In this document: positions 1 through 64,000 of the stretch, one piece after another
How positions within the stretch are numbered: the first letter of the stretch is position 1
How the letters are laid out: each line of letters starts with the position of its first letter
Virus record (IMG/VR): IMGVR_UViG_3300008624_000005
Coordinates: 1 to 64,000 of that record
From: a virus
Length of the DNA: 64,000 bases
Direction: 5' to 3' (one strand)
Translations under genes and position numbers: made by a program
The notes under the pieces: generated by a model
Told to the model about the DNA's origin: nothing
Seen by the model: the letters and a program-made list of their open reading frames with translations, nothing else
The model's database searches: none

Positions 1-403
1 ATCCAGTGCTACTATGTGTACCGCATGTACGACATGCAATATTACATTTATTTCCTAGTTTTAAATCTAATATTTGAGGCTGTGACAAATCATTATCTAA
101 TAATTCTTCATGTTCTTTGTTATCCCTTATTCGCTTTGAATTTCTTTCTGCTTTTTCTTCTACCCAACACAAGTTACAATTAGGATGATATTCTCCATTA
201 TTTAATGCATCTCTAACTTCATTTATTTGATCACAATTCCAAAACTCTTCAAGAGTATAGTCATTTAAAAATGTATTATTACCATTTATCTTTAATCTAT
301 CACTACTCATACAACATATTTTTACCTCACCATTGGCCTCGACTGATAAACTGGTAAAAGGTAAAACACAAAATGTTTTACTGTTTTTGTTTGCACAACT
401 CAT
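1..403 (-). CDS. N-terminal-twitch radical SAM protein, C-terminus cut by window edge
   Basis: This reading frame starts at the ATG at 403 and stays open to base 1, giving 134 visible residues. It has an FC pair at residues 11-12, CC at 30-31, a CNLCW motif (Cys76, Cys79) and a CxxxCxxC radical SAM cluster motif (Cys120, Cys124, Cys127). A cysteine-bearing N-terminal region ahead of the SAM barrel is what is seen in twitch-type radical SAM proteins, where the extra cysteines are thought to hold an auxiliary Fe-S cluster. It overlaps the end of the next radical SAM gene by 26 bases, so the two are probably translationally coupled. It is more divergent than the other three copies: it lacks their CYHP motif. 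The substrate cannot be inferred. Confidence 0.85.
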   Translation of the reverse strand, partial: MSCANKNSKTFCVLPFTSLSVEANGEVKICCMSSDRLKINGNNTFLNDYTLEEFWNCDQINEVRDALNNGEYHPNCNLCWVEEKAERNSKRIRDNKEHEELLDNDLSQPQILDLKLGNKCNIACRTCGTHSSTG

Positions 404-1766
404 AAAAATCCTTATATTCTGGAAATGTTTTTAAAAAATTTTTATTTCTTCGTTTGTCGTGTTCTATAACAAATTTATAAAAATCTTTTTGTCCATTAGT
501 AACTTGTTCTGGTGTAAATGGATTTTTTATCATAACGTCTGTAACCCTTTTCATTTTTTCATATTCTACTTCACTAAAACCATGCCAGCCTATTTTATCC
601 ATCCTATTTTTTCTCATAAATTTGAGTATATCTTTTTGATCATGTAAATATGATTCAGGCAAAGTATTAAGTAAAAACCAAGGGGGTTCTTTAATATATG
701 GAGTATCAAATGCAATACGTTGTTCTTTTTCGCTGTTAAATTCAATTTCTTTAAATTCAGTTCGCCATTCCATTATTTTTTCTAATAACAATTTAAAACT
801 ATTTCTTACACATAAATTATGATAGGTACACATTAAATGAAGTTTACTATTTTTAACTGAATTTAAATATAACCTAATATTAGTTTCCCATAGCTCGCAA
901 TCAAGCCCGCTTCGTATATACTCTGCCTTTTCTCCCCAAGATTCGACACTAGTAAATAATTCAAATGCTTTAATTTTATTTTCAGCAAGTAATTTGTTTA
1001 TTTTTGTAGTCAGTCGTTTTATAAACTTAGTTGCCATTCCCATATTACTATTAACATGTATAGTTAAATGGGGCGAAGGATCTTTATCTAACATATCAAG
1101 CATCTTATATGTATTTAGATTAATTAAACATTCGCCTCCTGTAATACGCAAAACTTGTAAATCATTTTTTAAGTCGGGCCACCATTTCCAAAATGCATCT
1201 ATATATGGATTATAATCGTCTGGCTTATAAAATTGATCTTGTAAAAATTCTATACCATATTGATTGTACGAAACATCATAATTACCGTATCTTTCAATTT
1301 CTTCCATCCAACTAGAACTTGCTTGAGGACAACAATAAATACACTTAAAATTACATTTATTGCCAAAACTTAATTCTATATGCCTAGGATTCCAGTCAGC
1401 ATTCCATGATAAATTTTTAATAGTATTATAATCTTTTAATGCATACTCATTTGAACTATGAATAAATCTATCAGATATATGGTCACCTTCTAAATCTTCT
1501 ATATTCCAACAATAATAACATTCTTCAGGACGTCCGCCTTCTAGCATTGTTTTACGTTGTTGTTTTTTCCATTCTGTATTATGTAATGCCGAAGGATTAT
1601 TCTCTATTTCTTTTAATCCTATTCGTCTAGGTTGAGGATGATAGCAACTATGATTATCGCCCATATGAAGATATAAAGTTTCTGTTTGCCATTTCATTAG
1701 GCAAAATCCTTTACCCACTTCATTTAATTTATTTTTTGTAGAAATTATATTTTCAAGATAACTCAT
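378..1766 (-). CDS. N-terminal-twitch radical SAM protein (462 aa)
   Basis: The protein has an FC-x2-KW motif at residues 21-26, a CYHP motif (Cys41), CYYCW (Cys83, Cys86) and then the radical SAM motif CxxxCxxC at Cys138, Cys142 and Cys145. An RITGGE stretch near residue 210 matches the SAM-binding GGE motif of the family. An AEYIRSG motif and a C-terminal RRNKNFLKTFPEYK segment are shared with the two paralogues upstream. It is the most compact of the three close paralogues and lacks their long insertions, so it probably shows the family core. Its start overlaps the upstream gene by 14 bases. Radical SAM enzymes cleave S-adenosylmethionine to make a radical; the reaction here is unknown. 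Confidence 0.9.
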   Translation of the reverse strand: MSYLENIISTKNKLNEVGKGFCLMKWQTETLYLHMGDNHSCYHPQPRRIGLKEIENNPSALHNTEWKKQQRKTMLEGGRPEECYYCWNIEDLEGDHISDRFIHSSNEYALKDYNTIKNLSWNADWNPRHIELSFGNKCNFKCIYCCPQASSSWMEEIERYGNYDVSYNQYGIEFLQDQFYKPDDYNPYIDAFWKWWPDLKNDLQVLRITGGECLINLNTYKMLDMLDKDPSPHLTIHVNSNMGMATKFIKRLTTKINKLLAENKIKAFELFTSVESWGEKAEYIRSGLDCELWETNIRLYLNSVKNSKLHLMCTYHNLCVRNSFKLLLEKIMEWRTEFKEIEFNSEKEQRIAFDTPYIKEPPWFLLNTLPESYLHDQKDILKFMRKNRMDKIGWHGFSEVEYEKMKRVTDVMIKNPFTPEQVTNGQKDFYKFVIEHDKRRNKNFLKTFPEYKDFYELCKQKQ

Positions 1767-3459
1767 ATTGCGTTTTACAGTCTATATAAAATTTTGATAG
1801 TTCAGGAAAAACTTTCAAAAAATTAAGATTTTTTCTTCTATCATATTCTTTAAAAAACAAATAAAAATTAATCATTTTATCTTTAGGGTTAGTTGTTCCT
1901 TGTTTTGCCCATTCTAAATTTCTTTTCATTTTGTTTATTTCAAATAATTTAAAACCTGGAGAGATTGTATTTTGAATTTCTGTATTTTCAGCATTGTCAG
2001 ATAGGCTTATATTATTCTCCATAAACAAAATTGCATCTTCTATATAATTTAGATATACTGGTTGATTAATTAATTGAATATTCATCCAATCAGGATATTC
2101 TAAGTAAGGAATGTCAAACCATATTAATTGTCTATCTTGTTTTATATTTGACGTTCGAAGGTCTAATATGTATTGTAAGAAATTTTTTAATTTAGGTAAA
2201 CTTAATATATTAAAAGTATTTATAAATGATATATTAACACCTTCTGTTTGTGCTAATACAGTATCTACATTTCTTTTTAAATTATTATAATTTAAGCCAT
2301 ATCTAATATATTCTGCCTGTTCTTCGACTGTATCTAAACTTATATATAATGTAAATTGTTTTCCTTGATTTAATGCTAATTTAGAATTTGACGGATAAAA
2401 TTTTCCATCAATTTCTGTATAATTTTCTATATAAAAATATGCTCCGCTATTAGGATCAAACCCTCGCTCATTAAAAGTATCGTGTATATTAGTTTCAGAT
2501 ATTCTTGGATATTTTTTAAGTATATTATCATCGCATGATTCTTTTACTATAAATCTTTTTCTTTCGTATGGATTAGGATGGTCGATATTAGGCACATAAA
2601 ATTTAACATCTATACATTTATTTTTTACCTGTTTTTTTGTTATTTTATTAACACTATCTATAAATTTATATAACATTTTTTGATCAGGTGGACATAAATT
2701 ACTGGTTATTGATACTTCTAACAACGGATGAGGATGTTTATTAATGTAATCTAACATTTTAAATGTATTTGTATCAATAAGAGGTTCGCCGCCAGTCATT
2801 CTAAATGTACGCAAATCTTTATAAATTGTAGGTAACCATTTCCAAAAAGCATCAACATAAGGATTTTCTTCATTAGACATTTTTAACGGCATATCTAAAT
2901 ATTGTATATCATTATGATTAGAATCTATTCCTGACATTTTATATGGACCAAACTCCTTTATTTCTTTTTCCCATGTTGTACTCAAATGCGGTGAACAATA
3001 CATGCATTTAAAATTACATGCTTGATTAAAATTTACTTCGACATTAATTGGATTAACATTATAGTCATAAGAAGAGGTAGAAATTTTTTTTAATTTATCT
3101 TCTGCCCAATCCCAGTCCATATCAAAATATTCACAAGCTCTATAATGCCTATCACTTGTATGATCTAAATCTTCAGCAGACCAACAAAATTGACACCCTT
3201 TTGGTTTGGTTCCTTCAAGCATTAATTTACGTTCGTTCTTTTTTTCTATTGTATTATGTAATGCGCCTGGGTTGTCTTTTAATTCTTCTAATGGAATTTT
3301 ATGAGCAGGAGGATGATAACAACTATGTGTTTTTCCTTGAGGCAAATGTAAACTAACTTGCAACCATTTAGCCATACAAAACGACTTGCTGATCGAGTTA
3401 AGTTTTTCTTTCATGACCTCGGATTTATTATAATATTCTCCTCTTTTTAATTTTTGCAT
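1753..3459 (-). CDS. N-terminal-twitch radical SAM protein with insertion (568 aa)
   Basis: The order is the same as in its neighbours: FCMAKW near residue 27, CYHP (Cys47), CQFCW (Cys89, Cys92), CxxxCxxC (Cys148, Cys152, Cys155), MTGGE near 221 and EYIRYG near 383. Between the barrel strands an extra stretch of about 90 residues (roughly 280-367) is absent from the 462-residue paralogue and resembles nothing I recognise. The start is uncertain. The ATG at 3459 has no clear ribosome-binding site, whereas the ATG at codon 16 (3414) is preceded by GAGG and would give 11 residues before FC. A 20-base gap separates it from the upstream PLP-like gene. Confidence 0.88.
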   Translation of the reverse strand: MQKLKRGEYYNKSEVMKEKLNSISKSFCMAKWLQVSLHLPQGKTHSCYHPPAHKIPLEELKDNPGALHNTIEKKNERKLMLEGTKPKGCQFCWSAEDLDHTSDRHYRACEYFDMDWDWAEDKLKKISTSSYDYNVNPINVEVNFNQACNFKCMYCSPHLSTTWEKEIKEFGPYKMSGIDSNHNDIQYLDMPLKMSNEENPYVDAFWKWLPTIYKDLRTFRMTGGEPLIDTNTFKMLDYINKHPHPLLEVSITSNLCPPDQKMLYKFIDSVNKITKKQVKNKCIDVKFYVPNIDHPNPYERKRFIVKESCDDNILKKYPRISETNIHDTFNERGFDPNSGAYFYIENYTEIDGKFYPSNSKLALNQGKQFTLYISLDTVEEQAEYIRYGLNYNNLKRNVDTVLAQTEGVNISFINTFNILSLPKLKNFLQYILDLRTSNIKQDRQLIWFDIPYLEYPDWMNIQLINQPVYLNYIEDAILFMENNISLSDNAENTEIQNTISPGFKLFEINKMKRNLEWAKQGTTNPKDKMINFYLFFKEYDRRKNLNFLKVFPELSKFYIDCKTQYELS

Positions 3460-3479
3460 TTGGTATTGTTAATAATAGG

Positions 3480-4280
3480 TCACACTATTTTTTGTGCAAC
3501 GATAACTCTTTCTTTGTCATTAAACCCCATTAGAATGGTGTCACTTTCTGTTAAATTATTTTCTTTACATACATCAGAATATACATCAGCAAATTTATCC
3601 CAATTATAATCTACATTATATTCTGTAATGAGAGCATTGGCAATACTTATATTGATTCTGCTAAACATATTGCATTCATTAAAAAAATCTATACCATCAT
3701 CGATATTTTCTTTTTGCATTCGCACTCCAATTCGTAAATATTCCGCACCATAACAAAATTTAGATAAACTAAATGCTAATGTTTCTATACAAGTATATTT
3801 TTTTAAATCTATGTTTATATTTTTAGAAACAGGATAATGACAAAAATCTAATAATACTGGTACTTGCAATTCTTCGCATTTATCTAATATACCAAACATA
3901 TCGGGATGAATTTTTCCTTTTCTCGTGAATGGTACGCTTATAATAAATGCATCGTACGAATTAATATAATCGTCTTCTATAAATTTATAATTAAGATTAT
4001 ATTTACATACTGCTTTATGATACATAAATTCGTCTTTAAAAAATCTAAATCGTTTATTAAAATGTTTTAAATAAAAATGATCAAATATTTGCACCGACCC
4101 GTGGGATAATGTTATGTGATTAAAATCCTGTAATCCGTGTATTAAATTTAATCTAGAACTTAGAATCCAATTAACAAAATTTTTTTTAAATTTATTAGGT
4201 ATAGTATCATCATATAAATCTATTTTCTTCAAAAATTTTGTTAAGTCTATACTTTTAATACCTTCTAGTCTTGCTTGCAT
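3480..4280 (-). CDS. PLP-dependent aminotransferase-like protein, short
   Basis: This 266-residue protein has a weak but ordered match to fold-type I PLP enzymes. ITLSHGS (residues 56-62) sits where the cofactor phosphate loop is expected. VLLDFCHY (142-149) contains the aspartate that would pair with the pyridine nitrogen. SLSKFCYGAEYLRIG (171-185) resembles the lysine loop, with Lys174 as candidate Schiff-base lysine and Arg183 downstream. Typical members are about 350-420 residues, so this one is truncated at one or both ends and may be inactive or need a partner. It lies between two radical SAM genes and overlaps the upstream one by 16 bases. The assignment is inference from motifs and needs a profile search. 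Confidence 0.5.
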   Translation of the reverse strand: MQARLEGIKSIDLTKFLKKIDLYDDTIPNKFKKNFVNWILSSRLNLIHGLQDFNHITLSHGSVQIFDHFYLKHFNKRFRFFKDEFMYHKAVCKYNLNYKFIEDDYINSYDAFIISVPFTRKGKIHPDMFGILDKCEELQVPVLLDFCHYPVSKNINIDLKKYTCIETLAFSLSKFCYGAEYLRIGVRMQKENIDDGIDFFNECNMFSRINISIANALITEYNVDYNWDKFADVYSDVCKENNLTESDTILMGFNDKERVIVAQKIV

Positions 4281-6241
4281 AAATTATAAAACTCCTTATA
4301 TTCTGGAAATATTTTTAAAAAATTAGTATTTCGTCTTTTATCTAACTGATCAACATATAAAGCAAAATTTTTTCGTTGAATATTATAATTTTTAGATCCA
4401 TATACTTTATCTTCTATATGTCTTATTACTCGTTGTAATTTTTCTATTTCAAAATCTGCAAAACCTACCAAAGGAGAAGTATTCTCAATTGAATTTTTTT
4501 TCATAAAGTATTCTGCATCCCACATGTATTGTAGAAAATCTTTTGTGCAAATATCAACGGACAACCAATTAGGGTATTCTAATATAGGCAAATCAAACCA
4601 TATCATTTGCCTTTCTCGAAAACTATTATATTTGTTTCTTAACTCTAATATAAATTCTAAATATTCTGTTATAGAAGATATAGATAAAATGTTAAATGTG
4701 TTTATAAAAGACATACTACATGAATATAACCAAAAATTGTATTTAAATTTGTATATATATCCAAATCTGTTAGATAAATTGTAAGTAATATCTACATCAT
4801 ATGTATAATTATAACTGTCAAGGTTTAACGACCCACCTTTTGGTACTATCTTACCACTGGGCATAGTATTTTTTCCATTACTAAAACCTTGTTCTTCTAT
4901 TTTTTGCAATTCTTCATTGGTTATGAATCCGTTGTATTTTTTATTAGGTTCATTAGATGTTACTACATACGGCAATAAAGAATACTCATCGTTTCCTATA
5001 ACATACCGTTCTTCTTTATTTGATTTAGGTTTAAAAGGATCTTTTATAGATCTTTTATCTTTTACATAAATTTTAATAGATTTTGTTTTTGACGGCAACT
5101 CGTCGATAAAATTTTTGTCACCTATTTCTGATAAAATCTTCATTTCATCAAATGTTTCTTTACCTACTATGTATTCTTTCCATAACAGTTTTCCGTTTTT
5201 ATCTCTTTCTGGCGTTCCATCTTTTGGATTTTCGACAAATACAGTTGCTGGTTTCTCATATAATTTTAAAAATTTATCAATATTAAATTTTATTTTATTC
5301 CAATTCATGCCCGTTCGAATATACTCGGCTTTTTTACCAATCGAATCTAAACTCACAAAAAGCATAAAATGTTTTAATGACTTTGCTCGTTCTAAATTAA
5401 ATAATTTATCAATAAATTTATCTACAAGTTTATCGTCTGTTGGTGAAAAATTGCTAGTTACACTCATCTGCAATTTATCATTTTTATGTTTTAAAGCATA
5501 ATCTAATACTTTATACGTATCTTTATGCATTAACGGTTCTCCGCCAGTCATTCTAAAATGATGTAAATTATCATATACATCTGGCATCCATTTCCAAAAT
5601 GCTTTAACGTATGGATTATCTTTTTTCTTTATTTTATTTTCTTTACGAACTTCAAATGGTAGTTTTCCTATTTGTTCTAAACTAATTATATCATTATGAT
5701 TTATAGAATATTGTTTACTATCTCTAGGAGAATCTAACTTAAAAGGTCCAAATTGTTCTATTTCTTCATACCAACTACTACTTAAATGTGGCGAACAATA
5801 AATGCATTTTTGATTACATGCATGACTGAAATTTACTTCTAAATATGCCGGTTTTACATTAAACTTGTATTCATTATCTGTCACATAATCGTAATTTTCA
5901 AATGCCCAATCTTCGGAAGATCTATACAACCTATCGCTTATTTGTTTTGAATTTTTAAGTTCCTCTATTTTCCAACAATACTCACAACCAGGTGGTTTTT
6001 TACCAAGGATCATCTGTTTGCGTTCTGCTATTTTAAATTTTGTATTATGTAAGGCACTTGGATCTTGTTCTAATTCTTCTAAAGGTATTTTATGAGCAGG
6101 AGGGTGATAACAACTTTGCGTGAGGCCATGAGGTAAATGTATTTGAACATATAACCATTTTGCTAAACAAAAGGTAGGCGATATATCTTCTAATAATGGT
6201 TTGACCCTGTCTACTTTTTCAGATATTTCCCAATTATCCAA
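4265..6241 (-). CDS. N-terminal-twitch radical SAM protein with long insertion (658 aa)
   Basis: The motifs are FCLAKW (residue 24), CYHP (Cys44), CEYCW (Cys86, Cys89), CxxxCxxC (Cys142, Cys146, Cys149), MTGGE (231) and AEYIRTG (305-311). The C-terminus carries the shared RRNTNFLKIFPEYK segment. A lysine-rich insertion of about 175 residues (roughly 329-505) follows the SLDS strand; it lies at a different place from the insertion in the 568-residue paralogue. The start codon is TTG at 6241: an in-frame TAA lies only five codons upstream and no ATG precedes the conserved FC motif. The start overlaps the glycosyltransferase-like gene by 8 bases. Confidence 0.88.
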   Translation of the reverse strand: MDNWEISEKVDRVKPLLEDISPTFCLAKWLYVQIHLPHGLTQSCYHPPAHKIPLEELEQDPSALHNTKFKIAERKQMILGKKPPGCEYCWKIEELKNSKQISDRLYRSSEDWAFENYDYVTDNEYKFNVKPAYLEVNFSHACNQKCIYCSPHLSSSWYEEIEQFGPFKLDSPRDSKQYSINHNDIISLEQIGKLPFEVRKENKIKKKDNPYVKAFWKWMPDVYDNLHHFRMTGGEPLMHKDTYKVLDYALKHKNDKLQMSVTSNFSPTDDKLVDKFIDKLFNLERAKSLKHFMLFVSLDSIGKKAEYIRTGMNWNKIKFNIDKFLKLYEKPATVFVENPKDGTPERDKNGKLLWKEYIVGKETFDEMKILSEIGDKNFIDELPSKTKSIKIYVKDKRSIKDPFKPKSNKEERYVIGNDEYSLLPYVVTSNEPNKKYNGFITNEELQKIEEQGFSNGKNTMPSGKIVPKGGSLNLDSYNYTYDVDITYNLSNRFGYIYKFKYNFWLYSCSMSFINTFNILSISSITEYLEFILELRNKYNSFRERQMIWFDLPILEYPNWLSVDICTKDFLQYMWDAEYFMKKNSIENTSPLVGFADFEIEKLQRVIRHIEDKVYGSKNYNIQRKNFALYVDQLDKRRNTNFLKIFPEYKEFYNLCKQD

Positions 6242-7157
6242 TTTGATCTTCTCTTATTAACGGAGCAGTCCGTGTAGGACTTACATATACTTCTTTAAAG
6301 AATCTACTATTTTGTGCTTCCATTTCTGCTATTGGTAGTTCTAATTCATCACGTATTTTATCACCTAAATCATATACTTCATTTAAAAATTTATCTTCAT
6401 CGTGACCAAACTTTGGCCAAATTTCCATTTCCCAAAACTCTGTGTGCCATTTAAAGTCCCGCACAAGGGTATACTCCCAATCAGTTGCATTAGTCATCCA
6501 ACAACCTAATCGAGCACCGTATATTGCCCAAAGCCCATTAAGGGCATCTGCACCAACTGTCATCCATACTAATAATCGTTTAAGATTTTTTTCATGTAAT
6601 AATGTTAACGGTTTGTTTTTTAACTTAAAACCTTCATCTAAACTCATTTTTACACCTTCACGAAACCCGGCTCTAAATGCTTGATATGGAGTAGCATTAT
6701 TATGTACATAACTATAAATGTTATTCATTTGTACGTAATGTACATCCCAACAAAATTCTATATGTGACTTTGGCGAACCAAGTATATTAGATGCTTCATG
6801 TGTTCGCATATTTTCAACTACATGTTTAGGCCAACATTTTAATCCACCATTGCCATATACAAGTCCATTAACATCATTTTTACCAGACCAACTAATAACC
6901 CAATCGTCTTCAATTTTATCTGTATCAATTTCTACATTAAAAAAATCTGGATCAACAATATTGTCTGCATCAACACCAACCCATCTGTCAGTTTCTGATA
7001 ACGCCGATGCGGCTTTATGTGCGGCATCACTCCCAAACACACCATGCGATCGTTTTGCCCAAGGGCATTTACTTTGTAAGTCTGCGAAGTTTGCATTAGC
7101 ATTAGGCTCATCATATGATATGAATATAATGTCTAGTTCAGTTACTGGTATCTTCAT
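6234..7157 (-). CDS. GT-A-like glycosyltransferase candidate (307 aa)
   Basis: The N-terminus IIFISYDEPNA (residues 10-20) is followed by WVGVDADNIVDPDFF, placing a DxD motif at Asp63-Asp65 after a short Rossmann-like stretch. This is the usual layout of nucleotide-sugar-dependent GT-A transferases, where DxD binds the metal and diphosphate. Related proteins with the phrase SYDEPNA are common in marine T4-like phages. The gene overlaps both neighbours (8 and 20 bases), so it is translated with them. It would transfer a sugar to a virion protein or a host or phage glycan; the acceptor is unknown. Recognition is by motif, not by alignment. Confidence 0.6.
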   Translation of the reverse strand: MKIPVTELDIIFISYDEPNANANFADLQSKCPWAKRSHGVFGSDAAHKAASALSETDRWVGVDADNIVDPDFFNVEIDTDKIEDDWVISWSGKNDVNGLVYGNGGLKCWPKHVVENMRTHEASNILGSPKSHIEFCWDVHYVQMNNIYSYVHNNATPYQAFRAGFREGVKMSLDEGFKLKNKPLTLLHEKNLKRLLVWMTVGADALNGLWAIYGARLGCWMTNATDWEYTLVRDFKWHTEFWEMEIWPKFGHDEDKFLNEVYDLGDKIRDELELPIAEMEAQNSRFFKEVYVSPTRTAPLIREDQIG

Positions 7158-8031
7158 ATTTTATTTTTAATTGTTTTTTGTTGCAATAAATGTTTTTATT
7201 AGTTAATATAACATTATACGGTTTATCAAAAGATAAACTTTCTTGTTTTTGTAATTGTTTTAATGTAAAAGAAATGTAATGTTCTAATTTAGCAGGATTA
7301 TGTTTATCAATAAAACTAATCATAATCTTATCATTTAACATATACTCAAATTCTTGCCAATATCGAATATTATTTCTAATAATAATTCCATTTTCTACTT
7401 TATCGTTGCCTACTTGTCCGTGCCACCATTTTTTACCTACCCAATAATCTACTATAATATGGTAATCTTCATTTATTAAGTTTCTATCAACTTTTTTAAT
7501 TTTTATTCTATCTGATTCTAAAATTTCATATGCATAATGTTCAAAACATCTGTGCGTTTTAAATACTATATCTGTTACATTTACTTTACTTAAAATTGTA
7601 GAGATATCTTGTTCATATTTTCCTGTTTTAAAATATTCATTTAAGTCTATTTCTAATGTACCTATTAATCCTGGACTTTTTTTAGAGTGAACAAATATTT
7701 TTAATATTGGATGGATAAATTGAATCTTATCAAGTTGATAAGCATCTATAAATGATTCTATAAAATACTTATCAATTATTATTTTTAAAATATTTTTATC
7801 AGGAAATATATTTAACTTTACTGTGGATGTTTTACCATATTTTATAATTGAAAGTTTTTTTTCTAGCGGTAATCTAACTATATTATCTCTCTTATATAAT
7901 TTACCGTCAAATACCATATAATTATCAATATTATCGGTAGGCATATTATCTTTAATACAACAATTAGATTTTTCTCGTGTATGACCAGTAATTAACCCAG
8001 TCCATTTTTTATAATGTATATATTTCTGCAT
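7138..8031 (-). CDS. Hypothetical protein (297 aa) in glycosyltransferase block
   Basis: I do not recognise this protein. It is rich in Lys, Ile and Tyr, has no signal peptide or membrane segment, and alternates short strands and helices. One region, DYWVGKKWWHGQVGN, is dense in tryptophan and may form a binding surface. It starts inside the last codons of the upstream 251-residue gene (23-base overlap) and ends inside the start of the 307-residue gene (20-base overlap). It is therefore tightly locked into a three-gene glycosyltransferase run and may act with those enzymes. Confidence 0.7.
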   Translation of the reverse strand: MQKYIHYKKWTGLITGHTREKSNCCIKDNMPTDNIDNYMVFDGKLYKRDNIVRLPLEKKLSIIKYGKTSTVKLNIFPDKNILKIIIDKYFIESFIDAYQLDKIQFIHPILKIFVHSKKSPGLIGTLEIDLNEYFKTGKYEQDISTILSKVNVTDIVFKTHRCFEHYAYEILESDRIKIKKVDRNLINEDYHIIVDYWVGKKWWHGQVGNDKVENGIIIRNNIRYWQEFEYMLNDKIMISFIDKHNPAKLEHYISFTLKQLQKQESLSFDKPYNVILTNKNIYCNKKQLKIKYEDTSN

Positions 8032-8764
8032 TTCTATAATGTAATGGATAATATTGATTAAAATTTTCTATATAAAAATTAGTTATATCGCCCCAATAAT
8101 ATAAGTCTTCGTCCCATTTTTTAACAGAAGCATTCAAGCATGATAGTTTCATATCTATATATTTAAATATGTTATTTTTATCGTATACCTTATCTTCTAT
8201 ACCTAACATCTTTATACAAGCAGGAAATACGTGACTTGTTCTAAGTGATGTGGGTCGTTTATTAGGAAATATTTCTAAACTTATAGATCTATAATTTTTT
8301 AGTACCTGTTCTAACATTGTAAATAATTCTTGAGCTTCTTGTCCTTTTTTAAAGTAAAACATTTTTTCATATGCAGGACGGACCTCATGTTCTGTTAAGA
8401 TTTTATCATACTGCTCGTGTTTTATTGTTTCTTGTTTATAATTTATTATTGTATTAGGAAAAAGTAAATCAAATTTAGACAAATAATCCCACCAATAAGA
8501 ATAGTCATTTAAAAATAACATATCGGCATCTAGCACAATAGTTTCATCATACGGCGTAGCCCAATATATTTGCCATAAATTTAATAAATTGCTTGTAAAT
8601 GTATTTTTGTGCCACTCTGATTTTTTAGTAATATCTTCATATGGGAAATTATCCGATATAATTGTTACATCATTATTGGTATGATATTCTATACTTTTTT
8701 TAAGAGCTTGTGCCTTACTAATATAAGGCTCGTCTACTGCATATATTAAATAACCTTTAGACAT
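8009..8764 (-). CDS. GT-A glycosyltransferase-like protein (251 aa)
   Basis: The protein begins with a strand typical of nucleotide-sugar transferases (GYLIYAVDEPY) and carries TIVLDADMLFLND, a DxD motif at Asp79-Asp81, followed by WW. The layout resembles GT8-type enzymes: the N-terminal half binds the nucleotide-sugar and a later half binds the acceptor. At 251 residues it is a minimal catalytic domain. It overlaps the upstream DxD protein by 8 bases and the downstream unknown by 23. The sugar and acceptor cannot be read from the sequence. Confidence 0.65.
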   Translation of the reverse strand: MSKGYLIYAVDEPYISKAQALKKSIEYHTNNDVTIISDNFPYEDITKKSEWHKNTFTSNLLNLWQIYWATPYDETIVLDADMLFLNDYSYWWDYLSKFDLLFPNTIINYKQETIKHEQYDKILTEHEVRPAYEKMFYFKKGQEAQELFTMLEQVLKNYRSISLEIFPNKRPTSLRTSHVFPACIKMLGIEDKVYDKNNIFKYIDMKLSCLNASVKKWDEDLYYWGDITNFYIENFNQYYPLHYRNAEIYTL

Positions 8765-9737
8765 ATAACTCCATTAATTCATTGTAATGCCTTTCAATAG
8801 CACGTTTATTCATCATATGTAAATTTTCACCTTCACTATAGGTTAAAATATTTTTCCATTCTTCTTTATAATTATTTGCAAAAAATACAATACCATTTTT
8901 ATCTACACTTGCAATATCATCTTTATATGCCATATACTTCATAGGCGAGCCGGGTAGTTCGGCAAACAAATCATCTACATATTGTACAAAGTTTTTTAAT
9001 AAATGTATAGAAATACTGACCGCAAAATCTGTTCTGTATAGTCCTTCAGGAAATTTATATAATGATTGATAATAATCATAGTTTTCTTTTACATGAGCCC
9101 ACATATCAAAGAACATTTTAGATATAGGTGACTTATCAAAATATATAATAGTCGACCAATATAAAGGAATGCCTACCTCATTTAATCTTCTATCTAAATT
9201 ATGATCAGGTTCTGTATTTTTTAATGTTTGTGCATTTCTATATAATTGTATAGGCGAATTTACATCAAAAGCTAAATTTAGTATAGCATTATTAGCTAAA
9301 AAATCTACATCAAATAATATAGTTTGATCATATGGTGATAATTCAAATACTTTATGTTTATTTAAATTCTCAAATTGAGCCTTATAACTGGCATAGGGTG
9401 TATCATAATAATTACGAACATTATGTAAATTTTCTGGTTCTTCTTTTATTATAGTATCAAACGCTGTTTGTAAAAATATAGAAGATTTTTCTGTACTATG
9501 TTTGTAACTTTCTATTGAACCAGTATTAGATATTAATGTTGTTGGTAATTGCATATGAGCTTTTACCGAAATGGCACTCAAACATGCTAATTTAACGTAA
9601 TCTATTTCTTTATTATTATACGCAAAAAATATTGCGCCTTTACTCGAAGTTAACGAGCTTTTTAATTGATCTTGCTTTTCGGATTTTTTCGTATCCTTGG
9701 AAGTGTTCATTTTTTGCATTTGCATATGTGTAAACAA
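8757..9737 (-). CDS. GT-A glycosyltransferase-like protein (326 aa)
   Basis: The folded part appears to start at GAIFFAYNN (residue 34). ACLSAISVKA and TILFDVDFLAN follow, the latter with DxD at Asp143-Asp145. This resembles the neighbouring 251-residue protein, so the two may be distant paralogues. The first 33 residues are polar, rich in Lys and Ser, and read in a second frame over the end of the upstream 116-residue gene. The ATG at 9713 (codon 9) is an alternative start. No ATG, GTG or TTG nearer the domain was seen, so a long overlap with the upstream gene seems real. Confidence 0.6.
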   Translation of the reverse strand: MFTHMQMQKMNTSKDTKKSEKQDQLKSSLTSSKGAIFFAYNNKEIDYVKLACLSAISVKAHMQLPTTLISNTGSIESYKHSTEKSSIFLQTAFDTIIKEEPENLHNVRNYYDTPYASYKAQFENLNKHKVFELSPYDQTILFDVDFLANNAILNLAFDVNSPIQLYRNAQTLKNTEPDHNLDRRLNEVGIPLYWSTIIYFDKSPISKMFFDMWAHVKENYDYYQSLYKFPEGLYRTDFAVSISIHLLKNFVQYVDDLFAELPGSPMKYMAYKDDIASVDKNGIVFFANNYKEEWKNILTYSEGENLHMMNKRAIERHYNELMELYV

Positions 9738-9990
9738 TATTTTCTAAAAAGTCTTTTGGATCGTCTATTTTAACAGGATTTCCATTAACATCATCTACAA
9801 CAAATTCTGCATACTCTAAATCTATCATAGTTTTAGTTAATGCAATAAGTTGTTCTGTTGTTTTAATAAGTCTATCTCTATAAGTTAGAAGTTTTAGGTC
9901 TTCTACTTTTGAAAATAATGTTTGTTGTTGGTTGTAAAGGGTTTGTCTAAAGTTTGAAAAGTCTAATGCTTTTTCTAATTTACTATCCAT
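9640..9990 (-). CDS. Conserved small phage protein (116 aa)
   Basis: The protein is helical and charged, with no signal peptide. It begins MDSKLEKALDFSNFRQTL and ends with a basic EKIRKARSIKKL segment. The start is well supported: AAAAGGAGA lies just before the ATG. Proteins of this size and beginning occur in marine T4-like phages near tail genes, but their function is not known to me. Its last 98 bases are also read, in another frame, as the start of the downstream glycosyltransferase-like gene. It directly follows the 698-residue structural gene and may be a virion or assembly component. Confidence 0.75.
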   Translation of the reverse strand: MDSKLEKALDFSNFRQTLYNQQQTLFSKVEDLKLLTYRDRLIKTTEQLIALTKTMIDLEYAEFVVDDVNGNPVKIDDPKDFLENIVYTYANAKNEHFQGYEKIRKARSIKKLVNFE

Positions 9991-10003
9991 TTTCTCCTTT
10001 TAA

Positions 10004-12100
10004 TTAAATTCTATTAAAACCGTCATGGCCTTCAGCAGTTGATGCATTATCCTTAGTCACTGTTGGGTTAGCTCCTTGCTCAGGATAAAAATATCCTACA
10101 GTATCGGCCCATCTGCTACCCATTCGCATTGTACCAGTACCATGAACTGTAGCATGGACCGATGCATTATCATACATCATTCTATAAAAAATACATGGTT
10201 TGTTTGATTGGGTATGATCTTTAACAAATCTCCAATCAAAATGAATATATGGATCGCCACTAATGCTTTCATTATTAGGAAAAGGATTATTATCACCGTA
10301 TAACCCTGCATTTCCGTCGTATTGACATGCTCGATACCATTTACTACATGCTATGTCTAAATTAGTTAACGGCCCATCGCCGTTAGTAGGATCAGGATCA
10401 TATTCTGTTCCATTAATTTTTCGCATCTTTCGATAAAGCTCGACCGTTGTAGCGTCTGTTATAGTTTCTATTTCGCCTAACCAAGGACCTATATGTAATA
10501 TATCATTTTGGGCCATATTCGCGGACGAACTTACTGTTATTGTTGTTCCGTTCGATGTAGCACCTCCGCTGGCAGTAAAATATGCATTGGATTTATCTCC
10601 TAATCCATGCACCCTAGGACAATCTCCAGTAACTGTCCATCCATTACCAGATCCTCCATTACGAAAAGTAATTTGACCAGTACTTATAAGTGCGGCATTT
10701 TCATGATAAGGATTAAATTGGCCGATAAAAACCTTTGCGGCGGCCGGACCTGGATTATTTGCTTTTGCTAAATTTTGCCACATCCAACTACCATAACTTC
10801 CAGATCCAGTATAATCTGGATGAAATGCACAACAACCTCCTTGATTAAACCAGTATCGCATATGGTTCCAATCTAAAAATGTCATTCGAGCTTCTAGAAA
10901 TGGTCTATCATTTCCATATTCAGTTCCTCCACTATCACTCCACGGTATATTATGGCTACCGCCAGACCAAACGCCAGCGGAATCCCAATTATCTGAACCC
11001 CAATTATTGCTAAACGATCCACTTGCTTGATCTATATTTTCACTATATACATCAGTGTCTTTATTGTTCACTGAATAAGGAGCATAAATTCCGTCTACAT
11101 GTAATTTATGAAAATTATAACCACCTAATGAAGATGTATTAGGAGGTGTTGAACCGGCTCCTCCTATCCGTTCTATTTCATCCGACATTGCATTTACATG
11201 ATCGTCCCGGACTCGGCCCATATCTTCTAATATATCTGTTGTCGGAGAACCGTCAGACTTTCTCATTGCTCCATGTTCTGTAGCAAGATCAAGTGTTTTT
11301 TTACTGTTCCCTGTAGCAAAAGTAGATTGCCCTGTACGTTTTATTGCGGCATTTATTCTTTGTTGTATTGCTACATATTGATCTCTAGCAATAGTAGTTG
11401 TTCGTTCGTAATTACCTGTATCACCTGTTCCTGCAACAAAATCTATAACAAAATTAATATGTCCTTCTGATCCTGCCCATACTTGGTAAGAACTAGAATC
11501 ATGGGGAACTGTCATTGCTTCATTATCATATAAGTCTAATGTATCGGCGTCAATAACTTTTGCATAAAAATATTGTTCATTTAATTGATACATACTAGTC
11601 GAAGGGACACGTACTATTTGTATATAATTAGGAGCAGATAAAGTACTACCTTCGTGTGCTTCATCTAATAAGCCATGACCTACACATGTAACTCTGCATG
11701 GATTTGCTTTAGAAGCATTAGTTATATTAGGTAATACTGTAAATTTTCCATATCCATAAGCATCTCTTGGATCAGAAGTAGATACCGGAATTGACCCAAC
11801 TCCTCCAGCAGAAACATGAGAATAGGGATTTCCAGACATATCACCCATACCTGCAGATGATGTTCCGGAACCAGATGTGCCTGCATCATAACTAGCTGAT
11901 TGATTCCAACCACAACTCCGTTCGTATTCATTTTTGTCGTCCCAATCCGTACAAATAGGACCCGGACCCCAAAACCTAATCCACAAATCTCTTTCTAGTT
12001 TTCTTATCCATTGTGCTTCGATAGTATCAGCTGGTTCAGATCCACCTGATCCGCCAACAATACCTACATTGTAACCGGTCCTATCTTGATATTCGGCCAT
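10004..12100 (-). CDS. Putative virion structural protein, Gly/Ser-rich (698 aa)
   Basis: This long protein is rich in Gly, Ser, Asn, Asp and Trp, with little charge clustering and no membrane segment, which is usual for marine phage fibre and tail proteins. The N-terminus (residues 25-70) contains a Trp-rich stretch, WIRKLERDLWIRFWGPG, followed by low-complexity Ser/Gly. The C-terminal half has repeated GDNNP and GSG turns compatible with beta-rich domains. It is the last long gene of the run that starts with gp25 and gp6, spaced 12 bases from the fibre gene before it. No enzymatic motif was recognised. Confidence 0.6.
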   Translation of the reverse strand: MAEYQDRTGYNVGIVGGSGGSEPADTIEAQWIRKLERDLWIRFWGPGPICTDWDDKNEYERSCGWNQSASYDAGTSGSGTSSAGMGDMSGNPYSHVSAGGVGSIPVSTSDPRDAYGYGKFTVLPNITNASKANPCRVTCVGHGLLDEAHEGSTLSAPNYIQIVRVPSTSMYQLNEQYFYAKVIDADTLDLYDNEAMTVPHDSSSYQVWAGSEGHINFVIDFVAGTGDTGNYERTTTIARDQYVAIQQRINAAIKRTGQSTFATGNSKKTLDLATEHGAMRKSDGSPTTDILEDMGRVRDDHVNAMSDEIERIGGAGSTPPNTSSLGGYNFHKLHVDGIYAPYSVNNKDTDVYSENIDQASGSFSNNWGSDNWDSAGVWSGGSHNIPWSDSGGTEYGNDRPFLEARMTFLDWNHMRYWFNQGGCCAFHPDYTGSGSYGSWMWQNLAKANNPGPAAAKVFIGQFNPYHENAALISTGQITFRNGGSGNGWTVTGDCPRVHGLGDKSNAYFTASGGATSNGTTITVSSSANMAQNDILHIGPWLGEIETITDATTVELYRKMRKINGTEYDPDPTNGDGPLTNLDIACSKWYRACQYDGNAGLYGDNNPFPNNESISGDPYIHFDWRFVKDHTQSNKPCIFYRMMYDNASVHATVHGTGTMRMGSRWADTVGYFYPEQGANPTVTKDNASTAEGHDGFNRI

Positions 12101-12112
12101 CTAGTTTCCTAA

Positions 12113-15100
12113 TTAGTTTCTAGTAACGGCGATTTCTATTGTGCCTTCTCCGTCAGAGTCGTGTGCCTCGATCGCTCTACCTATTATAGCAAATACTGAA
12201 TCATTTGTCAAGTCTGCTTTTCTAGCTCTGCCCGGTGTTGAGGATGACACTAATCTATCACCTTTACTTATTTTTCCAACAACCTTACATGGACACCGCC
12301 CGGTCATTGCTATTAATGGATGCGTTTCGTTTGTACCTGCTCTTCCATTCATTATAAAGGCAGGTTCTGTTGATACTACTCCAAATACATCTTCATCATT
12401 TTCTGAGGTAGTTGCCGTTACTTCAGCAGTACCAGCCATAGCAACTACTGTACCTGGTTCTAAATTATCATCTGCTTCATAACGTTCTGCTAAGTCAGCG
12501 GTATATGTTGCTTGGAAAGTTGACCCAGCAGTTAAGGACCAATCGCCATCTATTAATCCAGTTGATGCATTAGATCCGGCACTAATATTTCTTACATAAA
12601 GTGTACGCCAACGTTTATCGGTAGCACCAGTTGCTGTTAATCCAGCATGATGTTGAGAAATACTTGTTTCAGCATTTGTTGCACCTAAATCCCAACCTTG
12701 ACCATCAAGTGCCGCACTGACATCATCACTATCTGTTGCTGGCATTACATGAGAACCGATAAATGAATTAAAAAATACATGTCTGTCCCATAAATCAGTT
12801 GTACCAGGGTCAACTAAAGTTCCATCACCTAAGTGTATATGACCATTTAATCTTGTATCTTTTGCATCTACTTCAAATCTAGTTAACCAATCAGCCATTG
12901 TTCCAACAGTTCCAGCTGGTGTAGCCGATGTTCTACCTATATTATCAGGGGCTTCAATAACCACCATATCTGTTGCTTGAAGATGAACTTCGTTTCCGTC
13001 ATCGGCTTTAGTTTCAATTTCTATATTACCTGCGGCCGACCCATCCCACAATGTTCGCTGTCCGTATGGAAAAAGAGTTGAACCTGAGGCTGTATTACTC
13101 CCTTTGGCTTCTATATAAACTTTACTCTCTTGAACCCCAGCAGTATGATTACCATCTGTTTCGGCCTTAACGTGAATTCTACCTATAGAATCGCCTTTAG
13201 CAAGTGTTTCGACAACAACTTCTGCTGGTGCTGAATCGCCTTGTGATTCAGCACAGATATAAACTCTACCTGTTCCGCCTGCATCATCAGGTCCGCCTAA
13301 TGCATATACAGAAGTTTCTGCTTTGCCTTTATGAGTTGCTATTGCCCCAAGATTAGTTTTTGCTTTTGCATCTGTGCCTGACGAATGAGTTGCTCTATTT
13401 AAAATAGTTAAGCATTCTTCAATATTCCAATGATTTTCAACTCTTATATTTTTAATAAATCCATCAACATAATGTAAATTATGAGTACCAATTGTCATAC
13501 CTGATCCGTCAAATGGTTTTGTCTTGTCAAATGCTCCATCATTATGACCATCCATTATAGGATATAATCCTACAAATTTTTGAGAACTATCATCCACATG
13601 CGGTCCGTCTATCATTGGACTAGGAGTTGAAACTGCCTGGGATGGATCCGAACACAATACACCATTAAACTTAGTTGAATTTACTTCTTTAAAAGGTTTA
13701 GGAGTTCTATAATTATTACCTGCTTGAGAAGCCGATGCACCACTTACAGTACCTGAAGAATATTGTACTGCAATTACAGCATTTTGTCCTAAACTGGCAT
13801 TTGCAGTAGTTGAATCTCTTGCCTCGCCTACTATACCTACAGGGCCTTGTTCTGAGTAATGTTTTCCTTTAGTCATTACTTCAACACCTGCTATAGTACC
13901 ATCTGCTCCTACTGTAGGTATTACAAATGCTCCTGTTCCATAATCGGTATCTGTATCATGCACATGGATTCTTGGTCTATTCCATCCTATTGCTCTACCT
14001 TCTCGTAATGCACACACCTGGCCTTCGCCATTATCAACAAACCATATCGGATCTTCTAGAAAACTGTTTGTTATATCTACTCCTGCCCAAGTTGCAGATG
14101 TAATATCTGGACTTGTTGCATCTAAATCTATTGCGGTAGCTCCCTGTGTATTCCATCTAGCACCAGGTCCTCCCGATCCTCTCATAAATGTTCCTGGTGA
14201 ATCAGTTTGGGTAGTTACTGCTCCATCTCTAATAACAAATAAATTGTCACCACTAGAACCACTTACCTTAGTAGATGATGCTCCTCCTTCACCGATGCTA
14301 ACTCCTGCATTCACTAATGAATCTGACCCATCACATGGATATGCATCTCTATAAAAATGAAACTCACCTCTAACAATTCTTTCGTCACTATCAACTAAAA
14401 TAAGATCTTTACCTGGATAACCACCAGCATCATTATATTCAGTATCGGCATCTGCTAATGTATTTGGGTACGCCGCGGCCGCACTATCTTGAGGCCATCC
14501 GTTGTATCTTGCAATAAATCCTCCAACATCTCTATCAGTAGGTACTGCTTCGTGTCCTTGACTATCACTTATTATATCACATTTAACACCTGCTTGAGCA
14601 GTATACATCAATGCATCTAAACTTGCTAACTTAAATCCGGAAATTGTATCTTGATTTAAGGATCCATCTTCTGGATCATCGCCTGCGGCTTCTTCATTAT
14701 CTAAATCACCTTCAGTTTTACCAGTAAATGTACCTAACTTAAAAAAGTCTTCTTGTTTATTAATAGGTCCCCCACCTGTTGGTGTTGTACCGGATAATGC
14801 AAAATCTGAATCATCCCATAATAGTGTAGAAAATGGTACTTGATTATTTGCAAGCAATCCTCTATCTATATATAAACCCGAAATACCTGTTAATGGCGCC
14901 GATCCTGCGTTAGATGAAGCCAAATCTGTTTGACTTTTATTAAGTTCTATTAAATTATCTTCAATAGTTAAATTGTTTACTTCTATATTATTAATATTAC
15001 CACCGGTATATAAAGATCCTGTTACAGACACACTACCATTAACATGTAAATTTTTGCCTATGTGGGCTCCGCCATCTACTCTTAATCCACCATCGGCTGT

Positions 15101-16912
15101 TACTGCTCCGGATGAAGTACCTAATGTTTGTTCTCGTTCATATGCAACATTAACATATCCTACTCGTCTTCGTTGTTGGGCATCAACTGCATCTGTCATT
15201 GCTAATGTCCATGCACCTGCTGATCCACCATATGTATAACTAGACCATGCAGTTTTATCGTTATCATGAACCGTTGCAGTATCTGAGGCTAATCCTTCGT
15301 CTGTACCATATCCATCTCTTGTTGTTAACCCTGCAATACCTGGATCGTTTCTGTGCCAATCAGTAAGATCACTAATAGCTCCTGATTCAAAACTAGATAT
15401 ATTTCCACCATGTATTTTATCACCACTAATAGCATTACTATCTAATAATAATCTATCATCTCCTAATACAGCCATTAATACAGCATCGCCATTTCCTGCA
15501 CCTGCTGTACCTGTAAATGTTATTCCTCCATTTGTAGTAGAAGGAGCATATGTATAACCATCACCTTGATTAGCTATTGTAACGGCAGTAATTACACCAG
15601 CATCTGTTGTAATGGAAGCGGTTGCTGTGGTGCCTGCTTCTCCAGTAGGAGCCTGAATAATTATAGTACCATTAGTATAACCTGTACCAGCATTTAATAT
15701 GCTAATTGCTGTAATTTTTCTACCAAATCCTGCTTGAAGATTACTAAAATCTGCAAAATCAGTTGCATTTCTTCCTATACGAATATTACCTGATAAAGCA
15801 GGTTTAATAGGAGGTGTAAAATATCCATTACCGCCTGCTTTTCCATTTGTATCATTACCTATTGTAACAGATATAATTTTATCTTCAAATTCTGTTCCTG
15901 CTGTTCCTAATACAGCAGTAAGGGCTGGTGCTGTTCCTGAAGGTCCTTGTCCTGCGGGTATTTGATCAAAAGCACTTGCACCATTTGTATTCCATGTACT
16001 AACGGTAGATGCAGTATAACCACTACCTTGATTGGTTATAACAATTGATTCAATTGACTGCAATGACTTATTAATAACAGGATAACCTTCCGCCATAGTA
16101 CCGCCTGCTCCTGGAGCAGGAAATTTAACTTGATATTCTCTTCCTTCGGTAGATCCTGTTTGAAGATCTGGATCATACGCACCAGATAATGTTAATCCTG
16201 CATTTACAAACGGAAATGATGTATGTAATGCAGACCCATCAGGATGAGATTCAACATCATATGTTACAGAAGATCCACCACTTTGAATCTGTAAAGGTGT
16301 GCCATCTAATTTTCCTAAAGGTGACCATTCTTTTTCACCGGTAGAATATATACCAATAACCTTACTATCAACAACAAATTTAATACATGCATGAGATACA
16401 GGAGGTGTAGTTGTTTGTCCTGCGGCAGAATCATCATAAACATTTTGAAAAAGCAATGTTGCATCTGCGGCAACAGGTACACTAAGTTGACCCCATTGTA
16501 AAACACCTGTTTCGTCGTTTTTATATCGAATGTTTAATATACCTTTATCAGCCGCACTATCAAACCAAAAATCACCTTCTCGAGGTGTATATCCACTTGC
16601 ATCATCAACAGGATCTGTTGGCCTAATATCCAATGTAGCCATTGACTTCCATTTGGTTTTGTTGTTAGCATCTTGGTCTAACATGTATATGTGACCATCC
16701 GATGGTTTATACCAAAGTTGGCCAACAATAGGATTAGTAGGTGCAATATCTCTAGAAAAATTTTCTACTATATGAACAAAATTTTCTGCAATAAGTTGTC
16801 CATAATTTTTATAGTTTTGCCCTACTAATTTTAAAGGGGTCTGGGTGTTAACTGTACCTTCTAGTACACTTGCTATTGAAGCACCCTTGTAATTTTTTAC
16901 ATCATATGGCAT
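12113..16912 (-). CDS. Large tail fibre-like structural protein (1599 aa)
   Basis: Residues 27-68 (LVGQNYKNYGQLIAENFVHI, then PIVGQLWYKP) match an N-terminal module common in fibre proteins of marine T4-like phages. The middle has several short beta repeats ending in GSGYT, GTGYT and GDGYT. The last 130 residues begin ADLAERYEADDNLEPGTVV and include GVVSTEPAFIMN and KGDRLVSS. That layout resembles the C-terminal domains that end many phage tail fibres, some of which act as self-cleaving chaperones; I cannot show cleavage here. The gene sits 12 bases behind the 209-residue gene. Confidence 0.7.
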   Translation of the reverse strand: MPYDVKNYKGASIASVLEGTVNTQTPLKLVGQNYKNYGQLIAENFVHIVENFSRDIAPTNPIVGQLWYKPSDGHIYMLDQDANNKTKWKSMATLDIRPTDPVDDASGYTPREGDFWFDSAADKGILNIRYKNDETGVLQWGQLSVPVAADATLLFQNVYDDSAAGQTTTPPVSHACIKFVVDSKVIGIYSTGEKEWSPLGKLDGTPLQIQSGGSSVTYDVESHPDGSALHTSFPFVNAGLTLSGAYDPDLQTGSTEGREYQVKFPAPGAGGTMAEGYPVINKSLQSIESIVITNQGSGYTASTVSTWNTNGASAFDQIPAGQGPSGTAPALTAVLGTAGTEFEDKIISVTIGNDTNGKAGGNGYFTPPIKPALSGNIRIGRNATDFADFSNLQAGFGRKITAISILNAGTGYTNGTIIIQAPTGEAGTTATASITTDAGVITAVTIANQGDGYTYAPSTTNGGITFTGTAGAGNGDAVLMAVLGDDRLLLDSNAISGDKIHGGNISSFESGAISDLTDWHRNDPGIAGLTTRDGYGTDEGLASDTATVHDNDKTAWSSYTYGGSAGAWTLAMTDAVDAQQRRRVGYVNVAYEREQTLGTSSGAVTADGGLRVDGGAHIGKNLHVNGSVSVTGSLYTGGNINNIEVNNLTIEDNLIELNKSQTDLASSNAGSAPLTGISGLYIDRGLLANNQVPFSTLLWDDSDFALSGTTPTGGGPINKQEDFFKLGTFTGKTEGDLDNEEAAGDDPEDGSLNQDTISGFKLASLDALMYTAQAGVKCDIISDSQGHEAVPTDRDVGGFIARYNGWPQDSAAAAYPNTLADADTEYNDAGGYPGKDLILVDSDERIVRGEFHFYRDAYPCDGSDSLVNAGVSIGEGGASSTKVSGSSGDNLFVIRDGAVTTQTDSPGTFMRGSGGPGARWNTQGATAIDLDATSPDITSATWAGVDITNSFLEDPIWFVDNGEGQVCALREGRAIGWNRPRIHVHDTDTDYGTGAFVIPTVGADGTIAGVEVMTKGKHYSEQGPVGIVGEARDSTTANASLGQNAVIAVQYSSGTVSGASASQAGNNYRTPKPFKEVNSTKFNGVLCSDPSQAVSTPSPMIDGPHVDDSSQKFVGLYPIMDGHNDGAFDKTKPFDGSGMTIGTHNLHYVDGFIKNIRVENHWNIEECLTILNRATHSSGTDAKAKTNLGAIATHKGKAETSVYALGGPDDAGGTGRVYICAESQGDSAPAEVVVETLAKGDSIGRIHVKAETDGNHTAGVQESKVYIEAKGSNTASGSTLFPYGQRTLWDGSAAGNIEIETKADDGNEVHLQATDMVVIEAPDNIGRTSATPAGTVGTMADWLTRFEVDAKDTRLNGHIHLGDGTLVDPGTTDLWDRHVFFNSFIGSHVMPATDSDDVSAALDGQGWDLGATNAETSISQHHAGLTATGATDKRWRTLYVRNISAGSNASTGLIDGDWSLTAGSTFQATYTADLAERYEADDNLEPGTVVAMAGTAEVTATTSENDEDVFGVVSTEPAFIMNGRAGTNETHPLIAMTGRCPCKVVGKISKGDRLVSSSTPGRARKADLTNDSVFAIIGRAIEAHDSDGEGTIEIAVTRN

Positions 16913-16924
16913 TGTTTCTACCTT

Positions 16925-17554
16925 TTAACTTGCTGTATAGTTAGTTCTCACTTTAATTGTGTATAGAACTTGAATCTTTCTGTTTGCACTTTTTTGGACT
17001 GGATGAAATACTACATGGCTTAATAATAATCCTTGATTTCTTCCATCGGCTGATTTTGCTTTTAAACCTAATTCATCAAATACAAAATTTCCATCAATAG
17101 TAGCATCGTCTGCTTTTTGATCTGCACTTGCTAAATTAAAATTTGTATCGCTTGCTACCGGTTCATCATAATTTAAAGTGCATGTTATTATAATATCTGT
17201 ATATGCATTTCCATCTGTATATGCAATATCCATTTTATTTTCTGTTGTGTCTGTATTATCAGCATCTAAAACATCTACATTTTTAAAGAACCTATCATTA
17301 TATAAATCATCATTTGCTAAAGTAACTTTGGGTTCTCTATATGTAATATTACCTTGAGCATCTATAATTGTACCGTCATTTCCGAAATGCATTTCATATA
17401 AAGAAAAATGATCTTTATTGCTTAGTGTAGTTGCAATACATCTGCTCATATTTTCTGCATGTATTTTATTTGCTTTATCGACAAGGATCTCACCTGTATC
17501 TACATCAAATATTTTAACGTGTCCTTGCATATCTATATTAAGATTACTTTTCAT
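16925..17554 (-). CDS. Conserved phage structural protein (209 aa)
   Basis: The protein begins with GHVKIFDVDTGEILVDKANKIHAENM (residues 11-36, with an IHAENM core), a pattern I associate with small structural proteins beside tail fibres in marine T4-like phages. It is acidic and beta-rich, without membrane segments. It is preceded by a perfect T4-type late promoter box at 17574-17581 and an AGGG sequence before the ATG, so it probably opens a late transcript with the two structural genes downstream. Its exact position in the virion is unknown. Confidence 0.65.
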   Translation of the reverse strand: MKSNLNIDMQGHVKIFDVDTGEILVDKANKIHAENMSRCIATTLSNKDHFSLYEMHFGNDGTIIDAQGNITYREPKVTLANDDLYNDRFFKNVDVLDADNTDTTENKMDIAYTDGNAYTDIIITCTLNYDEPVASDTNFNLASADQKADDATIDGNFVFDELGLKAKSADGRNQGLLLSHVVFHPVQKSANRKIQVLYTIKVRTNYTAS

Positions 17555-17573
17555 TTATAATACCCTATATTAA

Positions 17574-17581
17574 TATTTATA
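17574..17581 (-). promoter_or_regulatory. T4-type late promoter box TATAAATA
   Basis: The minus strand reads TATAAATA, an exact match to the T4 late -10 element. It overlaps the stop codon of the 4065-residue gene (17577-17579). The ATG of the 209-residue gene lies 20 bases downstream, leaving room for a start point and a short leader with AGGG. In T4 such sites are used by RNA polymerase with gp55 and gp33. Confidence 0.6.
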
Positions 17582-20500
17582 TGGTTCCTTTTCCTACATT
17601 TATAAGAGCCGCTTGTGTATTCGTGCTATTTTGTATTGTAGTAGTTCCATCATCATTAAATGCGTTATATGCTTCAGGATCAGGATCTACAGGAAGTGCT
17701 ACTGTAGGCCCTGCTGATGTTACTGTTGCACCTGATGTATGGGTTGCCGCCGCTGTTCCGGCTACACCCCTAGTACAACCTTGAAGAACTCCGGTATTTG
17801 TTGTTTCATATCGTATTCTTTCAGCCCCAATAACGACTTCTCCTGGTGCTGTAGGGAGTGGTGTTATTGATGTTACGGATATTTCTGTTTCCTTTGAATC
17901 AAGATCTTCTGTTGCTGTTGTTTTATTTGCATCTATAATTGTTTCATAAATTCGTGTACCTGTGTTATCAATAAACATTCTAAATGCTCTAGAATCAGCA
18001 GTTTCTGTACTACCTGATGTATTAGTTTGTACTCTTATATCGACAACTTCATCTGCCGAAGCATTAATTTCTTCTTCGAATGTTCTAGAATCAAAAACTG
18101 TTTCGATTTTAGAATGATACGGTTTAACTTCATTAAGATATGCTAAAATATCTTCTTCACTACCTACATCAAATGTTTTCGGAGTAAGAGCTCCTGGTGT
18201 TTTTCGTTGTAATTGTAAAAATGTAGTCTTAGCCACCCAATCTAAATTGGTTTGTTCTGCATATATAAAATGTATAATTGTAAAGAATAATTCTTTATAG
18301 TATTGTTTATATGTATCAATAAATATATCTTCATGTAAACCTTTTAAGATTGCTTGTAATTCATTTGTATAATTTTTATCCCAACCACCTATATCATATT
18401 CTGCGGCATCCCATCCTGCATCTACATCTTGAACATCATACAATAAACTTGATAATTCGATAGTTCCGTTTTGTTTACCAATTTTAAACCAACTATCATC
18501 TACCCATTGATAGAATGCCCAGTTACCATCTGCATCGTCACTATCAACCCTTACTACAGAATAAACATCTTCATTTACATCATATAATTCATTTCTTGCA
18601 CCTACTGTATATTGTGCAACCGACGATGAACTAATAGTAAAGTCTGGATGAAACCAATCAACATATTTCCAATAATCTTGAGGAGCAAAAGTTGAATTAC
18701 CTTTAGCAAAACTTTGTCCTAAATGTTTCTTCCAATTTAAATATGAATCACTTAAATTTATTTTTAATAAATTTTTATTTGCATTTTGTATCAATGCTCT
18801 TATTGCCTCTACCCTACTTTTAATCCAACTTTGTTTATAAGGCCGAATTTGCCCTCCATACCTAAATATATTATGTAATCGTAAATTAGGTACCATATTA
18901 GGTGAATCTACAGATATATTTCTATCATCGATCCAATTATAAGTTAATAATTCCTGCCATCGTTGCCTATTAAAATTACCTAATTCTTTAAACGTAGCAT
19001 ATTGATCATGAGCTACTGCGGTGGTAGATTGAGCGGCTCTGCTTACTATAATTCTATCACCTACTGCCGGATTAGTAAATTCCATACTATCAATATGCAT
19101 TACAAAACCGTTAGAATCAGGTACTTCTATTTCTAACCACATTGCATGATAATCGTCTGTGCTAGAAACAAATTCTCCTTGAACACTATAAACCAATGTT
19201 GTTCCGAGACTTGTTTCTTCGGATGACGTTTGAGGTGTTAAAGTAACAGCCGTCATTGCATCAAAATCTACATCAGTTGCCGAATGTCCATATTTTAATT
19301 TTACAGAATCTAAGGAAGTATTTGTTTTAAACAATGCTTTGCCTTGGTATTGTATATTTTGTAATATTGTACCTCCGGCTAAATTTGCATTTTTTAAACC
19401 TTTTTGTCCAACATAATGAGTTGCATTTTGACTTTCCCCTGTATATACACCACTTGCAAGTCCATATACAACGGCATTCGAATTAACAGTTGCTATTGTA
19501 AAAGTACCATCTGTTCCGCCTGTGACCGATACAACATCACCTACTGCATAACCACCACCACCTGTTTGTACTGTAGCAGATTGAATTACTCCATTTATTT
19601 GTGTTATGTCGAGAGTTAATCCTGTACCCGAACCGCCAGTTGTTGCGGCAATACCAGATGAATACCCAGTTCCACCTCCATAAATTGCAACGGTAGCAAC
19701 TTTACCTGTAGGATCTATTGTACCTAATTTTGTACTCCAAAATGCAGTAGTTTTTTGTTCAAAGTCTCCATTTGTTAACATATTAACATCTGCATTGAAC
19801 CTTCGTGTAGCAAATCTATCATAATATTTTAATTCTACAATTTCTTCGTTTGATTCGCCTTCGTCTATAACTGCATAAGAATTTTCGTATCCAGATCCTT
19901 TTCTAGTGGAATCCATGGCAATAGCAGTAATTTCACCATTTACAATTGTTATATCTGAATCTATTACAGTTGCTTGAATCCCGCCTTCTGAAGTCGGGGC
20001 ACTTATAGTAACAGTAGGAGGAGTTGCTGAATTATATCCTTGTCCAGGACGATTCATAACAATACTATCAACTTTACCACTTACTATATTTGCATATGCA
20101 TATGCTACTACATTTTCATATGGTAAACCATATGTATTTGATTCTGCTGGAGGATTACCTATTTCAACAGAAGCAGGAAAAGTTAATTCGCCTGCTTTTT
20201 CTCCTATTCTAAGTTGAATAGTAGTAGTTTGGTTATCAATGGATAATTTAGTATTTGTTTTAACTAAGGGCAACTCTTTATGTGTTTTATACAATTTAGC
20301 ACTACTTTTAACAACATCATTTGCCATATATTCTAATTTTTGATTCCAATCATAATTATATTTTTTAGCAGAATATGTTGTTGAAGCACCATGTACAGTA
20401 TATTCATTAATATCATCACCTGCCCAACCACAAAGAAACATTTGAAGTCCATTATTACTAAAGCAAAAGCCTCTTGCTTTAGTTTCTTGATCTGTTACCT

Positions 20501-23500
20501 CAAACGATTTATTTGAATAGGATGCTGTCGAAACATCAAATGCTGTTGATAATGTATATTTGAATATTGTCGGAGCACCACTTCCGTTTAAAACATACAT
20601 TGTAGTTCCATCTGATTGAAATTGTACTGCTGATGGTTTTCCGGCTTCAGAGCTAACATCAAAATTTTGAGAATATGATGCTGTTGAAATATCAAAACCT
20701 GTTGTTAATGTATATTCATTAATATCATCACCTGCCCAACCTGTAACATACATTTTAGTTCCATCATTATTAAATGCCAAACCATAAGGCTGGAGTTCTT
20801 GAGTACTAACATCAAAACTATCTGTGTAGGAGGCTGTTGAAAGATCAAAACCTGTACTTAAAGCATATTCATAAACTTTATCAGTATTTTGACCTAACAT
20901 AATCAATATAGTTCCGTCTGTATTAAATTCTATACTATTTGATGATACGTCTTGACTACTGATATCTAAAGACTGAGCATAAGTTATTGTTGAAACATCA
21001 AATGCGGTTGATACCGAATATTCATAAACTTTATCATTACCTCTACCTAACATAAACATTTTAGTTCCGTCTGTGTTAAACTTCACATCTCTTACATCGC
21101 TATCTTGAGAACTTACAGTAGCTGAGGCTTTGACAAATGTAAAAAGTCCTGCACCTGTTGGTGTTGGTGTTGTGTATGTATAATTTTGATCTTCTTCAAT
21201 TCCTGCTATTTTTAATAAATCTTTATTTTCGTCTATACCTAAAATACTTTCATGAAGTCTATTAGCAAATCTATTTGGTATTGTTGTTTCTTGATCTTCT
21301 TCTCTAATAGTAATCCATTCTTTATGCGAATCATCAATATCACTAGTAAAGTTTATTTGAAAAACAGAATTTTGGGTTAATCGTTCACCTACATTACCAG
21401 TTATAATATTTGATACACCTCCAGGAGCCGCCCAAAAAAGTCCTTGTGCCGTAGGATCATTTAAGTATTCTCCAATTACTTTTGTAGATATTTCTCTATG
21501 AGATTGGGTTTGTGGAACTGAAGTTTTATTTTTAACCCAAAAATAATAAAATGTAGATACTTGTCCTGTTTGTGGATCAAGTGCTTCTTCTTCGCACCAA
21601 TAGTAATGGGTAACTCCACTTAAAATTTTTGTATATGCTTCACCTGATGCAATTTCACCATCTATTTCGTAATTACCTTCAACTAACGTAACCCATTCAT
21701 CAGGTGCAACCGTACTTTTTGTCCATTCATATATATCCATCGAAGAACCAGGAAATTGTTCTCCCCAGTGTTTAAATGTATAATCTAAATCTAACGGTTG
21801 TTCATATTCTATATATCGAACAGTATTTAAATTCCACCATGAAATACCAACCTCGTGTTGCCCCCAATTTCGTGTTGAAGTTAATGTTTCTGTGTCTTGG
21901 GTTGTAGCATTATATAATGCTTGATCATAACCTGAAATAATATCAATTTCTGCTTCAGCAATTCCAGGTACTATACCTTTAAACGGATCCCATACTTCTG
22001 CTCTTGCTAATTCTTTATTTTGTTCATAATCATATACAATAACATTTGCTAATTGTCCTGTGTCTGCTTTTGGCTGTTGTTTGTTCACTTCAATAAATGT
22101 TCTATTAGTAGCATCATATTTAAATGAACCCCAACCTTTAGTTCTATTCTTATAAACAATCATTACTGGCTGTCCTGCTTGAAAAGTACCACCTAAATTT
22201 TCAGGATAAAATACAATAGTAGTTCCTATTACTTCCCATGCCTTTGTGCCTCCACTTCCAGGTTCAAATTTTTGTCTAAACTCTCCTACATATACATCTA
22301 AATCACCTGCTGTTGCTGGATATACTAATTCATAAGTTGATGTCAATGTAAACGAAGTACCACCTGCAAATGATGGATTATATGAACCTGCGGCGGATGA
22401 GGCACCTATTGCTAGAGCTTGGACATCATAGTATGCATCGCAATAAGCATAATTATTAGTTACCCAGCTCCATTTTGTATCGGCAATAGATGAAAACATT
22501 GCTGAATAATCCGAAAATCTACTTTTTCTAAATGCAAATACTTTACCATATACTTCATTGCTACCAACAAATTCATCTATATAAAATTGTTTATTTTCTC
22601 TTAATCCACACGTTTGACAATCCGAGCCTGTCGGAAATCCAGTTACCTTATGAATTCCATTTAGTGCAGGATTATTTTCTGCACCTGTAATCATAACATA
22701 ATCGCCTTCAGCTAAATTATGATCAACTCCTAATTTAATAAGGGCTTCGTCACCAGTTTCATATCCTTTACAAATTTGTTCAATTCCAAAATTATCATCT
22801 TGAAGATTGAATGTCGACCAATCGCCTGCTCCTGTATCTGCTGTCCATACATTAAATAATCCTGCTTCACCGGTTTCTATCCATCTATCAGTAACATTGC
22901 CACTAACTTCAGCATCAGTTTTATAATTAAATGCCGACAAATACATTTTATCATCATCTGCAGGAATATTTATAGCAGGTATTGCCCCATCTGCAAATGA
23001 AAAAATATACGTAAAATCACCATTTGCATCCACACCTCGTTGTACAGATGAATCAACTGAACTTGTACTAGGTCTATCTACAGGTGAATAATAAGTAAAA
23101 TCAAATTCTCCAAATCTAGCCGTAACACCTGTTATACCATAAAGATAAGGATCAGCAGTTGCAGTAACTTTAGAAATACCATCAACTGTGAAAACACATT
23201 TTTCAATTACAAGTTCTGCTAAATTACCACTTGCATGAGTTTTTGTATATTTTGCATTTACTATACCATAAAAACTTTTAGCGGCCGCATTTATAATTCT
23301 TGTAGAAGTATATCGCTTACCTTTATATCGTACATAATATCCTTTTGCATAGGTATATGTATCTTTCCAATTTGGTGTCTGAAGTAATTTATATAATAAT
23401 GAACTATCGTCATCTTTATATTTGTCATATAATGTAGGTAAATCTTCTAATTTAAAAACTTGATACGATGTTTCTTCTAATCTAGGATAACCAGCATTAG

Positions 23501-26500
23501 GTAAATCTTTTTCATACGTTTCAATTTCAGCAAGAGTATCTATCGATTGATCAAATATAGGTCTAGTACTAAATTGAACAGCAGGATTTGTTGATGGTTG
23601 TTCTAACCATCTTCCGTCTCCGCCTAACATACTAATAGTAGTATCATAATCAAAATCTGTTGCTTGTCCTTGATAAATTTCCCCAAAATTTATTAACTGA
23701 GGATTTGCTTTTATATCTGTATTTTTAAGTGTAAATTCTTTAGTTGTTTGTTTAGATTCAGGTCCAAATTCACCTAACCTAAACATCCATTCTTCTTCTA
23801 GATTAATATCAACACTTGCTTCAAGTAAAAATGTACTTCTAGTCAATCTATTAAAAACTTCAGGTGTACCTTTTAAATGGCTTACTCCTTTCATAAATTG
23901 AAATTGCACATCTTCTGAAAGACGCATATTTCTTAAAAATTGTTTCTTTTCATAACCAATATTTTTTCTAGCAACATTTATACTATCTTTATTCAATCCT
24001 GTTTGCTCAGATGCAAAATAACTAGAGGTTATATTGTCTACAGTTTTATCAAAATTTTCATATATTGTGTCACCATAAACTAAATAACCAGGCGCATGTA
24101 ATGAGCCATTCCATTCTGGAGTTTTTAAATATTCTATTTTAAATCTATGTTTTGCATCACCTAAAATAGGATAATAAATTATATCATCAAATATTGTTTT
24201 ATTGTTAATTATTAACAGATGTTCATAATCACATACAACAAACGAAGCACAATAAATCGCCCTACTTTCGTCCTTAGGCTTAACAGTTATATAACTTAAT
24301 TGCCTATCTACATCTACAGTCGTTGAGTCAAATAAAGATTTATTTACATCTAAATAAAAACTGCCATATTCATAATCATTGCTTTTTATATGACCATGTG
24401 TAGTTTTAAAATATAATAAATTACCTGCAGGACTTAATTTAATAGATGTGTCGTCGCCCCATTCGGCTTCAGACCATAATATAAATTGTTGGGCAGTTAA
24501 TGTCCAGTCTTCATATACTCCATCTTGATTAGGATAATTAAATTCAAATCCTACATTTTCTAAATATTTTCCATAAGCATATAAGAAATTATACACATCA
24601 TTTGCTGATTCAAATTCTGTACCATAATCTATCCGTTTTGTGCCTGTATCAAATTCCGAATATAATTGAATATTTGTTTCACTTACTGTAATTTGTTTAA
24701 TTGTCGACTTTAATTGATTTTGTATTGTAAAATACGGTTTATCATTATGATATCCATAAACAGCATAACCTGTTGATGTTTTAATAATTTCAACACCACT
24801 ATAAATATATTCTTTATATGGTGATGAAGTGTGAAATTTAATAGTTAAGTCATCGTTTGGTATAAAGTTATTTGATTTTTCTGATTGTAAACTATCTGCC
24901 AGCATAGATATAGAAGATTTTTTAGAAAATCCTTGCATTTTGTAACTTAATTTTGTGTTTAACTGTCTTAGTTGTCTAGCAAAATCTACATATATATCAT
25001 TACCTAAAAACATTAATCTATCAACAATAGGTTGTTGCAATCCTAATATTCGTCTAGATAAATTATTATTATCTACTTCATTATGAACGAATAATTCATT
25101 TGAATTATGTCGTTTTTTTGTTTTATTAGATATAAATTGTTTTTTACGTTCTACAGATACTACTTCTATTACACCACCTTCTTGGGTGTGGTAAAGACCA
25201 CCTTGTGAATCATAATAGTATAATATTTCTGGGGTAGATGAAGTTGGCGAAAATGTAGGTTTAGTTGGATCAGTTGCTTCGTCCCAACCTGTTGTATACT
25301 GTCCAGAGACCTGGCCTTCCCATGCTTCTGATAATTGAAAATCATGTGTATTGTAAGATGCATCTGTTAAATTAAATGTATATACATTTCCTGCTTGTAG
25401 TACTAATTTTTTCTGCTGGACACCATCTAAATAAAATACTGTACCAGAGGTGTTACCAGCCTTAGGGGCTGTTGTCACATCAATTGTTATTGCTTTATTT
25501 CCGCCATCAGTTATTTTATCTTTTGTATCATAATATTTTTCTAAATATTTTGCAGGATTTATTGAAAATAAAAATTCATTTTCTATATATGGGAACAACG
25601 ATGTTCGTTTCCATACAGTTTCTATCGGACTGTTGTCACCTATTGACCAACTTGCTTTGGCGTCTAAAGCCGTTGGACTTGACATTAAAGTTGCGGTAAC
25701 CGGATCTTGTAATGTTCCGTCTGCGGCCACAGGAAATGTAGCACCAGGCCTCGCAACATTAATATCTTGAACAATAGTTTGGCCAGGTTCTGATATAATT
25801 CCTTTTTGCAAAGCAGAAATCATATTATTTCGTTTAGTAGCATTGACCCATTCGTAATGTGTATCCCACCAAGAAGGTTTTCCTATAAAACCTAACATTT
25901 CCCAAGGATGAGAATGTGGTCTATCTGTATCAAAATAATGTTTATAAATGCCTCTCCAATATCCTATTCCATTGGCATTAGCATCTGCACTATAATTCCA
26001 TGTAAATTTATTATTTACATCATATCCTGTATTTGGTAATAATGTTATACCTCGAGCAATCTTAAATGCGTTAAAATAATTATCATAAAAATTATTTCTA
26101 TCAGTTATTGTATATGGCGTTGTTCGATATTTTCCAGGAAATAAAGTTAAATCTTTTCGTTTAGATTCTGGACTATGTGAATAGGTTACTATATTGTCAT
26201 CGTCGCTATTAAACTCAGATTGTATATGTCCATAAATTCTATTTTCTAATTCTAATAATGCTTTATCTCTATAATCTGTTATCGTGTGTGATAAAACAGA
26301 TCCCGAGCCTGTAATAGTTGAATCGTGAGCTACTGTTTTTGAACCGTCATGTCCTTCAATTACAACTACTGTTCTAGAACCTGTATCGTCAACATAACTT
26401 TTTGGCACATACGTTGGAGCAACGCCCAATTTAGCAAGAGTAGGTGGTATAAAACTTAATCCTTCGTCAATACTAACTTTTATGACAACTTTTCCTGATG

Positions 26501-29500
26501 CAACCGCTGTCCCCAATGTAATAGTATTTGCATTAGGATTTAATGTAAACTCAGTTTCAAATGTTTCAACATCATTGGTATCTACTGTATAAACATACAC
26601 ATGATTATGATATTGGTTTTTTCTTGTAATTGTTTTAGGTAAAGTAAATGTACTAGTCGATGTTGTAACTGAATATGTTTTTTCGACCATATTAAAATAA
26701 TACGCCATATCACTATTTGCAAATGGAAATGTATTATTTTTACCTAAATTTAAATCATATAATGCTTGATCAACTAATGCACTTGTGTTTGTGCCGGAAT
26801 CCATTGAAGCATATAATTGTTCAATTTTTTGTATGAATTTCTTTTTAAACACATTATAACTATCAGCAGTATAATCTAATGCTAATAATAAATCATAATT
26901 TTCATTTCCTAACATTAAACCAAGTTTAAGTAAAGGAGATATTTGGTGATTAATTGTTCCGCCAAATCCTGATTCACCACCCAAACTTCTATAATTATTA
27001 TTACCAAATGCCGGACCTTTTAAACCAGGATGCTTATCAATTAAATCAATCATATGCGGAAATATTTCTGCGTACGAAATATTACCCAATACATCATTGC
27101 CTGGATTGTTTTTAAGTCCAGTTGGAACGTCATATGCCCATTCATCTGTAGCACTAGTATCTGTAGTATAAAATTTTACATCTACTATGTCACCTACTGC
27201 TAATAAATTATCTGTACTTTGCGTTTGATTAGCAGGAGAAAATACTGGTACACCAGCATCAGAAACTGTTTCGTCTGTTCCTGAACTTTCGTAAGGTATA
27301 ACTACTTTTTTTCCATTAAAAATATAATGTGTATCACGAGTTAATCTTACACCGTTATGATATACTTCTGGCCATCCTTGCTCTAATACTTTATCTATTA
27401 TGATAAGTTTACCAGTTCCACTAGGTGAAGAATAATATAATACATCATTAGATTCTGTTTCGCTTACTGCAAATGTAACTATACCACTATGAGTATTATT
27501 ATTTGTAACACCTGTACCATATGCCGAGGCACTTGCATCTTGTATTTGGAATGCTGTAGTTCCGTTAGTTATATCAAATGTATAAGTTTGCCCTTTAGCC
27601 AAATATAGTGTAGGGTTTATGCCTGAAAGTTTTTCAAATCCATAAGCAGATTTTAAACAAAATTCAAATCCTGTTGTAGTTGCTATAACATTATAATCAC
27701 GTTCTGGTTCGAAATTAGTTGTACCTAAATCAACAACAAAATCATCTTGTGCATTTGTAATATCTCGGGTTATAGTAATAGGTGTTCTAATTTGTTTGTA
27801 ACTTTGTTCCCAACAATTATCAAAATCATATTTAGAAATGTCTCTATCAAACTTTCTTAGATAATACAATCCTAATATATCTTTTGGAATGGTACCTCTA
27901 TCATACAAATACATTGTTTGCTGATGAGAATTATTAAACATTAAATTTGAAGTATTAGTAGACGACAAATAATTTGTAGTTGCATATGTTAACGGAAAAC
28001 CTAAAAATTTATCCTCTGATCTATCAGCAGTGGTTTTGTCTTCTAAATATTCAAAAACTGTATTACCTAAAAAGTCTGTTTCATTATATTCTGATAACGG
28101 TTGAAATGTTGTATCATATAATTCAAACTTTACTGGAACATTTTTAGTACCTTTTTCTTGTGCTAATCTCCATGTTGTTTGAGTAGATGTCTGGGCCGTT
28201 GGTCCATTTCTTCCATCAAACCAATAATCTTGACCTTGTAATGTGGTTCCATTTAAACTTGTAACAACATCACCATGTGTTGGAGGACCTGCTCCTCTAC
28301 CATCTGTTTCTAATGTTAGGGCTGTTGCACCTGTATTTGCTGTATTAACTTTATAAATTTTATTATTGTATGTGTCATTTGAAGAATTAACAAATAATAC
28401 TCTATCATTATCTTGAACTGTATATCCATCATGTACTTCTGCCGCGGCAGACCCGCCTGATAATAGAAAACCGTTTGTTCCATCAGCAGGATTCATTGCT
28501 TCTGTAATAATAATATCAACAGGTTTTCTAAAATGTGTGCCATAATTATATAAATGTAAATCTCTTTCCCATTCTATTATAGGACGTTGTGCATAATCAT
28601 CGTCAACAATAATACCATCTAATTTAAATGATTTAGTAAGATTTAACATTGTGTTTACTGCTTGAACAGTATTAATATGATACCAATTATTAACTCTAGA
28701 CCATGCATTATTATCTCTTGCACTTTTTTCCATACAAATATATTCATGCATATAATGGACATCTTTATTCGCATTTACATATGGAGGCCTTGTAGTTTGT
28801 CCGCCCATAATATGTAATGTAACTCCACTAGTTGCATATCCTGCTCCTGCATTTGTAATTGTCAATGTGGTATCTACAGCACCATTGTTAACATCAGCCT
28901 CTAATATTGCGTGGGTACTTGGTGTACCACTTTGATCATATACATTAACAAATGGTATATGAACATAGTTTGTACCTTGTGTTCCTACTGAGGCAGTTGC
29001 AACAGAACCGGTTCCTGTATCAACTGTACCCAGAGCTTGAGTTGGTGTAGCAAGCCCCATAGAAGTTTCTGTTACTGAACATAATGTACTTTCATCTATT
29101 AAGGTTATCTTTTTACCTACACCTGTTACCAAATATGTTTTTGTATCGTTAATAAATGCAAGTCGCATTCCGTTTTCTAATGTTAATGTCCTGTTTCCGT
29201 GGATAACTTGAGCTGATGTTGTGTATGTTCTTTTACCTTCGATTCCTGCTTTTGTTTCGCCATGTAATCCTACAAGAGGCAACCCAAATGGCAACCACAC
29301 ATAACTATTCCAATTAACAAACATATCATAATTTATAGGTGGTTTCCAAGCATAATTATAATCAGAAAATAATTTATCTAAATTTGTTGTGTTAGTTTCA
29401 AGATATTTTAACTTACTAATAATATCATCATATGGTATAGCAGATTCATATTCTGAAGTTGATGGGTTTTGGCTTACGACTGTAGGATCTACTTGATATC

Positions 29501-29774
29501 TATTGTTAAGGGTTGTTTTACTTTCAGTATAAACATCTTTTGCTGATGTTCGTATTGCTCCTATTTTTTTACCAATATAACCTGATTCAATTTTAGGATT
29601 GCCACTTAAAATCATTTGATCTAATGTAGCATTTAAAAACTTTTTATTAGTATCAGATTGAAGATATTCCGGTAATAAATCATACGTAGATCTTTTTGTA
29701 GTATTTTTACTTGTAGATCCGGGTATAGTATTATCTACCTGGTCACTGGTGTTTTTACTAGAATAATCTGCCAT
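17577..29774 (-). CDS. Giant virion structural protein next to gp6 (4065 aa)
   Basis: This 12.2 kb gene follows gp6 by 12 bases. Residues 29-60 (YDLLPEYLQSD, then KKFLNATLDQMI) and the AWKPPINYD segment near 140 match the N-terminus of very large structural proteins found beside gp6 in marine T4-like phages, in the place where T4 has gene 7. Further on there are cupredoxin-like beta domains without copper ligands, several GxGY beta repeats, and five repeats of about 51 residues (roughly residues 2878-3130) that look like beta-propeller blades. The C-terminal part contains long helical segments. A baseplate or tail-spike role is likely from position. It could be a gp7 equivalent, but no alignment supports that here. 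A GAAAATAA sequence precedes the ATG. Confidence 0.7.
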   Translation of the reverse strand: MADYSSKNTSDQVDNTIPGSTSKNTTKRSTYDLLPEYLQSDTNKKFLNATLDQMILSGNPKIESGYIGKKIGAIRTSAKDVYTESKTTLNNRYQVDPTVVSQNPSTSEYESAIPYDDIISKLKYLETNTTNLDKLFSDYNYAWKPPINYDMFVNWNSYVWLPFGLPLVGLHGETKAGIEGKRTYTTSAQVIHGNRTLTLENGMRLAFINDTKTYLVTGVGKKITLIDESTLCSVTETSMGLATPTQALGTVDTGTGSVATASVGTQGTNYVHIPFVNVYDQSGTPSTHAILEADVNNGAVDTTLTITNAGAGYATSGVTLHIMGGQTTRPPYVNANKDVHYMHEYICMEKSARDNNAWSRVNNWYHINTVQAVNTMLNLTKSFKLDGIIVDDDYAQRPIIEWERDLHLYNYGTHFRKPVDIIITEAMNPADGTNGFLLSGGSAAAEVHDGYTVQDNDRVLFVNSSNDTYNNKIYKVNTANTGATALTLETDGRGAGPPTHGDVVTSLNGTTLQGQDYWFDGRNGPTAQTSTQTTWRLAQEKGTKNVPVKFELYDTTFQPLSEYNETDFLGNTVFEYLEDKTTADRSEDKFLGFPLTYATTNYLSSTNTSNLMFNNSHQQTMYLYDRGTIPKDILGLYYLRKFDRDISKYDFDNCWEQSYKQIRTPITITRDITNAQDDFVVDLGTTNFEPERDYNVIATTTGFEFCLKSAYGFEKLSGINPTLYLAKGQTYTFDITNGTTAFQIQDASASAYGTGVTNNNTHSGIVTFAVSETESNDVLYYSSPSGTGKLIIIDKVLEQGWPEVYHNGVRLTRDTHYIFNGKKVVIPYESSGTDETVSDAGVPVFSPANQTQSTDNLLAVGDIVDVKFYTTDTSATDEWAYDVPTGLKNNPGNDVLGNISYAEIFPHMIDLIDKHPGLKGPAFGNNNYRSLGGESGFGGTINHQISPLLKLGLMLGNENYDLLLALDYTADSYNVFKKKFIQKIEQLYASMDSGTNTSALVDQALYDLNLGKNNTFPFANSDMAYYFNMVEKTYSVTTSTSTFTLPKTITRKNQYHNHVYVYTVDTNDVETFETEFTLNPNANTITLGTAVASGKVVIKVSIDEGLSFIPPTLAKLGVAPTYVPKSYVDDTGSRTVVVIEGHDGSKTVAHDSTITGSGSVLSHTITDYRDKALLELENRIYGHIQSEFNSDDDNIVTYSHSPESKRKDLTLFPGKYRTTPYTITDRNNFYDNYFNAFKIARGITLLPNTGYDVNNKFTWNYSADANANGIGYWRGIYKHYFDTDRPHSHPWEMLGFIGKPSWWDTHYEWVNATKRNNMISALQKGIISEPGQTIVQDINVARPGATFPVAADGTLQDPVTATLMSSPTALDAKASWSIGDNSPIETVWKRTSLFPYIENEFLFSINPAKYLEKYYDTKDKITDGGNKAITIDVTTAPKAGNTSGTVFYLDGVQQKKLVLQAGNVYTFNLTDASYNTHDFQLSEAWEGQVSGQYTTGWDEATDPTKPTFSPTSSTPEILYYYDSQGGLYHTQEGGVIEVVSVERKKQFISNKTKKRHNSNELFVHNEVDNNNLSRRILGLQQPIVDRLMFLGNDIYVDFARQLRQLNTKLSYKMQGFSKKSSISMLADSLQSEKSNNFIPNDDLTIKFHTSSPYKEYIYSGVEIIKTSTGYAVYGYHNDKPYFTIQNQLKSTIKQITVSETNIQLYSEFDTGTKRIDYGTEFESANDVYNFLYAYGKYLENVGFEFNYPNQDGVYEDWTLTAQQFILWSEAEWGDDTSIKLSPAGNLLYFKTTHGHIKSNDYEYGSFYLDVNKSLFDSTTVDVDRQLSYITVKPKDESRAIYCASFVVCDYEHLLIINNKTIFDDIIYYPILGDAKHRFKIEYLKTPEWNGSLHAPGYLVYGDTIYENFDKTVDNITSSYFASEQTGLNKDSINVARKNIGYEKKQFLRNMRLSEDVQFQFMKGVSHLKGTPEVFNRLTRSTFLLEASVDINLEEEWMFRLGEFGPESKQTTKEFTLKNTDIKANPQLINFGEIYQGQATDFDYDTTISMLGGDGRWLEQPSTNPAVQFSTRPIFDQSIDTLAEIETYEKDLPNAGYPRLEETSYQVFKLEDLPTLYDKYKDDDSSLLYKLLQTPNWKDTYTYAKGYYVRYKGKRYTSTRIINAAAKSFYGIVNAKYTKTHASGNLAELVIEKCVFTVDGISKVTATADPYLYGITGVTARFGEFDFTYYSPVDRPSTSSVDSSVQRGVDANGDFTYIFSFADGAIPAINIPADDDKMYLSAFNYKTDAEVSGNVTDRWIETGEAGLFNVWTADTGAGDWSTFNLQDDNFGIEQICKGYETGDEALIKLGVDHNLAEGDYVMITGAENNPALNGIHKVTGFPTGSDCQTCGLRENKQFYIDEFVGSNEVYGKVFAFRKSRFSDYSAMFSSIADTKWSWVTNNYAYCDAYYDVQALAIGASSAAGSYNPSFAGGTSFTLTSTYELVYPATAGDLDVYVGEFRQKFEPGSGGTKAWEVIGTTIVFYPENLGGTFQAGQPVMIVYKNRTKGWGSFKYDATNRTFIEVNKQQPKADTGQLANVIVYDYEQNKELARAEVWDPFKGIVPGIAEAEIDIISGYDQALYNATTQDTETLTSTRNWGQHEVGISWWNLNTVRYIEYEQPLDLDYTFKHWGEQFPGSSMDIYEWTKSTVAPDEWVTLVEGNYEIDGEIASGEAYTKILSGVTHYYWCEEEALDPQTGQVSTFYYFWVKNKTSVPQTQSHREISTKVIGEYLNDPTAQGLFWAAPGGVSNIITGNVGERLTQNSVFQINFTSDIDDSHKEWITIREEDQETTIPNRFANRLHESILGIDENKDLLKIAGIEEDQNYTYTTPTPTGAGLFTFVKASATVSSQDSDVRDVKFNTDGTKMFMLGRGNDKVYEYSVSTAFDVSTITYAQSLDISSQDVSSNSIEFNTDGTILIMLGQNTDKVYEYALSTGFDLSTASYTDSFDVSTQELQPYGLAFNNDGTKMYVTGWAGDDINEYTLTTGFDISTASYSQNFDVSSEAGKPSAVQFQSDGTTMYVLNGSGAPTIFKYTLSTAFDVSTASYSNKSFEVTDQETKARGFCFSNNGLQMFLCGWAGDDINEYTVHGASTTYSAKKYNYDWNQKLEYMANDVVKSSAKLYKTHKELPLVKTNTKLSIDNQTTTIQLRIGEKAGELTFPASVEIGNPPAESNTYGLPYENVVAYAYANIVSGKVDSIVMNRPGQGYNSATPPTVTISAPTSEGGIQATVIDSDITIVNGEITAIAMDSTRKGSGYENSYAVIDEGESNEEIVELKYYDRFATRRFNADVNMLTNGDFEQKTTAFWSTKLGTIDPTGKVATVAIYGGGTGYSSGIAATTGGSGTGLTLDITQINGVIQSATVQTGGGGYAVGDVVSVTGGTDGTFTIATVNSNAVVYGLASGVYTGESQNATHYVGQKGLKNANLAGGTILQNIQYQGKALFKTNTSLDSVKLKYGHSATDVDFDAMTAVTLTPQTSSEETSLGTTLVYSVQGEFVSSTDDYHAMWLEIEVPDSNGFVMHIDSMEFTNPAVGDRIIVSRAAQSTTAVAHDQYATFKELGNFNRQRWQELLTYNWIDDRNISVDSPNMVPNLRLHNIFRYGGQIRPYKQSWIKSRVEAIRALIQNANKNLLKINLSDSYLNWKKHLGQSFAKGNSTFAPQDYWKYVDWFHPDFTISSSSVAQYTVGARNELYDVNEDVYSVVRVDSDDADGNWAFYQWVDDSWFKIGKQNGTIELSSLLYDVQDVDAGWDAAEYDIGGWDKNYTNELQAILKGLHEDIFIDTYKQYYKELFFTIIHFIYAEQTNLDWVAKTTFLQLQRKTPGALTPKTFDVGSEEDILAYLNEVKPYHSKIETVFDSRTFEEEINASADEVVDIRVQTNTSGSTETADSRAFRMFIDNTGTRIYETIIDANKTTATEDLDSKETEISVTSITPLPTAPGEVVIGAERIRYETTNTGVLQGCTRGVAGTAAATHTSGATVTSAGPTVALPVDPDPEAYNAFNDDGTTTIQNSTNTQAALINVGKGTI
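20390..21140 (-). repeat. Five tandem ~51-residue propeller-like repeats
   Basis: At DNA level the phrase encoding FDVSTASYS recurs about every 153 bases near 20528, 20681, 20837 and 20988, with a related unit near 20390. Each protein unit reads roughly V.FNTDGTKMF..G...D.VYEY.LST.FD.STASY. A 29-base stretch encoding GWAGDDINEYT is identical at 20402-20430 and 20712-20740. The pattern fits beta-propeller blades; five visible copies suggest a five-blade propeller or a six-blade one with a divergent blade. Confidence 0.7.
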
Positions 29775-29786
29775 TTATTTTCCTAA

Positions 29787-32700
29787 TTAATAATAATTAC
29801 TTCCGCCTGAACTAGAACTAGAACCTGTACCTGTTACGACTCCTGTAATACTTGTTGTTGCTGTTGGAGTTTCAACAAGTCCTGCGGCAATTCTCATATT
29901 TGTCTCAGTATATGAATCAACTATATCAACATCTGATACCTTTGCGGCACTAACAAAAAGTTCATGAGCATTAGGTGTAACTTGAAACATATTACCAAAC
30001 CTAGAATCTGCATTTGTTGGAACAATTACTAATGAAGAAATTATACCTATCATATTTCTATGAATAAATGCGGCAAGTTCTGTAAAATAAAATGTTTCGC
30101 CAAAATCCCAATTATCAGGTTCAAAATAATCATCAACATAATCTACTATTGTTGCTTTTATTTCATTGTCGGTTAAATTTGTTGTTGGATTTTTAACTAC
30201 TTTAAATTTTGCTTGTAATGCATAATCTGCTTCTGTACCAAATAAAATTTTATATTCACAAGATTTATAAATTATTGTATCAGAAGATGTTTTTGCATCT
30301 TCTAATGCCATAAACATTGTTTTTAAATCTTCTGTAGTATGTGGCAATGGCTTATATTTTGCTCGCCTATCATTTTTCAGCCAATTTCTAAACTCAGTAT
30401 TATACGTATTTGTTAATACAAAAGTATCTATAATATTTGTAACCGCTGGATCAATTCGTGTTTCCTCACTAGCGGCATGCTTCCATTTAAATCGTACTCC
30501 TGATCTACCTGTATATTTTGCATAAATTAAATCTCTTTTATACGACCATTTAGACGTATCAGTTGGTAGCACACCTAAATTACTTGCAACTTTAGATTCA
30601 TATTCTGCTCCATTATATTCTACTTTATCTGCCAAATCATACGATGTAGATGAAACCCAATATTTTATAGAACCATCTGCATTTGTTGGAGGTGGTGTAG
30701 TCATTAATGTTTTATATACATAATTGTCTACTAATTCATCTGCAACATAAATTTCATTGGATCCTACAATACTATCAAAAGCAAACGGATCATCTATCAC
30801 ATAATCTTTATTAGTATCTGCAAATTTTAATAATACTCTACGTGGATCTGTATAACCATCATCATATGTATAAAATCCTTCAATATCAAAATCATAATTT
30901 GCAGTTAATAATGATGTACCTAAACCTCCGCCGACAGTTGTGAGAGGTTGTAAATTAATATCTAATATTCTGATTTCATCCTTTGTAGATTTTTTTGTAA
31001 TTTTACTAACTTTATTATCTAATCGTTGGTTAAAAAATCTAACATTTTTTATTGAACCGAAATTATATTTTATAGCTCTTGCTAAAAACACCCATTGGTC
31101 TGTTTGGAATTCTATTCTTATTAAATAACTATTATCCGATTGTGTTCCTGCTGTACTTTCAGTTAAACTAAAAGCAGTAGATTCTGATTCCCCTAAATCA
31201 ATACCTAATATAACTTCATATTGGTTATTCCTATGATCCCATCGTATACCAAATGAATTATTAAGTTCTAATTGATCTTTAATTGCTGTAATTTCAGTTG
31301 CACTAAATTTATTATTATATGCAGGTGCTATACGTTTTATTCTAACATTATTTGGTATATTCCTTGATAATGATACAGTACCATATTCTTCTTTAGTTTT
31401 ACCTGTGTAACCTAATGAAGAACTTGTAACTCCTCTACCATCTCCATATATTCCAGTTATACTCGCCCAAGTAGTTGACGATCCTGCTACAAAATTACCG
31501 TTAGTATCCACTTCTGCGAATTCTATATTTGCACCTTCAACTAAAAATTTACCTATTGAATCTAACGAATCTTTACCTATAGCAACTATATCAGGAGTAG
31601 TAGCACCTTTTTCAAAATAACCAGTTGCTTGTCTAGCAGAACCTGTTACTTTTTTCCAAGTCCACATTTTTGCGGCTAACGCAGGAGTTGCTTCGTCTGA
31701 TGTTGTAAAATGTAAATCATCTCCTGTTGTACTACCCGACCAAACAAAATCATTTTTATATTTTTGATAATAAAAGTTTTGTACTTCAGATTCTTCTAAA
31801 TATGGTTGTAAGTATTGCTCAATAATATCTGTTGGATTTAACGGAGTAGGTAATGTTAATGTTTTTCGTAAAAATGTTTCTTCTTTAAAAATATATCCAT
31901 CATCACCAAAAATAGTTAAATCTTTATATGTTCCTGTCGGGTCGTTAATATCAACATAACGTGTATGACCACTGTGTACTCTATTTGTACTTTTAATTTT
32001 TGTAATATTTGTCGATGCTTGCAATGGATAAACCGCATAATCTTGTGCTGATACCATTCTATTTTGAGTACTGTACACCTGTGGTGCCTTAGCTTGTATA
32101 CTAGTATTTGATTCTGTTAATACACTATTTTTTATAGGTTCTTCTAAATCTAGTGTAACAACTAAATCATATAATTGCAAATCATGCTTACTAAAATAAG
32201 GTATAGTAATTTCTATATCTCGAATATCGTCTGCTCTAATGGTATATTCTTCACCATTTCCTACTCTATACCAAATACGTATAATACCTTTAGGTGCATT
32301 ACCAAATCTACCATCGGCAAATTTAACACTAATTGCATCTTCTGCATTAGTAACTACTTGAAAAATATCTCGAATATTATTATCGACTGCATTAAAAATA
32401 ACATTTGATCCTACTACTGTATCAACCGGAATCCACGTTGTTACTATTTGTCCTGTTTGATCAATAGTTTGAACCCATACATCATCATTAACAATATTTG
32501 ATGTTGTTATATCTATAACTTGATTTTCAATTGGTCTTGAAATTAACGTGTCTTTAAATTCTATAGAACCTTGCTTAAAATAAAAGAAAAATCCTGTTTT
32601 AGCACTAGCATTCCCTTTTCCATCATTAAGGTACAAACATCGCATAGCAGAATTAGGATCTGGATATGGTTCAAATAAACCTAATGTTCCATCCACATCA

Positions 32701-33344
32701 ACATTTGTTATTTCAAATGGTATAGATTCTCCTTGCACAGTACCAGCAAAAGTATGAGTCACATTTTGTTGTGTTTGTGAATTCATTTTATAAATTTCAG
32801 TTTTAACACCATCTATTGTTGCCGCTTTAAACGGAGTACCAAATTGTGTCGTATTGCCAAATGCAGAATTCATTACCATTAAAAATTGCTCATATGCATT
32901 TGCATTTGTAGAATCATTCCAAGTAATATCAGTGTTCAGTAAATTATTACCATCCGAATCAATTAATGCTTCTGTTGTTCTTATTGTTTTAATTTTTAAC
33001 ACACCACTTGAATTTATGCTTCTAGTAGGATTATATCCGAGGAACCTGGCTAATCTTAATATCGAATCTCTACTTTGAGCAGTTTCCATAAAATTTTCAC
33101 GAGTAGCAAAATCTGTTCTAAACGCTAAATTATGGCCCATAAAGGCTATTAAATCCATCAAACTAATAAATTCAGATGATTGGATCCAATCATTATAATC
33201 TTCTGGGTAGTTTAATCTTATATAATCTACCATTGCCGCTTTTAAAGTATCAAAATCATATGCTTGAAAATTAGATTGAGCAAATGATTGGTATTTTGCT
33301 ATATAATCTTCTGCGGCAAATAAAACATCTTGTCGTGTAGCCAT
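29787..33344 (-). CDS. 6: Baseplate wedge protein gp6 (1185 aa)
   Basis: The N-terminal 120 residues match the T4-like gp6 family well: DFDTLKAAMVDYIRLNYPE, then NDWIQSSEFISLMDLIAFMGHNLAFRTDFATRENFM and RDSILRLARFLGYNP. gp6 dimers form the inner ring of the T4 baseplate and join wedges to each other and to gp25 and gp53. T4 gp6 has 660 residues, so this one carries about 500 extra residues in its middle and C-terminal parts, as seen in other marine T4-like phages. It lies four bases after gp25, the arrangement expected for a wedge operon. The last residues are Ser/Gly-rich. Confidence 0.92.
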   Translation of the reverse strand: MATRQDVLFAAEDYIAKYQSFAQSNFQAYDFDTLKAAMVDYIRLNYPEDYNDWIQSSEFISLMDLIAFMGHNLAFRTDFATRENFMETAQSRDSILRLARFLGYNPTRSINSSGVLKIKTIRTTEALIDSDGNNLLNTDITWNDSTNANAYEQFLMVMNSAFGNTTQFGTPFKAATIDGVKTEIYKMNSQTQQNVTHTFAGTVQGESIPFEITNVDVDGTLGLFEPYPDPNSAMRCLYLNDGKGNASAKTGFFFYFKQGSIEFKDTLISRPIENQVIDITTSNIVNDDVWVQTIDQTGQIVTTWIPVDTVVGSNVIFNAVDNNIRDIFQVVTNAEDAISVKFADGRFGNAPKGIIRIWYRVGNGEEYTIRADDIRDIEITIPYFSKHDLQLYDLVVTLDLEEPIKNSVLTESNTSIQAKAPQVYSTQNRMVSAQDYAVYPLQASTNITKIKSTNRVHSGHTRYVDINDPTGTYKDLTIFGDDGYIFKEETFLRKTLTLPTPLNPTDIIEQYLQPYLEESEVQNFYYQKYKNDFVWSGSTTGDDLHFTTSDEATPALAAKMWTWKKVTGSARQATGYFEKGATTPDIVAIGKDSLDSIGKFLVEGANIEFAEVDTNGNFVAGSSTTWASITGIYGDGRGVTSSSLGYTGKTKEEYGTVSLSRNIPNNVRIKRIAPAYNNKFSATEITAIKDQLELNNSFGIRWDHRNNQYEVILGIDLGESESTAFSLTESTAGTQSDNSYLIRIEFQTDQWVFLARAIKYNFGSIKNVRFFNQRLDNKVSKITKKSTKDEIRILDINLQPLTTVGGGLGTSLLTANYDFDIEGFYTYDDGYTDPRRVLLKFADTNKDYVIDDPFAFDSIVGSNEIYVADELVDNYVYKTLMTTPPPTNADGSIKYWVSSTSYDLADKVEYNGAEYESKVASNLGVLPTDTSKWSYKRDLIYAKYTGRSGVRFKWKHAASEETRIDPAVTNIIDTFVLTNTYNTEFRNWLKNDRRAKYKPLPHTTEDLKTMFMALEDAKTSSDTIIYKSCEYKILFGTEADYALQAKFKVVKNPTTNLTDNEIKATIVDYVDDYFEPDNWDFGETFYFTELAAFIHRNMIGIISSLVIVPTNADSRFGNMFQVTPNAHELFVSAAKVSDVDIVDSYTETNMRIAAGLVETPTATTSITGVVTGTGSSSSSGGSNYY

Positions 33345-33347
33345 TTG

Positions 33348-33722
33348 TTATATTTCCTCGTCTATTTCACGGTCGAATTGTAACGCCATAACTTCTAATT
33401 GGTCTGTGGGTTGATAAAAAAGGCTTAATTTAACACTTAAAGCATTATTATTAGAATAAGTCTCTACGCCTTCTAGCCTCCATCTTGGATCTTTTCCTAC
33501 AATATCTATGCAATCTTCTTTAACTGCTTCTTCAGTTGAATCATTCCATGGTTCAAACATTAGTTGCCAAATCATAGAACCAAATGAAGGATTCATTACT
33601 CGCTCACCTCGTTTAGTATGGAAGTGATTTTTTAAATCCTGTTTTGCTAATTCTATATCGTGTAATTTTCTAGTTTTTGGTCCTTGAACTGTCGAAAATC
33701 CTTTAAATAATGTTTTTGCCAT
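33348..33722 (-). CDS. 25: Baseplate wedge protein gp25 (124 aa)
   Basis: The length is close to T4 gp25 (132 residues). The motif RGERVMNPSFGSMIWQLMFE (residues 39-58) is diagnostic for the GPW/gp25 family, whose members form part of the sheath-initiating baseplate core. The gene opens the minus-strand structural run: an AATAAATA late-type box lies 24 bases upstream and TAAGGA precedes the ATG. gp6 follows after three bases. Gene 53, which neighbours gene 25 in many relatives, is not seen between them. Confidence 0.95.
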   Translation of the reverse strand: MAKTLFKGFSTVQGPKTRKLHDIELAKQDLKNHFHTKRGERVMNPSFGSMIWQLMFEPWNDSTEEAVKEDCIDIVGKDPRWRLEGVETYSNNNALSVKLSLFYQPTDQLEVMALQFDREIDEEI

Positions 33723-33745
33723 AGCATCCTTAATAGATTATATTA

Positions 33746-33753
33746 TATTTATT
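33746..33753 (-). promoter_or_regulatory. Late-type promoter box AATAAATA
   Basis: The minus strand reads AATAAATA, one mismatch from the T4 late box TATAAATA. It lies 24 bases before the gp25 ATG, with a leader carrying TAAGGA. It is placed to drive the whole gp25-gp6-structural transcript. It faces away from the sigma70-type promoter at 33785-33812, forming a compact divergent control region. Confidence 0.5.
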
Positions 33754-33784
33754 GAAAAAATTATATACACATTTAATTTTTTGG

Positions 33785-33812
33785 TTGACATTTGATCTGT
33801 AGAGTGTATAAT
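33785..33812 (+). promoter_or_regulatory. Sigma70-type (early) promoter, TTGACA-16-TATAAT
   Basis: A perfect TTGACA (33785-33790) and a perfect TATAAT (33807-33812) are separated by 16 bases, in the only intergenic gap of any size in the window. The first gene of the plus-strand island starts 45 bases downstream with TAGGAGA before its ATG. The surrounding bases TTTTTGGTTGACA and TTAGTTAAAC are repeated at the promoter near 38816, which argues that both are real. Confidence 0.85.
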
Positions 33813-33857
33813 AGTTGTATAGGTTAAATTAGTTAAACACTTACTTAGGAGACAAAC

Positions 33858-34427
33858 ATGCCAATTGATAGAGGCTATGGAACTTGGACTAAAAGTAAGA
33901 TTGTTAATCTTCTTGCTAACAATGATCGTGCCGTTGAGCGGGCGGTTGTTGTAATATTCAACAATCAAGAAGAAGATGAACAAATAATGGAATCAACACA
34001 CAAAGCCAACGGTGTTGGTTTTACTGCATTTGATGCAGACATCCTTTCATCATTCGCAAAACAAATTAATAAAGGGCGTACCCTTTCTGCAAAGCAACTT
34101 GAAATTGCTCGCAAACCTGACAAGCACGGTAATATGAAAATTGCCAAATACTGGAAACAGTTACAAGCAGAAATAGTTCGCAAAGAGAGCGAAACTCAAT
34201 TTACATACGACGACGATACATATTCCGACCATTTTAAAGACGCAAATGGTTTTAGACCACGTGGTATTTTGTGGGATAACTTTATGGCAAAAAGTCCTGC
34301 AGAAAAGCAAAAGGAGTGGGATCGGTTGCAAGAAAAAATTATCGAAGATATTGCTCGTGAAAAAAGGTTTAATCACTGTCTACAAAAAGAAGTAGACAAT
34401 TTTGTTAACTATTCTTATAGGAAGTAA
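33858..34427 (+). CDS. Conserved phage protein, first gene of early island (189 aa)
   Basis: The N-terminal half (GYGTWTKSKIVNLLANNDRAVERAVVVIF at 6-34, then GVGFTAFDADILSSFAKQ and GRTLSAKQLEIARK) is a domain I recall as a stand-alone early protein or module in diverse phages, without known function. The second half is charged and helical (KEWDRLQEKIIEDIAREKR). There is no signal peptide. It stands directly behind the strong sigma70-type promoter with a good TAGGAGA ribosome-binding site, so it should be made early and strongly. A nucleic-acid or host-takeover role is plausible but is inference. Confidence 0.8.
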   Translation: MPIDRGYGTWTKSKIVNLLANNDRAVERAVVVIFNNQEEDEQIMESTHKANGVGFTAFDADILSSFAKQINKGRTLSAKQLEIARKPDKHGNMKIAKYWKQLQAEIVRKESETQFTYDDDTYSDHFKDANGFRPRGILWDNFMAKSPAEKQKEWDRLQEKIIEDIAREKRFNHCLQKEVDNFVNYSYRK

Positions 34428-34428
34428 T

Positions 34429-34575
34429 ATGAAAATGGAACTCGAATGTCAAGAATGTGAAAAAGTATTTTCTAGAAGTATTAAAGTAAATTATCCAAAA
34501 TGTCCAAGGTGTAAGTCAGAAGATCTTTATCCTACATCATTTTTTGGTCGAATTGTTAAAGAAGAAAGGAAGTAA
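34429..34575 (+). CDS. Zinc-ribbon-like small protein (48 aa)
   Basis: The ORF runs from the ATG at 34429, one base after the previous stop, to the TAA at 34573-34575. Its 48 residues contain CQEC (Cys7, Cys10) and CPRC (Cys25, Cys28), spaced as in a small zinc ribbon, followed by a basic tail ending EERK. AGGAAG upstream supports the start. Small zinc ribbons often bind nucleic acids or polymerase; which applies here is unknown. It is the second gene of the early cassette. Confidence 0.75.
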   Translation: MKMELECQECEKVFSRSIKVNYPKCPRCKSEDLYPTSFFGRIVKEERK

Positions 34576-34576
34576 T

Positions 34577-34828
34577 ATGAATGATTTTGAACGTGGTAAA
34601 CGAGATGGCATGCGAGAAACACTTAATAAAGAACTAAAAAGTTCTGCAATGCGTATTGCAATCCTTGAAGAAGATCTCGAAAGAGAGCGTAATAAGAAAT
34701 GGAGTATTGTTCGCAAGTTAATCCTTGTTGAAATGGAAGGGTATGAAATTGATATGATTTTAGATGATAACGAAGAATTAACCCTTCATGATAAGATAGA
34801 ACGAATCAAAGAAGGATTTACTGTATAA
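34577..34828 (+). CDS. Small helical early protein (83 aa)
   Basis: The protein starts MNDFERGKRDGMRETL and is strongly charged, with heptad-like LEEDLERERNKK, so a coiled coil or helical hairpin is likely. I choose the ATG at 34577 because AGGAAG stands six bases before it. A longer reading from 34544 would start inside the zinc-ribbon gene without a ribosome-binding site. The function is unknown. It ends four bases before a late-type promoter box, closing the early cassette. Confidence 0.75.
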   Translation: MNDFERGKRDGMRETLNKELKSSAMRIAILEEDLERERNKKWSIVRKLILVEMEGYEIDMILDDNEELTLHDKIERIKEGFTV

Positions 34829-34831
34829 ACA

Positions 34832-34839
34832 GATAAATA
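34832..34839 (+). promoter_or_regulatory. Late-type promoter box GATAAATA
   Basis: GATAAATA is one mismatch from the T4 late box. It stands in the 36-base gap before the 296-residue gene, 25 bases from its ATG, with TTAGGA in the leader. The spacing is the same as at the gp25 and 209-residue gene promoters, which supports function. Confidence 0.5.
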
Positions 34840-34864
34840 ATTTTAAACAGTTTAGGATGTTTAA

Positions 34865-35755
34865 ATGAAAATTAATGAAGTATGCGAACGTATAAATGAA
34901 GTGGTAAACTTTAGTACAATGTCAGATGCTAAATTAAAAAGGTTTATTGCTAGTTTTGGTTCTGGCGACGAACCGATGGGGCAAGTTGCAGGAATGCAAT
35001 TAAAAGCCGCTAGAAAAGAAGCCAGGAAACGAGGAATATTAAATGAAGCATGTGATGCAAATCAATGTGTAGTCCAAATGGGAACACAACGTGGTTTTAA
35101 ATCAGGACAAGTAGATCCTAAACTTGTTGATGCTAGTGATGCTAGAGATGACGAGGTGTACGATTGGGAAGGAACATTATCAGACAAGGATTTTGATACA
35201 TATGATCGTACAAAAATGAAAACATATAGAGATACCGGTAGTAAATGGCAAGCTCATCTAGCAGGAAAACGACAATTAAACAAACCTAAAACATTAATGC
35301 AAGCGGTCGGCGAAGCATCCCCTGATCTTCCTTCATCAAACTTTAAGCATACTGAAGAATTTAGTGTTGAGCACGGAAAAGAAATAGATTTTGCTAAATG
35401 GATTGCCCAGCAATTAGAAATAATGGGTGTTACACAAGAACAAGCAGAACGATTATATAAAGCCTCAAAAGAAGGCGATTATAGTTGGGTTCATAGATTT
35501 GGGGCAAGTCCTAAACTTAAAGCACTTGTAGGTCATAATATTGGTACTGCGATGACAAGTAATGCAGTAGCAATTCACAATGGTATGGGTCTACATGCAG
35601 GTATATTAAAAATAAGTCCAAAACAAAATAGACCTCCATCACGCATTCCCGACGATTTATTACCTGGTGGCCCTGACGACGACGAAGCAAGAGATCGTCG
35701 ACGAGCTGCCGCATTTGGCCCTCCGGCCGATCCACGTGGAATTCAACCATATTAA
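34865..35755 (+). CDS. Hypothetical protein with Pro-rich tail (296 aa)
   Basis: I do not recognise this protein. It begins MKINEVCERINEVVNFS, like several late proteins of marine T4-like phages. It has a helical block FAKWIAQQLEIMGVTQEQAERLYKASKEGDYSW (residues ~176-208), with a glycine/alanine-rich block after it. It ends in a Pro/Asp/Arg-rich tail of about 45 residues that is probably disordered. A late-type promoter box and TTAGGA lie just upstream, so it may be a late protein inside an otherwise early island. There is no membrane segment or signal peptide. Confidence 0.7.
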   Translation: MKINEVCERINEVVNFSTMSDAKLKRFIASFGSGDEPMGQVAGMQLKAARKEARKRGILNEACDANQCVVQMGTQRGFKSGQVDPKLVDASDARDDEVYDWEGTLSDKDFDTYDRTKMKTYRDTGSKWQAHLAGKRQLNKPKTLMQAVGEASPDLPSSNFKHTEEFSVEHGKEIDFAKWIAQQLEIMGVTQEQAERLYKASKEGDYSWVHRFGASPKLKALVGHNIGTAMTSNAVAIHNGMGLHAGILKISPKQNRPPSRIPDDLLPGGPDDDEARDRRRAAAFGPPADPRGIQPY

Positions 35756-35758
35756 TAT

Positions 35759-35974
35759 ATGAAAAAACTTTTAGATCAACTACGAGTTGTTTTAGAAAAA
35801 AACGAAGCTCGCATCCACGAACTCGTAGGTAAATGTGACGAGCTAGAACACGAAAATGATATTCTTCGTATTAGACTAGAAAACAAAGGACTTCATGTAC
35901 CCACTAACTATACTAAATCAAGAAGGTACCATGACAATAGCAGAGCCCAAAGAGAGTTCGACTGTAATTTTTGA
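35759..35974 (+). CDS. Coiled-coil small protein (71 aa)
   Basis: Residues 1-45 form a continuous amphipathic helix with leucine/isoleucine heptads (LLDQLRVVLEKNEARIHELV, then ELEHENDILRIRLE), a clear coiled coil. The last 25 residues are polar and basic. It starts three bases after the previous stop. The next gene begins inside its 3' end. The function is unknown; a scaffold or adaptor role would suit the structure. Confidence 0.65.
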   Translation: MKKLLDQLRVVLEKNEARIHELVGKCDELEHENDILRIRLENKGLHVPTNYTKSRRYHDNSRAQREFDCNF

Positions 35975-36323
35975 TTGGGCAAATAAATGGCATAGAGCAT
36001 TTAAAAAAATAGAACATCATGGACCAGAATTTACAACTATTCGAGTTTATAAAAATGTAGTTTGTAGAGACGGTTTTACATTTTCCCTCCAAGCAGGTCC
36101 TTCACATTATTCCGAACCAAAAGCAGTAGCGAACGAATACGAAGCGTGGGAAATAGGATTTCCTTCTGACGAAGAACCGTTATGGATGGAATGGCAAGAG
36201 CCAGGTAATGAACCAACTGAAAGTGTATATGGTTGGGTACCTAATAATGTTGTTAATGCAGTAATTCAAAGACATGGTGGTATAGATGAAAGAGAGTTTA
36301 TTACAGCCAAGCTCTTAAAATAA
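35931..36323 (+). CDS. Hypothetical protein (130 aa)
   Basis: The start is taken at the ATG at 35931 because AGAAGG lies five bases upstream. A longer frame opening at 35895 has no ribosome-binding site and would run deep into the coiled-coil gene. The protein is a single soluble domain with a Trp-rich middle (YEAWEIGFPSDEEPLWMEWQ) and no motif that I recognise. It overlaps the previous gene by 44 bases and is read in the same direction as prs. Confidence 0.7.
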   Translation: MTIAEPKESSTVIFDWANKWHRAFKKIEHHGPEFTTIRVYKNVVCRDGFTFSLQAGPSHYSEPKAVANEYEAWEIGFPSDEEPLWMEWQEPGNEPTESVYGWVPNNVVNAVIQRHGGIDEREFITAKLLK

Positions 36324-36331
36324 ATACATTT

Positions 36332-36496
36332 ATGACAGGACCACATATTGAAGATCATTTAACAGAAACCGCTGAAGTAGAACAAGAGCGTGATTATTAT
36401 AGAGAACAATATGAGGCCGTGCAAAAAGAACTTGAGGTAGTAAAAAAAGAACTATACCAAATTAAAAAAATTTATTTTAAAGATGGTCATTTTTAA
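36332..36496 (+). CDS. Short coiled-coil protein (54 aa)
   Basis: This small ORF fills the gap between the 130-residue gene and prs. It encodes an almost wholly helical, charged peptide (EVEQERDYYREQYEAVQKEL, then KKELYQIKKIYF) with clear heptad spacing, so a coiled coil is likely. No strong ribosome-binding site precedes the ATG, which lowers confidence. The in-frame stop at 36494-36496 lies 14 bases before prs. The function is unknown. Confidence 0.5.
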   Translation: MTGPHIEDHLTETAEVEQERDYYREQYEAVQKELEVVKKELYQIKKIYFKDGHF

Positions 36497-36510
36497 TTCA
36501 GAAACTATTT

Positions 36511-37437
36511 ATGAAACTGATTACAGGTAACGCAAATACAAAACTTGCTACTGATATTGCTAATATTGCCGGCGTTGAATTATGCGAAACTCTAGTAACT
36601 AGATTCGCCGACAATGAAATATGGGTAGAAATAAAAGACAACATTCGTGGTGAAGATGTTTTCCTCATCCAAAGCACATGCAATCCCGCCAACGACAACT
36701 TAATGGAATTATTAATAATGGTTGATGCTTGTAAAAGAGCAAGTGCAGGTCGAATTACGGCTGTAATACCTTATTATGGTTATGCTAGACAAGATAGAAA
36801 ACCAGCAGGACGATCACCTATTAGTGCCAAACTTGTTGCTAATATGTTAGAAGCGGCAGGGGTAGATCGTATGCTAACTATGGATTTACATGCAGGTCAA
36901 ATTCAAGGTTTTTTTGATATTCCTGTAGATAATCTATATGCCCAACCATTATTTGTTGAAGACTTATTATCAAGCCCAATGATTAGTGCTGGTAATGCAA
37001 TAATAGTTTCACCAGATGCAGGCGGAGTTCCCAGAGCAAGAGCAATAGCAAAAAAATTAAATCTAGATATTGCAATTATAGATAAAAGACGAGATAGGGC
37101 TAATGAGTCCGAAGCAATGAACGTCATAGGAGACGTAAAGGGGAAGCAATGCATCATCGTCGACGACATAATAGATACAGGTGGGACATTAGTAAAAGCC
37201 GCACAGGCATTAATAAGCGAAGGCGCCGAAGAAGTGGAAGCATATATAACACACGGTGTATTAAGCAAAGGCGGAGCGAAGAGGATGGAAAAATCAGCTC
37301 TGAATAGATTAGTAATAACTGATACTATTCCTGCACCTGAAAATAAAGTACTAAAAGTCATTTCAGTTGCGAATATATTTACTGAAGCAATTCGCAGAGT
37401 ACATCATGATGAATCAATATCAGTATTATTTGAATAA
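36511..37437 (+). CDS. prs: Ribose-phosphate pyrophosphokinase (PRPP synthetase)
   Basis: The protein is full length (308 residues against about 315 in bacteria) and carries all the family motifs: FLIQST (51-56), PYYGYARQDRK (87-97), the signature DLHAGQIQGFF (125-135), catalytic DKRR (191-194) and the PRPP loop VDDIIDTGGTL (217-227). The enzyme moves pyrophosphate from ATP to ribose-5-phosphate, making PRPP for purine, pyrimidine and NAD synthesis. The segment NPANDNLMELLIM resembles alphaproteobacterial enzymes, which suggests capture from a host. Its stop overlaps the start of the next gene (TAATG). A close relative of Prs, Adps, works in the phage NAD-restoring pathway NARP1; no partner Namat gene lies in this window. 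Confidence 0.95.
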   Translation: MKLITGNANTKLATDIANIAGVELCETLVTRFADNEIWVEIKDNIRGEDVFLIQSTCNPANDNLMELLIMVDACKRASAGRITAVIPYYGYARQDRKPAGRSPISAKLVANMLEAAGVDRMLTMDLHAGQIQGFFDIPVDNLYAQPLFVEDLLSSPMISAGNAIIVSPDAGGVPRARAIAKKLNLDIAIIDKRRDRANESEAMNVIGDVKGKQCIIVDDIIDTGGTLVKAAQALISEGAEEVEAYITHGVLSKGGAKRMEKSALNRLVITDTIPAPENKVLKVISVANIFTEAIRRVHHDESISVLFE

Positions 37438-37944
37438 TGGTTATAGATAATTTTTTAGATATCGAATCTTTTCGTGAGATTCAAACAATATTATTAAGTG
37501 AAGAACCCCCACTGGCACTACCAAGATTTTTTGGGTGTATCGACGGACCAAACTAATCAGTTTTATTTTAGCCATGGCTTCTATGAAGGGTACACATGGA
37601 TATCACCATTGGCCAGAGTATTAGAGCCATTATTAGAAAAAATTAAACCTATTTGTATTCTTAATATAAGGGCAAATCTTGTAACTAGAACAAGCGAAAT
37701 AATAGAAGCCAGTCTTCATTCAGATCTAAAAGGTGTTATATCAGATGAACATAAATTAAAACAATGGACTACATCAGTATTTTATATAAACGATACTAAT
37801 GGTTATACAAAACTTTCAGATGGAACGAAGATTGAATGCAAAGCAAATAGATTATTAACTATGTCAAGTGATACTGAACATCTAGGAGCAACATGCACAG
37901 ATCAAAAACGAAGGGTAATTATAAATTTAAATTATTTTAAATAG
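37437..37944 (+). CDS. 2OG-Fe(II) oxygenase-like gene split by a +1 frameshift
   Basis: The ATG at 37437 overlaps the prs stop and encodes an N-terminus VIDNFLDIESFREIQTILL, but that frame stops near 37555. A second frame, open from GTG 37498 to 37944, encodes the rest: WHYQDF, then HSD (His and Asp of the iron site), then EHLG with a distal His, and RRVIINLNYF with the 2OG-binding Arg. The two halves join into one 168-residue oxygenase if one base of the C5 run at 37506-37510 is skipped. This may be an assembly error, a recent mutation or a programmed +1 shift. Cyanophage-type relatives are single proteins; their substrates are mostly unknown. Confidence 0.65.
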
Positions 37945-37945
37945 A

Positions 37946-38557
37946 ATGTACGATTACGAAGCGTGGGTAAAGTGTCATCCAGATGATTTATGGATATTCG
38001 ACAAACTCATTCTTGCCAAAAAATTAGGATATTTATGCGGACCAGCAGATGTAGCAGTACCAAAATCAGATAATTATATAGTTAGACCTTGTGTTAACCT
38101 TGCAGGTATGGGCATAGGTGCAGAATTGCGTTTTTTAGAAAAAGGAAGATGGGATTTAGAACCAGGTTATTTTTGGTGCAAACCTTTTAAAGGTAGACAT
38201 TTAAGTGTTGATTATGCAATAGATCCTAGCTCACGTACAATAGAACAAGGCGAAACCATTGAAGGTTTTAGAAGCCCTGCAAATCCATTATGGAAATTTG
38301 ATAAATGGATTCGTGTTAAAGATAAATTAAAAATTAACTTCATGTTAACAAAGCTCAAAGGTTCCTACGAGCATATAAATTGTGAATTTATAGGTGGTAA
38401 ACTTATAGAAATGCATTTACGACACAATACAGAAATGGGCGATTATAATGAGATAATCCCTGTATGGGAAGACGAACTTGCTTCCACGACTCCTCCTGAC
38501 GGATACACCTATGTCGAAGATAAAGATTACAATAGACTCGGTTTTTTCAAACGTTAA
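37946..38557 (+). CDS. Hypothetical phage protein (203 aa)
   Basis: The protein begins MYDYEAWVKCHPDDLWIFDK and contains VRPCVNLAGMGIGAE (residues ~47-61) followed by FKGRHLSVDYAID. The order resembles parts of ATP-grasp enzymes, and similar proteins occur in marine T4-like phages, but the catalytic acidic residues cannot be placed with confidence. There is no signal peptide. It starts one base after the oxygenase stop and its end overlaps the next, membrane, gene by 47 bases, so it belongs to the prs transcript. Confidence 0.65.
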   Translation: MYDYEAWVKCHPDDLWIFDKLILAKKLGYLCGPADVAVPKSDNYIVRPCVNLAGMGIGAELRFLEKGRWDLEPGYFWCKPFKGRHLSVDYAIDPSSRTIEQGETIEGFRSPANPLWKFDKWIRVKDKLKINFMLTKLKGSYEHINCEFIGGKLIEMHLRHNTEMGDYNEIIPVWEDELASTTPPDGYTYVEDKDYNRLGFFKR

Positions 38558-38819
38558 AGAATACTTCAAAGAAAGTTACAGACTAAGCCCGCTGGCATTT
38601 TATTGTGAAATAGGCGAAGCAACTCTTGTTTGCGGTGCCAGTGCAATATTAACATATACTGTATTAGATCCTGCTACTAAAATATTCATACCTATGATGT
38701 TTGTAGGCAGTATTTTAGGTGTTATTAGTACATTTAATCGTAAAGCGGCTTTTGCAATTTTTCTTACTAGTTGGTTTGTAGTAATGAATTCTATTGCATT
38801 AATTAAACTTTTTGGTTGA
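38511..38819 (+). CDS. Small integral membrane protein (102 aa)
   Basis: Three hydrophobic stretches are visible: FYCEIGEATLVCGASAILTY, TKIFIPMMFVGSILGVI and AAFAIFLTSWFVVMNSIALI. They follow an N-terminal amphipathic SVFSNVKEYFKES segment, so an inner-membrane protein with three helices is likely. The ATG at 38511 is preferred to one at 38478, because the extra residues are not like this family's start and would deepen the overlap. Similar small membrane proteins occur in marine myoviruses; the function is unknown. The next promoter begins inside its last codon. Confidence 0.75.
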   Translation: MSKIKITIDSVFSNVKEYFKESYRLSPLAFYCEIGEATLVCGASAILTYTVLDPATKIFIPMMFVGSILGVISTFNRKAAFAIFLTSWFVVMNSIALIKLFG

Positions 38820-38843
38820 CAAATATCTTAAAGATAGTATAAT
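38816..38843 (+). promoter_or_regulatory. Second sigma70-type promoter, TTGACA-16-TATAAT
   Basis: TTGACA (38816-38821) and TATAAT (38838-38843) are both perfect with a 16-base spacer, the same as at 33785. The flanks TTTTTGGTTGACA and TTAGTTAAAC are shared with that promoter. TTGGAG and the ATG of the 85-residue gene follow about 35 bases later. It should drive the lipoprotein operon. Confidence 0.85.
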
Positions 38844-38876
38844 ATATGTATTAGTTAAACTTTATTGGAGTTCTCA

Positions 38877-39134
38877 ATGAACGATAATGAATGGGATTTT
38901 GTACATGAAGATGTGGCTCTAGAAAATATTAATTTATTTGATATGGAACCACAACAAAAGTTTAACGATACACATTGCTTGGCACATATTATGTGTTGGG
39001 CAGGTGCGTTTCCTAGTGTTTCTCAGGCTAGGAAGAACGGATGGGATCGTCCTGTCCCTTTTGGGTTTTCTGAATTTAAAGTAGGTAAACGCAAAAGATG
39101 TATTTTCATCCTTAATCGAATAGGAGAAAAATGA
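38877..39134 (+). CDS. Small hypothetical protein (85 aa)
   Basis: The start is the ATG at 38877, seven bases after a GGAG ribosome-binding site; an upstream TTG at 38865 lies inside that site. The N-terminal half is acidic. The C-terminal half, SVSQARKNGWDRPVPFGFSEFKVGKRKR, faintly resembles S4-type RNA-binding hairpins but is not convincing. It is the first gene behind the second early promoter, and its last four bases overlap the start of the first lipoprotein (ATGA). The function is unknown. Confidence 0.75.
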   Translation: MNDNEWDFVHEDVALENINLFDMEPQQKFNDTHCLAHIMCWAGAFPSVSQARKNGWDRPVPFGFSEFKVGKRKRCIFILNRIGEK

Positions 39135-39739
39135 GGTATTTTTATTTGGTGCTTGTAGCACTTTTAACTGTTGGTTGTTCCAGCAAACAAGAATTGGTTA
39201 AAGAGGCCCTTAATAGTGTAGGTGATCGCCCTGGTTGGGTTATGGTACCACCTGGTCCAGAGGGTAACCAACTTTACTTTGTAGGTACAAGTGCTTTGTA
39301 TGGCACTGAAAAACATGCCCGCAGAGATGCAAAGCGGGATGCAATCCGGGAAATGTCAGAATACGTTCGTGTTCTTAATAAGAACAAATTTGAACGAGCG
39401 AGTGTTACATATGGCATGGATAGTTTTGTAGTTATGCCTACTGTAAGTGAGCGTAACTTTGAAAAAATTATGAGTGCATCTACTGCAAACTTTTTGCGTG
39501 TACAAGAGATGTACTTTGAACGTGAAGCAGATGCCGCAGGTGTTCCCGGCTACAAATACTTTGTACTAACTGGTATTAGCAAAACTGATCTTGAAACAGC
39601 ATTGCAATCAAATGCAAAAGCCAATGCTGAAGATGCCCAAAAAGCAATGGGGCTTGCTAGTACTGAAGCGGCAAAGGCACAATGGAAAAATGCCCGTGAT
39701 TTTTGGAAAGAACTTGCTGAAGATGGCTTTGTACGATGA
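39131..39739 (+). CDS. LPP20-like lipoprotein (202 aa)
   Basis: Residues 1-16 (MRYFYLVLVALLTVGC) are a lipoprotein signal peptide with lipobox TVGC and lipid-carrying Cys16. The mature part has PGWVMVPPGPEGNQLYFVGTS followed by a helix of repeated Ala/Arg (KHARRDAKRDAIREMSEYV), the layout of LPP20-family envelope lipoproteins. The end is helical and Ala-rich. The residue after Cys16 is Ser, which in Gram-negative bacteria allows sorting to the outer membrane. It sits behind an early promoter and overlaps the paralogous lipoprotein gene by four bases. Superinfection exclusion or envelope remodelling are possible roles; neither is shown. Confidence 0.8.
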   Translation: MRYFYLVLVALLTVGCSSKQELVKEALNSVGDRPGWVMVPPGPEGNQLYFVGTSALYGTEKHARRDAKRDAIREMSEYVRVLNKNKFERASVTYGMDSFVVMPTVSERNFEKIMSASTANFLRVQEMYFEREADAAGVPGYKYFVLTGISKTDLETALQSNAKANAEDAQKAMGLASTEAAKAQWKNARDFWKELAEDGFVR

Positions 39740-40665
39740 ACAAACTATTCGCAATCCTACTAGGGGCCTCCCTAGTAGGTTGTGCCTCAACGGCACACAA
39801 GCAACCAGTCTTAATATCAAATGATTCTAAACGTAGTTGGGTTGATAGATACGAATTAGAAGATTCCACTCACCTGTTTTTTACAGGTATATCCACAAAA
39901 TATGCAGAAGAACGTAAGGCACTCAAAGACGCCAAATACGATGCTTTATCTAAATTTTTAGACTATTGTGGATTACATACTAAATTGCATGAGAAGTACA
40001 TTTCACAAGTAGATGGAAATACTGCAAATGTATTAACAGCCACAAATAAAATAGAAACACACCTAGAAACAAATTCTGAAGCACAAGTAGGACAATTCCG
40101 TATTGTTAAAAAATACATGGAAGTATATAATGGTACTAGAGGTAAATTCTATAAAATGTATGTATTTGCTAGTGTACCAAAAACTGAAGTTGCTTTAGTT
40201 AAGGCATGGAAAAAAGAAAACGATTTACAAAAAATTACCAAACTTAAATCGCTTAATAGTGAGCAATCTGAAATAATAGTACAAACAAGTGAAGAGCTCA
40301 ATGCGGTACAAAAACAGCTCGAACAATTAACATTTTTAAAAGAACGTGTTTCTGTACTATCTATTGAAAATACCGAGCTCATAACTGAAAACAAACAGTT
40401 AAAGGAAACATTTCATAAGGACAAGGAAACAATAGAACATCTAACTGTTAGAGTAGATAAATTAACAAAAGTTAATAAAATATTAAAAGATGATAATGAC
40501 GATGTTCAAGTTATAAGAAAAAATCTTATAGATGCTTTAAAAACTGCTGAATACATGACACATGAAGCAGAGCATTGGAGAGAAAAATATTATAATAAAG
40601 GGCCAGGGGAAGCTCTTGCAGAATTGCTTGGTGTGAAAGAAAGGCCTGTAATAGTTATAGATTAA
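39736..40665 (+). CDS. Lipoprotein with LPP20-like domain and coiled coil (309 aa)
   Basis: The signal MNKLFAILLGASLVGC has a lipobox LVGC with Cys16, followed by Ala. The next 140 residues repeat the layout of the preceding lipoprotein: THLFFTGIS, a Lys/Ala helix (ERKALKDAKYDALSKF) and FYKMYVFASVPKTEV, matching YKYFVLTGISKTDL there. So the two are paralogues. From about residue 160 to 280 a long coiled coil follows (LNAVQKQLEQLTFLKER, ENTELITENKQLKET), able to span part of the periplasm. Its stop codon shares bases with the stop of the opposing gene at 40662. Confidence 0.8.
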   Translation: MNKLFAILLGASLVGCASTAHKQPVLISNDSKRSWVDRYELEDSTHLFFTGISTKYAEERKALKDAKYDALSKFLDYCGLHTKLHEKYISQVDGNTANVLTATNKIETHLETNSEAQVGQFRIVKKYMEVYNGTRGKFYKMYVFASVPKTEVALVKAWKKENDLQKITKLKSLNSEQSEIIVQTSEELNAVQKQLEQLTFLKERVSVLSIENTELITENKQLKETFHKDKETIEHLTVRVDKLTKVNKILKDDNDDVQVIRKNLIDALKTAEYMTHEAEHWREKYYNKGPGEALAELLGVKERPVIVID

Positions 40666-40946
40666 ACTTCAGTTAATGCTAATTTATATTGTTTACCAGT
40701 TTTTTTATTAATTACAAATATATCATTCTCGCCTTCTTGGATCACCCAAGAACCTTTAGTCCCGTCTACATCATTTCCTGAACGATTAGGTTTATCATTA
40801 GACATAATCACGTCAGCAGTACTAAGATCGTTGCACGTTATATCTTCAAACTCAACATTGTCACCTGGACCTAATCCTTGGGCTACTTGACCTACAACAT
40901 TATCATCAAAAACTCTTGTAGTTCCAATATAAAGTTTCTTTGCCAT
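40662..40946 (-). CDS. Small protein with fibre C-terminal module (94 aa)
   Basis: Residues 33-94 (FEDITCNDLSTADVIMSNDK onward, with DGTKGSWVIQEGE and a YKLAL ending) are nearly the same as the last 65 residues of the 1089-residue fibre at 47626. The first 30 residues (MAKKLYIGTTRVFDDNV) are different. Short versions of this module are found in marine T4-like phages. It may be a capping or trimerisation unit that acts on fibres, but this is inference. It is the last gene of the minus-strand train and ends tail to tail with the lipoprotein operon. Confidence 0.75.
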   Translation of the reverse strand: MAKKLYIGTTRVFDDNVVGQVAQGLGPGDNVEFEDITCNDLSTADVIMSNDKPNRSGNDVDGTKGSWVIQEGENDIFVINKKTGKQYKLALTEV

Positions 40947-40967
40947 TATTTTTTTCCTATAAAATAT

Positions 40968-41849
40968 TTAGCGAATAAGAAGAAAAGAAACTGCAATAAT
41001 AACTGAGCAAAGAAAAACAACAAAAGTATAATATGTTACTAAGGGAGTTTTAAAATACATTTTACCTATAATGAAACATTTATGAACAGGACTTAGCATA
41101 TAGCCTGCATAATCTATAGCGAAAAACATAGGAAGGTATTGAACACCAAATATACTTGTAAGAATAGCAGTAAATGCCGCAAACCTTGCAGAAGATCCTA
41201 ATAAAAAACTACCAGCAAATCCTATCCAAGCACCTGTTACAAGTGACCAATCATTATTTTCAATATATGCTTTAATTTCATTTGTATAAGATTTAATATA
41301 ATTACCTAAAACAATAACCAAAAATAATGCTATTAATAGTTTCCAATTAACCCATTCTACTGTAACTTCTTTTTGTTTAGGATTAATCCAGATTACATCT
41401 TGTTCTTTTAAAAAATAAAATACTAAAAACAATGGAAGAACTATAGCAATCATTGCAAGAGGCCCCATCACATACATAAATTCTACATATGTTAACCCTA
41501 AAACTGCCATAGGTATAATAACAGATTTTTCAAACGGAGACCACAAGTAATAATGATGTGTACTAAGATAATCTATAATGCCATACCATTTGCGTCTAGA
41601 ATCTTTAGGTGCCATTGTATCTAAAATACCAGCAGATACAGATACCCTTCCAGGTATAGGTAGCACACCACATAAAGCACTAACTATAACAACAAATAAT
41701 CTATTTGATTTTATATATTTGCTTAGAAGATTTAGCACAGGATATATATACCCATTGCGTTGCACATACGCAGATGTAACCATAATGCCTGCAAGGTACA
41801 ATACGTACCATTGATTATTAAATATTATTTCTAGCATCAGTTTTTTCAT
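40968..41849 (-). CDS. DUF401-like integral membrane protein (293 aa)
   Basis: About eight hydrophobic segments are visible. Two signatures fit the DUF401 family: LPIPGRVSVSAGILDTMAP after the second helix, and YAGYMLSPVHKCFIIGKMYF near the end, matching that family's SPVH motif. DUF401 proteins are polytopic inner-membrane proteins, probably related to transporters, of unknown substrate. The ATG at 41849 is chosen because the upstream choice (41921) adds polar residues that read over the oxygenase gene. A transporter or envelope role during infection is inference. Its presence in a virion-gene train is unusual. Confidence 0.6.
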   Translation of the reverse strand: MKKLMLEIIFNNQWYVLYLAGIMVTSAYVQRNGYIYPVLNLLSKYIKSNRLFVVIVSALCGVLPIPGRVSVSAGILDTMAPKDSRRKWYGIIDYLSTHHYYLWSPFEKSVIIPMAVLGLTYVEFMYVMGPLAMIAIVLPLFLVFYFLKEQDVIWINPKQKEVTVEWVNWKLLIALFLVIVLGNYIKSYTNEIKAYIENNDWSLVTGAWIGFAGSFLLGSSARFAAFTAILTSIFGVQYLPMFFAIDYAGYMLSPVHKCFIIGKMYFKTPLVTYYTFVVFLCSVIIAVSFLLIR

Positions 41850-42546
41850 GTGGGATATGGGTGTATTCCCACTTAAATTTCTCGGCGTCCCATTCGCTTT
41901 CAGTTCCTTTATTAACAACAATATTCATTACAAATGTTAATCTTTTTTCATTTTCCTGGAATGGATATACTTGATGCAATAAATCAAAATCATAAATCAT
42001 ACCAAAATTTTTCTGTGGTATTATATTCATTAATTCTTGATCTTTTATTATAACATGACATCCCTTATAAGATGCATTATTGGTGATCTCTTGGGTTTTC
42101 ATATTAAAAAATCGTGATTTCAAATTTCGACCGAATGAGGTTTCTAAAGCAGAATCAAAATCATTAAGAAAATATATAAAATTAAAATCATTTGCTTCGT
42201 GTATGTGAAGAGGATTAAATTCATTTTTCCTCATTACATTTAGCCATGATGATCGAATTAGTACATCATTCTTTTCAATTTTTTTAAACTTGCCCATTCT
42301 ATTATTCAAATCGTGTTCTATATGAGCATGTATAATTTGATTAAACGTGTCTAAATAAAATTCATCTAATACCCCATGATTAATAATATATTCATTTTCT
42401 ATTTCTCCTACCAACATATTATTAGCCTTGGCACCACTTTGATTTATCATAGAAAGAAGAGAATTACTAAAATTATCAGTAAACGAATCGGTCGCTTCAA
42501 AAAAAGTTAAAATTTTATCTTGAAAAGTTTTATGAAATATTTTCAT
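41818..42546 (-). CDS. 2OG-Fe(II) oxygenase-like protein (242 aa)
   Basis: The layout SWLNVMRKNEFNPLHIHEANDFNFIYFL (residues 100-127) followed by YDFDLLHQVYPFQENEKRLTFVMNI (185-209) matches phage 2OG-Fe(II) oxygenases of the TIGR02466 type. His114 or His116 and His191 would bind iron and Arg202 the 2-oxoglutarate. The second ligand is unclear: HIH stands where HxD or HxH is expected. Such enzymes hydroxylate proteins, nucleic acids or small molecules. The gene overlaps the upstream U32-like/methyltransferase fusion by four bases and the membrane-protein gene by 32. Confidence 0.65.
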   Translation of the reverse strand: MKIFHKTFQDKILTFFEATDSFTDNFSNSLLSMINQSGAKANNMLVGEIENEYIINHGVLDEFYLDTFNQIIHAHIEHDLNNRMGKFKKIEKNDVLIRSSWLNVMRKNEFNPLHIHEANDFNFIYFLNDFDSALETSFGRNLKSRFFNMKTQEITNNASYKGCHVIIKDQELMNIIPQKNFGMIYDFDLLHQVYPFQENEKRLTFVMNIVVNKGTESEWDAEKFKWEYTHIPHEKTDARNNI

Positions 42547-44186
42547 TTTTTAATTACCGTAACGTATATACCATTCCACCATTGTGTAGGATTTTCTATT
42601 GTGTTTAATACTTTTTTATGAAAAATAAGCTCATGATCTATTTGTTCTAATCCTTTCATTGCTCCTATAACAACATTAGGAAAATTTGCGTCATCAAAAA
42701 TACAAATACATTCGTCTGCAAAACAATCTTTATAATACATTATTGCTTTTTCTATTGTTTCACTTTCGTGTGGCCCATCGTAAAAAAACAAATCAATATT
42801 TTTAATGTCTTTTAAATTTGTATCAAATAAATCACATTCATATGCTGTTACAGAATTATTCCCCTTAAACTGTTTTACATTTTTAATAAATTCTTCTTTA
42901 GAATTAGGAGGTAAAATTAATTCTTGTGTTAATGGTTGTAAATCTTCTTTCCATGTATCTACACAAAATGCATTAATATTATTATCTTTCAATACTGCAC
43001 ATGTGCTTAATCCTAAATACGATCCAATTTCTAAATAATTTGTAGAAATACTACCTAAACTATTAAGTAAATTAACAATTTTTTGAGAAGATAATCCGTC
43101 AATCTCTACTATGATATCCTTATTAACAGAATCTACCAATTCTTTTGTTACATATTTTATTTTATCATTACCTTTTATTACACTTTTTTTGTCATACACT
43201 TTATCACAATAATGACAATCCCAACATTCAAACTTACAAGTTTTTATTTTTTCACGCCATATGTTTATAGGAGCATCTACTAAATTTGTTTCATCTATAA
43301 ATTCATTAAATGTATCAAATAATATTTCCTTATCTTCGGCATAATTTTTTATAATATGCATGGTTTCATTTAATCTAGAAGTATTTTCTCTTCCATGCAT
43401 TTTAATAACATCAACATATTCTAATAATTCATCCCAATCTTCTTTCCATGGAGGAAAGTTAGCGGATTTTAAAGGAACAGCCATATCTTCTTGGTCCCAT
43501 TTATCACACGATACTCTAGACATAGGATCATTAAAATACTGAGCTTCGTTTGTTCTAGAATTATTAAATTCATAATGTTCATCCATCATAGGACAATTAC
43601 CTATGCATCCTTCGTTTGCTAACAATGATAACTTGACTCCAGCATGTTCTTTAGCACGTTTCATATCTTTTAATTTGTCATGGTCTCGCATTAGATCACG
43701 ATCTAAATTAACATAGTTAAATCCTGCTTCACCTAAAGCAACTACTTCTCGTGGTTCGGTTACATTCCGTAATATTGTGTTTTTAATTTCTAATTCAGGA
43801 AATGCTGATTGTATTTGTTTTGTTGCAACCCAATGAGTATGTGGAATCGTTGCACTTCGAACAACTCCGGTATCATAAAGTTGTTTAAAATTTTGTAAAA
43901 ATAAATCTAAATTATTTTGTGATGGTCGAACTAAAGTATTATTAAATGTTGCAGAAAGTGGAATACCTGTATCTTTTGATACGTTTATAGCATTGTCTAA
44001 TATAGATAAATGATCTGGTGGACCATTAAACACATCGCCCATTGCATCTTGAACAAAAGGTGGCATTCTACTAGTAAAATAAAGATCATATATATAATCT
44101 TTATAGGTATGTAAAAAGCCTAAAAAATCATTAAATTGTGGTTCCGTCAATTTTGGATTGATCGGTATGCTGAATATTTTCTTCAT
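42543..44186 (-). CDS. U32-like Fe-S domain fused to class I methyltransferase (547 aa)
   Basis: Residues 1-335 look like a U32-type TIM barrel: SATFNNTLV near 79, ATIPHTHW, NYVNLDRDLMRD, then LLANEGCIGNCPMMDEHY with Cys194 and Cys198, Cys227, and a cluster CKFECWDCHYC (Cys317, 321, 324, 327). U32-family members such as UbiU/UbiV, TrhP and RlhA bind Fe-S clusters and work in hydroxylation, so a cluster here is likely. Residues 365-547 are a class I SAM-dependent methyltransferase of the Methyltransf_24 type: YLEIGSYLGLST (384-395), CVDTW and DLFFYDGPHESETIE. The two domains in one chain suggest linked hydroxylation and methylation of one substrate. It overlaps the upstream gene by 56 bases. 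Confidence 0.65.
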   Translation of the reverse strand: MKKIFSIPINPKLTEPQFNDFLGFLHTYKDYIYDLYFTSRMPPFVQDAMGDVFNGPPDHLSILDNAINVSKDTGIPLSATFNNTLVRPSQNNLDLFLQNFKQLYDTGVVRSATIPHTHWVATKQIQSAFPELEIKNTILRNVTEPREVVALGEAGFNYVNLDRDLMRDHDKLKDMKRAKEHAGVKLSLLANEGCIGNCPMMDEHYEFNNSRTNEAQYFNDPMSRVSCDKWDQEDMAVPLKSANFPPWKEDWDELLEYVDVIKMHGRENTSRLNETMHIIKNYAEDKEILFDTFNEFIDETNLVDAPINIWREKIKTCKFECWDCHYCDKVYDKKSVIKGNDKIKYVTKELVDSVNKDIIVEIDGLSSQKIVNLLNSLGSISTNYLEIGSYLGLSTCAVLKDNNINAFCVDTWKEDLQPLTQELILPPNSKEEFIKNVKQFKGNNSVTAYECDLFDTNLKDIKNIDLFFYDGPHESETIEKAIMYYKDCFADECICIFDDANFPNVVIGAMKGLEQIDHELIFHKKVLNTIENPTQWWNGIYVTVIKK

Positions 44187-45474
44187 CTAATTTTATTTCA
44201 AATAATTTTTTACTATCAGTTAATAGTGGCATTTGTAATCCTTCGAGTGCTTTTTCAGAATTAATCTGGCCTTCAACTTGTTTATTAATCTGTCCTATTG
44301 TATTAGTTAACAAACCAGAAAAATGTAATGCACCTCTTAATGTTTCTAATTGATCTTCTTCTGGCATTAATAAGATAGAATCCATATTACCCGAACCTAC
44401 CCGACCATATGCTATAATATCCATTGCCGCCTGCTTTTGCATTCTAGCCATCCAATATTTTCGTTCTTCTGTGTCGTCTTCTTTTAAATATTCGTCTAAG
44501 TTTTTTTCTTTTGTTTTTTCTAAAAGCTCTAAATATGTTCTAAGTTCGCGTTCACATTGACTCATTTTTCGTTTAAAAACAGTTATGTCGTACATTAAGT
44601 CTTCGAGCTTAATAACCATCAATTCTTTTTCTAACTGATCCGGTTCTTTTTTAATGTCTCGTTCAATTATTTTTACACGAACTTCTGCTTCTCGTAAATT
44701 TCTTACAATAGATTTATATGCATGATATCGTGTTTCTAACTCCATAAATGATTGATGAATTTTTTTGTAAGGAGTTATTCCTGTTTTTTGCACAAAATTA
44801 ATAGAAGAATAATTAGACTGCCCATTATCAAATTGAAGGGCTGTTTCTAATACTTTTTCTTCTTCGGGCGAAAAACTTAAATGGTCTCTTACCCAAGTGT
44901 CTACTTTTATATTTGTTACATCGCTACTTACAATATCTGTTTTATTGTGTAGCATATCTGGTAAATTATTTGTTTGTTCCATAAGTCGTCCAAAACTATT
45001 ATTAAAAATTTTATTATAAATTGAAAATAAATCTTCTCGATCTTTATCTGAACTACCGTTATTAATACATCCTAACGGAAATGCAGTATTTTTATTAAAT
45101 CTTTCTTCGTCCCATAATAAACAATTTTTAAAATTATCTTTATTATTAATAATTTTTCTTTTGTTAAAAACACAACCAAATTTGCCTAATGTTTTAGGAA
45201 AAAATATACAAAAATTTTCTATTGTATCATGTGTTTTAATATTAAAATATTCTTGTATAAATTCTTTAAATGTTAAGCCAGTTTTAAATTTTATGTCATC
45301 TTCTCTTACTAGTTCATTATTTACGTATTTTAAATATATGTTTTCTACATTTTCTAACGTCGCATATCCAGGATCTTTGCAACAAGGATTTTTTAAACAT
45401 GATTGGCATGGTTGGGGTGTGCATTTAGAGTTTTTTTGAAGTTCGTATAATTTTTCTGTTACTTTTTTAAACAT
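44131..45474 (-). CDS. Cys-cluster N-terminus and coiled-coil protein (447 aa)
   Basis: The N-terminus has CTPQPCQSCLKNPCC (Cys18, 23, 26, 31, 32), then CIFFPKTLGKFGCVFN and NCLLW further on. That spacing resembles YkgJ-family proteins, which are thought to chelate zinc or iron; the match is only a pattern. Residues ~205-330 are helical with long charged heptads (coiled coil), and the C-terminal 100 residues are soluble and mixed. The function is unknown. It starts at the stop codon of its upstream neighbour (shared base at 45474) and its end overlaps the U32-like/methyltransferase gene, so all three should be translated together. Confidence 0.6.
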   Translation of the reverse strand: MFKKVTEKLYELQKNSKCTPQPCQSCLKNPCCKDPGYATLENVENIYLKYVNNELVREDDIKFKTGLTFKEFIQEYFNIKTHDTIENFCIFFPKTLGKFGCVFNKRKIINNKDNFKNCLLWDEERFNKNTAFPLGCINNGSSDKDREDLFSIYNKIFNNSFGRLMEQTNNLPDMLHNKTDIVSSDVTNIKVDTWVRDHLSFSPEEEKVLETALQFDNGQSNYSSINFVQKTGITPYKKIHQSFMELETRYHAYKSIVRNLREAEVRVKIIERDIKKEPDQLEKELMVIKLEDLMYDITVFKRKMSQCERELRTYLELLEKTKEKNLDEYLKEDDTEERKYWMARMQKQAAMDIIAYGRVGSGNMDSILLMPEEDQLETLRGALHFSGLLTNTIGQINKQVEGQINSEKALEGLQMPLLTDSKKLFEIKLDEENIQHTDQSKIDGTTI

Positions 45475-46484
45475 TAAAAGTTTAATTTGTTGCCTATATA
45501 AGGATTAATAGGATCAGGTAACCATTTTGCCTTTGGATCATCTTCTGTTGTTTTTTCATTTGTATCTGTATTAAAGAAGGCCATTCGGTTTCCTTTTCTA
45601 TTATAGTCTATTTCACCATCTTCTTTTATACCTGGGTCTACCCGTTTTAATGTTTCTGCCTGTTCGGTAGGCATCATTATACCAAAATAATCTTCATATA
45701 CAATATTTAAATCCCATATTGTTGTGCATACTTCTACTTTTTTTAATATTTTTTGAGACTTAACTAGCATAGTAGAAAGTCTATCTTGATATTCTTCTGC
45801 TTTTTCTAATATTTTATTTGACAAAGTTGTTTTATCAAAACTTCTTTCTGTTGCAATATAATCTAAAAACGGAGTTACGTGAGCAGGATCATCTTCACCA
45901 TACGTTAAAAATTCTCTTGCTTCATGTTTTTGTATTTCCCAAGTTGCCGCTTCTAATTCAGATACATTTTTAATAAATTTTAATTTCTTACTATATTCAT
46001 TTTCTATAATTTCTTTTGCATATTTTTTCATAAAAGATAATGTAAAATCTTTCATCTCTTGAGTAAAGTCTATTGCTTGTTTCCAATGTTCATCAGGTAT
46101 AGCAGGAGTCCAATCCCAAATTACTCCATCACCAGTTTTAAGAACTTTAACAGTATCTCGTATTTCGGCAAAATGTACAGTACCAAAATAGAATTCATCT
46201 TTTGTTATTTCTTCAAACGATCTACCTAGTTGTGGTCTAATTGTTTCTAAAAGAGAATCACTTATTTCTACCGCAGATAAACCTAATAAATTATATTTCG
46301 ACTCACATTTAAAATTTTTATCTTGAAATTCACCACCTGTAATATATGCCTTAATATCTTCTTCAGGAATTATAATATATCTTAATTTTGCGTCAGGAAC
46401 TGTCGGACCCGTTACTGGAGTTGGTTCAGTTACAACTGGATCAAAATCCATTGGTGTTGTTTTTGTCAGGTTATGTGCTGGCAT
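45474..46484 (-). CDS. DUF4376-like tail fibre accessory protein (336 aa)
   Basis: After a Pro/Thr-rich N-terminus, the stretch ATWEIQKHEAREFL (near residue 185), TPFLDYIATERSF and KTTLSNKILEKAEEYQDRL follows the pattern of DUF4376, a helical domain in tail-fibre accessory and assembly proteins. The stretch KAYITGGEFQDKNFKCESKYNL may be a further beta domain. The end is Asp/Lys-rich and probably flexible. It stands directly after the 381-residue fibre-like gene, the usual place for a fibre chaperone or fibre-attached protein. Evidence is by pattern only. Confidence 0.6.
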   Translation of the reverse strand: MPAHNLTKTTPMDFDPVVTEPTPVTGPTVPDAKLRYIIIPEEDIKAYITGGEFQDKNFKCESKYNLLGLSAVEISDSLLETIRPQLGRSFEEITKDEFYFGTVHFAEIRDTVKVLKTGDGVIWDWTPAIPDEHWKQAIDFTQEMKDFTLSFMKKYAKEIIENEYSKKLKFIKNVSELEAATWEIQKHEAREFLTYGEDDPAHVTPFLDYIATERSFDKTTLSNKILEKAEEYQDRLSTMLVKSQKILKKVEVCTTIWDLNIVYEDYFGIMMPTEQAETLKRVDPGIKEDGEIDYNRKGNRMAFFNTDTNEKTTEDDPKAKWLPDPINPYIGNKLNF

Positions 46485-47629
46485 TAACTTACCCCTACGT
46501 CACAAACAGATGCGGCACCTGTACTACAAAATCCTGATGATTGTCCATAATGTCCTTTAGGCATACATGCGGCTCCCATTGTTGTTTGAGCATCAGTCGA
46601 ATATACATATTTTACAGTCCAGTTATTTTGTTGGCCATTATAATCGCCCATTGTATAACCCCAATCTTGGCCATCTTCTTGATTTTCTTCACCATTAGAA
46701 TGATTTTTACCTGGAGACGATAAAACTGCTCCATTACTATCAGCAAACTTATCTTGTCCGCTTGTAACATTAGTACCAGTACCTACATAATGATGCCCGT
46801 GTTTAGAGGATATTGCTTTACATTGTCCATCTGTTCCATAGGTCCAAGTACCGCCTGATCCCATTGATCTATTAGACCAATTATAAGAATATTTGTTATT
46901 TCCCGCATTCATTAACCAACCCACATCTTCACCTTGGCAACCTGTACCTAATCCTGATGACGAAGCAGTAGCGGCAGTATACATAACTTCTGAAGCAAAA
47001 TGTAAAGAATGAGAAGTTGTACCGTGTGTACCTCCTGCCCATAATCCTTCTTGTGTTTTTATTCCGGAAGCAGTAGCACAATCATGAACACTAGTACTAA
47101 AATTCCAGCCACCTACGTGATTGCCATAACCACTAGTACCATAACTAATTCCTTCAGTTAACGGATTGTAACCTACGTATCCGTATGAAACACCACTAGA
47201 AGAAAAACCACCTGTTGTAGTTATCTTTCTTGTTTGTCCATTTGCGAGACTGTAACTAGATAAATTTGTACCGGCAGTAGTATGACCATTATTTTCTAGA
47301 TATCCATTATGATCGCTATATGTGCCTGACAAATAAGATCCTTCTCTATCTAATTGTTCCCCACAATAAAGGGTAGTATCTGTTTGATGCCAGGTTTTAT
47401 TTACAGCCCGCCATGCATTAGATCCTTTATAGCCTGCCGCCAAATAACCATGTGTATATATAGATCTATATCTCCAACCTGATGCTAATGCAGACCCCGG
47501 ACTACCTGGATATTGCCAGTAAGCACCTTCAGCGGCATCACCTGCCATTAAAAGGCCACCTCTTGCTTCTTCTGATGTAGCGGGTATTCCTTGTTCGGTT
47601 CTTCCTCTTGATCGAGAATAAATTGTCAT
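46484..47629 (-). CDS. Gly/Ser/Tyr-rich fibre-like protein (381 aa)
   Basis: The middle has motifs of the type YRSIYTHGYLAAGYKGSNAWRAVN and GYLENNGHT, the repeated turn pattern of a family of marine phage fibre proteins. Strand-turn repeats with aromatic residues suggest a beta-propeller-like fold. It is rich in Gly, Ser, Thr and Asn with a few cysteines (CGEQ, CQGED, CMPKG, CSTG, CDVG), which is less common in fibres and may mean disulphides or metal sites. The gene overlaps its upstream neighbour by four bases and may encode a receptor-binding tip. No enzyme motif was seen. Confidence 0.6.
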   Translation of the reverse strand: MTIYSRSRGRTEQGIPATSEEARGGLLMAGDAAEGAYWQYPGSPGSALASGWRYRSIYTHGYLAAGYKGSNAWRAVNKTWHQTDTTLYCGEQLDREGSYLSGTYSDHNGYLENNGHTTAGTNLSSYSLANGQTRKITTTGGFSSSGVSYGYVGYNPLTEGISYGTSGYGNHVGGWNFSTSVHDCATASGIKTQEGLWAGGTHGTTSHSLHFASEVMYTAATASSSGLGTGCQGEDVGWLMNAGNNKYSYNWSNRSMGSGGTWTYGTDGQCKAISSKHGHHYVGTGTNVTSGQDKFADSNGAVLSSPGKNHSNGEENQEDGQDWGYTMGDYNGQQNNWTVKYVYSTDAQTTMGAACMPKGHYGQSSGFCSTGAASVCDVGVS

Positions 47630-50600
47630 TGTACTTCCTCTAGCATTATTTTATATCGCTTCCCATTATTTCTATTTATTAAGTACATACTTTCCTCACC
47701 TTCTTGCATAACCCACGAACCTTTAGTTCCGTCTACTTCGTTACCAGATCTATCTGGTTTATCATTACTCATTATTAAGTCAGCAGTACTAATGTCATTG
47801 CATGTTATGTCTTGGCAACTAAGATCACCTGTAGTTGTTATATCGCCTGCATACATGTGAAAATGCCCATCTCTGTCAATTTTAAATTTATCTGCAACAT
47901 TTCCTAAATTATGTTGTGTACCAAATACTAAATCCATACTATCTGCTAAACTAATAGAACGAATTGCTTTTATGTATGCTCCCACTCCGGCATCATGTTT
48001 AAACTGCATTTGAACAGTTCTTTCAGCAGTATCATCTCCGGTGTTTTCCATTATTATATCTAAATCTGTAGTTTTTGTTATATTAACATCACCACCATCA
48101 ACATCTAACAGTACTCCTGGTGTTGCTGTTCCTATACCTACTCTATTATTAACAGCATCAATATGAAACGTAGGTGAATCCCAGGAACTATCTACATATG
48201 TTTTAACTGCTTTTTGGGATGGAACAAGAGTATCACTATTTGCCGCAAATGTTCCGTCTGTATCTATTGCTGATCCGGTAATACTTGTATTAACTGTGAC
48301 CGTATCCATTATTGGTGAATTAATAGTAGGACTTGTTAATGTTTTAAGTGTTAATGTTTGGGTATCATCAAGGGTTACAACCGTTGCATCAATTGCAACT
48401 GTTAATGTATTAACTGCTCCGCTTGTATCGATACCTGTACCACCTGCTATTGTTAATGTTTCAGAATTTAATAAAATTTCTAACGATCCAGAATCACTAT
48501 AAACAGGAAGGGCACTTGCAGTTAATGCTTGTTCAGGTATAGTATTCGAAACAAAATGTGGGTTACCATTTTTAAAATAAAATATACCGCCTGTTGTTGG
48601 AGCAGTTGGAGAAGTAATATTAGCATAATCTGTTTCTAAATGTATACCTGTTTGAGTAGTTAATATACCACCTGCAGGAATATATAAAGGTCTATATGCA
48701 CCATCTTGTACAATTAAAGGATCCGAAGGATTTGATTCTTGTTGGTTTATATGAAGTAATGCTGTCGGAGCACTTATACCTATACCTACACGACCTTCTC
48801 CATAATATGTAGATCCTGCAACTGAACCTATGTTCCAACCAGATCGCATATCCTTTATTTTAAACTTTGCAGAAGAATTATCCCAAACTAACGACCAATC
48901 ATTATTTCCTATACCTAATGTACCAGTTTCAACATCGGCTAAATTAGTTAAATTTTCTGCTGTTATATTTGCCAAATATCCTGCACTAGCATGGTTTCCC
49001 CATCCGTATGCAACAACACCTTGTTGAGCATCTTGGCTTACTTGTGGATCTAATATTATTGTTCCTGTAGATATTATAGTAGAACCGCCACCTTGAAGTT
49101 GTAACCCTGTGCCAACCGATACTCCGGTTAATGGTGTTACCCATTGTAATAAACTACCGGTTGTACTTAAAAACTGGCCTGCTGTTCCACTATTGCTTAT
49201 ATTCAATTCTTGTATACCGACGTTTGCCGCAGGTAAATTTAATTTTCCACTAGTAACTGTTAATGTTACATCTTCACCTGCTGTAATTTGAGCCGCAGTT
49301 CCTAACGTTATTTTTTCTACTTCTAATCCTTGGGAGGTTGCAGTTAAGGTAATTGGATTTCCTCCACCAAACCTAATACTTGATGGTACTTGTAAAGTTC
49401 CTGCATCATCTGTTAAATTTATAGATCCTAAATCTAATGTATTTGTGTATACAGTATCCCATATTTTAGAACTAGATCCTATATCATATGTAGACGTAAC
49501 AGAAGGTAAAACATGTTCAGTAAGGGATCCTACTGCAACAGACCAAGTTAATTTTTTATCTTCCACAGTATTGTCTGTTACTATACTAACACCCGATCCT
49601 GCAACAAATTCTAATTCCCTTGTAGAATCTATAGAAATAGTAGGTTGACCACTAACAGATACTGTAGTAAGATAGTCTCCAAATCCTACTTTTAATACAC
49701 CCGGACTTGTTTCTGTCATAGTAAATCCTGATGCAACATTAAATTCTACACTAGAAGCATTTGTAAATGTTTGGTTATTATATTTAAAATCTGCTGATGA
49801 AGGAGATATCCAAATAAAACCTCCTGAAGATCCTAATCCTAATACTTGCCCTGTTGTTCCGGATCCACCTATATCCATTTCTGGTATGCCAACAGCATTT
49901 GGTGATATTGAACTAGCAGTAGAAAATGTTGCTCCCATAAATCTTACTTTTACAAGAGCATTATATGCCGGAGGACTTGTAAATGTTAATGTTGTTCCTG
50001 TTACGGAATAAGCATTGTCTGCTCCAGGTGTTTGAATTACACCATCTACTGTTACTAATAATTGATTAGGTGTACTTGCTAATTGTGATAACGTATATGT
50101 CGTTGTTGAAGCATCTCCATAAAAAGTATCTATGTAATATGTGCTTGCTGACAATTTTGCAGGAGTTATACTACCATCTTGCACAATGGTTTGTACTGTA
50201 TCCATATTAAGAAAAGTAACAGATATTTCTAAATTGACTGGTATATTTTCTGGAAATACAAGTTTTGCCGGACTAGTACCTACAATAGTATAGGTTGATG
50301 GTGCTTGATATAAACTATCAACATGAACAAGAACATCAACAGGCTGAGTAGGAACTCTTGATAAATCAAATTCTTTTGTATTCCCATCAGCAGTAAAAGT
50401 GTCAACTGATAAATTTGCTTGAGTAGTCGAAGCAATAGTTATTTTTCCATTTGTAGGATCGGTTGTTAATTGAATGCCAGCACCAGATACCATTTCAAGA
50501 TCACCTGATTCAGGTATTGTTAAATCTGTTTGTCCTGAAACTTTAATAGTATCTAAAAGAGTGCCTTCAGTAGGAACAAATTTTGTTAAAACACTATCCC

Positions 50601-50895
50601 ATTTAAGTAAATTACCATCTTGTAATCCTGATTCGTCTATATCACTTAAATCTAATAATGCTCCGCCTCCTAAAGATCCCCAAATTGATTGAGTAGAATT
50701 ATTAGGATCTTTTGAATATCCTTCAAACTTACCTGTTGTTGCGTTATATCGTATAACACCTTCAGAAGGAGTAGTTGGGCGTTCAGCAGTTGAACCAGTA
50801 GGTATAGATAACCCTTCTACTCCAGTAAATGTAGCATTTCCCTTAATAGTTGGGTTTGTTGCAAATGTTTTTCCTGTTACTACTGTTCTACTCAT
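47626..50895 (-). CDS. Long tail fibre protein (1089 aa)
   Basis: The N-terminus (RTVVTGKTFATNPTIKGNATF) leads into repeated beta modules of the type ISVSGQTDLTI, DVLVHVDSLYQAPSTYTI and VGIGTATPGVLLDVDGG. The module sequences match fibre proteins of marine T4-like phages. The last 65 residues (DITCNDISTADLIMSNDKPD, DGTKGSWVMQEGEESMY) are nearly identical to the stand-alone 94-residue protein at 40662. It has no membrane segments. It lies 12 bases downstream of the 952-residue fibre gene, and its stop overlaps the start of the 381-residue gene. Confidence 0.75.
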   Translation of the reverse strand: MSRTVVTGKTFATNPTIKGNATFTGVEGLSIPTGSTAERPTTPSEGVIRYNATTGKFEGYSKDPNNSTQSIWGSLGGGALLDLSDIDESGLQDGNLLKWDSVLTKFVPTEGTLLDTIKVSGQTDLTIPESGDLEMVSGAGIQLTTDPTNGKITIASTTQANLSVDTFTADGNTKEFDLSRVPTQPVDVLVHVDSLYQAPSTYTIVGTSPAKLVFPENIPVNLEISVTFLNMDTVQTIVQDGSITPAKLSASTYYIDTFYGDASTTTYTLSQLASTPNQLLVTVDGVIQTPGADNAYSVTGTTLTFTSPPAYNALVKVRFMGATFSTASSISPNAVGIPEMDIGGSGTTGQVLGLGSSGGFIWISPSSADFKYNNQTFTNASSVEFNVASGFTMTETSPGVLKVGFGDYLTTVSVSGQPTISIDSTRELEFVAGSGVSIVTDNTVEDKKLTWSVAVGSLTEHVLPSVTSTYDIGSSSKIWDTVYTNTLDLGSINLTDDAGTLQVPSSIRFGGGNPITLTATSQGLEVEKITLGTAAQITAGEDVTLTVTSGKLNLPAANVGIQELNISNSGTAGQFLSTTGSLLQWVTPLTGVSVGTGLQLQGGGSTIISTGTIILDPQVSQDAQQGVVAYGWGNHASAGYLANITAENLTNLADVETGTLGIGNNDWSLVWDNSSAKFKIKDMRSGWNIGSVAGSTYYGEGRVGIGISAPTALLHINQQESNPSDPLIVQDGAYRPLYIPAGGILTTQTGIHLETDYANITSPTAPTTGGIFYFKNGNPHFVSNTIPEQALTASALPVYSDSGSLEILLNSETLTIAGGTGIDTSGAVNTLTVAIDATVVTLDDTQTLTLKTLTSPTINSPIMDTVTVNTSITGSAIDTDGTFAANSDTLVPSQKAVKTYVDSSWDSPTFHIDAVNNRVGIGTATPGVLLDVDGGDVNITKTTDLDIIMENTGDDTAERTVQMQFKHDAGVGAYIKAIRSISLADSMDLVFGTQHNLGNVADKFKIDRDGHFHMYAGDITTTGDLSCQDITCNDISTADLIMSNDKPDRSGNEVDGTKGSWVMQEGEESMYLINRNNGKRYKIMLEEVQ

Positions 50896-50907
50896 TTAAA
50901 TAGTCTC

Positions 50908-53766
50908 CTATAATGCTGTTACATCTTTAACTACAATTATACCATGCATGGGGGCATGAGCCGTACATTGATAAATGTAATTACCGCTTATTACTTGAGG
51001 TACTGTCCAAAATAATGTACCATCAATTTTTCCTTGGGCACTTGAACCATATGACCAAACATTAGACGTACTAAGATGCCTTAACCCTGTATCATATGCA
51101 TTAGTTGTGTTTCCTGTAACACCTTCACCTGCGGCTGTTTTTATAACAAATCCGTGGCCCGAACAATCTAATGCAAATGCATATGTATGGCCGCCTATAA
51201 CATATATTGTAGGACTTACTGCCGCACTTCCACCTAAGTCATTTCCTGTTACCGCAATTGTATCAATTGCAAAATATGTATTTGATATTACATAATCATA
51301 CACTGGCGTTTGAACAAAAAATGTTCTTGCCGCGGCACGTCTTGACTCATATGCGGCTTCAGCCGCCGCAAAAGTTACAGTATCATTAGTGGAATTTGTT
51401 GTAATGGTTATTCCTGTACCTTCAACTAAAGTTACTGTATCACCTGGTTGATCAGCAGTAAGAGAATTTTGTCCAGATACTGCAATATTTTTATATGTAT
51501 CTTGTGTTACTGATGACGCCGCAATTGTTAATGTATCGGTTGTGGAATCTGGTGTAATTGTAACATTAGAACCACCCACAAATGTTAAAGTATCTGTAGC
51601 CGAATCTGCTGTTATTGTGCTACCACCTGATACTGCAATTGAAGTAAATGCTGTTGTTGCTTGGGCAGAATTAGTAATTGTTATACTATCGGCACTATCG
51701 TCGGTTGCGATTGCAATACCTGTTCCTGCAATTACTGTTAATGTATCACCTGTTACAGATCCATTATCAGCAACGACATCATTTTGTCCTTGAACACTAA
51801 CTGTTCCAAAAGCAGTAGTAGGAGTTTGGTTACCACCACCTGATGCAGTAGAATTAATTGTTAAAGTTTGAGCGGCCGCATCGGTTGTTATTGTGACATT
51901 AGTTCCTGCAACAAATTCTAAAGTATCTTCTGAGCCTACCGCAACAACATTGTCTTGTCCTGAAACAGAAATCGTTTTAAAAACATCTGTACTTAAAGAA
52001 GAATCAATAGTAAGAACATCACCAGCAATACTAGTTGTAATATTAGTACCACCAGTAACAGTTAATACGTCTGTCGAACTGTTTGCTGTTACTGTTCCAG
52101 TATCTGCATTTAGGGTTGCCCATAAATCTTGAGTGGTTCCTCCGCCACCGCCACTACCGCCGGTGTTTGTAATTGTAATAGTATTTCCTGCTCTTGTAGT
52201 ATCTATACCAGTACCACCAGCAATAGTAAGTTCATCTGTTACACTTGTTGCTTCTGCTGATCCTCCCGAATCTGCTGTAACTTTATAATATACACCTGAT
52301 GGAACTTCAGTCGATTTTGCTACTTTAATCCATTCTCCACTATTACTAGTTGCAGAATAATATAATTCATTATTTGCTACACCTACGCAACCCGGATAAG
52401 TTGCCGCATCAATTGCACTTTCTAATCCGCTTTTTAATGAAAAGTTATTTTTAAATTTTGCATTATGCGGAACTAAAAAATCACCATTAACAGTTAATCC
52501 TGTTGCTACTTCTGTTCCTGTAGTTTTTATTATTAAAACACTTGTGTCATGATTTTTAAAATCAAATAAAGGTCTTGTTGTAATTGCTTCTGGCGTACCA
52601 TACGAATAATCTACTACTTCTCCGCCTTTTCTAACTATGAAATCCATCATAGAAGTAGTACCAGTATCCTTTGCTGTAGGAACTTCACCGATAACACTCA
52701 TACTAGCAAGAGTTGTACTAGATTCTACTCCTCCTCTAACAGTAGGAGCCAACGTTGCTGTTGTTGTAGATCCGCTTGACATTTCTACAAAATCATTGGT
52801 AGCATCTGAAATTGTACCTCTAAAAAATATTTCTCGATTAGTACTAGCAGGATGATTTATTTGAATTTTACTACCAAAGGATAATTGATTTTGAAATATT
52901 ACATCTCCTCCAAATGTAATATCTCCGGCCAAGGTATAATTACCTGTATTTTTAACGTAACCAGGTTCAATTGAAAATACGTTATTGTTTAAGTCTAATC
53001 CGGTACCTGGAGTATATGCCAAATCTGGAGCATCAATTGTAATTTCATTAGCATTTTGTGTTAATGTAATATTAGTACCTTGTTTGATACTTCTAAATTG
53101 TAAATCACCTGTAGTATTATCTTTAGCAAAAAATACTTGTACTTCACCTGCACCTCTATTAGATGCTAAGTTTGATTCGCCTGTATTTTCTACAAATTCT
53201 AATGCGGTTTCGCCTGTGTTAACTCTTAACCATTTATGTTGTTCGCCTGTATAATTACTTGGAGTATCTGTAAGTCCGGTAAAATCAGAGGAACCGCCTC
53301 CTCCGCCACCACCTCCAGTAGGCATATCTACTGGTTTATATTGTTGTGCATTAGATTGGTATTGGAGTATTTGTCCATCAGTAATGCCCGAATCATCTAC
53401 ATTTAATAAATTAGTAAGATTCTGAGTTGTTATATTTTTTAAGTAACTTTCTAATGAATGATCACCCCAAGAGTAAGCAGTTTGTGCATTTGTAAGAGTT
53501 GTTTGTGTACTAGCATCTAATGCTATTGTACCAGAAGCAGTTATTGGGCCGCCATCTATTCCTGTACCAGTATCAATCTGGGTAACAGTACCTGTTCCAG
53601 TACCTACAAATTCGCTATGTAACAGTATTCGGTGTCCTCCTATAGTGGCTCCGTCATGTACTCTTAATGTGTTTAGGTCAGTATCTACTGTTACTTCGCC
53701 TTGAGCTCCTGTAAATGAAGCATGTTGAGTAGTACTTCCTCTTCTAAATTTTACTTCTGTACTCAT
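50908..53766 (-). CDS. Tail fibre protein with C-terminal cupredoxin-like domain (952 aa)
   Basis: Residues 1-50 (VKFRRGSTTQHASFTGAQGE, then LRVHDGATIGGHRIL) are the N-terminal module typical of phage fibres. The middle is built of repeats such as TVTADSGG..DTLTIAGGTGI, TFTGGTNVTI and DTVTFVGG, each of about 45 residues. The last 105 residues form a beta domain with His871 (SGHGF) and CTAHAPM (Cys934, His937, Met940). This is the H...C-x2-H-x2-M spacing of amicyanin-type copper sites. Copper binding is not proven: the same scaffold occurs in marine phage tails without obvious ligands. Confidence 0.75.
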   Translation of the reverse strand: MSTEVKFRRGSTTQHASFTGAQGEVTVDTDLNTLRVHDGATIGGHRILLHSEFVGTGTGTVTQIDTGTGIDGGPITASGTIALDASTQTTLTNAQTAYSWGDHSLESYLKNITTQNLTNLLNVDDSGITDGQILQYQSNAQQYKPVDMPTGGGGGGGGSSDFTGLTDTPSNYTGEQHKWLRVNTGETALEFVENTGESNLASNRGAGEVQVFFAKDNTTGDLQFRSIKQGTNITLTQNANEITIDAPDLAYTPGTGLDLNNNVFSIEPGYVKNTGNYTLAGDITFGGDVIFQNQLSFGSKIQINHPASTNREIFFRGTISDATNDFVEMSSGSTTTATLAPTVRGGVESSTTLASMSVIGEVPTAKDTGTTSMMDFIVRKGGEVVDYSYGTPEAITTRPLFDFKNHDTSVLIIKTTGTEVATGLTVNGDFLVPHNAKFKNNFSLKSGLESAIDAATYPGCVGVANNELYYSATSNSGEWIKVAKSTEVPSGVYYKVTADSGGSAEATSVTDELTIAGGTGIDTTRAGNTITITNTGGSGGGGGTTQDLWATLNADTGTVTANSSTDVLTVTGGTNITTSIAGDVLTIDSSLSTDVFKTISVSGQDNVVAVGSEDTLEFVAGTNVTITTDAAAQTLTINSTASGGGNQTPTTAFGTVSVQGQNDVVADNGSVTGDTLTVIAGTGIAIATDDSADSITITNSAQATTAFTSIAVSGGSTITADSATDTLTFVGGSNVTITPDSTTDTLTIAASSVTQDTYKNIAVSGQNSLTADQPGDTVTLVEGTGITITTNSTNDTVTFAAAEAAYESRRAAARTFFVQTPVYDYVISNTYFAIDTIAVTGNDLGGSAAVSPTIYVIGGHTYAFALDCSGHGFVIKTAAGEGVTGNTTNAYDTGLRHLSTSNVWSYGSSAQGKIDGTLFWTVPQVISGNYIYQCTAHAPMHGIIVVKDVTAL

Positions 53767-53775
53767 TTTGTTTCC

Positions 53776-55800
53776 TTATGCAACTGTTTGCCCTGCAAGT
53801 TTATAAATTTTACCTGTTCCTGTAGGAGCATATGATAATCGTGTTATAATATATAATTCTTTATTAATATCTTCTCCAAACCCTGTAATAAATTCGGTAC
53901 CAACATCTATTGCTATAGGGTTTAATTGATTTATTTGATACATATCTGGTACTGGTTCCTTTAAGTAATATAATTTTCCCGAAGGATTGTTCCAATCTGT
54001 AGTCCAATCAGCAAAAACATATTTTCCAACTAATTCTGTACAAGTGGCTCCCCTATAAACAACCCCACCTATAACTGATAGTCCATTAATTGCTCCGCCT
54101 GAATGTGTGTATGATGCAACAGGATTTTCAAAACCATTCATAAATGTATTAACATCTGTACCTGCGGCAGTAGCAAGAGCAATACCATGATCTAAATCAT
54201 ATACATTATCTCCTTCTTTTACACTCCATCCATAGTTTTTACCATTTTTAACAATATTAATTTCTTCTATAGTATTTTGTCCTACATCCCCTGTCCAACA
54301 TTTTCCTGTAGTTTGATCTACACTGAGTCCGTATGGATTTCTAAATCCATAAGCGAATATTTCTTCTTTATAAGTAGAATGATCTTTGTATGGATTATCT
54401 GTTGGTATAGCATAATTTGTATATGCTGATGAACCTATATCTACATTTATTCTTAAAACTTTTCCTAATAAATTAGTTCTGTCTTGAGCTAAATGATCTG
54501 GATCACCTTGCCCTCCGCCGTCGCCTGTTCCAATATACAAAAACCCATCGGGCCCAAAAGTTATGGCGCCTCCATTATGGTTACTTGCAGGTTGATCAAA
54601 TTGTAAAATAATTACCTCAGTACTAATATCTACTGTATCATCATTTGCAGGATCGGTAACTGTATACCTAGCCAATATAGATTCGTGATCAATTCCTGCA
54701 CCCGATTTTGCTTTAGAATAATAAACAAAAACCCAACCATTAGTATTATAACTAGGATGAAACGCTAATCCTAGTAAACCTCGTTCATCATAAGATGTAC
54801 TTAAAGATTGTATAGTTGATGATAAATCTAAAAATGGAGTTGACAAAATGGTAGAACCTTTGTATACTTTAATTTTACCTGATTGTTCTGCAATGAATAA
54901 TCTTTCATCATGACCTGTATTTGTTAATACAACAGGCCCTTCTAATCCAGTAGTATGATCTAAAAATACATTTAAATTAACTGCCGTGTCATCTGAAATA
55001 AATCCGTTATCTTGTTCTGCCTCGTGGGCCACTAAATCACCAAAATCTACAGGAATTAATCCGTAATCTGTTTTATTAAGGGTATAATCAGGTGTTCGTA
55101 TTTTTATTTGGTTTGTGCCTTCTTCGCTAATAACAATACCATCACCTGCTAGTAATCTTTTAAATTCTAAATTAACATTACTTTTTTGTTTAAATATACC
55201 TATGCCTTCTGTATTTGTGCCGGCATTGCTTGCACTATTTGCTTCGCCACCTACTGCTCCTGGAGCAGTTTGCCATGTTAATGTTCCTGTGCCATCTGTC
55301 ATTAAAAATTGACCAGATGTTCCAGCGGATGAAGGAAATGCTAATTCATTTAATTTTAACGCACCACCTGCTCCTACTTCTATTTTTAAATCGGTGTTTA
55401 ATGCAGATATAATTTTCTTTTCATTTAAATTTAAATCTCCCCCTAATACAGGAGTAGCATCATTTTGAACGGCAGTAAATTGTTCTGTGTAAGCCAATGT
55501 TTGACTTGAACCAGGTATTGCCCTATATACTACAACGGCTGTTTCGCCTGCTTCTAATGATGAACTAAATGCAATTTGTGTTCCACTTGCTAAATTTGTT
55601 ACACTATAATCAACTCCTGGCTTTTGTGTAACACCATCTATTGTTACATCTAGTGCCGCAACATCTTTAGGAGAACCTGTTGTCAAGGTAAACGAAGTAC
55701 CTGGGCCAGTAAATGTATCATACTGAAAGTCAGGTATATTTTGTATATCATCGTAATCAACTGCGGCTAAAACCGCTTCATATCGTTGACCATAGTACAT
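53776..55800 (-). CDS. Fibre protein fused to a PQQ-type sugar dehydrogenase propeller (674 aa)
   Basis: Residues 1-284 are fibre-like (FQYDTFTGPGTSFTLTTGSP, then KQKSNVNLEF, a module shared with the 1398-residue fibre). Residues 285-670 are a complete glucose/sorbosone dehydrogenase (GSDH) domain: FIAEQSGKIKVY, DERGLLGLAFHP (338-349), SNHNGGAITFGPDGFLYIGTGDGG with the catalytic-type His408, LGKVLRINVD, YGFRNPYGL with Arg487 and Asn488, and GKNYGW. In soluble glucose dehydrogenase the His and Arg-Asn pairs contact PQQ and substrate. Soluble relatives oxidise aldoses with PQQ and calcium. In a phage fibre the domain could bind or oxidise surface sugars. Confidence 0.85.
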   Translation of the reverse strand: MYYGQRYEAVLAAVDYDDIQNIPDFQYDTFTGPGTSFTLTTGSPKDVAALDVTIDGVTQKPGVDYSVTNLASGTQIAFSSSLEAGETAVVVYRAIPGSSQTLAYTEQFTAVQNDATPVLGGDLNLNEKKIISALNTDLKIEVGAGGALKLNELAFPSSAGTSGQFLMTDGTGTLTWQTAPGAVGGEANSASNAGTNTEGIGIFKQKSNVNLEFKRLLAGDGIVISEEGTNQIKIRTPDYTLNKTDYGLIPVDFGDLVAHEAEQDNGFISDDTAVNLNVFLDHTTGLEGPVVLTNTGHDERLFIAEQSGKIKVYKGSTILSTPFLDLSSTIQSLSTSYDERGLLGLAFHPSYNTNGWVFVYYSKAKSGAGIDHESILARYTVTDPANDDTVDISTEVIILQFDQPASNHNGGAITFGPDGFLYIGTGDGGGQGDPDHLAQDRTNLLGKVLRINVDIGSSAYTNYAIPTDNPYKDHSTYKEEIFAYGFRNPYGLSVDQTTGKCWTGDVGQNTIEEINIVKNGKNYGWSVKEGDNVYDLDHGIALATAAGTDVNTFMNGFENPVASYTHSGGAINGLSVIGGVVYRGATCTELVGKYVFADWTTDWNNPSGKLYYLKEPVPDMYQINQLNPIAIDVGTEFITGFGEDINKELYIITRLSYAPTGTGKIYKLAGQTVA

Positions 55801-56132
55801 TAACTTCTCTCCAAAACACTTGCAAATATTTCACAATCTGTATGTGTAGCCGCAACTTTTAATGCGTCATCTGCTTCTAAGTTAATTGGCTTATCCAAAC
55901 TCAATGTTGTATTCGGTGGTATAGGTACTTTAGATAATACTATGTTATCTGAAGTAGCACTATTATCATACACTTTTAATGTAATTTGTACATTAGAAGT
56001 AGCATGTTTATTAGCAATATACAAACCATGAATAATTGCCGCGACTTGGTTTGCCGCATTTGCTGTATACATTGTTTCGTCGGTATCTGCCGCCGAAATT
56101 GTATGACTTGCATTTTTAAATGAACTTGCCAT
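55800..56132 (-). CDS. Small beta-rich virion protein (110 aa)
   Basis: This compact protein (ASSFKNASHTISAADTDETM, then TLKVYDNSATSDNIVLSKVPIP) shows alternating short strands and no membrane segment. Its style, length and position among the fibres are known from other marine T4-like phages. It starts one codon frame after its upstream neighbour, which lies 10 bases away, and its stop shares the base 55800 with the start of the dehydrogenase-fibre. A connector or head-fibre role is possible; nothing proves one. Confidence 0.65.
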   Translation of the reverse strand: MASSFKNASHTISAADTDETMYTANAANQVAAIIHGLYIANKHATSNVQITLKVYDNSATSDNIVLSKVPIPPNTTLSLDKPINLEADDALKVAATHTDCEIFASVLERS

Positions 56133-56142
56133 ATTTTATCCG

Positions 56143-59100
56143 TTATGCGAATGCAATAGCAAAAGCAATTGCATCGTCTTCTTCTATATAAGCACTTCCG
56201 CCAGGTCCACTAACTGCTAAGTTACCTATCTGTATATTGTTGCCTTGTTGTATTACAGAAATACCTGTTCCTGCTGAAATAGAATGAAATTCTAAATCTA
56301 CACCTGTTTTTTGTTTAAATACTCCAGTTCCTGTCCCAACATTAGATACAGTATTTGCTTCACCAGTAGAGGTATCAGGGGCAACACCTGGTTCCCATTT
56401 ACTAGTTACTGAGTTCCATATTAATACATCATTATTTGCTGGAGCATTTGCATAATCTACATCAGCAAGGTCACTTGCATTTTTAGATCCAAAATTTGTA
56501 TCAACACGAGCCTCAGTATAATATTTATTTGTACTTCCTTCTATAACATTGTCTGTACTAATAGTTCCGCCAACTGTATAATTTGTTAAATCAGCTTCTC
56601 CAAGGTATCCTAATGCGGTTTTATTAGTAAATCCTATCGCGGCATTTGTTTCATCTACTGTTAATAAAAATGTATCTGATCCTGCAAAAGAAGCAGGAGT
56701 ATCTGTTAACTCTAAAAATGTAGTAGTAGGTGGTTCTACAAATTCTAAATCAGCACCTGTTGCGGCAACTCTTAAATATTTTCCTGTTTGCCCGCTCATT
56801 GTACTAGGTGTATCAGTAAGCCCTGCAAAGGTTGTAATATCGTCGGGGGCATCAACAAACTCCAATGCCGTGCCACCTGTATTAACTTTTATATATTTTC
56901 CAGCATCTCCGGTTGAAATACCTGGTGTATCTTGTAATGCAGAAAATGTATCAACTTGAACTGGAGGATTAACAAACTCTAATCCTGTTTCATTTGCTTT
57001 AATTGCAATATACTTTCCACCTTCATTTGCCATAGTACTAGGTGTATCGTCTAAATTAATAAAAGTCTTATCTGTAAAAATAAGACCCGTGGCACCCGAA
57101 TTAACTGTTACTAATTTACCTTCGTTAGTTGAGTAAGTATTAGGTAAAACATCATTTAAATTAATAAAATCTGTAATAGTTGTAGGAACATCTGTAAATT
57201 GTAATCCGGTTGCTCCGCTATTAACAATTAACATTTTTCCTACGTTACCAGAAAATGTTGGAGGAGTATCTGTTTGCCCAATAAATGTTGGATTACCATC
57301 TATAGTTACTGTAACGTTATCGCCTACTGCTGACGCATTTACTCCATCACCAACAAAATCTAAATAACCGACTTCATATGTTAATGTAGTTCCTTCATTT
57401 CTAATGCTTACTTTAGGATAATCAGACCAAATAAATTTATTATTTGCAAAATCATATTGTAAAAATTTATCGTCATCGCCTTGTACTGGAGTATCAACAT
57501 CAATTATTTGTCCTAAAGTTAATGCTTTCCATTTATATGAATTAGTTCCATAATCATAATATAATACTTTTTCATCGTCTGCTTGTATTGATCCTGCTAC
57601 ATCTAACAATTGGGTTAGTGTGTAATCACGAAATTTAAACGAGGTAGTTGCATGATTATAATATGCTATTTGTTGATCATTAGTGGAAGTCAGAGCATCT
57701 ACATCTTCTAAATTTTTAAGTTCATAGGCTTTCCACTTAAACGATGTTGACGGATGATCATAATATAAAAAATTAGTATCATTGCTTCCTGAAACAGGAG
57801 CAACATCATATAAATCAGTAAAATTTTCTTGTGTTACATTTTGTAAAAATGTTTGGTTTATAAATTCTAAACCTGTACCATCATTTTTAACTTTTACAAA
57901 ATATCCTGCCGAACCTGTATAATTTGCCGGAGTATCAGTTAAATCTATAAACTCATCAGGTACACTTACATCAGCAAATTCAAGTGACGTTTCATTAGTA
58001 GCAACTTTAACAAACTTTCCTGCTTGGCTAGTGTAAGTACTAGGGGTATCAGTTAAACCTGTAAAAACGGTTGCACCTGTTGCTGATTTATCATCTAATA
58101 CCCAAGTACCATTTAAATATGAAATAATTTTACCATTGGATACACCAGTAACATTTACATCTGTTAATCCTGCTAATGTATTAGATCCTGTATCTAATTG
58201 TGGAGTAAATTTTGTACCATCATATTTTAAAACTTGATTAAGAACAGGAGTTGTTGTGGTTGTATCTACATCTGTTAAATCATCTAATACAGTAGGTATA
58301 GATAATGTCGAATTTACCCATTTATTAGTAGTACCTGCAACCCAACGTAATACCTGATCAACTGTTGGCGAAGTTGTTGATGTATCTACATCTGTTAAAT
58401 CATCAATACTAGCAGGAACAACGGTAAGTTCTTCTTTCCATTTTTGAGCAATTGAATTCCATCTTAAAAAATATCCATTAGTACTAACATTTAACGCCGA
58501 AGTATCAACATCTCGTATATCAGTTAAATCATCATCATCCTTATCAAAATAATTTTGGGTTGCATGATTAGTCCAAGCATGGGCGGCATCCCAATTAGTA
58601 ATTTTTTGTTGGGTTATTCCAGACGAAACATGAGCACCAAATACAGGATCAGTTTCTGTATAAGTTTTTAGGTATCCTTCAACACTATGATCTCCCCATC
58701 CGTGGGCTGTGTCCCAATCGGTAATTTTTGCAGTAGTAATATTACCTGCAGGTGAAGCAAGGAATACAGGATCTTGTTCGTCTAATGGTGTGTATGTAAA
58801 AACACCTGTTGTATTATCATACGTTAATGTTGATGTTGCATTTGCTGTTGCATTTGTTACAGATAAATCTGTTAAATCTACAGTACCTGATGATCCCCAT
58901 TCTAATGTCGAACCTGTCGAAGGGAATCGTAATACTTGTCCTGCCGCACCAATAACACCTGGTATTGTATATTTGCCATCAACAACAATATTGTTATTAT
59001 TATCTACAATTTCATTTGTTATTGTTAATGTTTTTTGTTGCCATGTAATTGTTGCTCCGGACCCATCACCTGATCCGTTTGTATCTTGATTGAAATCATA

Positions 59101-60339
59101 TAATTGTTCAGCAGTATCATTTGCCGCTACTATCTGTAAAAATGCTCCTGCTGAACCATCGGTTATTCTGGTTCCAGTAGATTCACCATAAGTAATACCA
59201 TTGGTATATATCTGACCTGAAGCATGTGTACCATCCGATACAGTTGAAAATTCAAATTGACTGTTTACTAATGTTGCATTACTTGTATCAAATTTATATG
59301 TGCCTCCTGCAACAAAATTAAAAGATGTAATAGCAGTACCTGCTCCAACTATTCCTGTAGCATCTTCAAAAATATATTTTCCGCTGTCAAATTTTACATA
59401 ATATGTTTGAGTAGTTATAGGAGGTGCAGTAGTTGTTAAAACAATACCATTACCTTCGGCTAAAGTTATTTCATCTACCGCTGTGGCTGTAAGTTTATCT
59501 TGGCCTGCTATATTCCAATGTTTAAACGTACTTTCCATAGCAATTTTCATTGCTTTGTTGCCTAAATCAGTTAATGCAAACCCGCTATCTACATCAAACT
59601 GTATCGATGTTATATCTGAATTAGTAACATTTGCACCAGTGCCTGTTTCTTTTACTTCTAAATTAAAAGTAGTACCGGTACCTCCTGTGAAGTTTTGTAA
59701 ACCTTCGGCACCAATATATCTATATCCTTTGAGCAAATATACAGAATGTGTGTAAACTCCACTTGATTGTGTTAATAATGGATCTCTAAGATTTCCATTA
59801 GGATTACCTACCATTACAAATACACCAGATTCATAATCCCAGTAATATTCTTCATCTGTAGATTGTGGATATATTTCTTCGTAATCTTGTCTTGCTGTTA
59901 AGTCGTAATTACCATTACCTCCGCCAGCAAGTGCTATTGCAAATTTAGGCAAATATGTTGCACCATATGTTGCTCTAAGCCAATTAGTGAGTCTAGTAGT
60001 ACCGTCACCTACTGTAGAACATGCAAGCCATGATCGTTGATCTGCTACAGTAGGATCTCGTGTTAATTCTATAACACCTGCAGATTCGCCAACTGCGGTA
60101 CCTGCTACAGCACCATTTTTATATTGATAAGAATTAACAGTAGCAGTATTAACATCACTGGCGACAGCAGGTATTAAATGACTGTCTAACCATAAATTGT
60201 GGGTTGGATTTGGAATAGGACTAACTATGGCTTCGTTATTTGGTCCTTTCTCGTGGTCAAATGCCGTTCGAGCTTTACCATAATTGACTTTTTTATCAAT
60301 CCTATTCGTGATTACATCATTTAAATTATATGTCGGCAT
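56143..60339 (-). CDS. Repeat-rich tail fibre protein (1398 aa)
   Basis: The N-terminus (DVITNRIDKKVNYGKARTAF) is followed by a signal-free beta region, then at residues ~305-400 a cupredoxin-like domain without copper ligands. From about residue 670 onward the chain is a series of modules: DLTDVD...LRW..TTNKW units, then at least seven repeats of the form F..LTDTP....G..GK...V...ET.LEF. The end (GEANTVSNVGTGTGVFKQKTGV) resembles the start of the dehydrogenase-fibre. It starts one base after the upstream gene's stop. It is most likely a trimeric fibre shaft with exchangeable modules. Confidence 0.75.
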   Translation of the reverse strand: MPTYNLNDVITNRIDKKVNYGKARTAFDHEKGPNNEAIVSPIPNPTHNLWLDSHLIPAVASDVNTATVNSYQYKNGAVAGTAVGESAGVIELTRDPTVADQRSWLACSTVGDGTTRLTNWLRATYGATYLPKFAIALAGGGNGNYDLTARQDYEEIYPQSTDEEYYWDYESGVFVMVGNPNGNLRDPLLTQSSGVYTHSVYLLKGYRYIGAEGLQNFTGGTGTTFNLEVKETGTGANVTNSDITSIQFDVDSGFALTDLGNKAMKIAMESTFKHWNIAGQDKLTATAVDEITLAEGNGIVLTTTAPPITTQTYYVKFDSGKYIFEDATGIVGAGTAITSFNFVAGGTYKFDTSNATLVNSQFEFSTVSDGTHASGQIYTNGITYGESTGTRITDGSAGAFLQIVAANDTAEQLYDFNQDTNGSGDGSGATITWQQKTLTITNEIVDNNNNIVVDGKYTIPGVIGAAGQVLRFPSTGSTLEWGSSGTVDLTDLSVTNATANATSTLTYDNTTGVFTYTPLDEQDPVFLASPAGNITTAKITDWDTAHGWGDHSVEGYLKTYTETDPVFGAHVSSGITQQKITNWDAAHAWTNHATQNYFDKDDDDLTDIRDVDTSALNVSTNGYFLRWNSIAQKWKEELTVVPASIDDLTDVDTSTTSPTVDQVLRWVAGTTNKWVNSTLSIPTVLDDLTDVDTTTTTPVLNQVLKYDGTKFTPQLDTGSNTLAGLTDVNVTGVSNGKIISYLNGTWVLDDKSATGATVFTGLTDTPSTYTSQAGKFVKVATNETSLEFADVSVPDEFIDLTDTPANYTGSAGYFVKVKNDGTGLEFINQTFLQNVTQENFTDLYDVAPVSGSNDTNFLYYDHPSTSFKWKAYELKNLEDVDALTSTNDQQIAYYNHATTSFKFRDYTLTQLLDVAGSIQADDEKVLYYDYGTNSYKWKALTLGQIIDVDTPVQGDDDKFLQYDFANNKFIWSDYPKVSIRNEGTTLTYEVGYLDFVGDGVNASAVGDNVTVTIDGNPTFIGQTDTPPTFSGNVGKMLIVNSGATGLQFTDVPTTITDFINLNDVLPNTYSTNEGKLVTVNSGATGLIFTDKTFINLDDTPSTMANEGGKYIAIKANETGLEFVNPPVQVDTFSALQDTPGISTGDAGKYIKVNTGGTALEFVDAPDDITTFAGLTDTPSTMSGQTGKYLRVAATGADLEFVEPPTTTFLELTDTPASFAGSDTFLLTVDETNAAIGFTNKTALGYLGEADLTNYTVGGTISTDNVIEGSTNKYYTEARVDTNFGSKNASDLADVDYANAPANNDVLIWNSVTSKWEPGVAPDTSTGEANTVSNVGTGTGVFKQKTGVDLEFHSISAGTGISVIQQGNNIQIGNLAVSGPGGSAYIEEDDAIAFAIAFA
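56640..58080 (-). repeat. Seven or more ~35-residue LTDTP repeats in the fibre
   Basis: Units read like F.GLTDTPSTYTSQAGKFVKV...ETSLEF, FIDLTDTPANYTG.., FIGQTDTPPTFSG.., FINLNDVLPNTYS.., FINLDDTPSTMAN.., FAGLTDTPSTMSG.. and FLELTDTPASFAG... They are separated by short linkers. The DNA also has near repeats such as tgtatctacatctgttaaat at about 58262 and 58382 in the flanking modules. Such repeats vary in number between phages through recombination; the boundaries given are approximate. Confidence 0.7.
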
Positions 60340-60340
60340 A

Positions 60341-63300
60341 TTAACTCCAATCCTCTACTGATATTGCGGTTACTGAATCTCCGTTTTCTATACCAAATCG
60401 TACTAGCACATGTTTATGAGTTGCTAAACCAGTATTTGCTGTTCCTAAATCTAAATTAGCATATGCATTTGTTAATACTGTATTAACCGCAAATGCTCCT
60501 TGGTCTGCGGCTGTACCTTGTCGTCTTACACCATCTGATCCGTTGCCGCCAGCACCTGTATTTGATCCTGGAAATTCTGCTCCACCATATAATGTACTAC
60601 AATCTAACCAACCATTTAAACCACTTGTGTTATCGGTATCGTATCCTGGAAATGCTATATAAAGAGATGATACTTTTCCCGATATCTTAATAGCAAATTT
60701 TGCCATACTATTTCGTTGGAAACACATTGTAAAATATTGTGTAACACTAGACAGTCTACCACCACCACCGAGATCTGCATTTGCAGGTAAGTAACCTGAC
60801 GAAAAATCTTCTAGTGTGTGTTTAATTTCATTTAAATAACATCCTGCTTCATTTGTACCAGGTAATGTATCATTTTGACTATCCCATGCATATGTTGTAT
60901 AATAATTGTTACTTGTATCTGTATAAGCAGGATAATCATGATCTGTTCCTGTCCAAGGACCATTAATACGTATTAAATCTGGTGCTCCGCTAACTGCCGC
61001 ACCTACAGTTATATTATTAGGTAATGCCGCTTCATCTAATGTTGGAGATTCGATCCAATACATTAATTTTGTAGTATCTGTGACATTAGCACCAGAACCA
61101 TTTACGTTTTCTGCTCTTGATTTTATTTTTCCGTCTTTTCCTAATCCTGAACCATTTATATTAACAGTTAAATCATTTAATGTAACTGGGGTACTAACAC
61201 CTACATTTTTATTAGGAACATATCCATGAAGATTTGTATGAGTTTTTACACTTGGAGGTAACATATCATCATGGGTATAAGTCTGGGTAGATATTGCAGT
61301 TCCAGTATCATTACTAATTGTAAGAGGTGTTGTTGTGTATCTATAAGTTTGCCCTGTAAGATTTGATAATGTTTGACCTGTTATAGATATACTAGCACCG
61401 GTATTATAAAACGCAATACCAGACATATATCTATATGTGGCTGTTCCTGCTACTGAAGTTCCCCATCCAGCAATTGTCGGAACATCAGTCATATCATCAT
61501 ATACCCATTTGGCTTGATAGGTTGATGTTCCATCATCGTGCTTTAATTGCATTGTATTGTAACCTATCGGAACTGTAGGGAAATGTACTTTTGCTACAAA
61601 TTCTTTATAAAAATTATCAGGATAAGTGTTATGGTTTAAAAGATTTGCGTCACGTTCAGCAGTAATTTCTAATTGTCCGCTTGCATCTACATTTCCTGAA
61701 CTATCATATCTGTTTACTTGAGGCGATCCATTAAACACTACCATACCATCTGGTGATCCATCAGCTGATTCATTGATATGGGCTTTTAATGTTCCAGCAT
61801 ATGTACCATTTGATGGAAATTCGTTACTCCATTGCGTTGTATCAGAAACCATAGAAGATGTTACTTGCCTGTTAACAGCGGTTGAGGCAGGTGGTGCCGA
61901 AGACCCGGCGGTATTATCATCTGTATCATCACATATGTGAGGTTGGGTACCTACACTGGACGGAGGATTTATAGTAGAACCTGTTAACCCATCTGGTGCA
62001 GTAGGTGCTTTTCTTATTTCAATATAATCTGCTTTGTTTTCAGTATCATCAGTACCACCAGCATAACTATTATCTGTAGATGTAATTAATTTTACAGTTC
62101 GTAGTAATGGTGATCCTGTATTAGTATATGTATTAGTTGGATTTTCTGCTGAACTTGTATTAGAATCTCCAAAATCCCACGAATATGCTGGGTTAAGAGA
62201 GACGCCATTATCTGTTAATCCTGTAGATGACCCTGTAAATTGTACAATATTAGATGCACCATTAGCATCGGCTCCACCATTAACAGGATCATATTTTATA
62301 AAATCAAATCCTATTCGAGGATCTACATAATCAGGACTACCATTTGCTGAAGTATTTTGATTTGTAAATGCTCCGCTAAATCCTGCTCTAGGATCTACAT
62401 TAACTGTTATAGTTGTTACAGATGTTGTATCTGAATTATTAGAGCCTCTTAAATTTTGTGCTTTTAAGGTTACATCAAATGTTTCTGCAACAAGATCATC
62501 TGCTAAAGTAAAATAATGTTCTATATCATTGAGATAATCACCATCAACATTACTACCGCCTGTTACAACTGTATCGCTTGTTGAATCGCCCCAATCCCAT
62601 GTAAATGTTGTATCTCCCCAAGTGCCTAAATTTGCAGAAGTATTTGTAAATCTTACAGGATGTCCTTCTTGTGTATTAGTTGCACCTTGAGCATTAGTAT
62701 CTCCAGATTCATCATTGTTACCTGTTATTAAGTTGTTTACATTAAAAGATGCAACAGGTTCTATATATCCGCTAATATGATCTGTTTTTTCTAAACTAGC
62801 AGTAGCACCTACACCTCCTTGGGCGGTTGTACTTCTACACCAAACTTTAGGAGACCATTGTGTATCTGCTGTAACCGTATTGCCACCTACATCATAATCA
62901 TATGTGTGTGTTTTTGTAGATGCCCATTCGATCCAATTTGATTCAACATGAGCATTATCACCATTAGTATTAGCACTTGCAGGAAATTTTGAACCGTCTC
63001 CAAATTCAATCATCCAATAATGTGTATACAACGATGCTGATGTATCAAATTCTATTTCTCTACCTGCTTGTGGGCCTCCTAGATCAACTACTGTATCATT
63101 ATTTGTTGTAGTCCATGCAGGTTCAGGTGCAGGTGTCCATAGTTCAACTGCGGCATCTTTTTTATAAATCGAATAACTACCCTCTGTTAATCCTGTTGTA
63201 CCTGTTGCAGATTGACATTTTAATGTCATAGTTACATTAATATCACCACCTGCAACAGATGTAAAACTTTGATCATAATATCCGTTGCTTATTGTAGTTG

Positions 63301-64000
63301 TATCGTTTGCTACATTAACTGTATTAGCCGGTGTTGTAACATCTTCAAACTCCCAATCTGCATGAGTAGCGTCTCCTGGATTCGAAATAGTAAATCTTAC
63401 AGTTAATGGCACAGCAGGAGATGCTCCGCCTTCTAATGGAGAATTAGTAAATGCCGCACCTTGAACATATGTATTATTTTTTATATTTTTAATAGTTTCG
63501 TTTAACCCATCCATTGCATCAGTTATAGTACCAGTAACGTCAAACCCAGATAACAATGTGCCTCCACTATAAGTAGAACTTTTTTGATAATAGGCTCCGT
63601 CGTTAAATGTTGTATCAGTTGGTGCTCCTAACGCACCACCTCCGCCTCCAGCTGAAGCAGGAGAATTTATCCAAGCCGCTCCATCCCAAGTTAATACATC
63701 GTTGGCTTGAACACTTGTTATAGTTGTATCTGTTAATCCTACTACAGTTCCTGCGGCACCTGCTTGATTTATCCATTTGTTATTTGAAGAATCCCACGTT
63801 AATACATCTCCTCCTGAAGGAGTTGTTATTGTAGTATCAGTTAATCCTGATACAGTTAATGCACCTGCATCTGTTAAATCTACTTCAGTTTGTTCATAAC
63901 TCATCCAGTATGGTTTTCCGTCTGCTTTTGTATAAAAATATCCACCTTCACCATCTGCTGGTTGTGTTGGCGTAGACCCTTGTTCGGTTGATATATGAAT
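60341..64000 (-). CDS. PKD-domain tail fibre protein, N-terminus beyond the window
   Basis: The frame is open from the stop at 60341 to base 64000. The 32 codons before the ATG at 63904 stay open (ending FYTKADGKPYW), so that ATG is internal and the true start lies outside. At least three PKD-like motifs are visible, counting from the ATG at 63904: YWMIEFGDGSKF near 297, TWDWGDSTSDT near 435 and YSWDFGDSNTSS near 575, each followed by a Tyr- or His-rich strand. PKD domains are Ig-like carbohydrate- or protein-binding modules of extracellular proteins. The N-terminal part has LTDTTIT modules like those of the next fibre. The C-terminal part is beta-rich and unassigned. Confidence 0.75.
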   Translation of the reverse strand: MHISTEQGSTPTQPADGEGGYFYTKADGKPYWMSYEQTEVDLTDAGALTVSGLTDTTITTPSGGDVLTWDSSNNKWINQAGAAGTVVGLTDTTITSVQANDVLTWDGAAWINSPASAGGGGGALGAPTDTTFNDGAYYQKSSTYSGGTLLSGFDVTGTITDAMDGLNETIKNIKNNTYVQGAAFTNSPLEGGASPAVPLTVRFTISNPGDATHADWEFEDVTTPANTVNVANDTTTISNGYYDQSFTSVAGGDINVTMTLKCQSATGTTGLTEGSYSIYKKDAAVELWTPAPEPAWTTTNNDTVVDLGGPQAGREIEFDTSASLYTHYWMIEFGDGSKFPASANTNGDNAHVESNWIEWASTKTHTYDYDVGGNTVTADTQWSPKVWCRSTTAQGGVGATASLEKTDHISGYIEPVASFNVNNLITGNNDESGDTNAQGATNTQEGHPVRFTNTSANLGTWGDTTFTWDWGDSTSDTVVTGGSNVDGDYLNDIEHYFTLADDLVAETFDVTLKAQNLRGSNNSDTTSVTTITVNVDPRAGFSGAFTNQNTSANGSPDYVDPRIGFDFIKYDPVNGGADANGASNIVQFTGSSTGLTDNGVSLNPAYSWDFGDSNTSSAENPTNTYTNTGSPLLRTVKLITSTDNSYAGGTDDTENKADYIEIRKAPTAPDGLTGSTINPPSSVGTQPHICDDTDDNTAGSSAPPASTAVNRQVTSSMVSDTTQWSNEFPSNGTYAGTLKAHINESADGSPDGMVVFNGSPQVNRYDSSGNVDASGQLEITAERDANLLNHNTYPDNFYKEFVAKVHFPTVPIGYNTMQLKHDDGTSTYQAKWVYDDMTDVPTIAGWGTSVAGTATYRYMSGIAFYNTGASISITGQTLSNLTGQTYRYTTTPLTISNDTGTAISTQTYTHDDMLPPSVKTHTNLHGYVPNKNVGVSTPVTLNDLTVNINGSGLGKDGKIKSRAENVNGSGANVTDTTKLMYWIESPTLDEAALPNNITVGAAVSGAPDLIRINGPWTGTDHDYPAYTDTSNNYYTTYAWDSQNDTLPGTNEAGCYLNEIKHTLEDFSSGYLPANADLGGGGRLSSVTQYFTMCFQRNSMAKFAIKISGKVSSLYIAFPGYDTDNTSGLNGWLDCSTLYGGAEFPGSNTGAGGNGSDGVRRQGTAADQGAFAVNTVLTNAYANLDLGTANTGLATHKHVLVRFGIENGDSVTAISVEDWS

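What the first reader, a model, noticed from the sequence alone, without database searches (positions are those of the whole stretch)
17577..29774. 4065-residue structural protein with a propeller insert
It is among the longest phage proteins and carries five tandem propeller-like blades in the middle of a structural chain. Blades within a baseplate-side protein suggest a receptor-binding arm.
Basis: partly seen in the sequence, partly recalled or inferred. Interest (0 to 1): 0.55.

Follow-up and report, generated by a model that had tools for sequence, protein, structure and literature searches.

The report
Swappable five-blade propeller on phage baseplate
A very large tail-baseplate protein of a marine phage carries a ring-shaped five-blade module that relatives gain, lose and exchange as one whole unit, and the same module sits on surface proteins of ocean bacteria, so it is probably an interchangeable cell-binding head.

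Summary
The 4065-aa ORF is real (minus strand, 17577-29774). It follows gp25 and a gp6-like wedge gene and belongs to a giant virion-protein family (phrog_10938) whose CBB and PA5oct members were seen in virions by mass spectrometry. Five ~51-aa repeats (aa 2888-3129, closing strand 2878-2886) are far beyond chance. AlphaFold2 gives five four-stranded blades, the N-terminal strand completing blade 5 (pLDDT 83.5, pTM 0.84): a closed ring, not a solenoid. In phages and bacteria these arrays come almost only in fives (or 10, 15).

The module behaves as a cassette. An 89%-identical relative differs by exactly 255 codons; presence/absence needs at least three changes on the backbone tree; the copy shared with L002 is far less diverged than the gene around it. 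Two other places in the same protein family hold propellers, one of a different lineage. Its closest kin are fused to PAAR tail-spike tips and a baseplate wedge protein; more distant kin are SAR11 autotransporter passengers.

Best reading: an exchangeable surface-binding propeller, working like that of phage phi11 Gp45. The ligand is unknown; receptor binding is inferred, not shown.

The parts
17577..29774 (-). giant virion structural protein, 4065 aa, family phrog_10938, directly downstream of gp25 and gp6-like genes
   Evidence: ORF; phrog_10938 E 5.8e-297; same gene order and MS-detected homologs in CBB and PA5oct
20385..21146 (-). five-bladed propeller cassette at the M-site (aa 2877-3130)
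   Evidence: repeats; model; exact 253-255-residue gap in L004 and L006
21117..21143 (-). closing (velcro) strand, aa 2878-2886, completes blade 5
   Evidence: strand 11-19 of the model; recurrent isolated strand-D hit ahead of many arrays
20961..21113 (-). repeat 1 (aa 2888-2938)
20808..20960 (-). repeat 2 (aa 2939-2989)
20655..20807 (-). repeat 3 (aa 2990-3040)
20496..20654 (-). repeat 4 (aa 3041-3093)
20388..20495 (-). repeat 5 (aa 3094-3129), three strands only
18015..18020 (-). C-site, empty here; relative L009 carries another five-blade propeller (257 aa) at this place
   Evidence: alignment (insertion after aa 3919)
29787..33344 (-). gp6-like baseplate wedge subunit, 1185 aa
   Evidence: phrog_10646 (E 0) and phrog_219 baseplate wedge subunit
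33348..33722 (-). gp25-like baseplate wedge subunit, 124 aa
   Evidence: PF04965 E 8e-8; phrog_43 E 1.5e-15
16925..17554 (-). next gene downstream, 209 aa, phrog_11259 (unknown function)

Best explanation
The window encodes a giant baseplate wedge-position protein of a large marine myovirus, into which a self-contained five-bladed beta-propeller is inserted. The first strand and the last three strands of the insert pair to close the ring, so the module begins and ends at one spot and can be dropped into a loop or linker without disturbing the host chain. Recombination adds, removes and exchanges it as one unit (255 codons), between related phages and, on an evolutionary scale, between several baseplate or tail-tip proteins (PAAR spike, wedge proteins, the giant protein at three places). 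The likely job is binding of a cell-surface or envelope ligand (glycan or protein) by the face made of D-A and B-C loops, which varies most, giving the baseplate an exchangeable contact head. Shown: repeats, predicted closed five-blade fold, cassette behaviour, tail-protein contexts. Inferred: surface exposure in the virion, ligand binding, role in host choice.
For: Fold: AF2 model pLDDT 83.5, pTM 0.84, 20 strands in order D + (A B C D)x4 + A B C; best VIA rows 3qqz Z 22.9 (rmsd 2.8, 227 aligned), glutaminyl cyclases 3mbr Z 22.3 (2.9, 220) and 2iwa Z 21.2 (2.8, 218), ahead of NHL domains at Z 19.6 or less. Fixed number: uncut arrays are multiples of five in 135 of 140 from the viral scan, 99 of 109 from bacterial genomes, 10 of 10 in the protein's own family, 4 of 6 in named phages. 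Cassette: L002 against L006 is 88.9% and 89.7% identical on the two sides with 765 extra nt in L002; L003 and L004 (without) are 97.9% identical over 12,019 nt up to the site; presence/absence needs 3 changes on the backbone tree of 9, forced by starred branches; third-position difference window-L002 is 0.077 in the insert against a minimum of 0.202 and median 0.286 in 331 backbone windows, dS 0.127 against about 0.6-0.7. Context: one clade (100/100) holds the M-site arrays, a baseplate wedge protein (L093), PAAR-spike fusions (L088, L092) with their near copies L090-L091, and L089; S-SKS1 and S-SCSM2R carry related arrays in baseplate wedge proteins; SAR11/SUP05 arrays are autotransporter passengers. 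Variable face: D-A plus B-C loops differ 0.46 on average, A-B plus C-D loops 0.20, p 5e-6, 8 arrays. Precedent: phi11 Gp45.
Against: No binding data and no virion structure. Absence from close relatives (L004, L006) shows it is not essential for the particle, and is equally compatible with a decoration without a receptor role. The loop contrast may partly reflect that the A-B and C-D turns are the blade's structural signature, or that a conserved face is the binding one. WIN-L005 shows no excess divergence of dN over dS in the insert, so no positive selection was shown. The model of the surrounding chain failed (pLDDT 43.6). Propellers also serve as enzymes and scaffolds.
Confidence: 0.6

Rival explanations
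1. The propeller is a structural or protein-protein decoration: a docking plate for other tail proteins or a spacer that stabilises the baseplate, with no contact to the host.
For: Propellers are common scaffolds (recalled); the module also sits in internal-looking wedge proteins (gp53-type L084, L093).
Against: Near-identical phages lack it (L003/L004, L002/L006), which a scaffold part would hardly allow; the same family is shown on the outside of SAR11 cells as autotransporter passengers; one face varies.
Confidence: 0.22
2. The propeller is an enzyme, for example a lactonase, glutaminyl-cyclase-like or glycan-cleaving domain that attacks the cell surface.
For: The sequence profile reaches YVTN/lactonase-type propellers (1l0q E 1.9e-14, ybhE 2.7e-4) and the fold is close to glutaminyl cyclases.
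Against: The hits are to repeat-type blades below family cut-offs (SGL 25.5 bits against 26.3); a fold match shows no function; known lactonases of this kind have seven blades (name, 25 tables: Lactonase, 7-bladed). Catalytic residues were not examined.
Confidence: 0.1
3. The repeats form an open solenoid or are a neutral repeat expansion.
For: Tandem repeats of one length; repeats near-identical enough for slippage.
Against: Closed model with velcro strand; unit number fixed at five in unrelated contexts; whole-unit gain and loss of 253-255 residues rather than single blades.
Confidence: 0.03

Closest known systems
Staphylococcus phage phi11 Gp45 receptor-binding protein (PMC4901313; abstract, search passages and section 7 read)
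   Same: Five-bladed propeller in a baseplate protein; N-terminal strand closes blade 5 with three C-terminal strands; closest enzymes by fold are glutamine cyclotransferases in both.
   Different: Gp45 is a 3-fold stem-platform-tower RBP of a siphovirus; here the ring is an optional insert in a giant wedge-position protein with high repeat regularity; sequence relation was not tested.
Giant virion proteins next to gp6 in RaK2-like and PA5oct-like jumbo phages (CBB gp236, PA5oct gp355; phrog_10938)
   Same: Same family by sequence, same gene order gp25-gp6-giant protein, detected in virions.
   Different: CBB and PA5oct copies lack the propeller repeats.
Cyanophage S-SKS1 baseplate wedge protein (unannotated ORF, L083:8608-13410) and S-SCSM2R gp53-type protein
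   Same: Same blade family in baseplate wedge proteins of cultured phages.
   Different: Other protein families (phrog_2885, phrog_232); four and three clear blades detected, the rest degenerate or missing.
YVTN / lactonase propellers (1l0q, 1ri6)
   Same: Blade sequence profile is detectably related.
   Different: Those rings have seven blades; these come in fives.
SAR11 / SUP05 autotransporters with propeller passengers (L178, L183, L195, L201)
   Same: Same five-blade family, presumably on the cell surface.
   Different: Bacterial protein with signal-like N-terminus and PF03797 barrel; about half identical or less to the window's array.

Membership tests
Five-bladed beta-propeller (fold) | Five four-stranded antiparallel blades | tested here: met
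   20 strands as 5x4 in the AF2 model; five repeats
Five-bladed beta-propeller (fold) | Ring closure by pairing of N- and C-terminal strands | tested here: met
   Order D,(ABCD)x4,ABC in the model and the matching HMM pattern in many arrays; a prediction, not an experimental structure, and contacts were not measured on coordinates
YVTN/lactonase superfamily | Significant profile similarity of blades | tested here: met
   1l0q E 1.9e-14, ybhE 2.7e-4 with profile of A1
YVTN/lactonase superfamily | Seven-bladed ring | tested here: not met
   Five blades; so not filed as a lactonase or YVTN protein
phrog_10938 giant virion protein (RaK2-like) | Profile match over the conserved core | tested here: met
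   E 5.8e-297
phrog_10938 giant virion protein (RaK2-like) | Gene order gp25, gp6-like, giant protein | tested here: met
   Window; CBB; PA5oct
T4 gp7 baseplate wedge | Sequence homology to gp7 | tested here: inconclusive
   Profile A3 (13 rows) against PDB chains found no gp7 at E up to 1; position after gp6 is only suggestive
phi11 Gp45-type receptor-binding protein | Five-bladed propeller in a baseplate protein | tested here: met
phi11 Gp45-type receptor-binding protein | Homotrimer with stem, platform and tower | not testable with these tools
   needs a structure of the assembled particle
phi11 Gp45-type receptor-binding protein | Binds a host surface ligand | not testable with these tools
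   needs binding assay
PAAR spike fusions (context of nearest relatives) | PAAR domain in L088 and L092 | tested here: met
   phrog_281 E 4.3e-13 and 3.6e-13; Pfam PAAR 28.2 bits against cut-off 27 in L092, below cut-off in L088

The most novel reading that the evidence does not exclude
Marine phages and their hosts share one pool of five-blade propeller cassettes: SAR11-type cells show them outward as autotransporter passengers and giant adhesins, and phages capture them into baseplate, spike and fibre proteins to bind what the host's own propeller binds, or to bind the host's propeller itself. The C-site lineage, whose nearest sampled relative is a propeller in a Pelagibacteraceae giant protein (L225, 100/95), would be such a capture.
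Probability: 0.2. Interest if true: 0.78.

Novelty: new variant of a known kind. Interest (0 to 1): 0.58.

Why it matters
Propellers in phage receptor-binding proteins are known from few cases. Here a single five-blade module can be followed as an exchangeable part across several baseplate and tail-tip proteins, with near-identical phages that differ only by its presence. That is a natural experiment for what such a domain does, and its sharing with surface proteins of SAR11, among the commonest cells in the sea, makes the question of phage attachment to these cells testable with a small soluble domain.

Tried and rejected
Extended solenoid or slippage: rejected by the closed model and the fixed number five. 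Seven-bladed lactonase: rejected on blade number. T4 gp7 by sequence: profile A3 against the PDB found no baseplate protein of T4, inconclusive. Chitin-binding module next to the site: only weak hits (2rts E 0.025; PF02839 14.4 bits against 26.2 in the gp6-like protein), left as a lead. Context model of aa 2700-3340 with 10 rows: pLDDT 43.6, not used. Positive selection on the insert: window-L005 dN/dS in the insert is like the backbone, not shown. A search of the structure lists for phi11 Gp45: not among the 50 rows shown, which excludes nothing. Extra scans for more close relatives gave only 8 and 2 loci, mostly the same contigs. A first count that gave six blades for some arrays was an artefact: the sixth hit is the 10-15-residue closing strand. 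Papers searched for prior description; none listed describes this module, but the library holds open-licence papers only.

Unequal evidence: L003 ends inside its array, so its right junction is unseen and a chimeric contig cannot be excluded; the L002/L006 pair does not have this weakness. L001 (and its other loci L085, L239, L248) is 100% identical to the window where compared and is not independent; L040/L041 have identical arrays and L042/L047 nearly so.

Full report
OBSERVATION. The ORF 17577-29774 is on the minus strand, 4065 codons, ATG start. Five repeats lie at aa 2888-2938, 2939-2989, 2990-3040, 3041-3093 and 3094-3129. The best 40-residue self-alignment scores 136; 100 shuffles of the protein reach at most 60 and 200 shuffles of the array at most 41. 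The array lies 71-77% along the chain.

THE PROTEIN. Upstream in transcription are a gp25-like gene (PF04965 E 8e-8) and a gp6-like wedge gene (phrog_10646 E 0). The giant protein matches phrog_10938, a virion structural protein (E 5.8e-297). A tblastn of its core (aa 1527-2853) against named phages gave 60 records, none covering 80% of the query: many are jumbo phages such as RaK2, PBECO4, GAP32, CBB, PA5oct and SCTP-2. CBB gp236 (3340 aa) and PA5oct gp355 (3857 aa) stand in the same gene order. So membership of the virion is shown for homologs; the place in the baseplate is inferred from gene order. A link to T4 gp7 was not found by sequence.

THE FOLD. AlphaFold2 with nine arrays gives pLDDT 83.5, pTM 0.84 and 20 strands in the order D, four times A-B-C-D, then A-B-C. 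The strand ahead of repeat 1 therefore completes blade 5. The best structural rows are 3qqz (Z 22.9, rmsd 2.8, 227 aligned), 3mbr (22.3, 2.9, 220) and 2iwa (21.2, 2.8, 218), then NHL domains from Z 19.6 down. That the two glutaminyl cyclases are five-bladed is recalled. BFVD matches include uncharacterised marine phage proteins and one named baseplate wedge subunit. By sequence profile the blades relate to YVTN/lactonase propellers. The ring contacts were not measured on coordinates.

A QUANTUM OF FIVE. I scored blades with an HMM in 236 loci (L001-L236). Arrays not cut by a contig end are multiples of five in 135 of 140 (viral scan), 99 of 109 (bacterial genomes), 10 of 10 (the protein's own family) and 4 of 6 (named phages); 20 cut arrays were set aside (7 viral, 12 bacterial, 1 family). 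The exceptions have 1-4, 6 or 9 scored blades; the two nines are 549-residue proteins whose tenth blade scored separately. Near-duplicates are counted. The loci were picked with a five-blade query, which works against short arrays but not against 6 to 9 blades, so the lack of those is informative.

A CASSETTE. Against the window protein, L004 and L006 lack 253 and 255 residues at this place and are otherwise collinear. L002 and L006 align at 88.9% and 89.7% identity on the two sides, with 765 nt, 255 codons, more in L002. L003 and L004 are 97.9% identical over 12,019 nt up to the site; L003 has the propeller, but its contig ends inside it. On a tree of nine backbones without the insert columns, presence/absence needs three changes, which the well-supported branches force; the sister pairs L003/L004 and L002/L006 (the latter 85/91) each differ. 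The tree cannot tell gains from losses. Third-codon difference between window and L002 is 0.077 in the insert; 331 backbone windows of the same size run from 0.202 to 0.375; dS is 0.127 against 0.59-0.71. Between L005 and L002 the insert is 0.113 against a minimum of 0.190. The insert has therefore been exchanged between backbones. For window-L003 the insert (0.227) lies just under the backbone minimum (0.238), and for window-L005 and L002-L003 it lies inside the backbone range, so exchange is not shown for those pairs.

OTHER PLACES AND LINEAGES. L009 has no insert at the M-site but a 257-residue five-blade array after the residue that corresponds to aa 3919. Six more family loci (L040, L041, L042, L043, L047, L053) have arrays in a like C-terminal position. 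L089, same family (phrog_10938 E 1.9e-238), has one at its extreme C-terminus. In all, 11 of 79 family loci have an array; many of the 79 do not span the whole gene. In a tree of 77 arrays (all special ones, 32 of 154 other phage arrays, 28 of 107 bacterial arrays, drawn at random; arrays under five blades left out except L003), the M-site arrays group at 100/100 with L093, L088, L090-L092 and L089; the C-site arrays form another clade (100/100) next to L225, a Pelagibacteraceae giant protein (100/95). Holding M- and C-site arrays together is rejected (p-AU 0.0066), though the group was named after the first tree was seen. The M-site rows are not one clade by themselves in that tree, as L093 falls among them with weak support.

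CONTEXTS. L088 and L092 are PAAR proteins with the propeller (phrog_281 E about 4e-13; Pfam PAAR 28.2 bits in L092, below cut-off in L088). L093 is a 2809-aa baseplate wedge protein (phrog_17744 E 5e-38; PF23786 E 6.5e-9). In cultured phages, S-SKS1 carries an array in an unannotated 1601-codon frame just after gp6 (phrog_2885 baseplate wedge) and S-SCSM2R in its gp53-type protein. Lentibacter, Roseobacter and Maribacter phages also have it. In bacteria, arrays form the N-terminal part of autotransporters in three SAR11 loci and one SUP05 locus examined (PF03797, E 2.1e-43 to 1.1e-25; 4 of 4 proteins chosen for their look), and occur in giant adhesin-like proteins and in Bacteroidota and Patescibacteria.

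MECHANISM. A ring that starts and ends at one point can be inserted in a loop without changing the chain around it, which explains why it moves as a unit and never by single blades. Its dispensability, its presence on tail-tip, wedge and fibre-like proteins and on cell surfaces, and the more variable D-A/B-C face (0.46 against 0.20 mean pairwise difference in eight M-lineage arrays, Mann-Whitney p 5e-6, residues not independent) fit a binding head. Which loops share a face is recalled. The closest functional precedent is phi11 Gp45, whose five-bladed propeller is proposed to hold GlcNAc and whose best DALI hit was also a glutamine cyclotransferase (PMC4901313); there too binding by the propeller rests on modelling. 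Binding here is inference.

NOVELTY. Phage propellers are known; an exchangeable five-blade cassette shared by baseplate proteins and SAR11 surface proteins was not found in the searches made. I file it as a new variant of a known kind.

Noticed in passing
window 53776-55800 (-): 674-aa protein with a C-terminal glucose/sorbosone dehydrogenase domain (PF07995 E 9.4e-48, aa 297-596) behind a tail-fibre-like N-terminus: a second, unrelated propeller-type domain in the same structural cluster.
   Followed up: partly
window 50908-53766 (-): 952-aa protein with a major tropism determinant N-terminal domain (PF18454 E 9.8e-15) and a C-terminal match to a wedge/tail-fibre connector (phrog_677).
   Followed up: no
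window 60341-63904 (-): 1187-aa protein with PKD-like domains (PF00801 and PF18911, both under cut-off) and phrog_8578.
   Followed up: no
window 378-6241 (-): Three related proteins with cysteine motifs that look like radical SAM/SPASM enzymes (by eye), next to likely glycosyltransferases up to 9737; no family search was made.
   Followed up: no
window 36511-37437 (+): Looks like a ribose-phosphate pyrophosphokinase (by eye), an auxiliary metabolic gene.
   Followed up: no
L178:5872-8043, L183:5929-8010, L195:5890-8070, L201:5911-8697: SAR11 and SUP05 autotransporters whose passenger is a five-blade propeller; no paper found with Pelagibacter, propeller and autotransporter together.
   Followed up: partly
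L083:8608-13410 (Synechococcus phage S-SKS1): An open frame of 1601 codons with a strong baseplate wedge match (phrog_2885) and a propeller array lies in a stretch of the public record without any annotated gene.
   Followed up: partly
L234:3487-8091: A Patescibacteria protein with six scored blades in one array (289 residues), the only clear six among the uncut arrays.
   Followed up: no
L040 and L042, giant family protein: Other domains, by eye cupredoxin-like and YHYH-like, sit in the same giant baseplate protein upstream of the C-site propeller, as if it were a general display frame.
   Followed up: no
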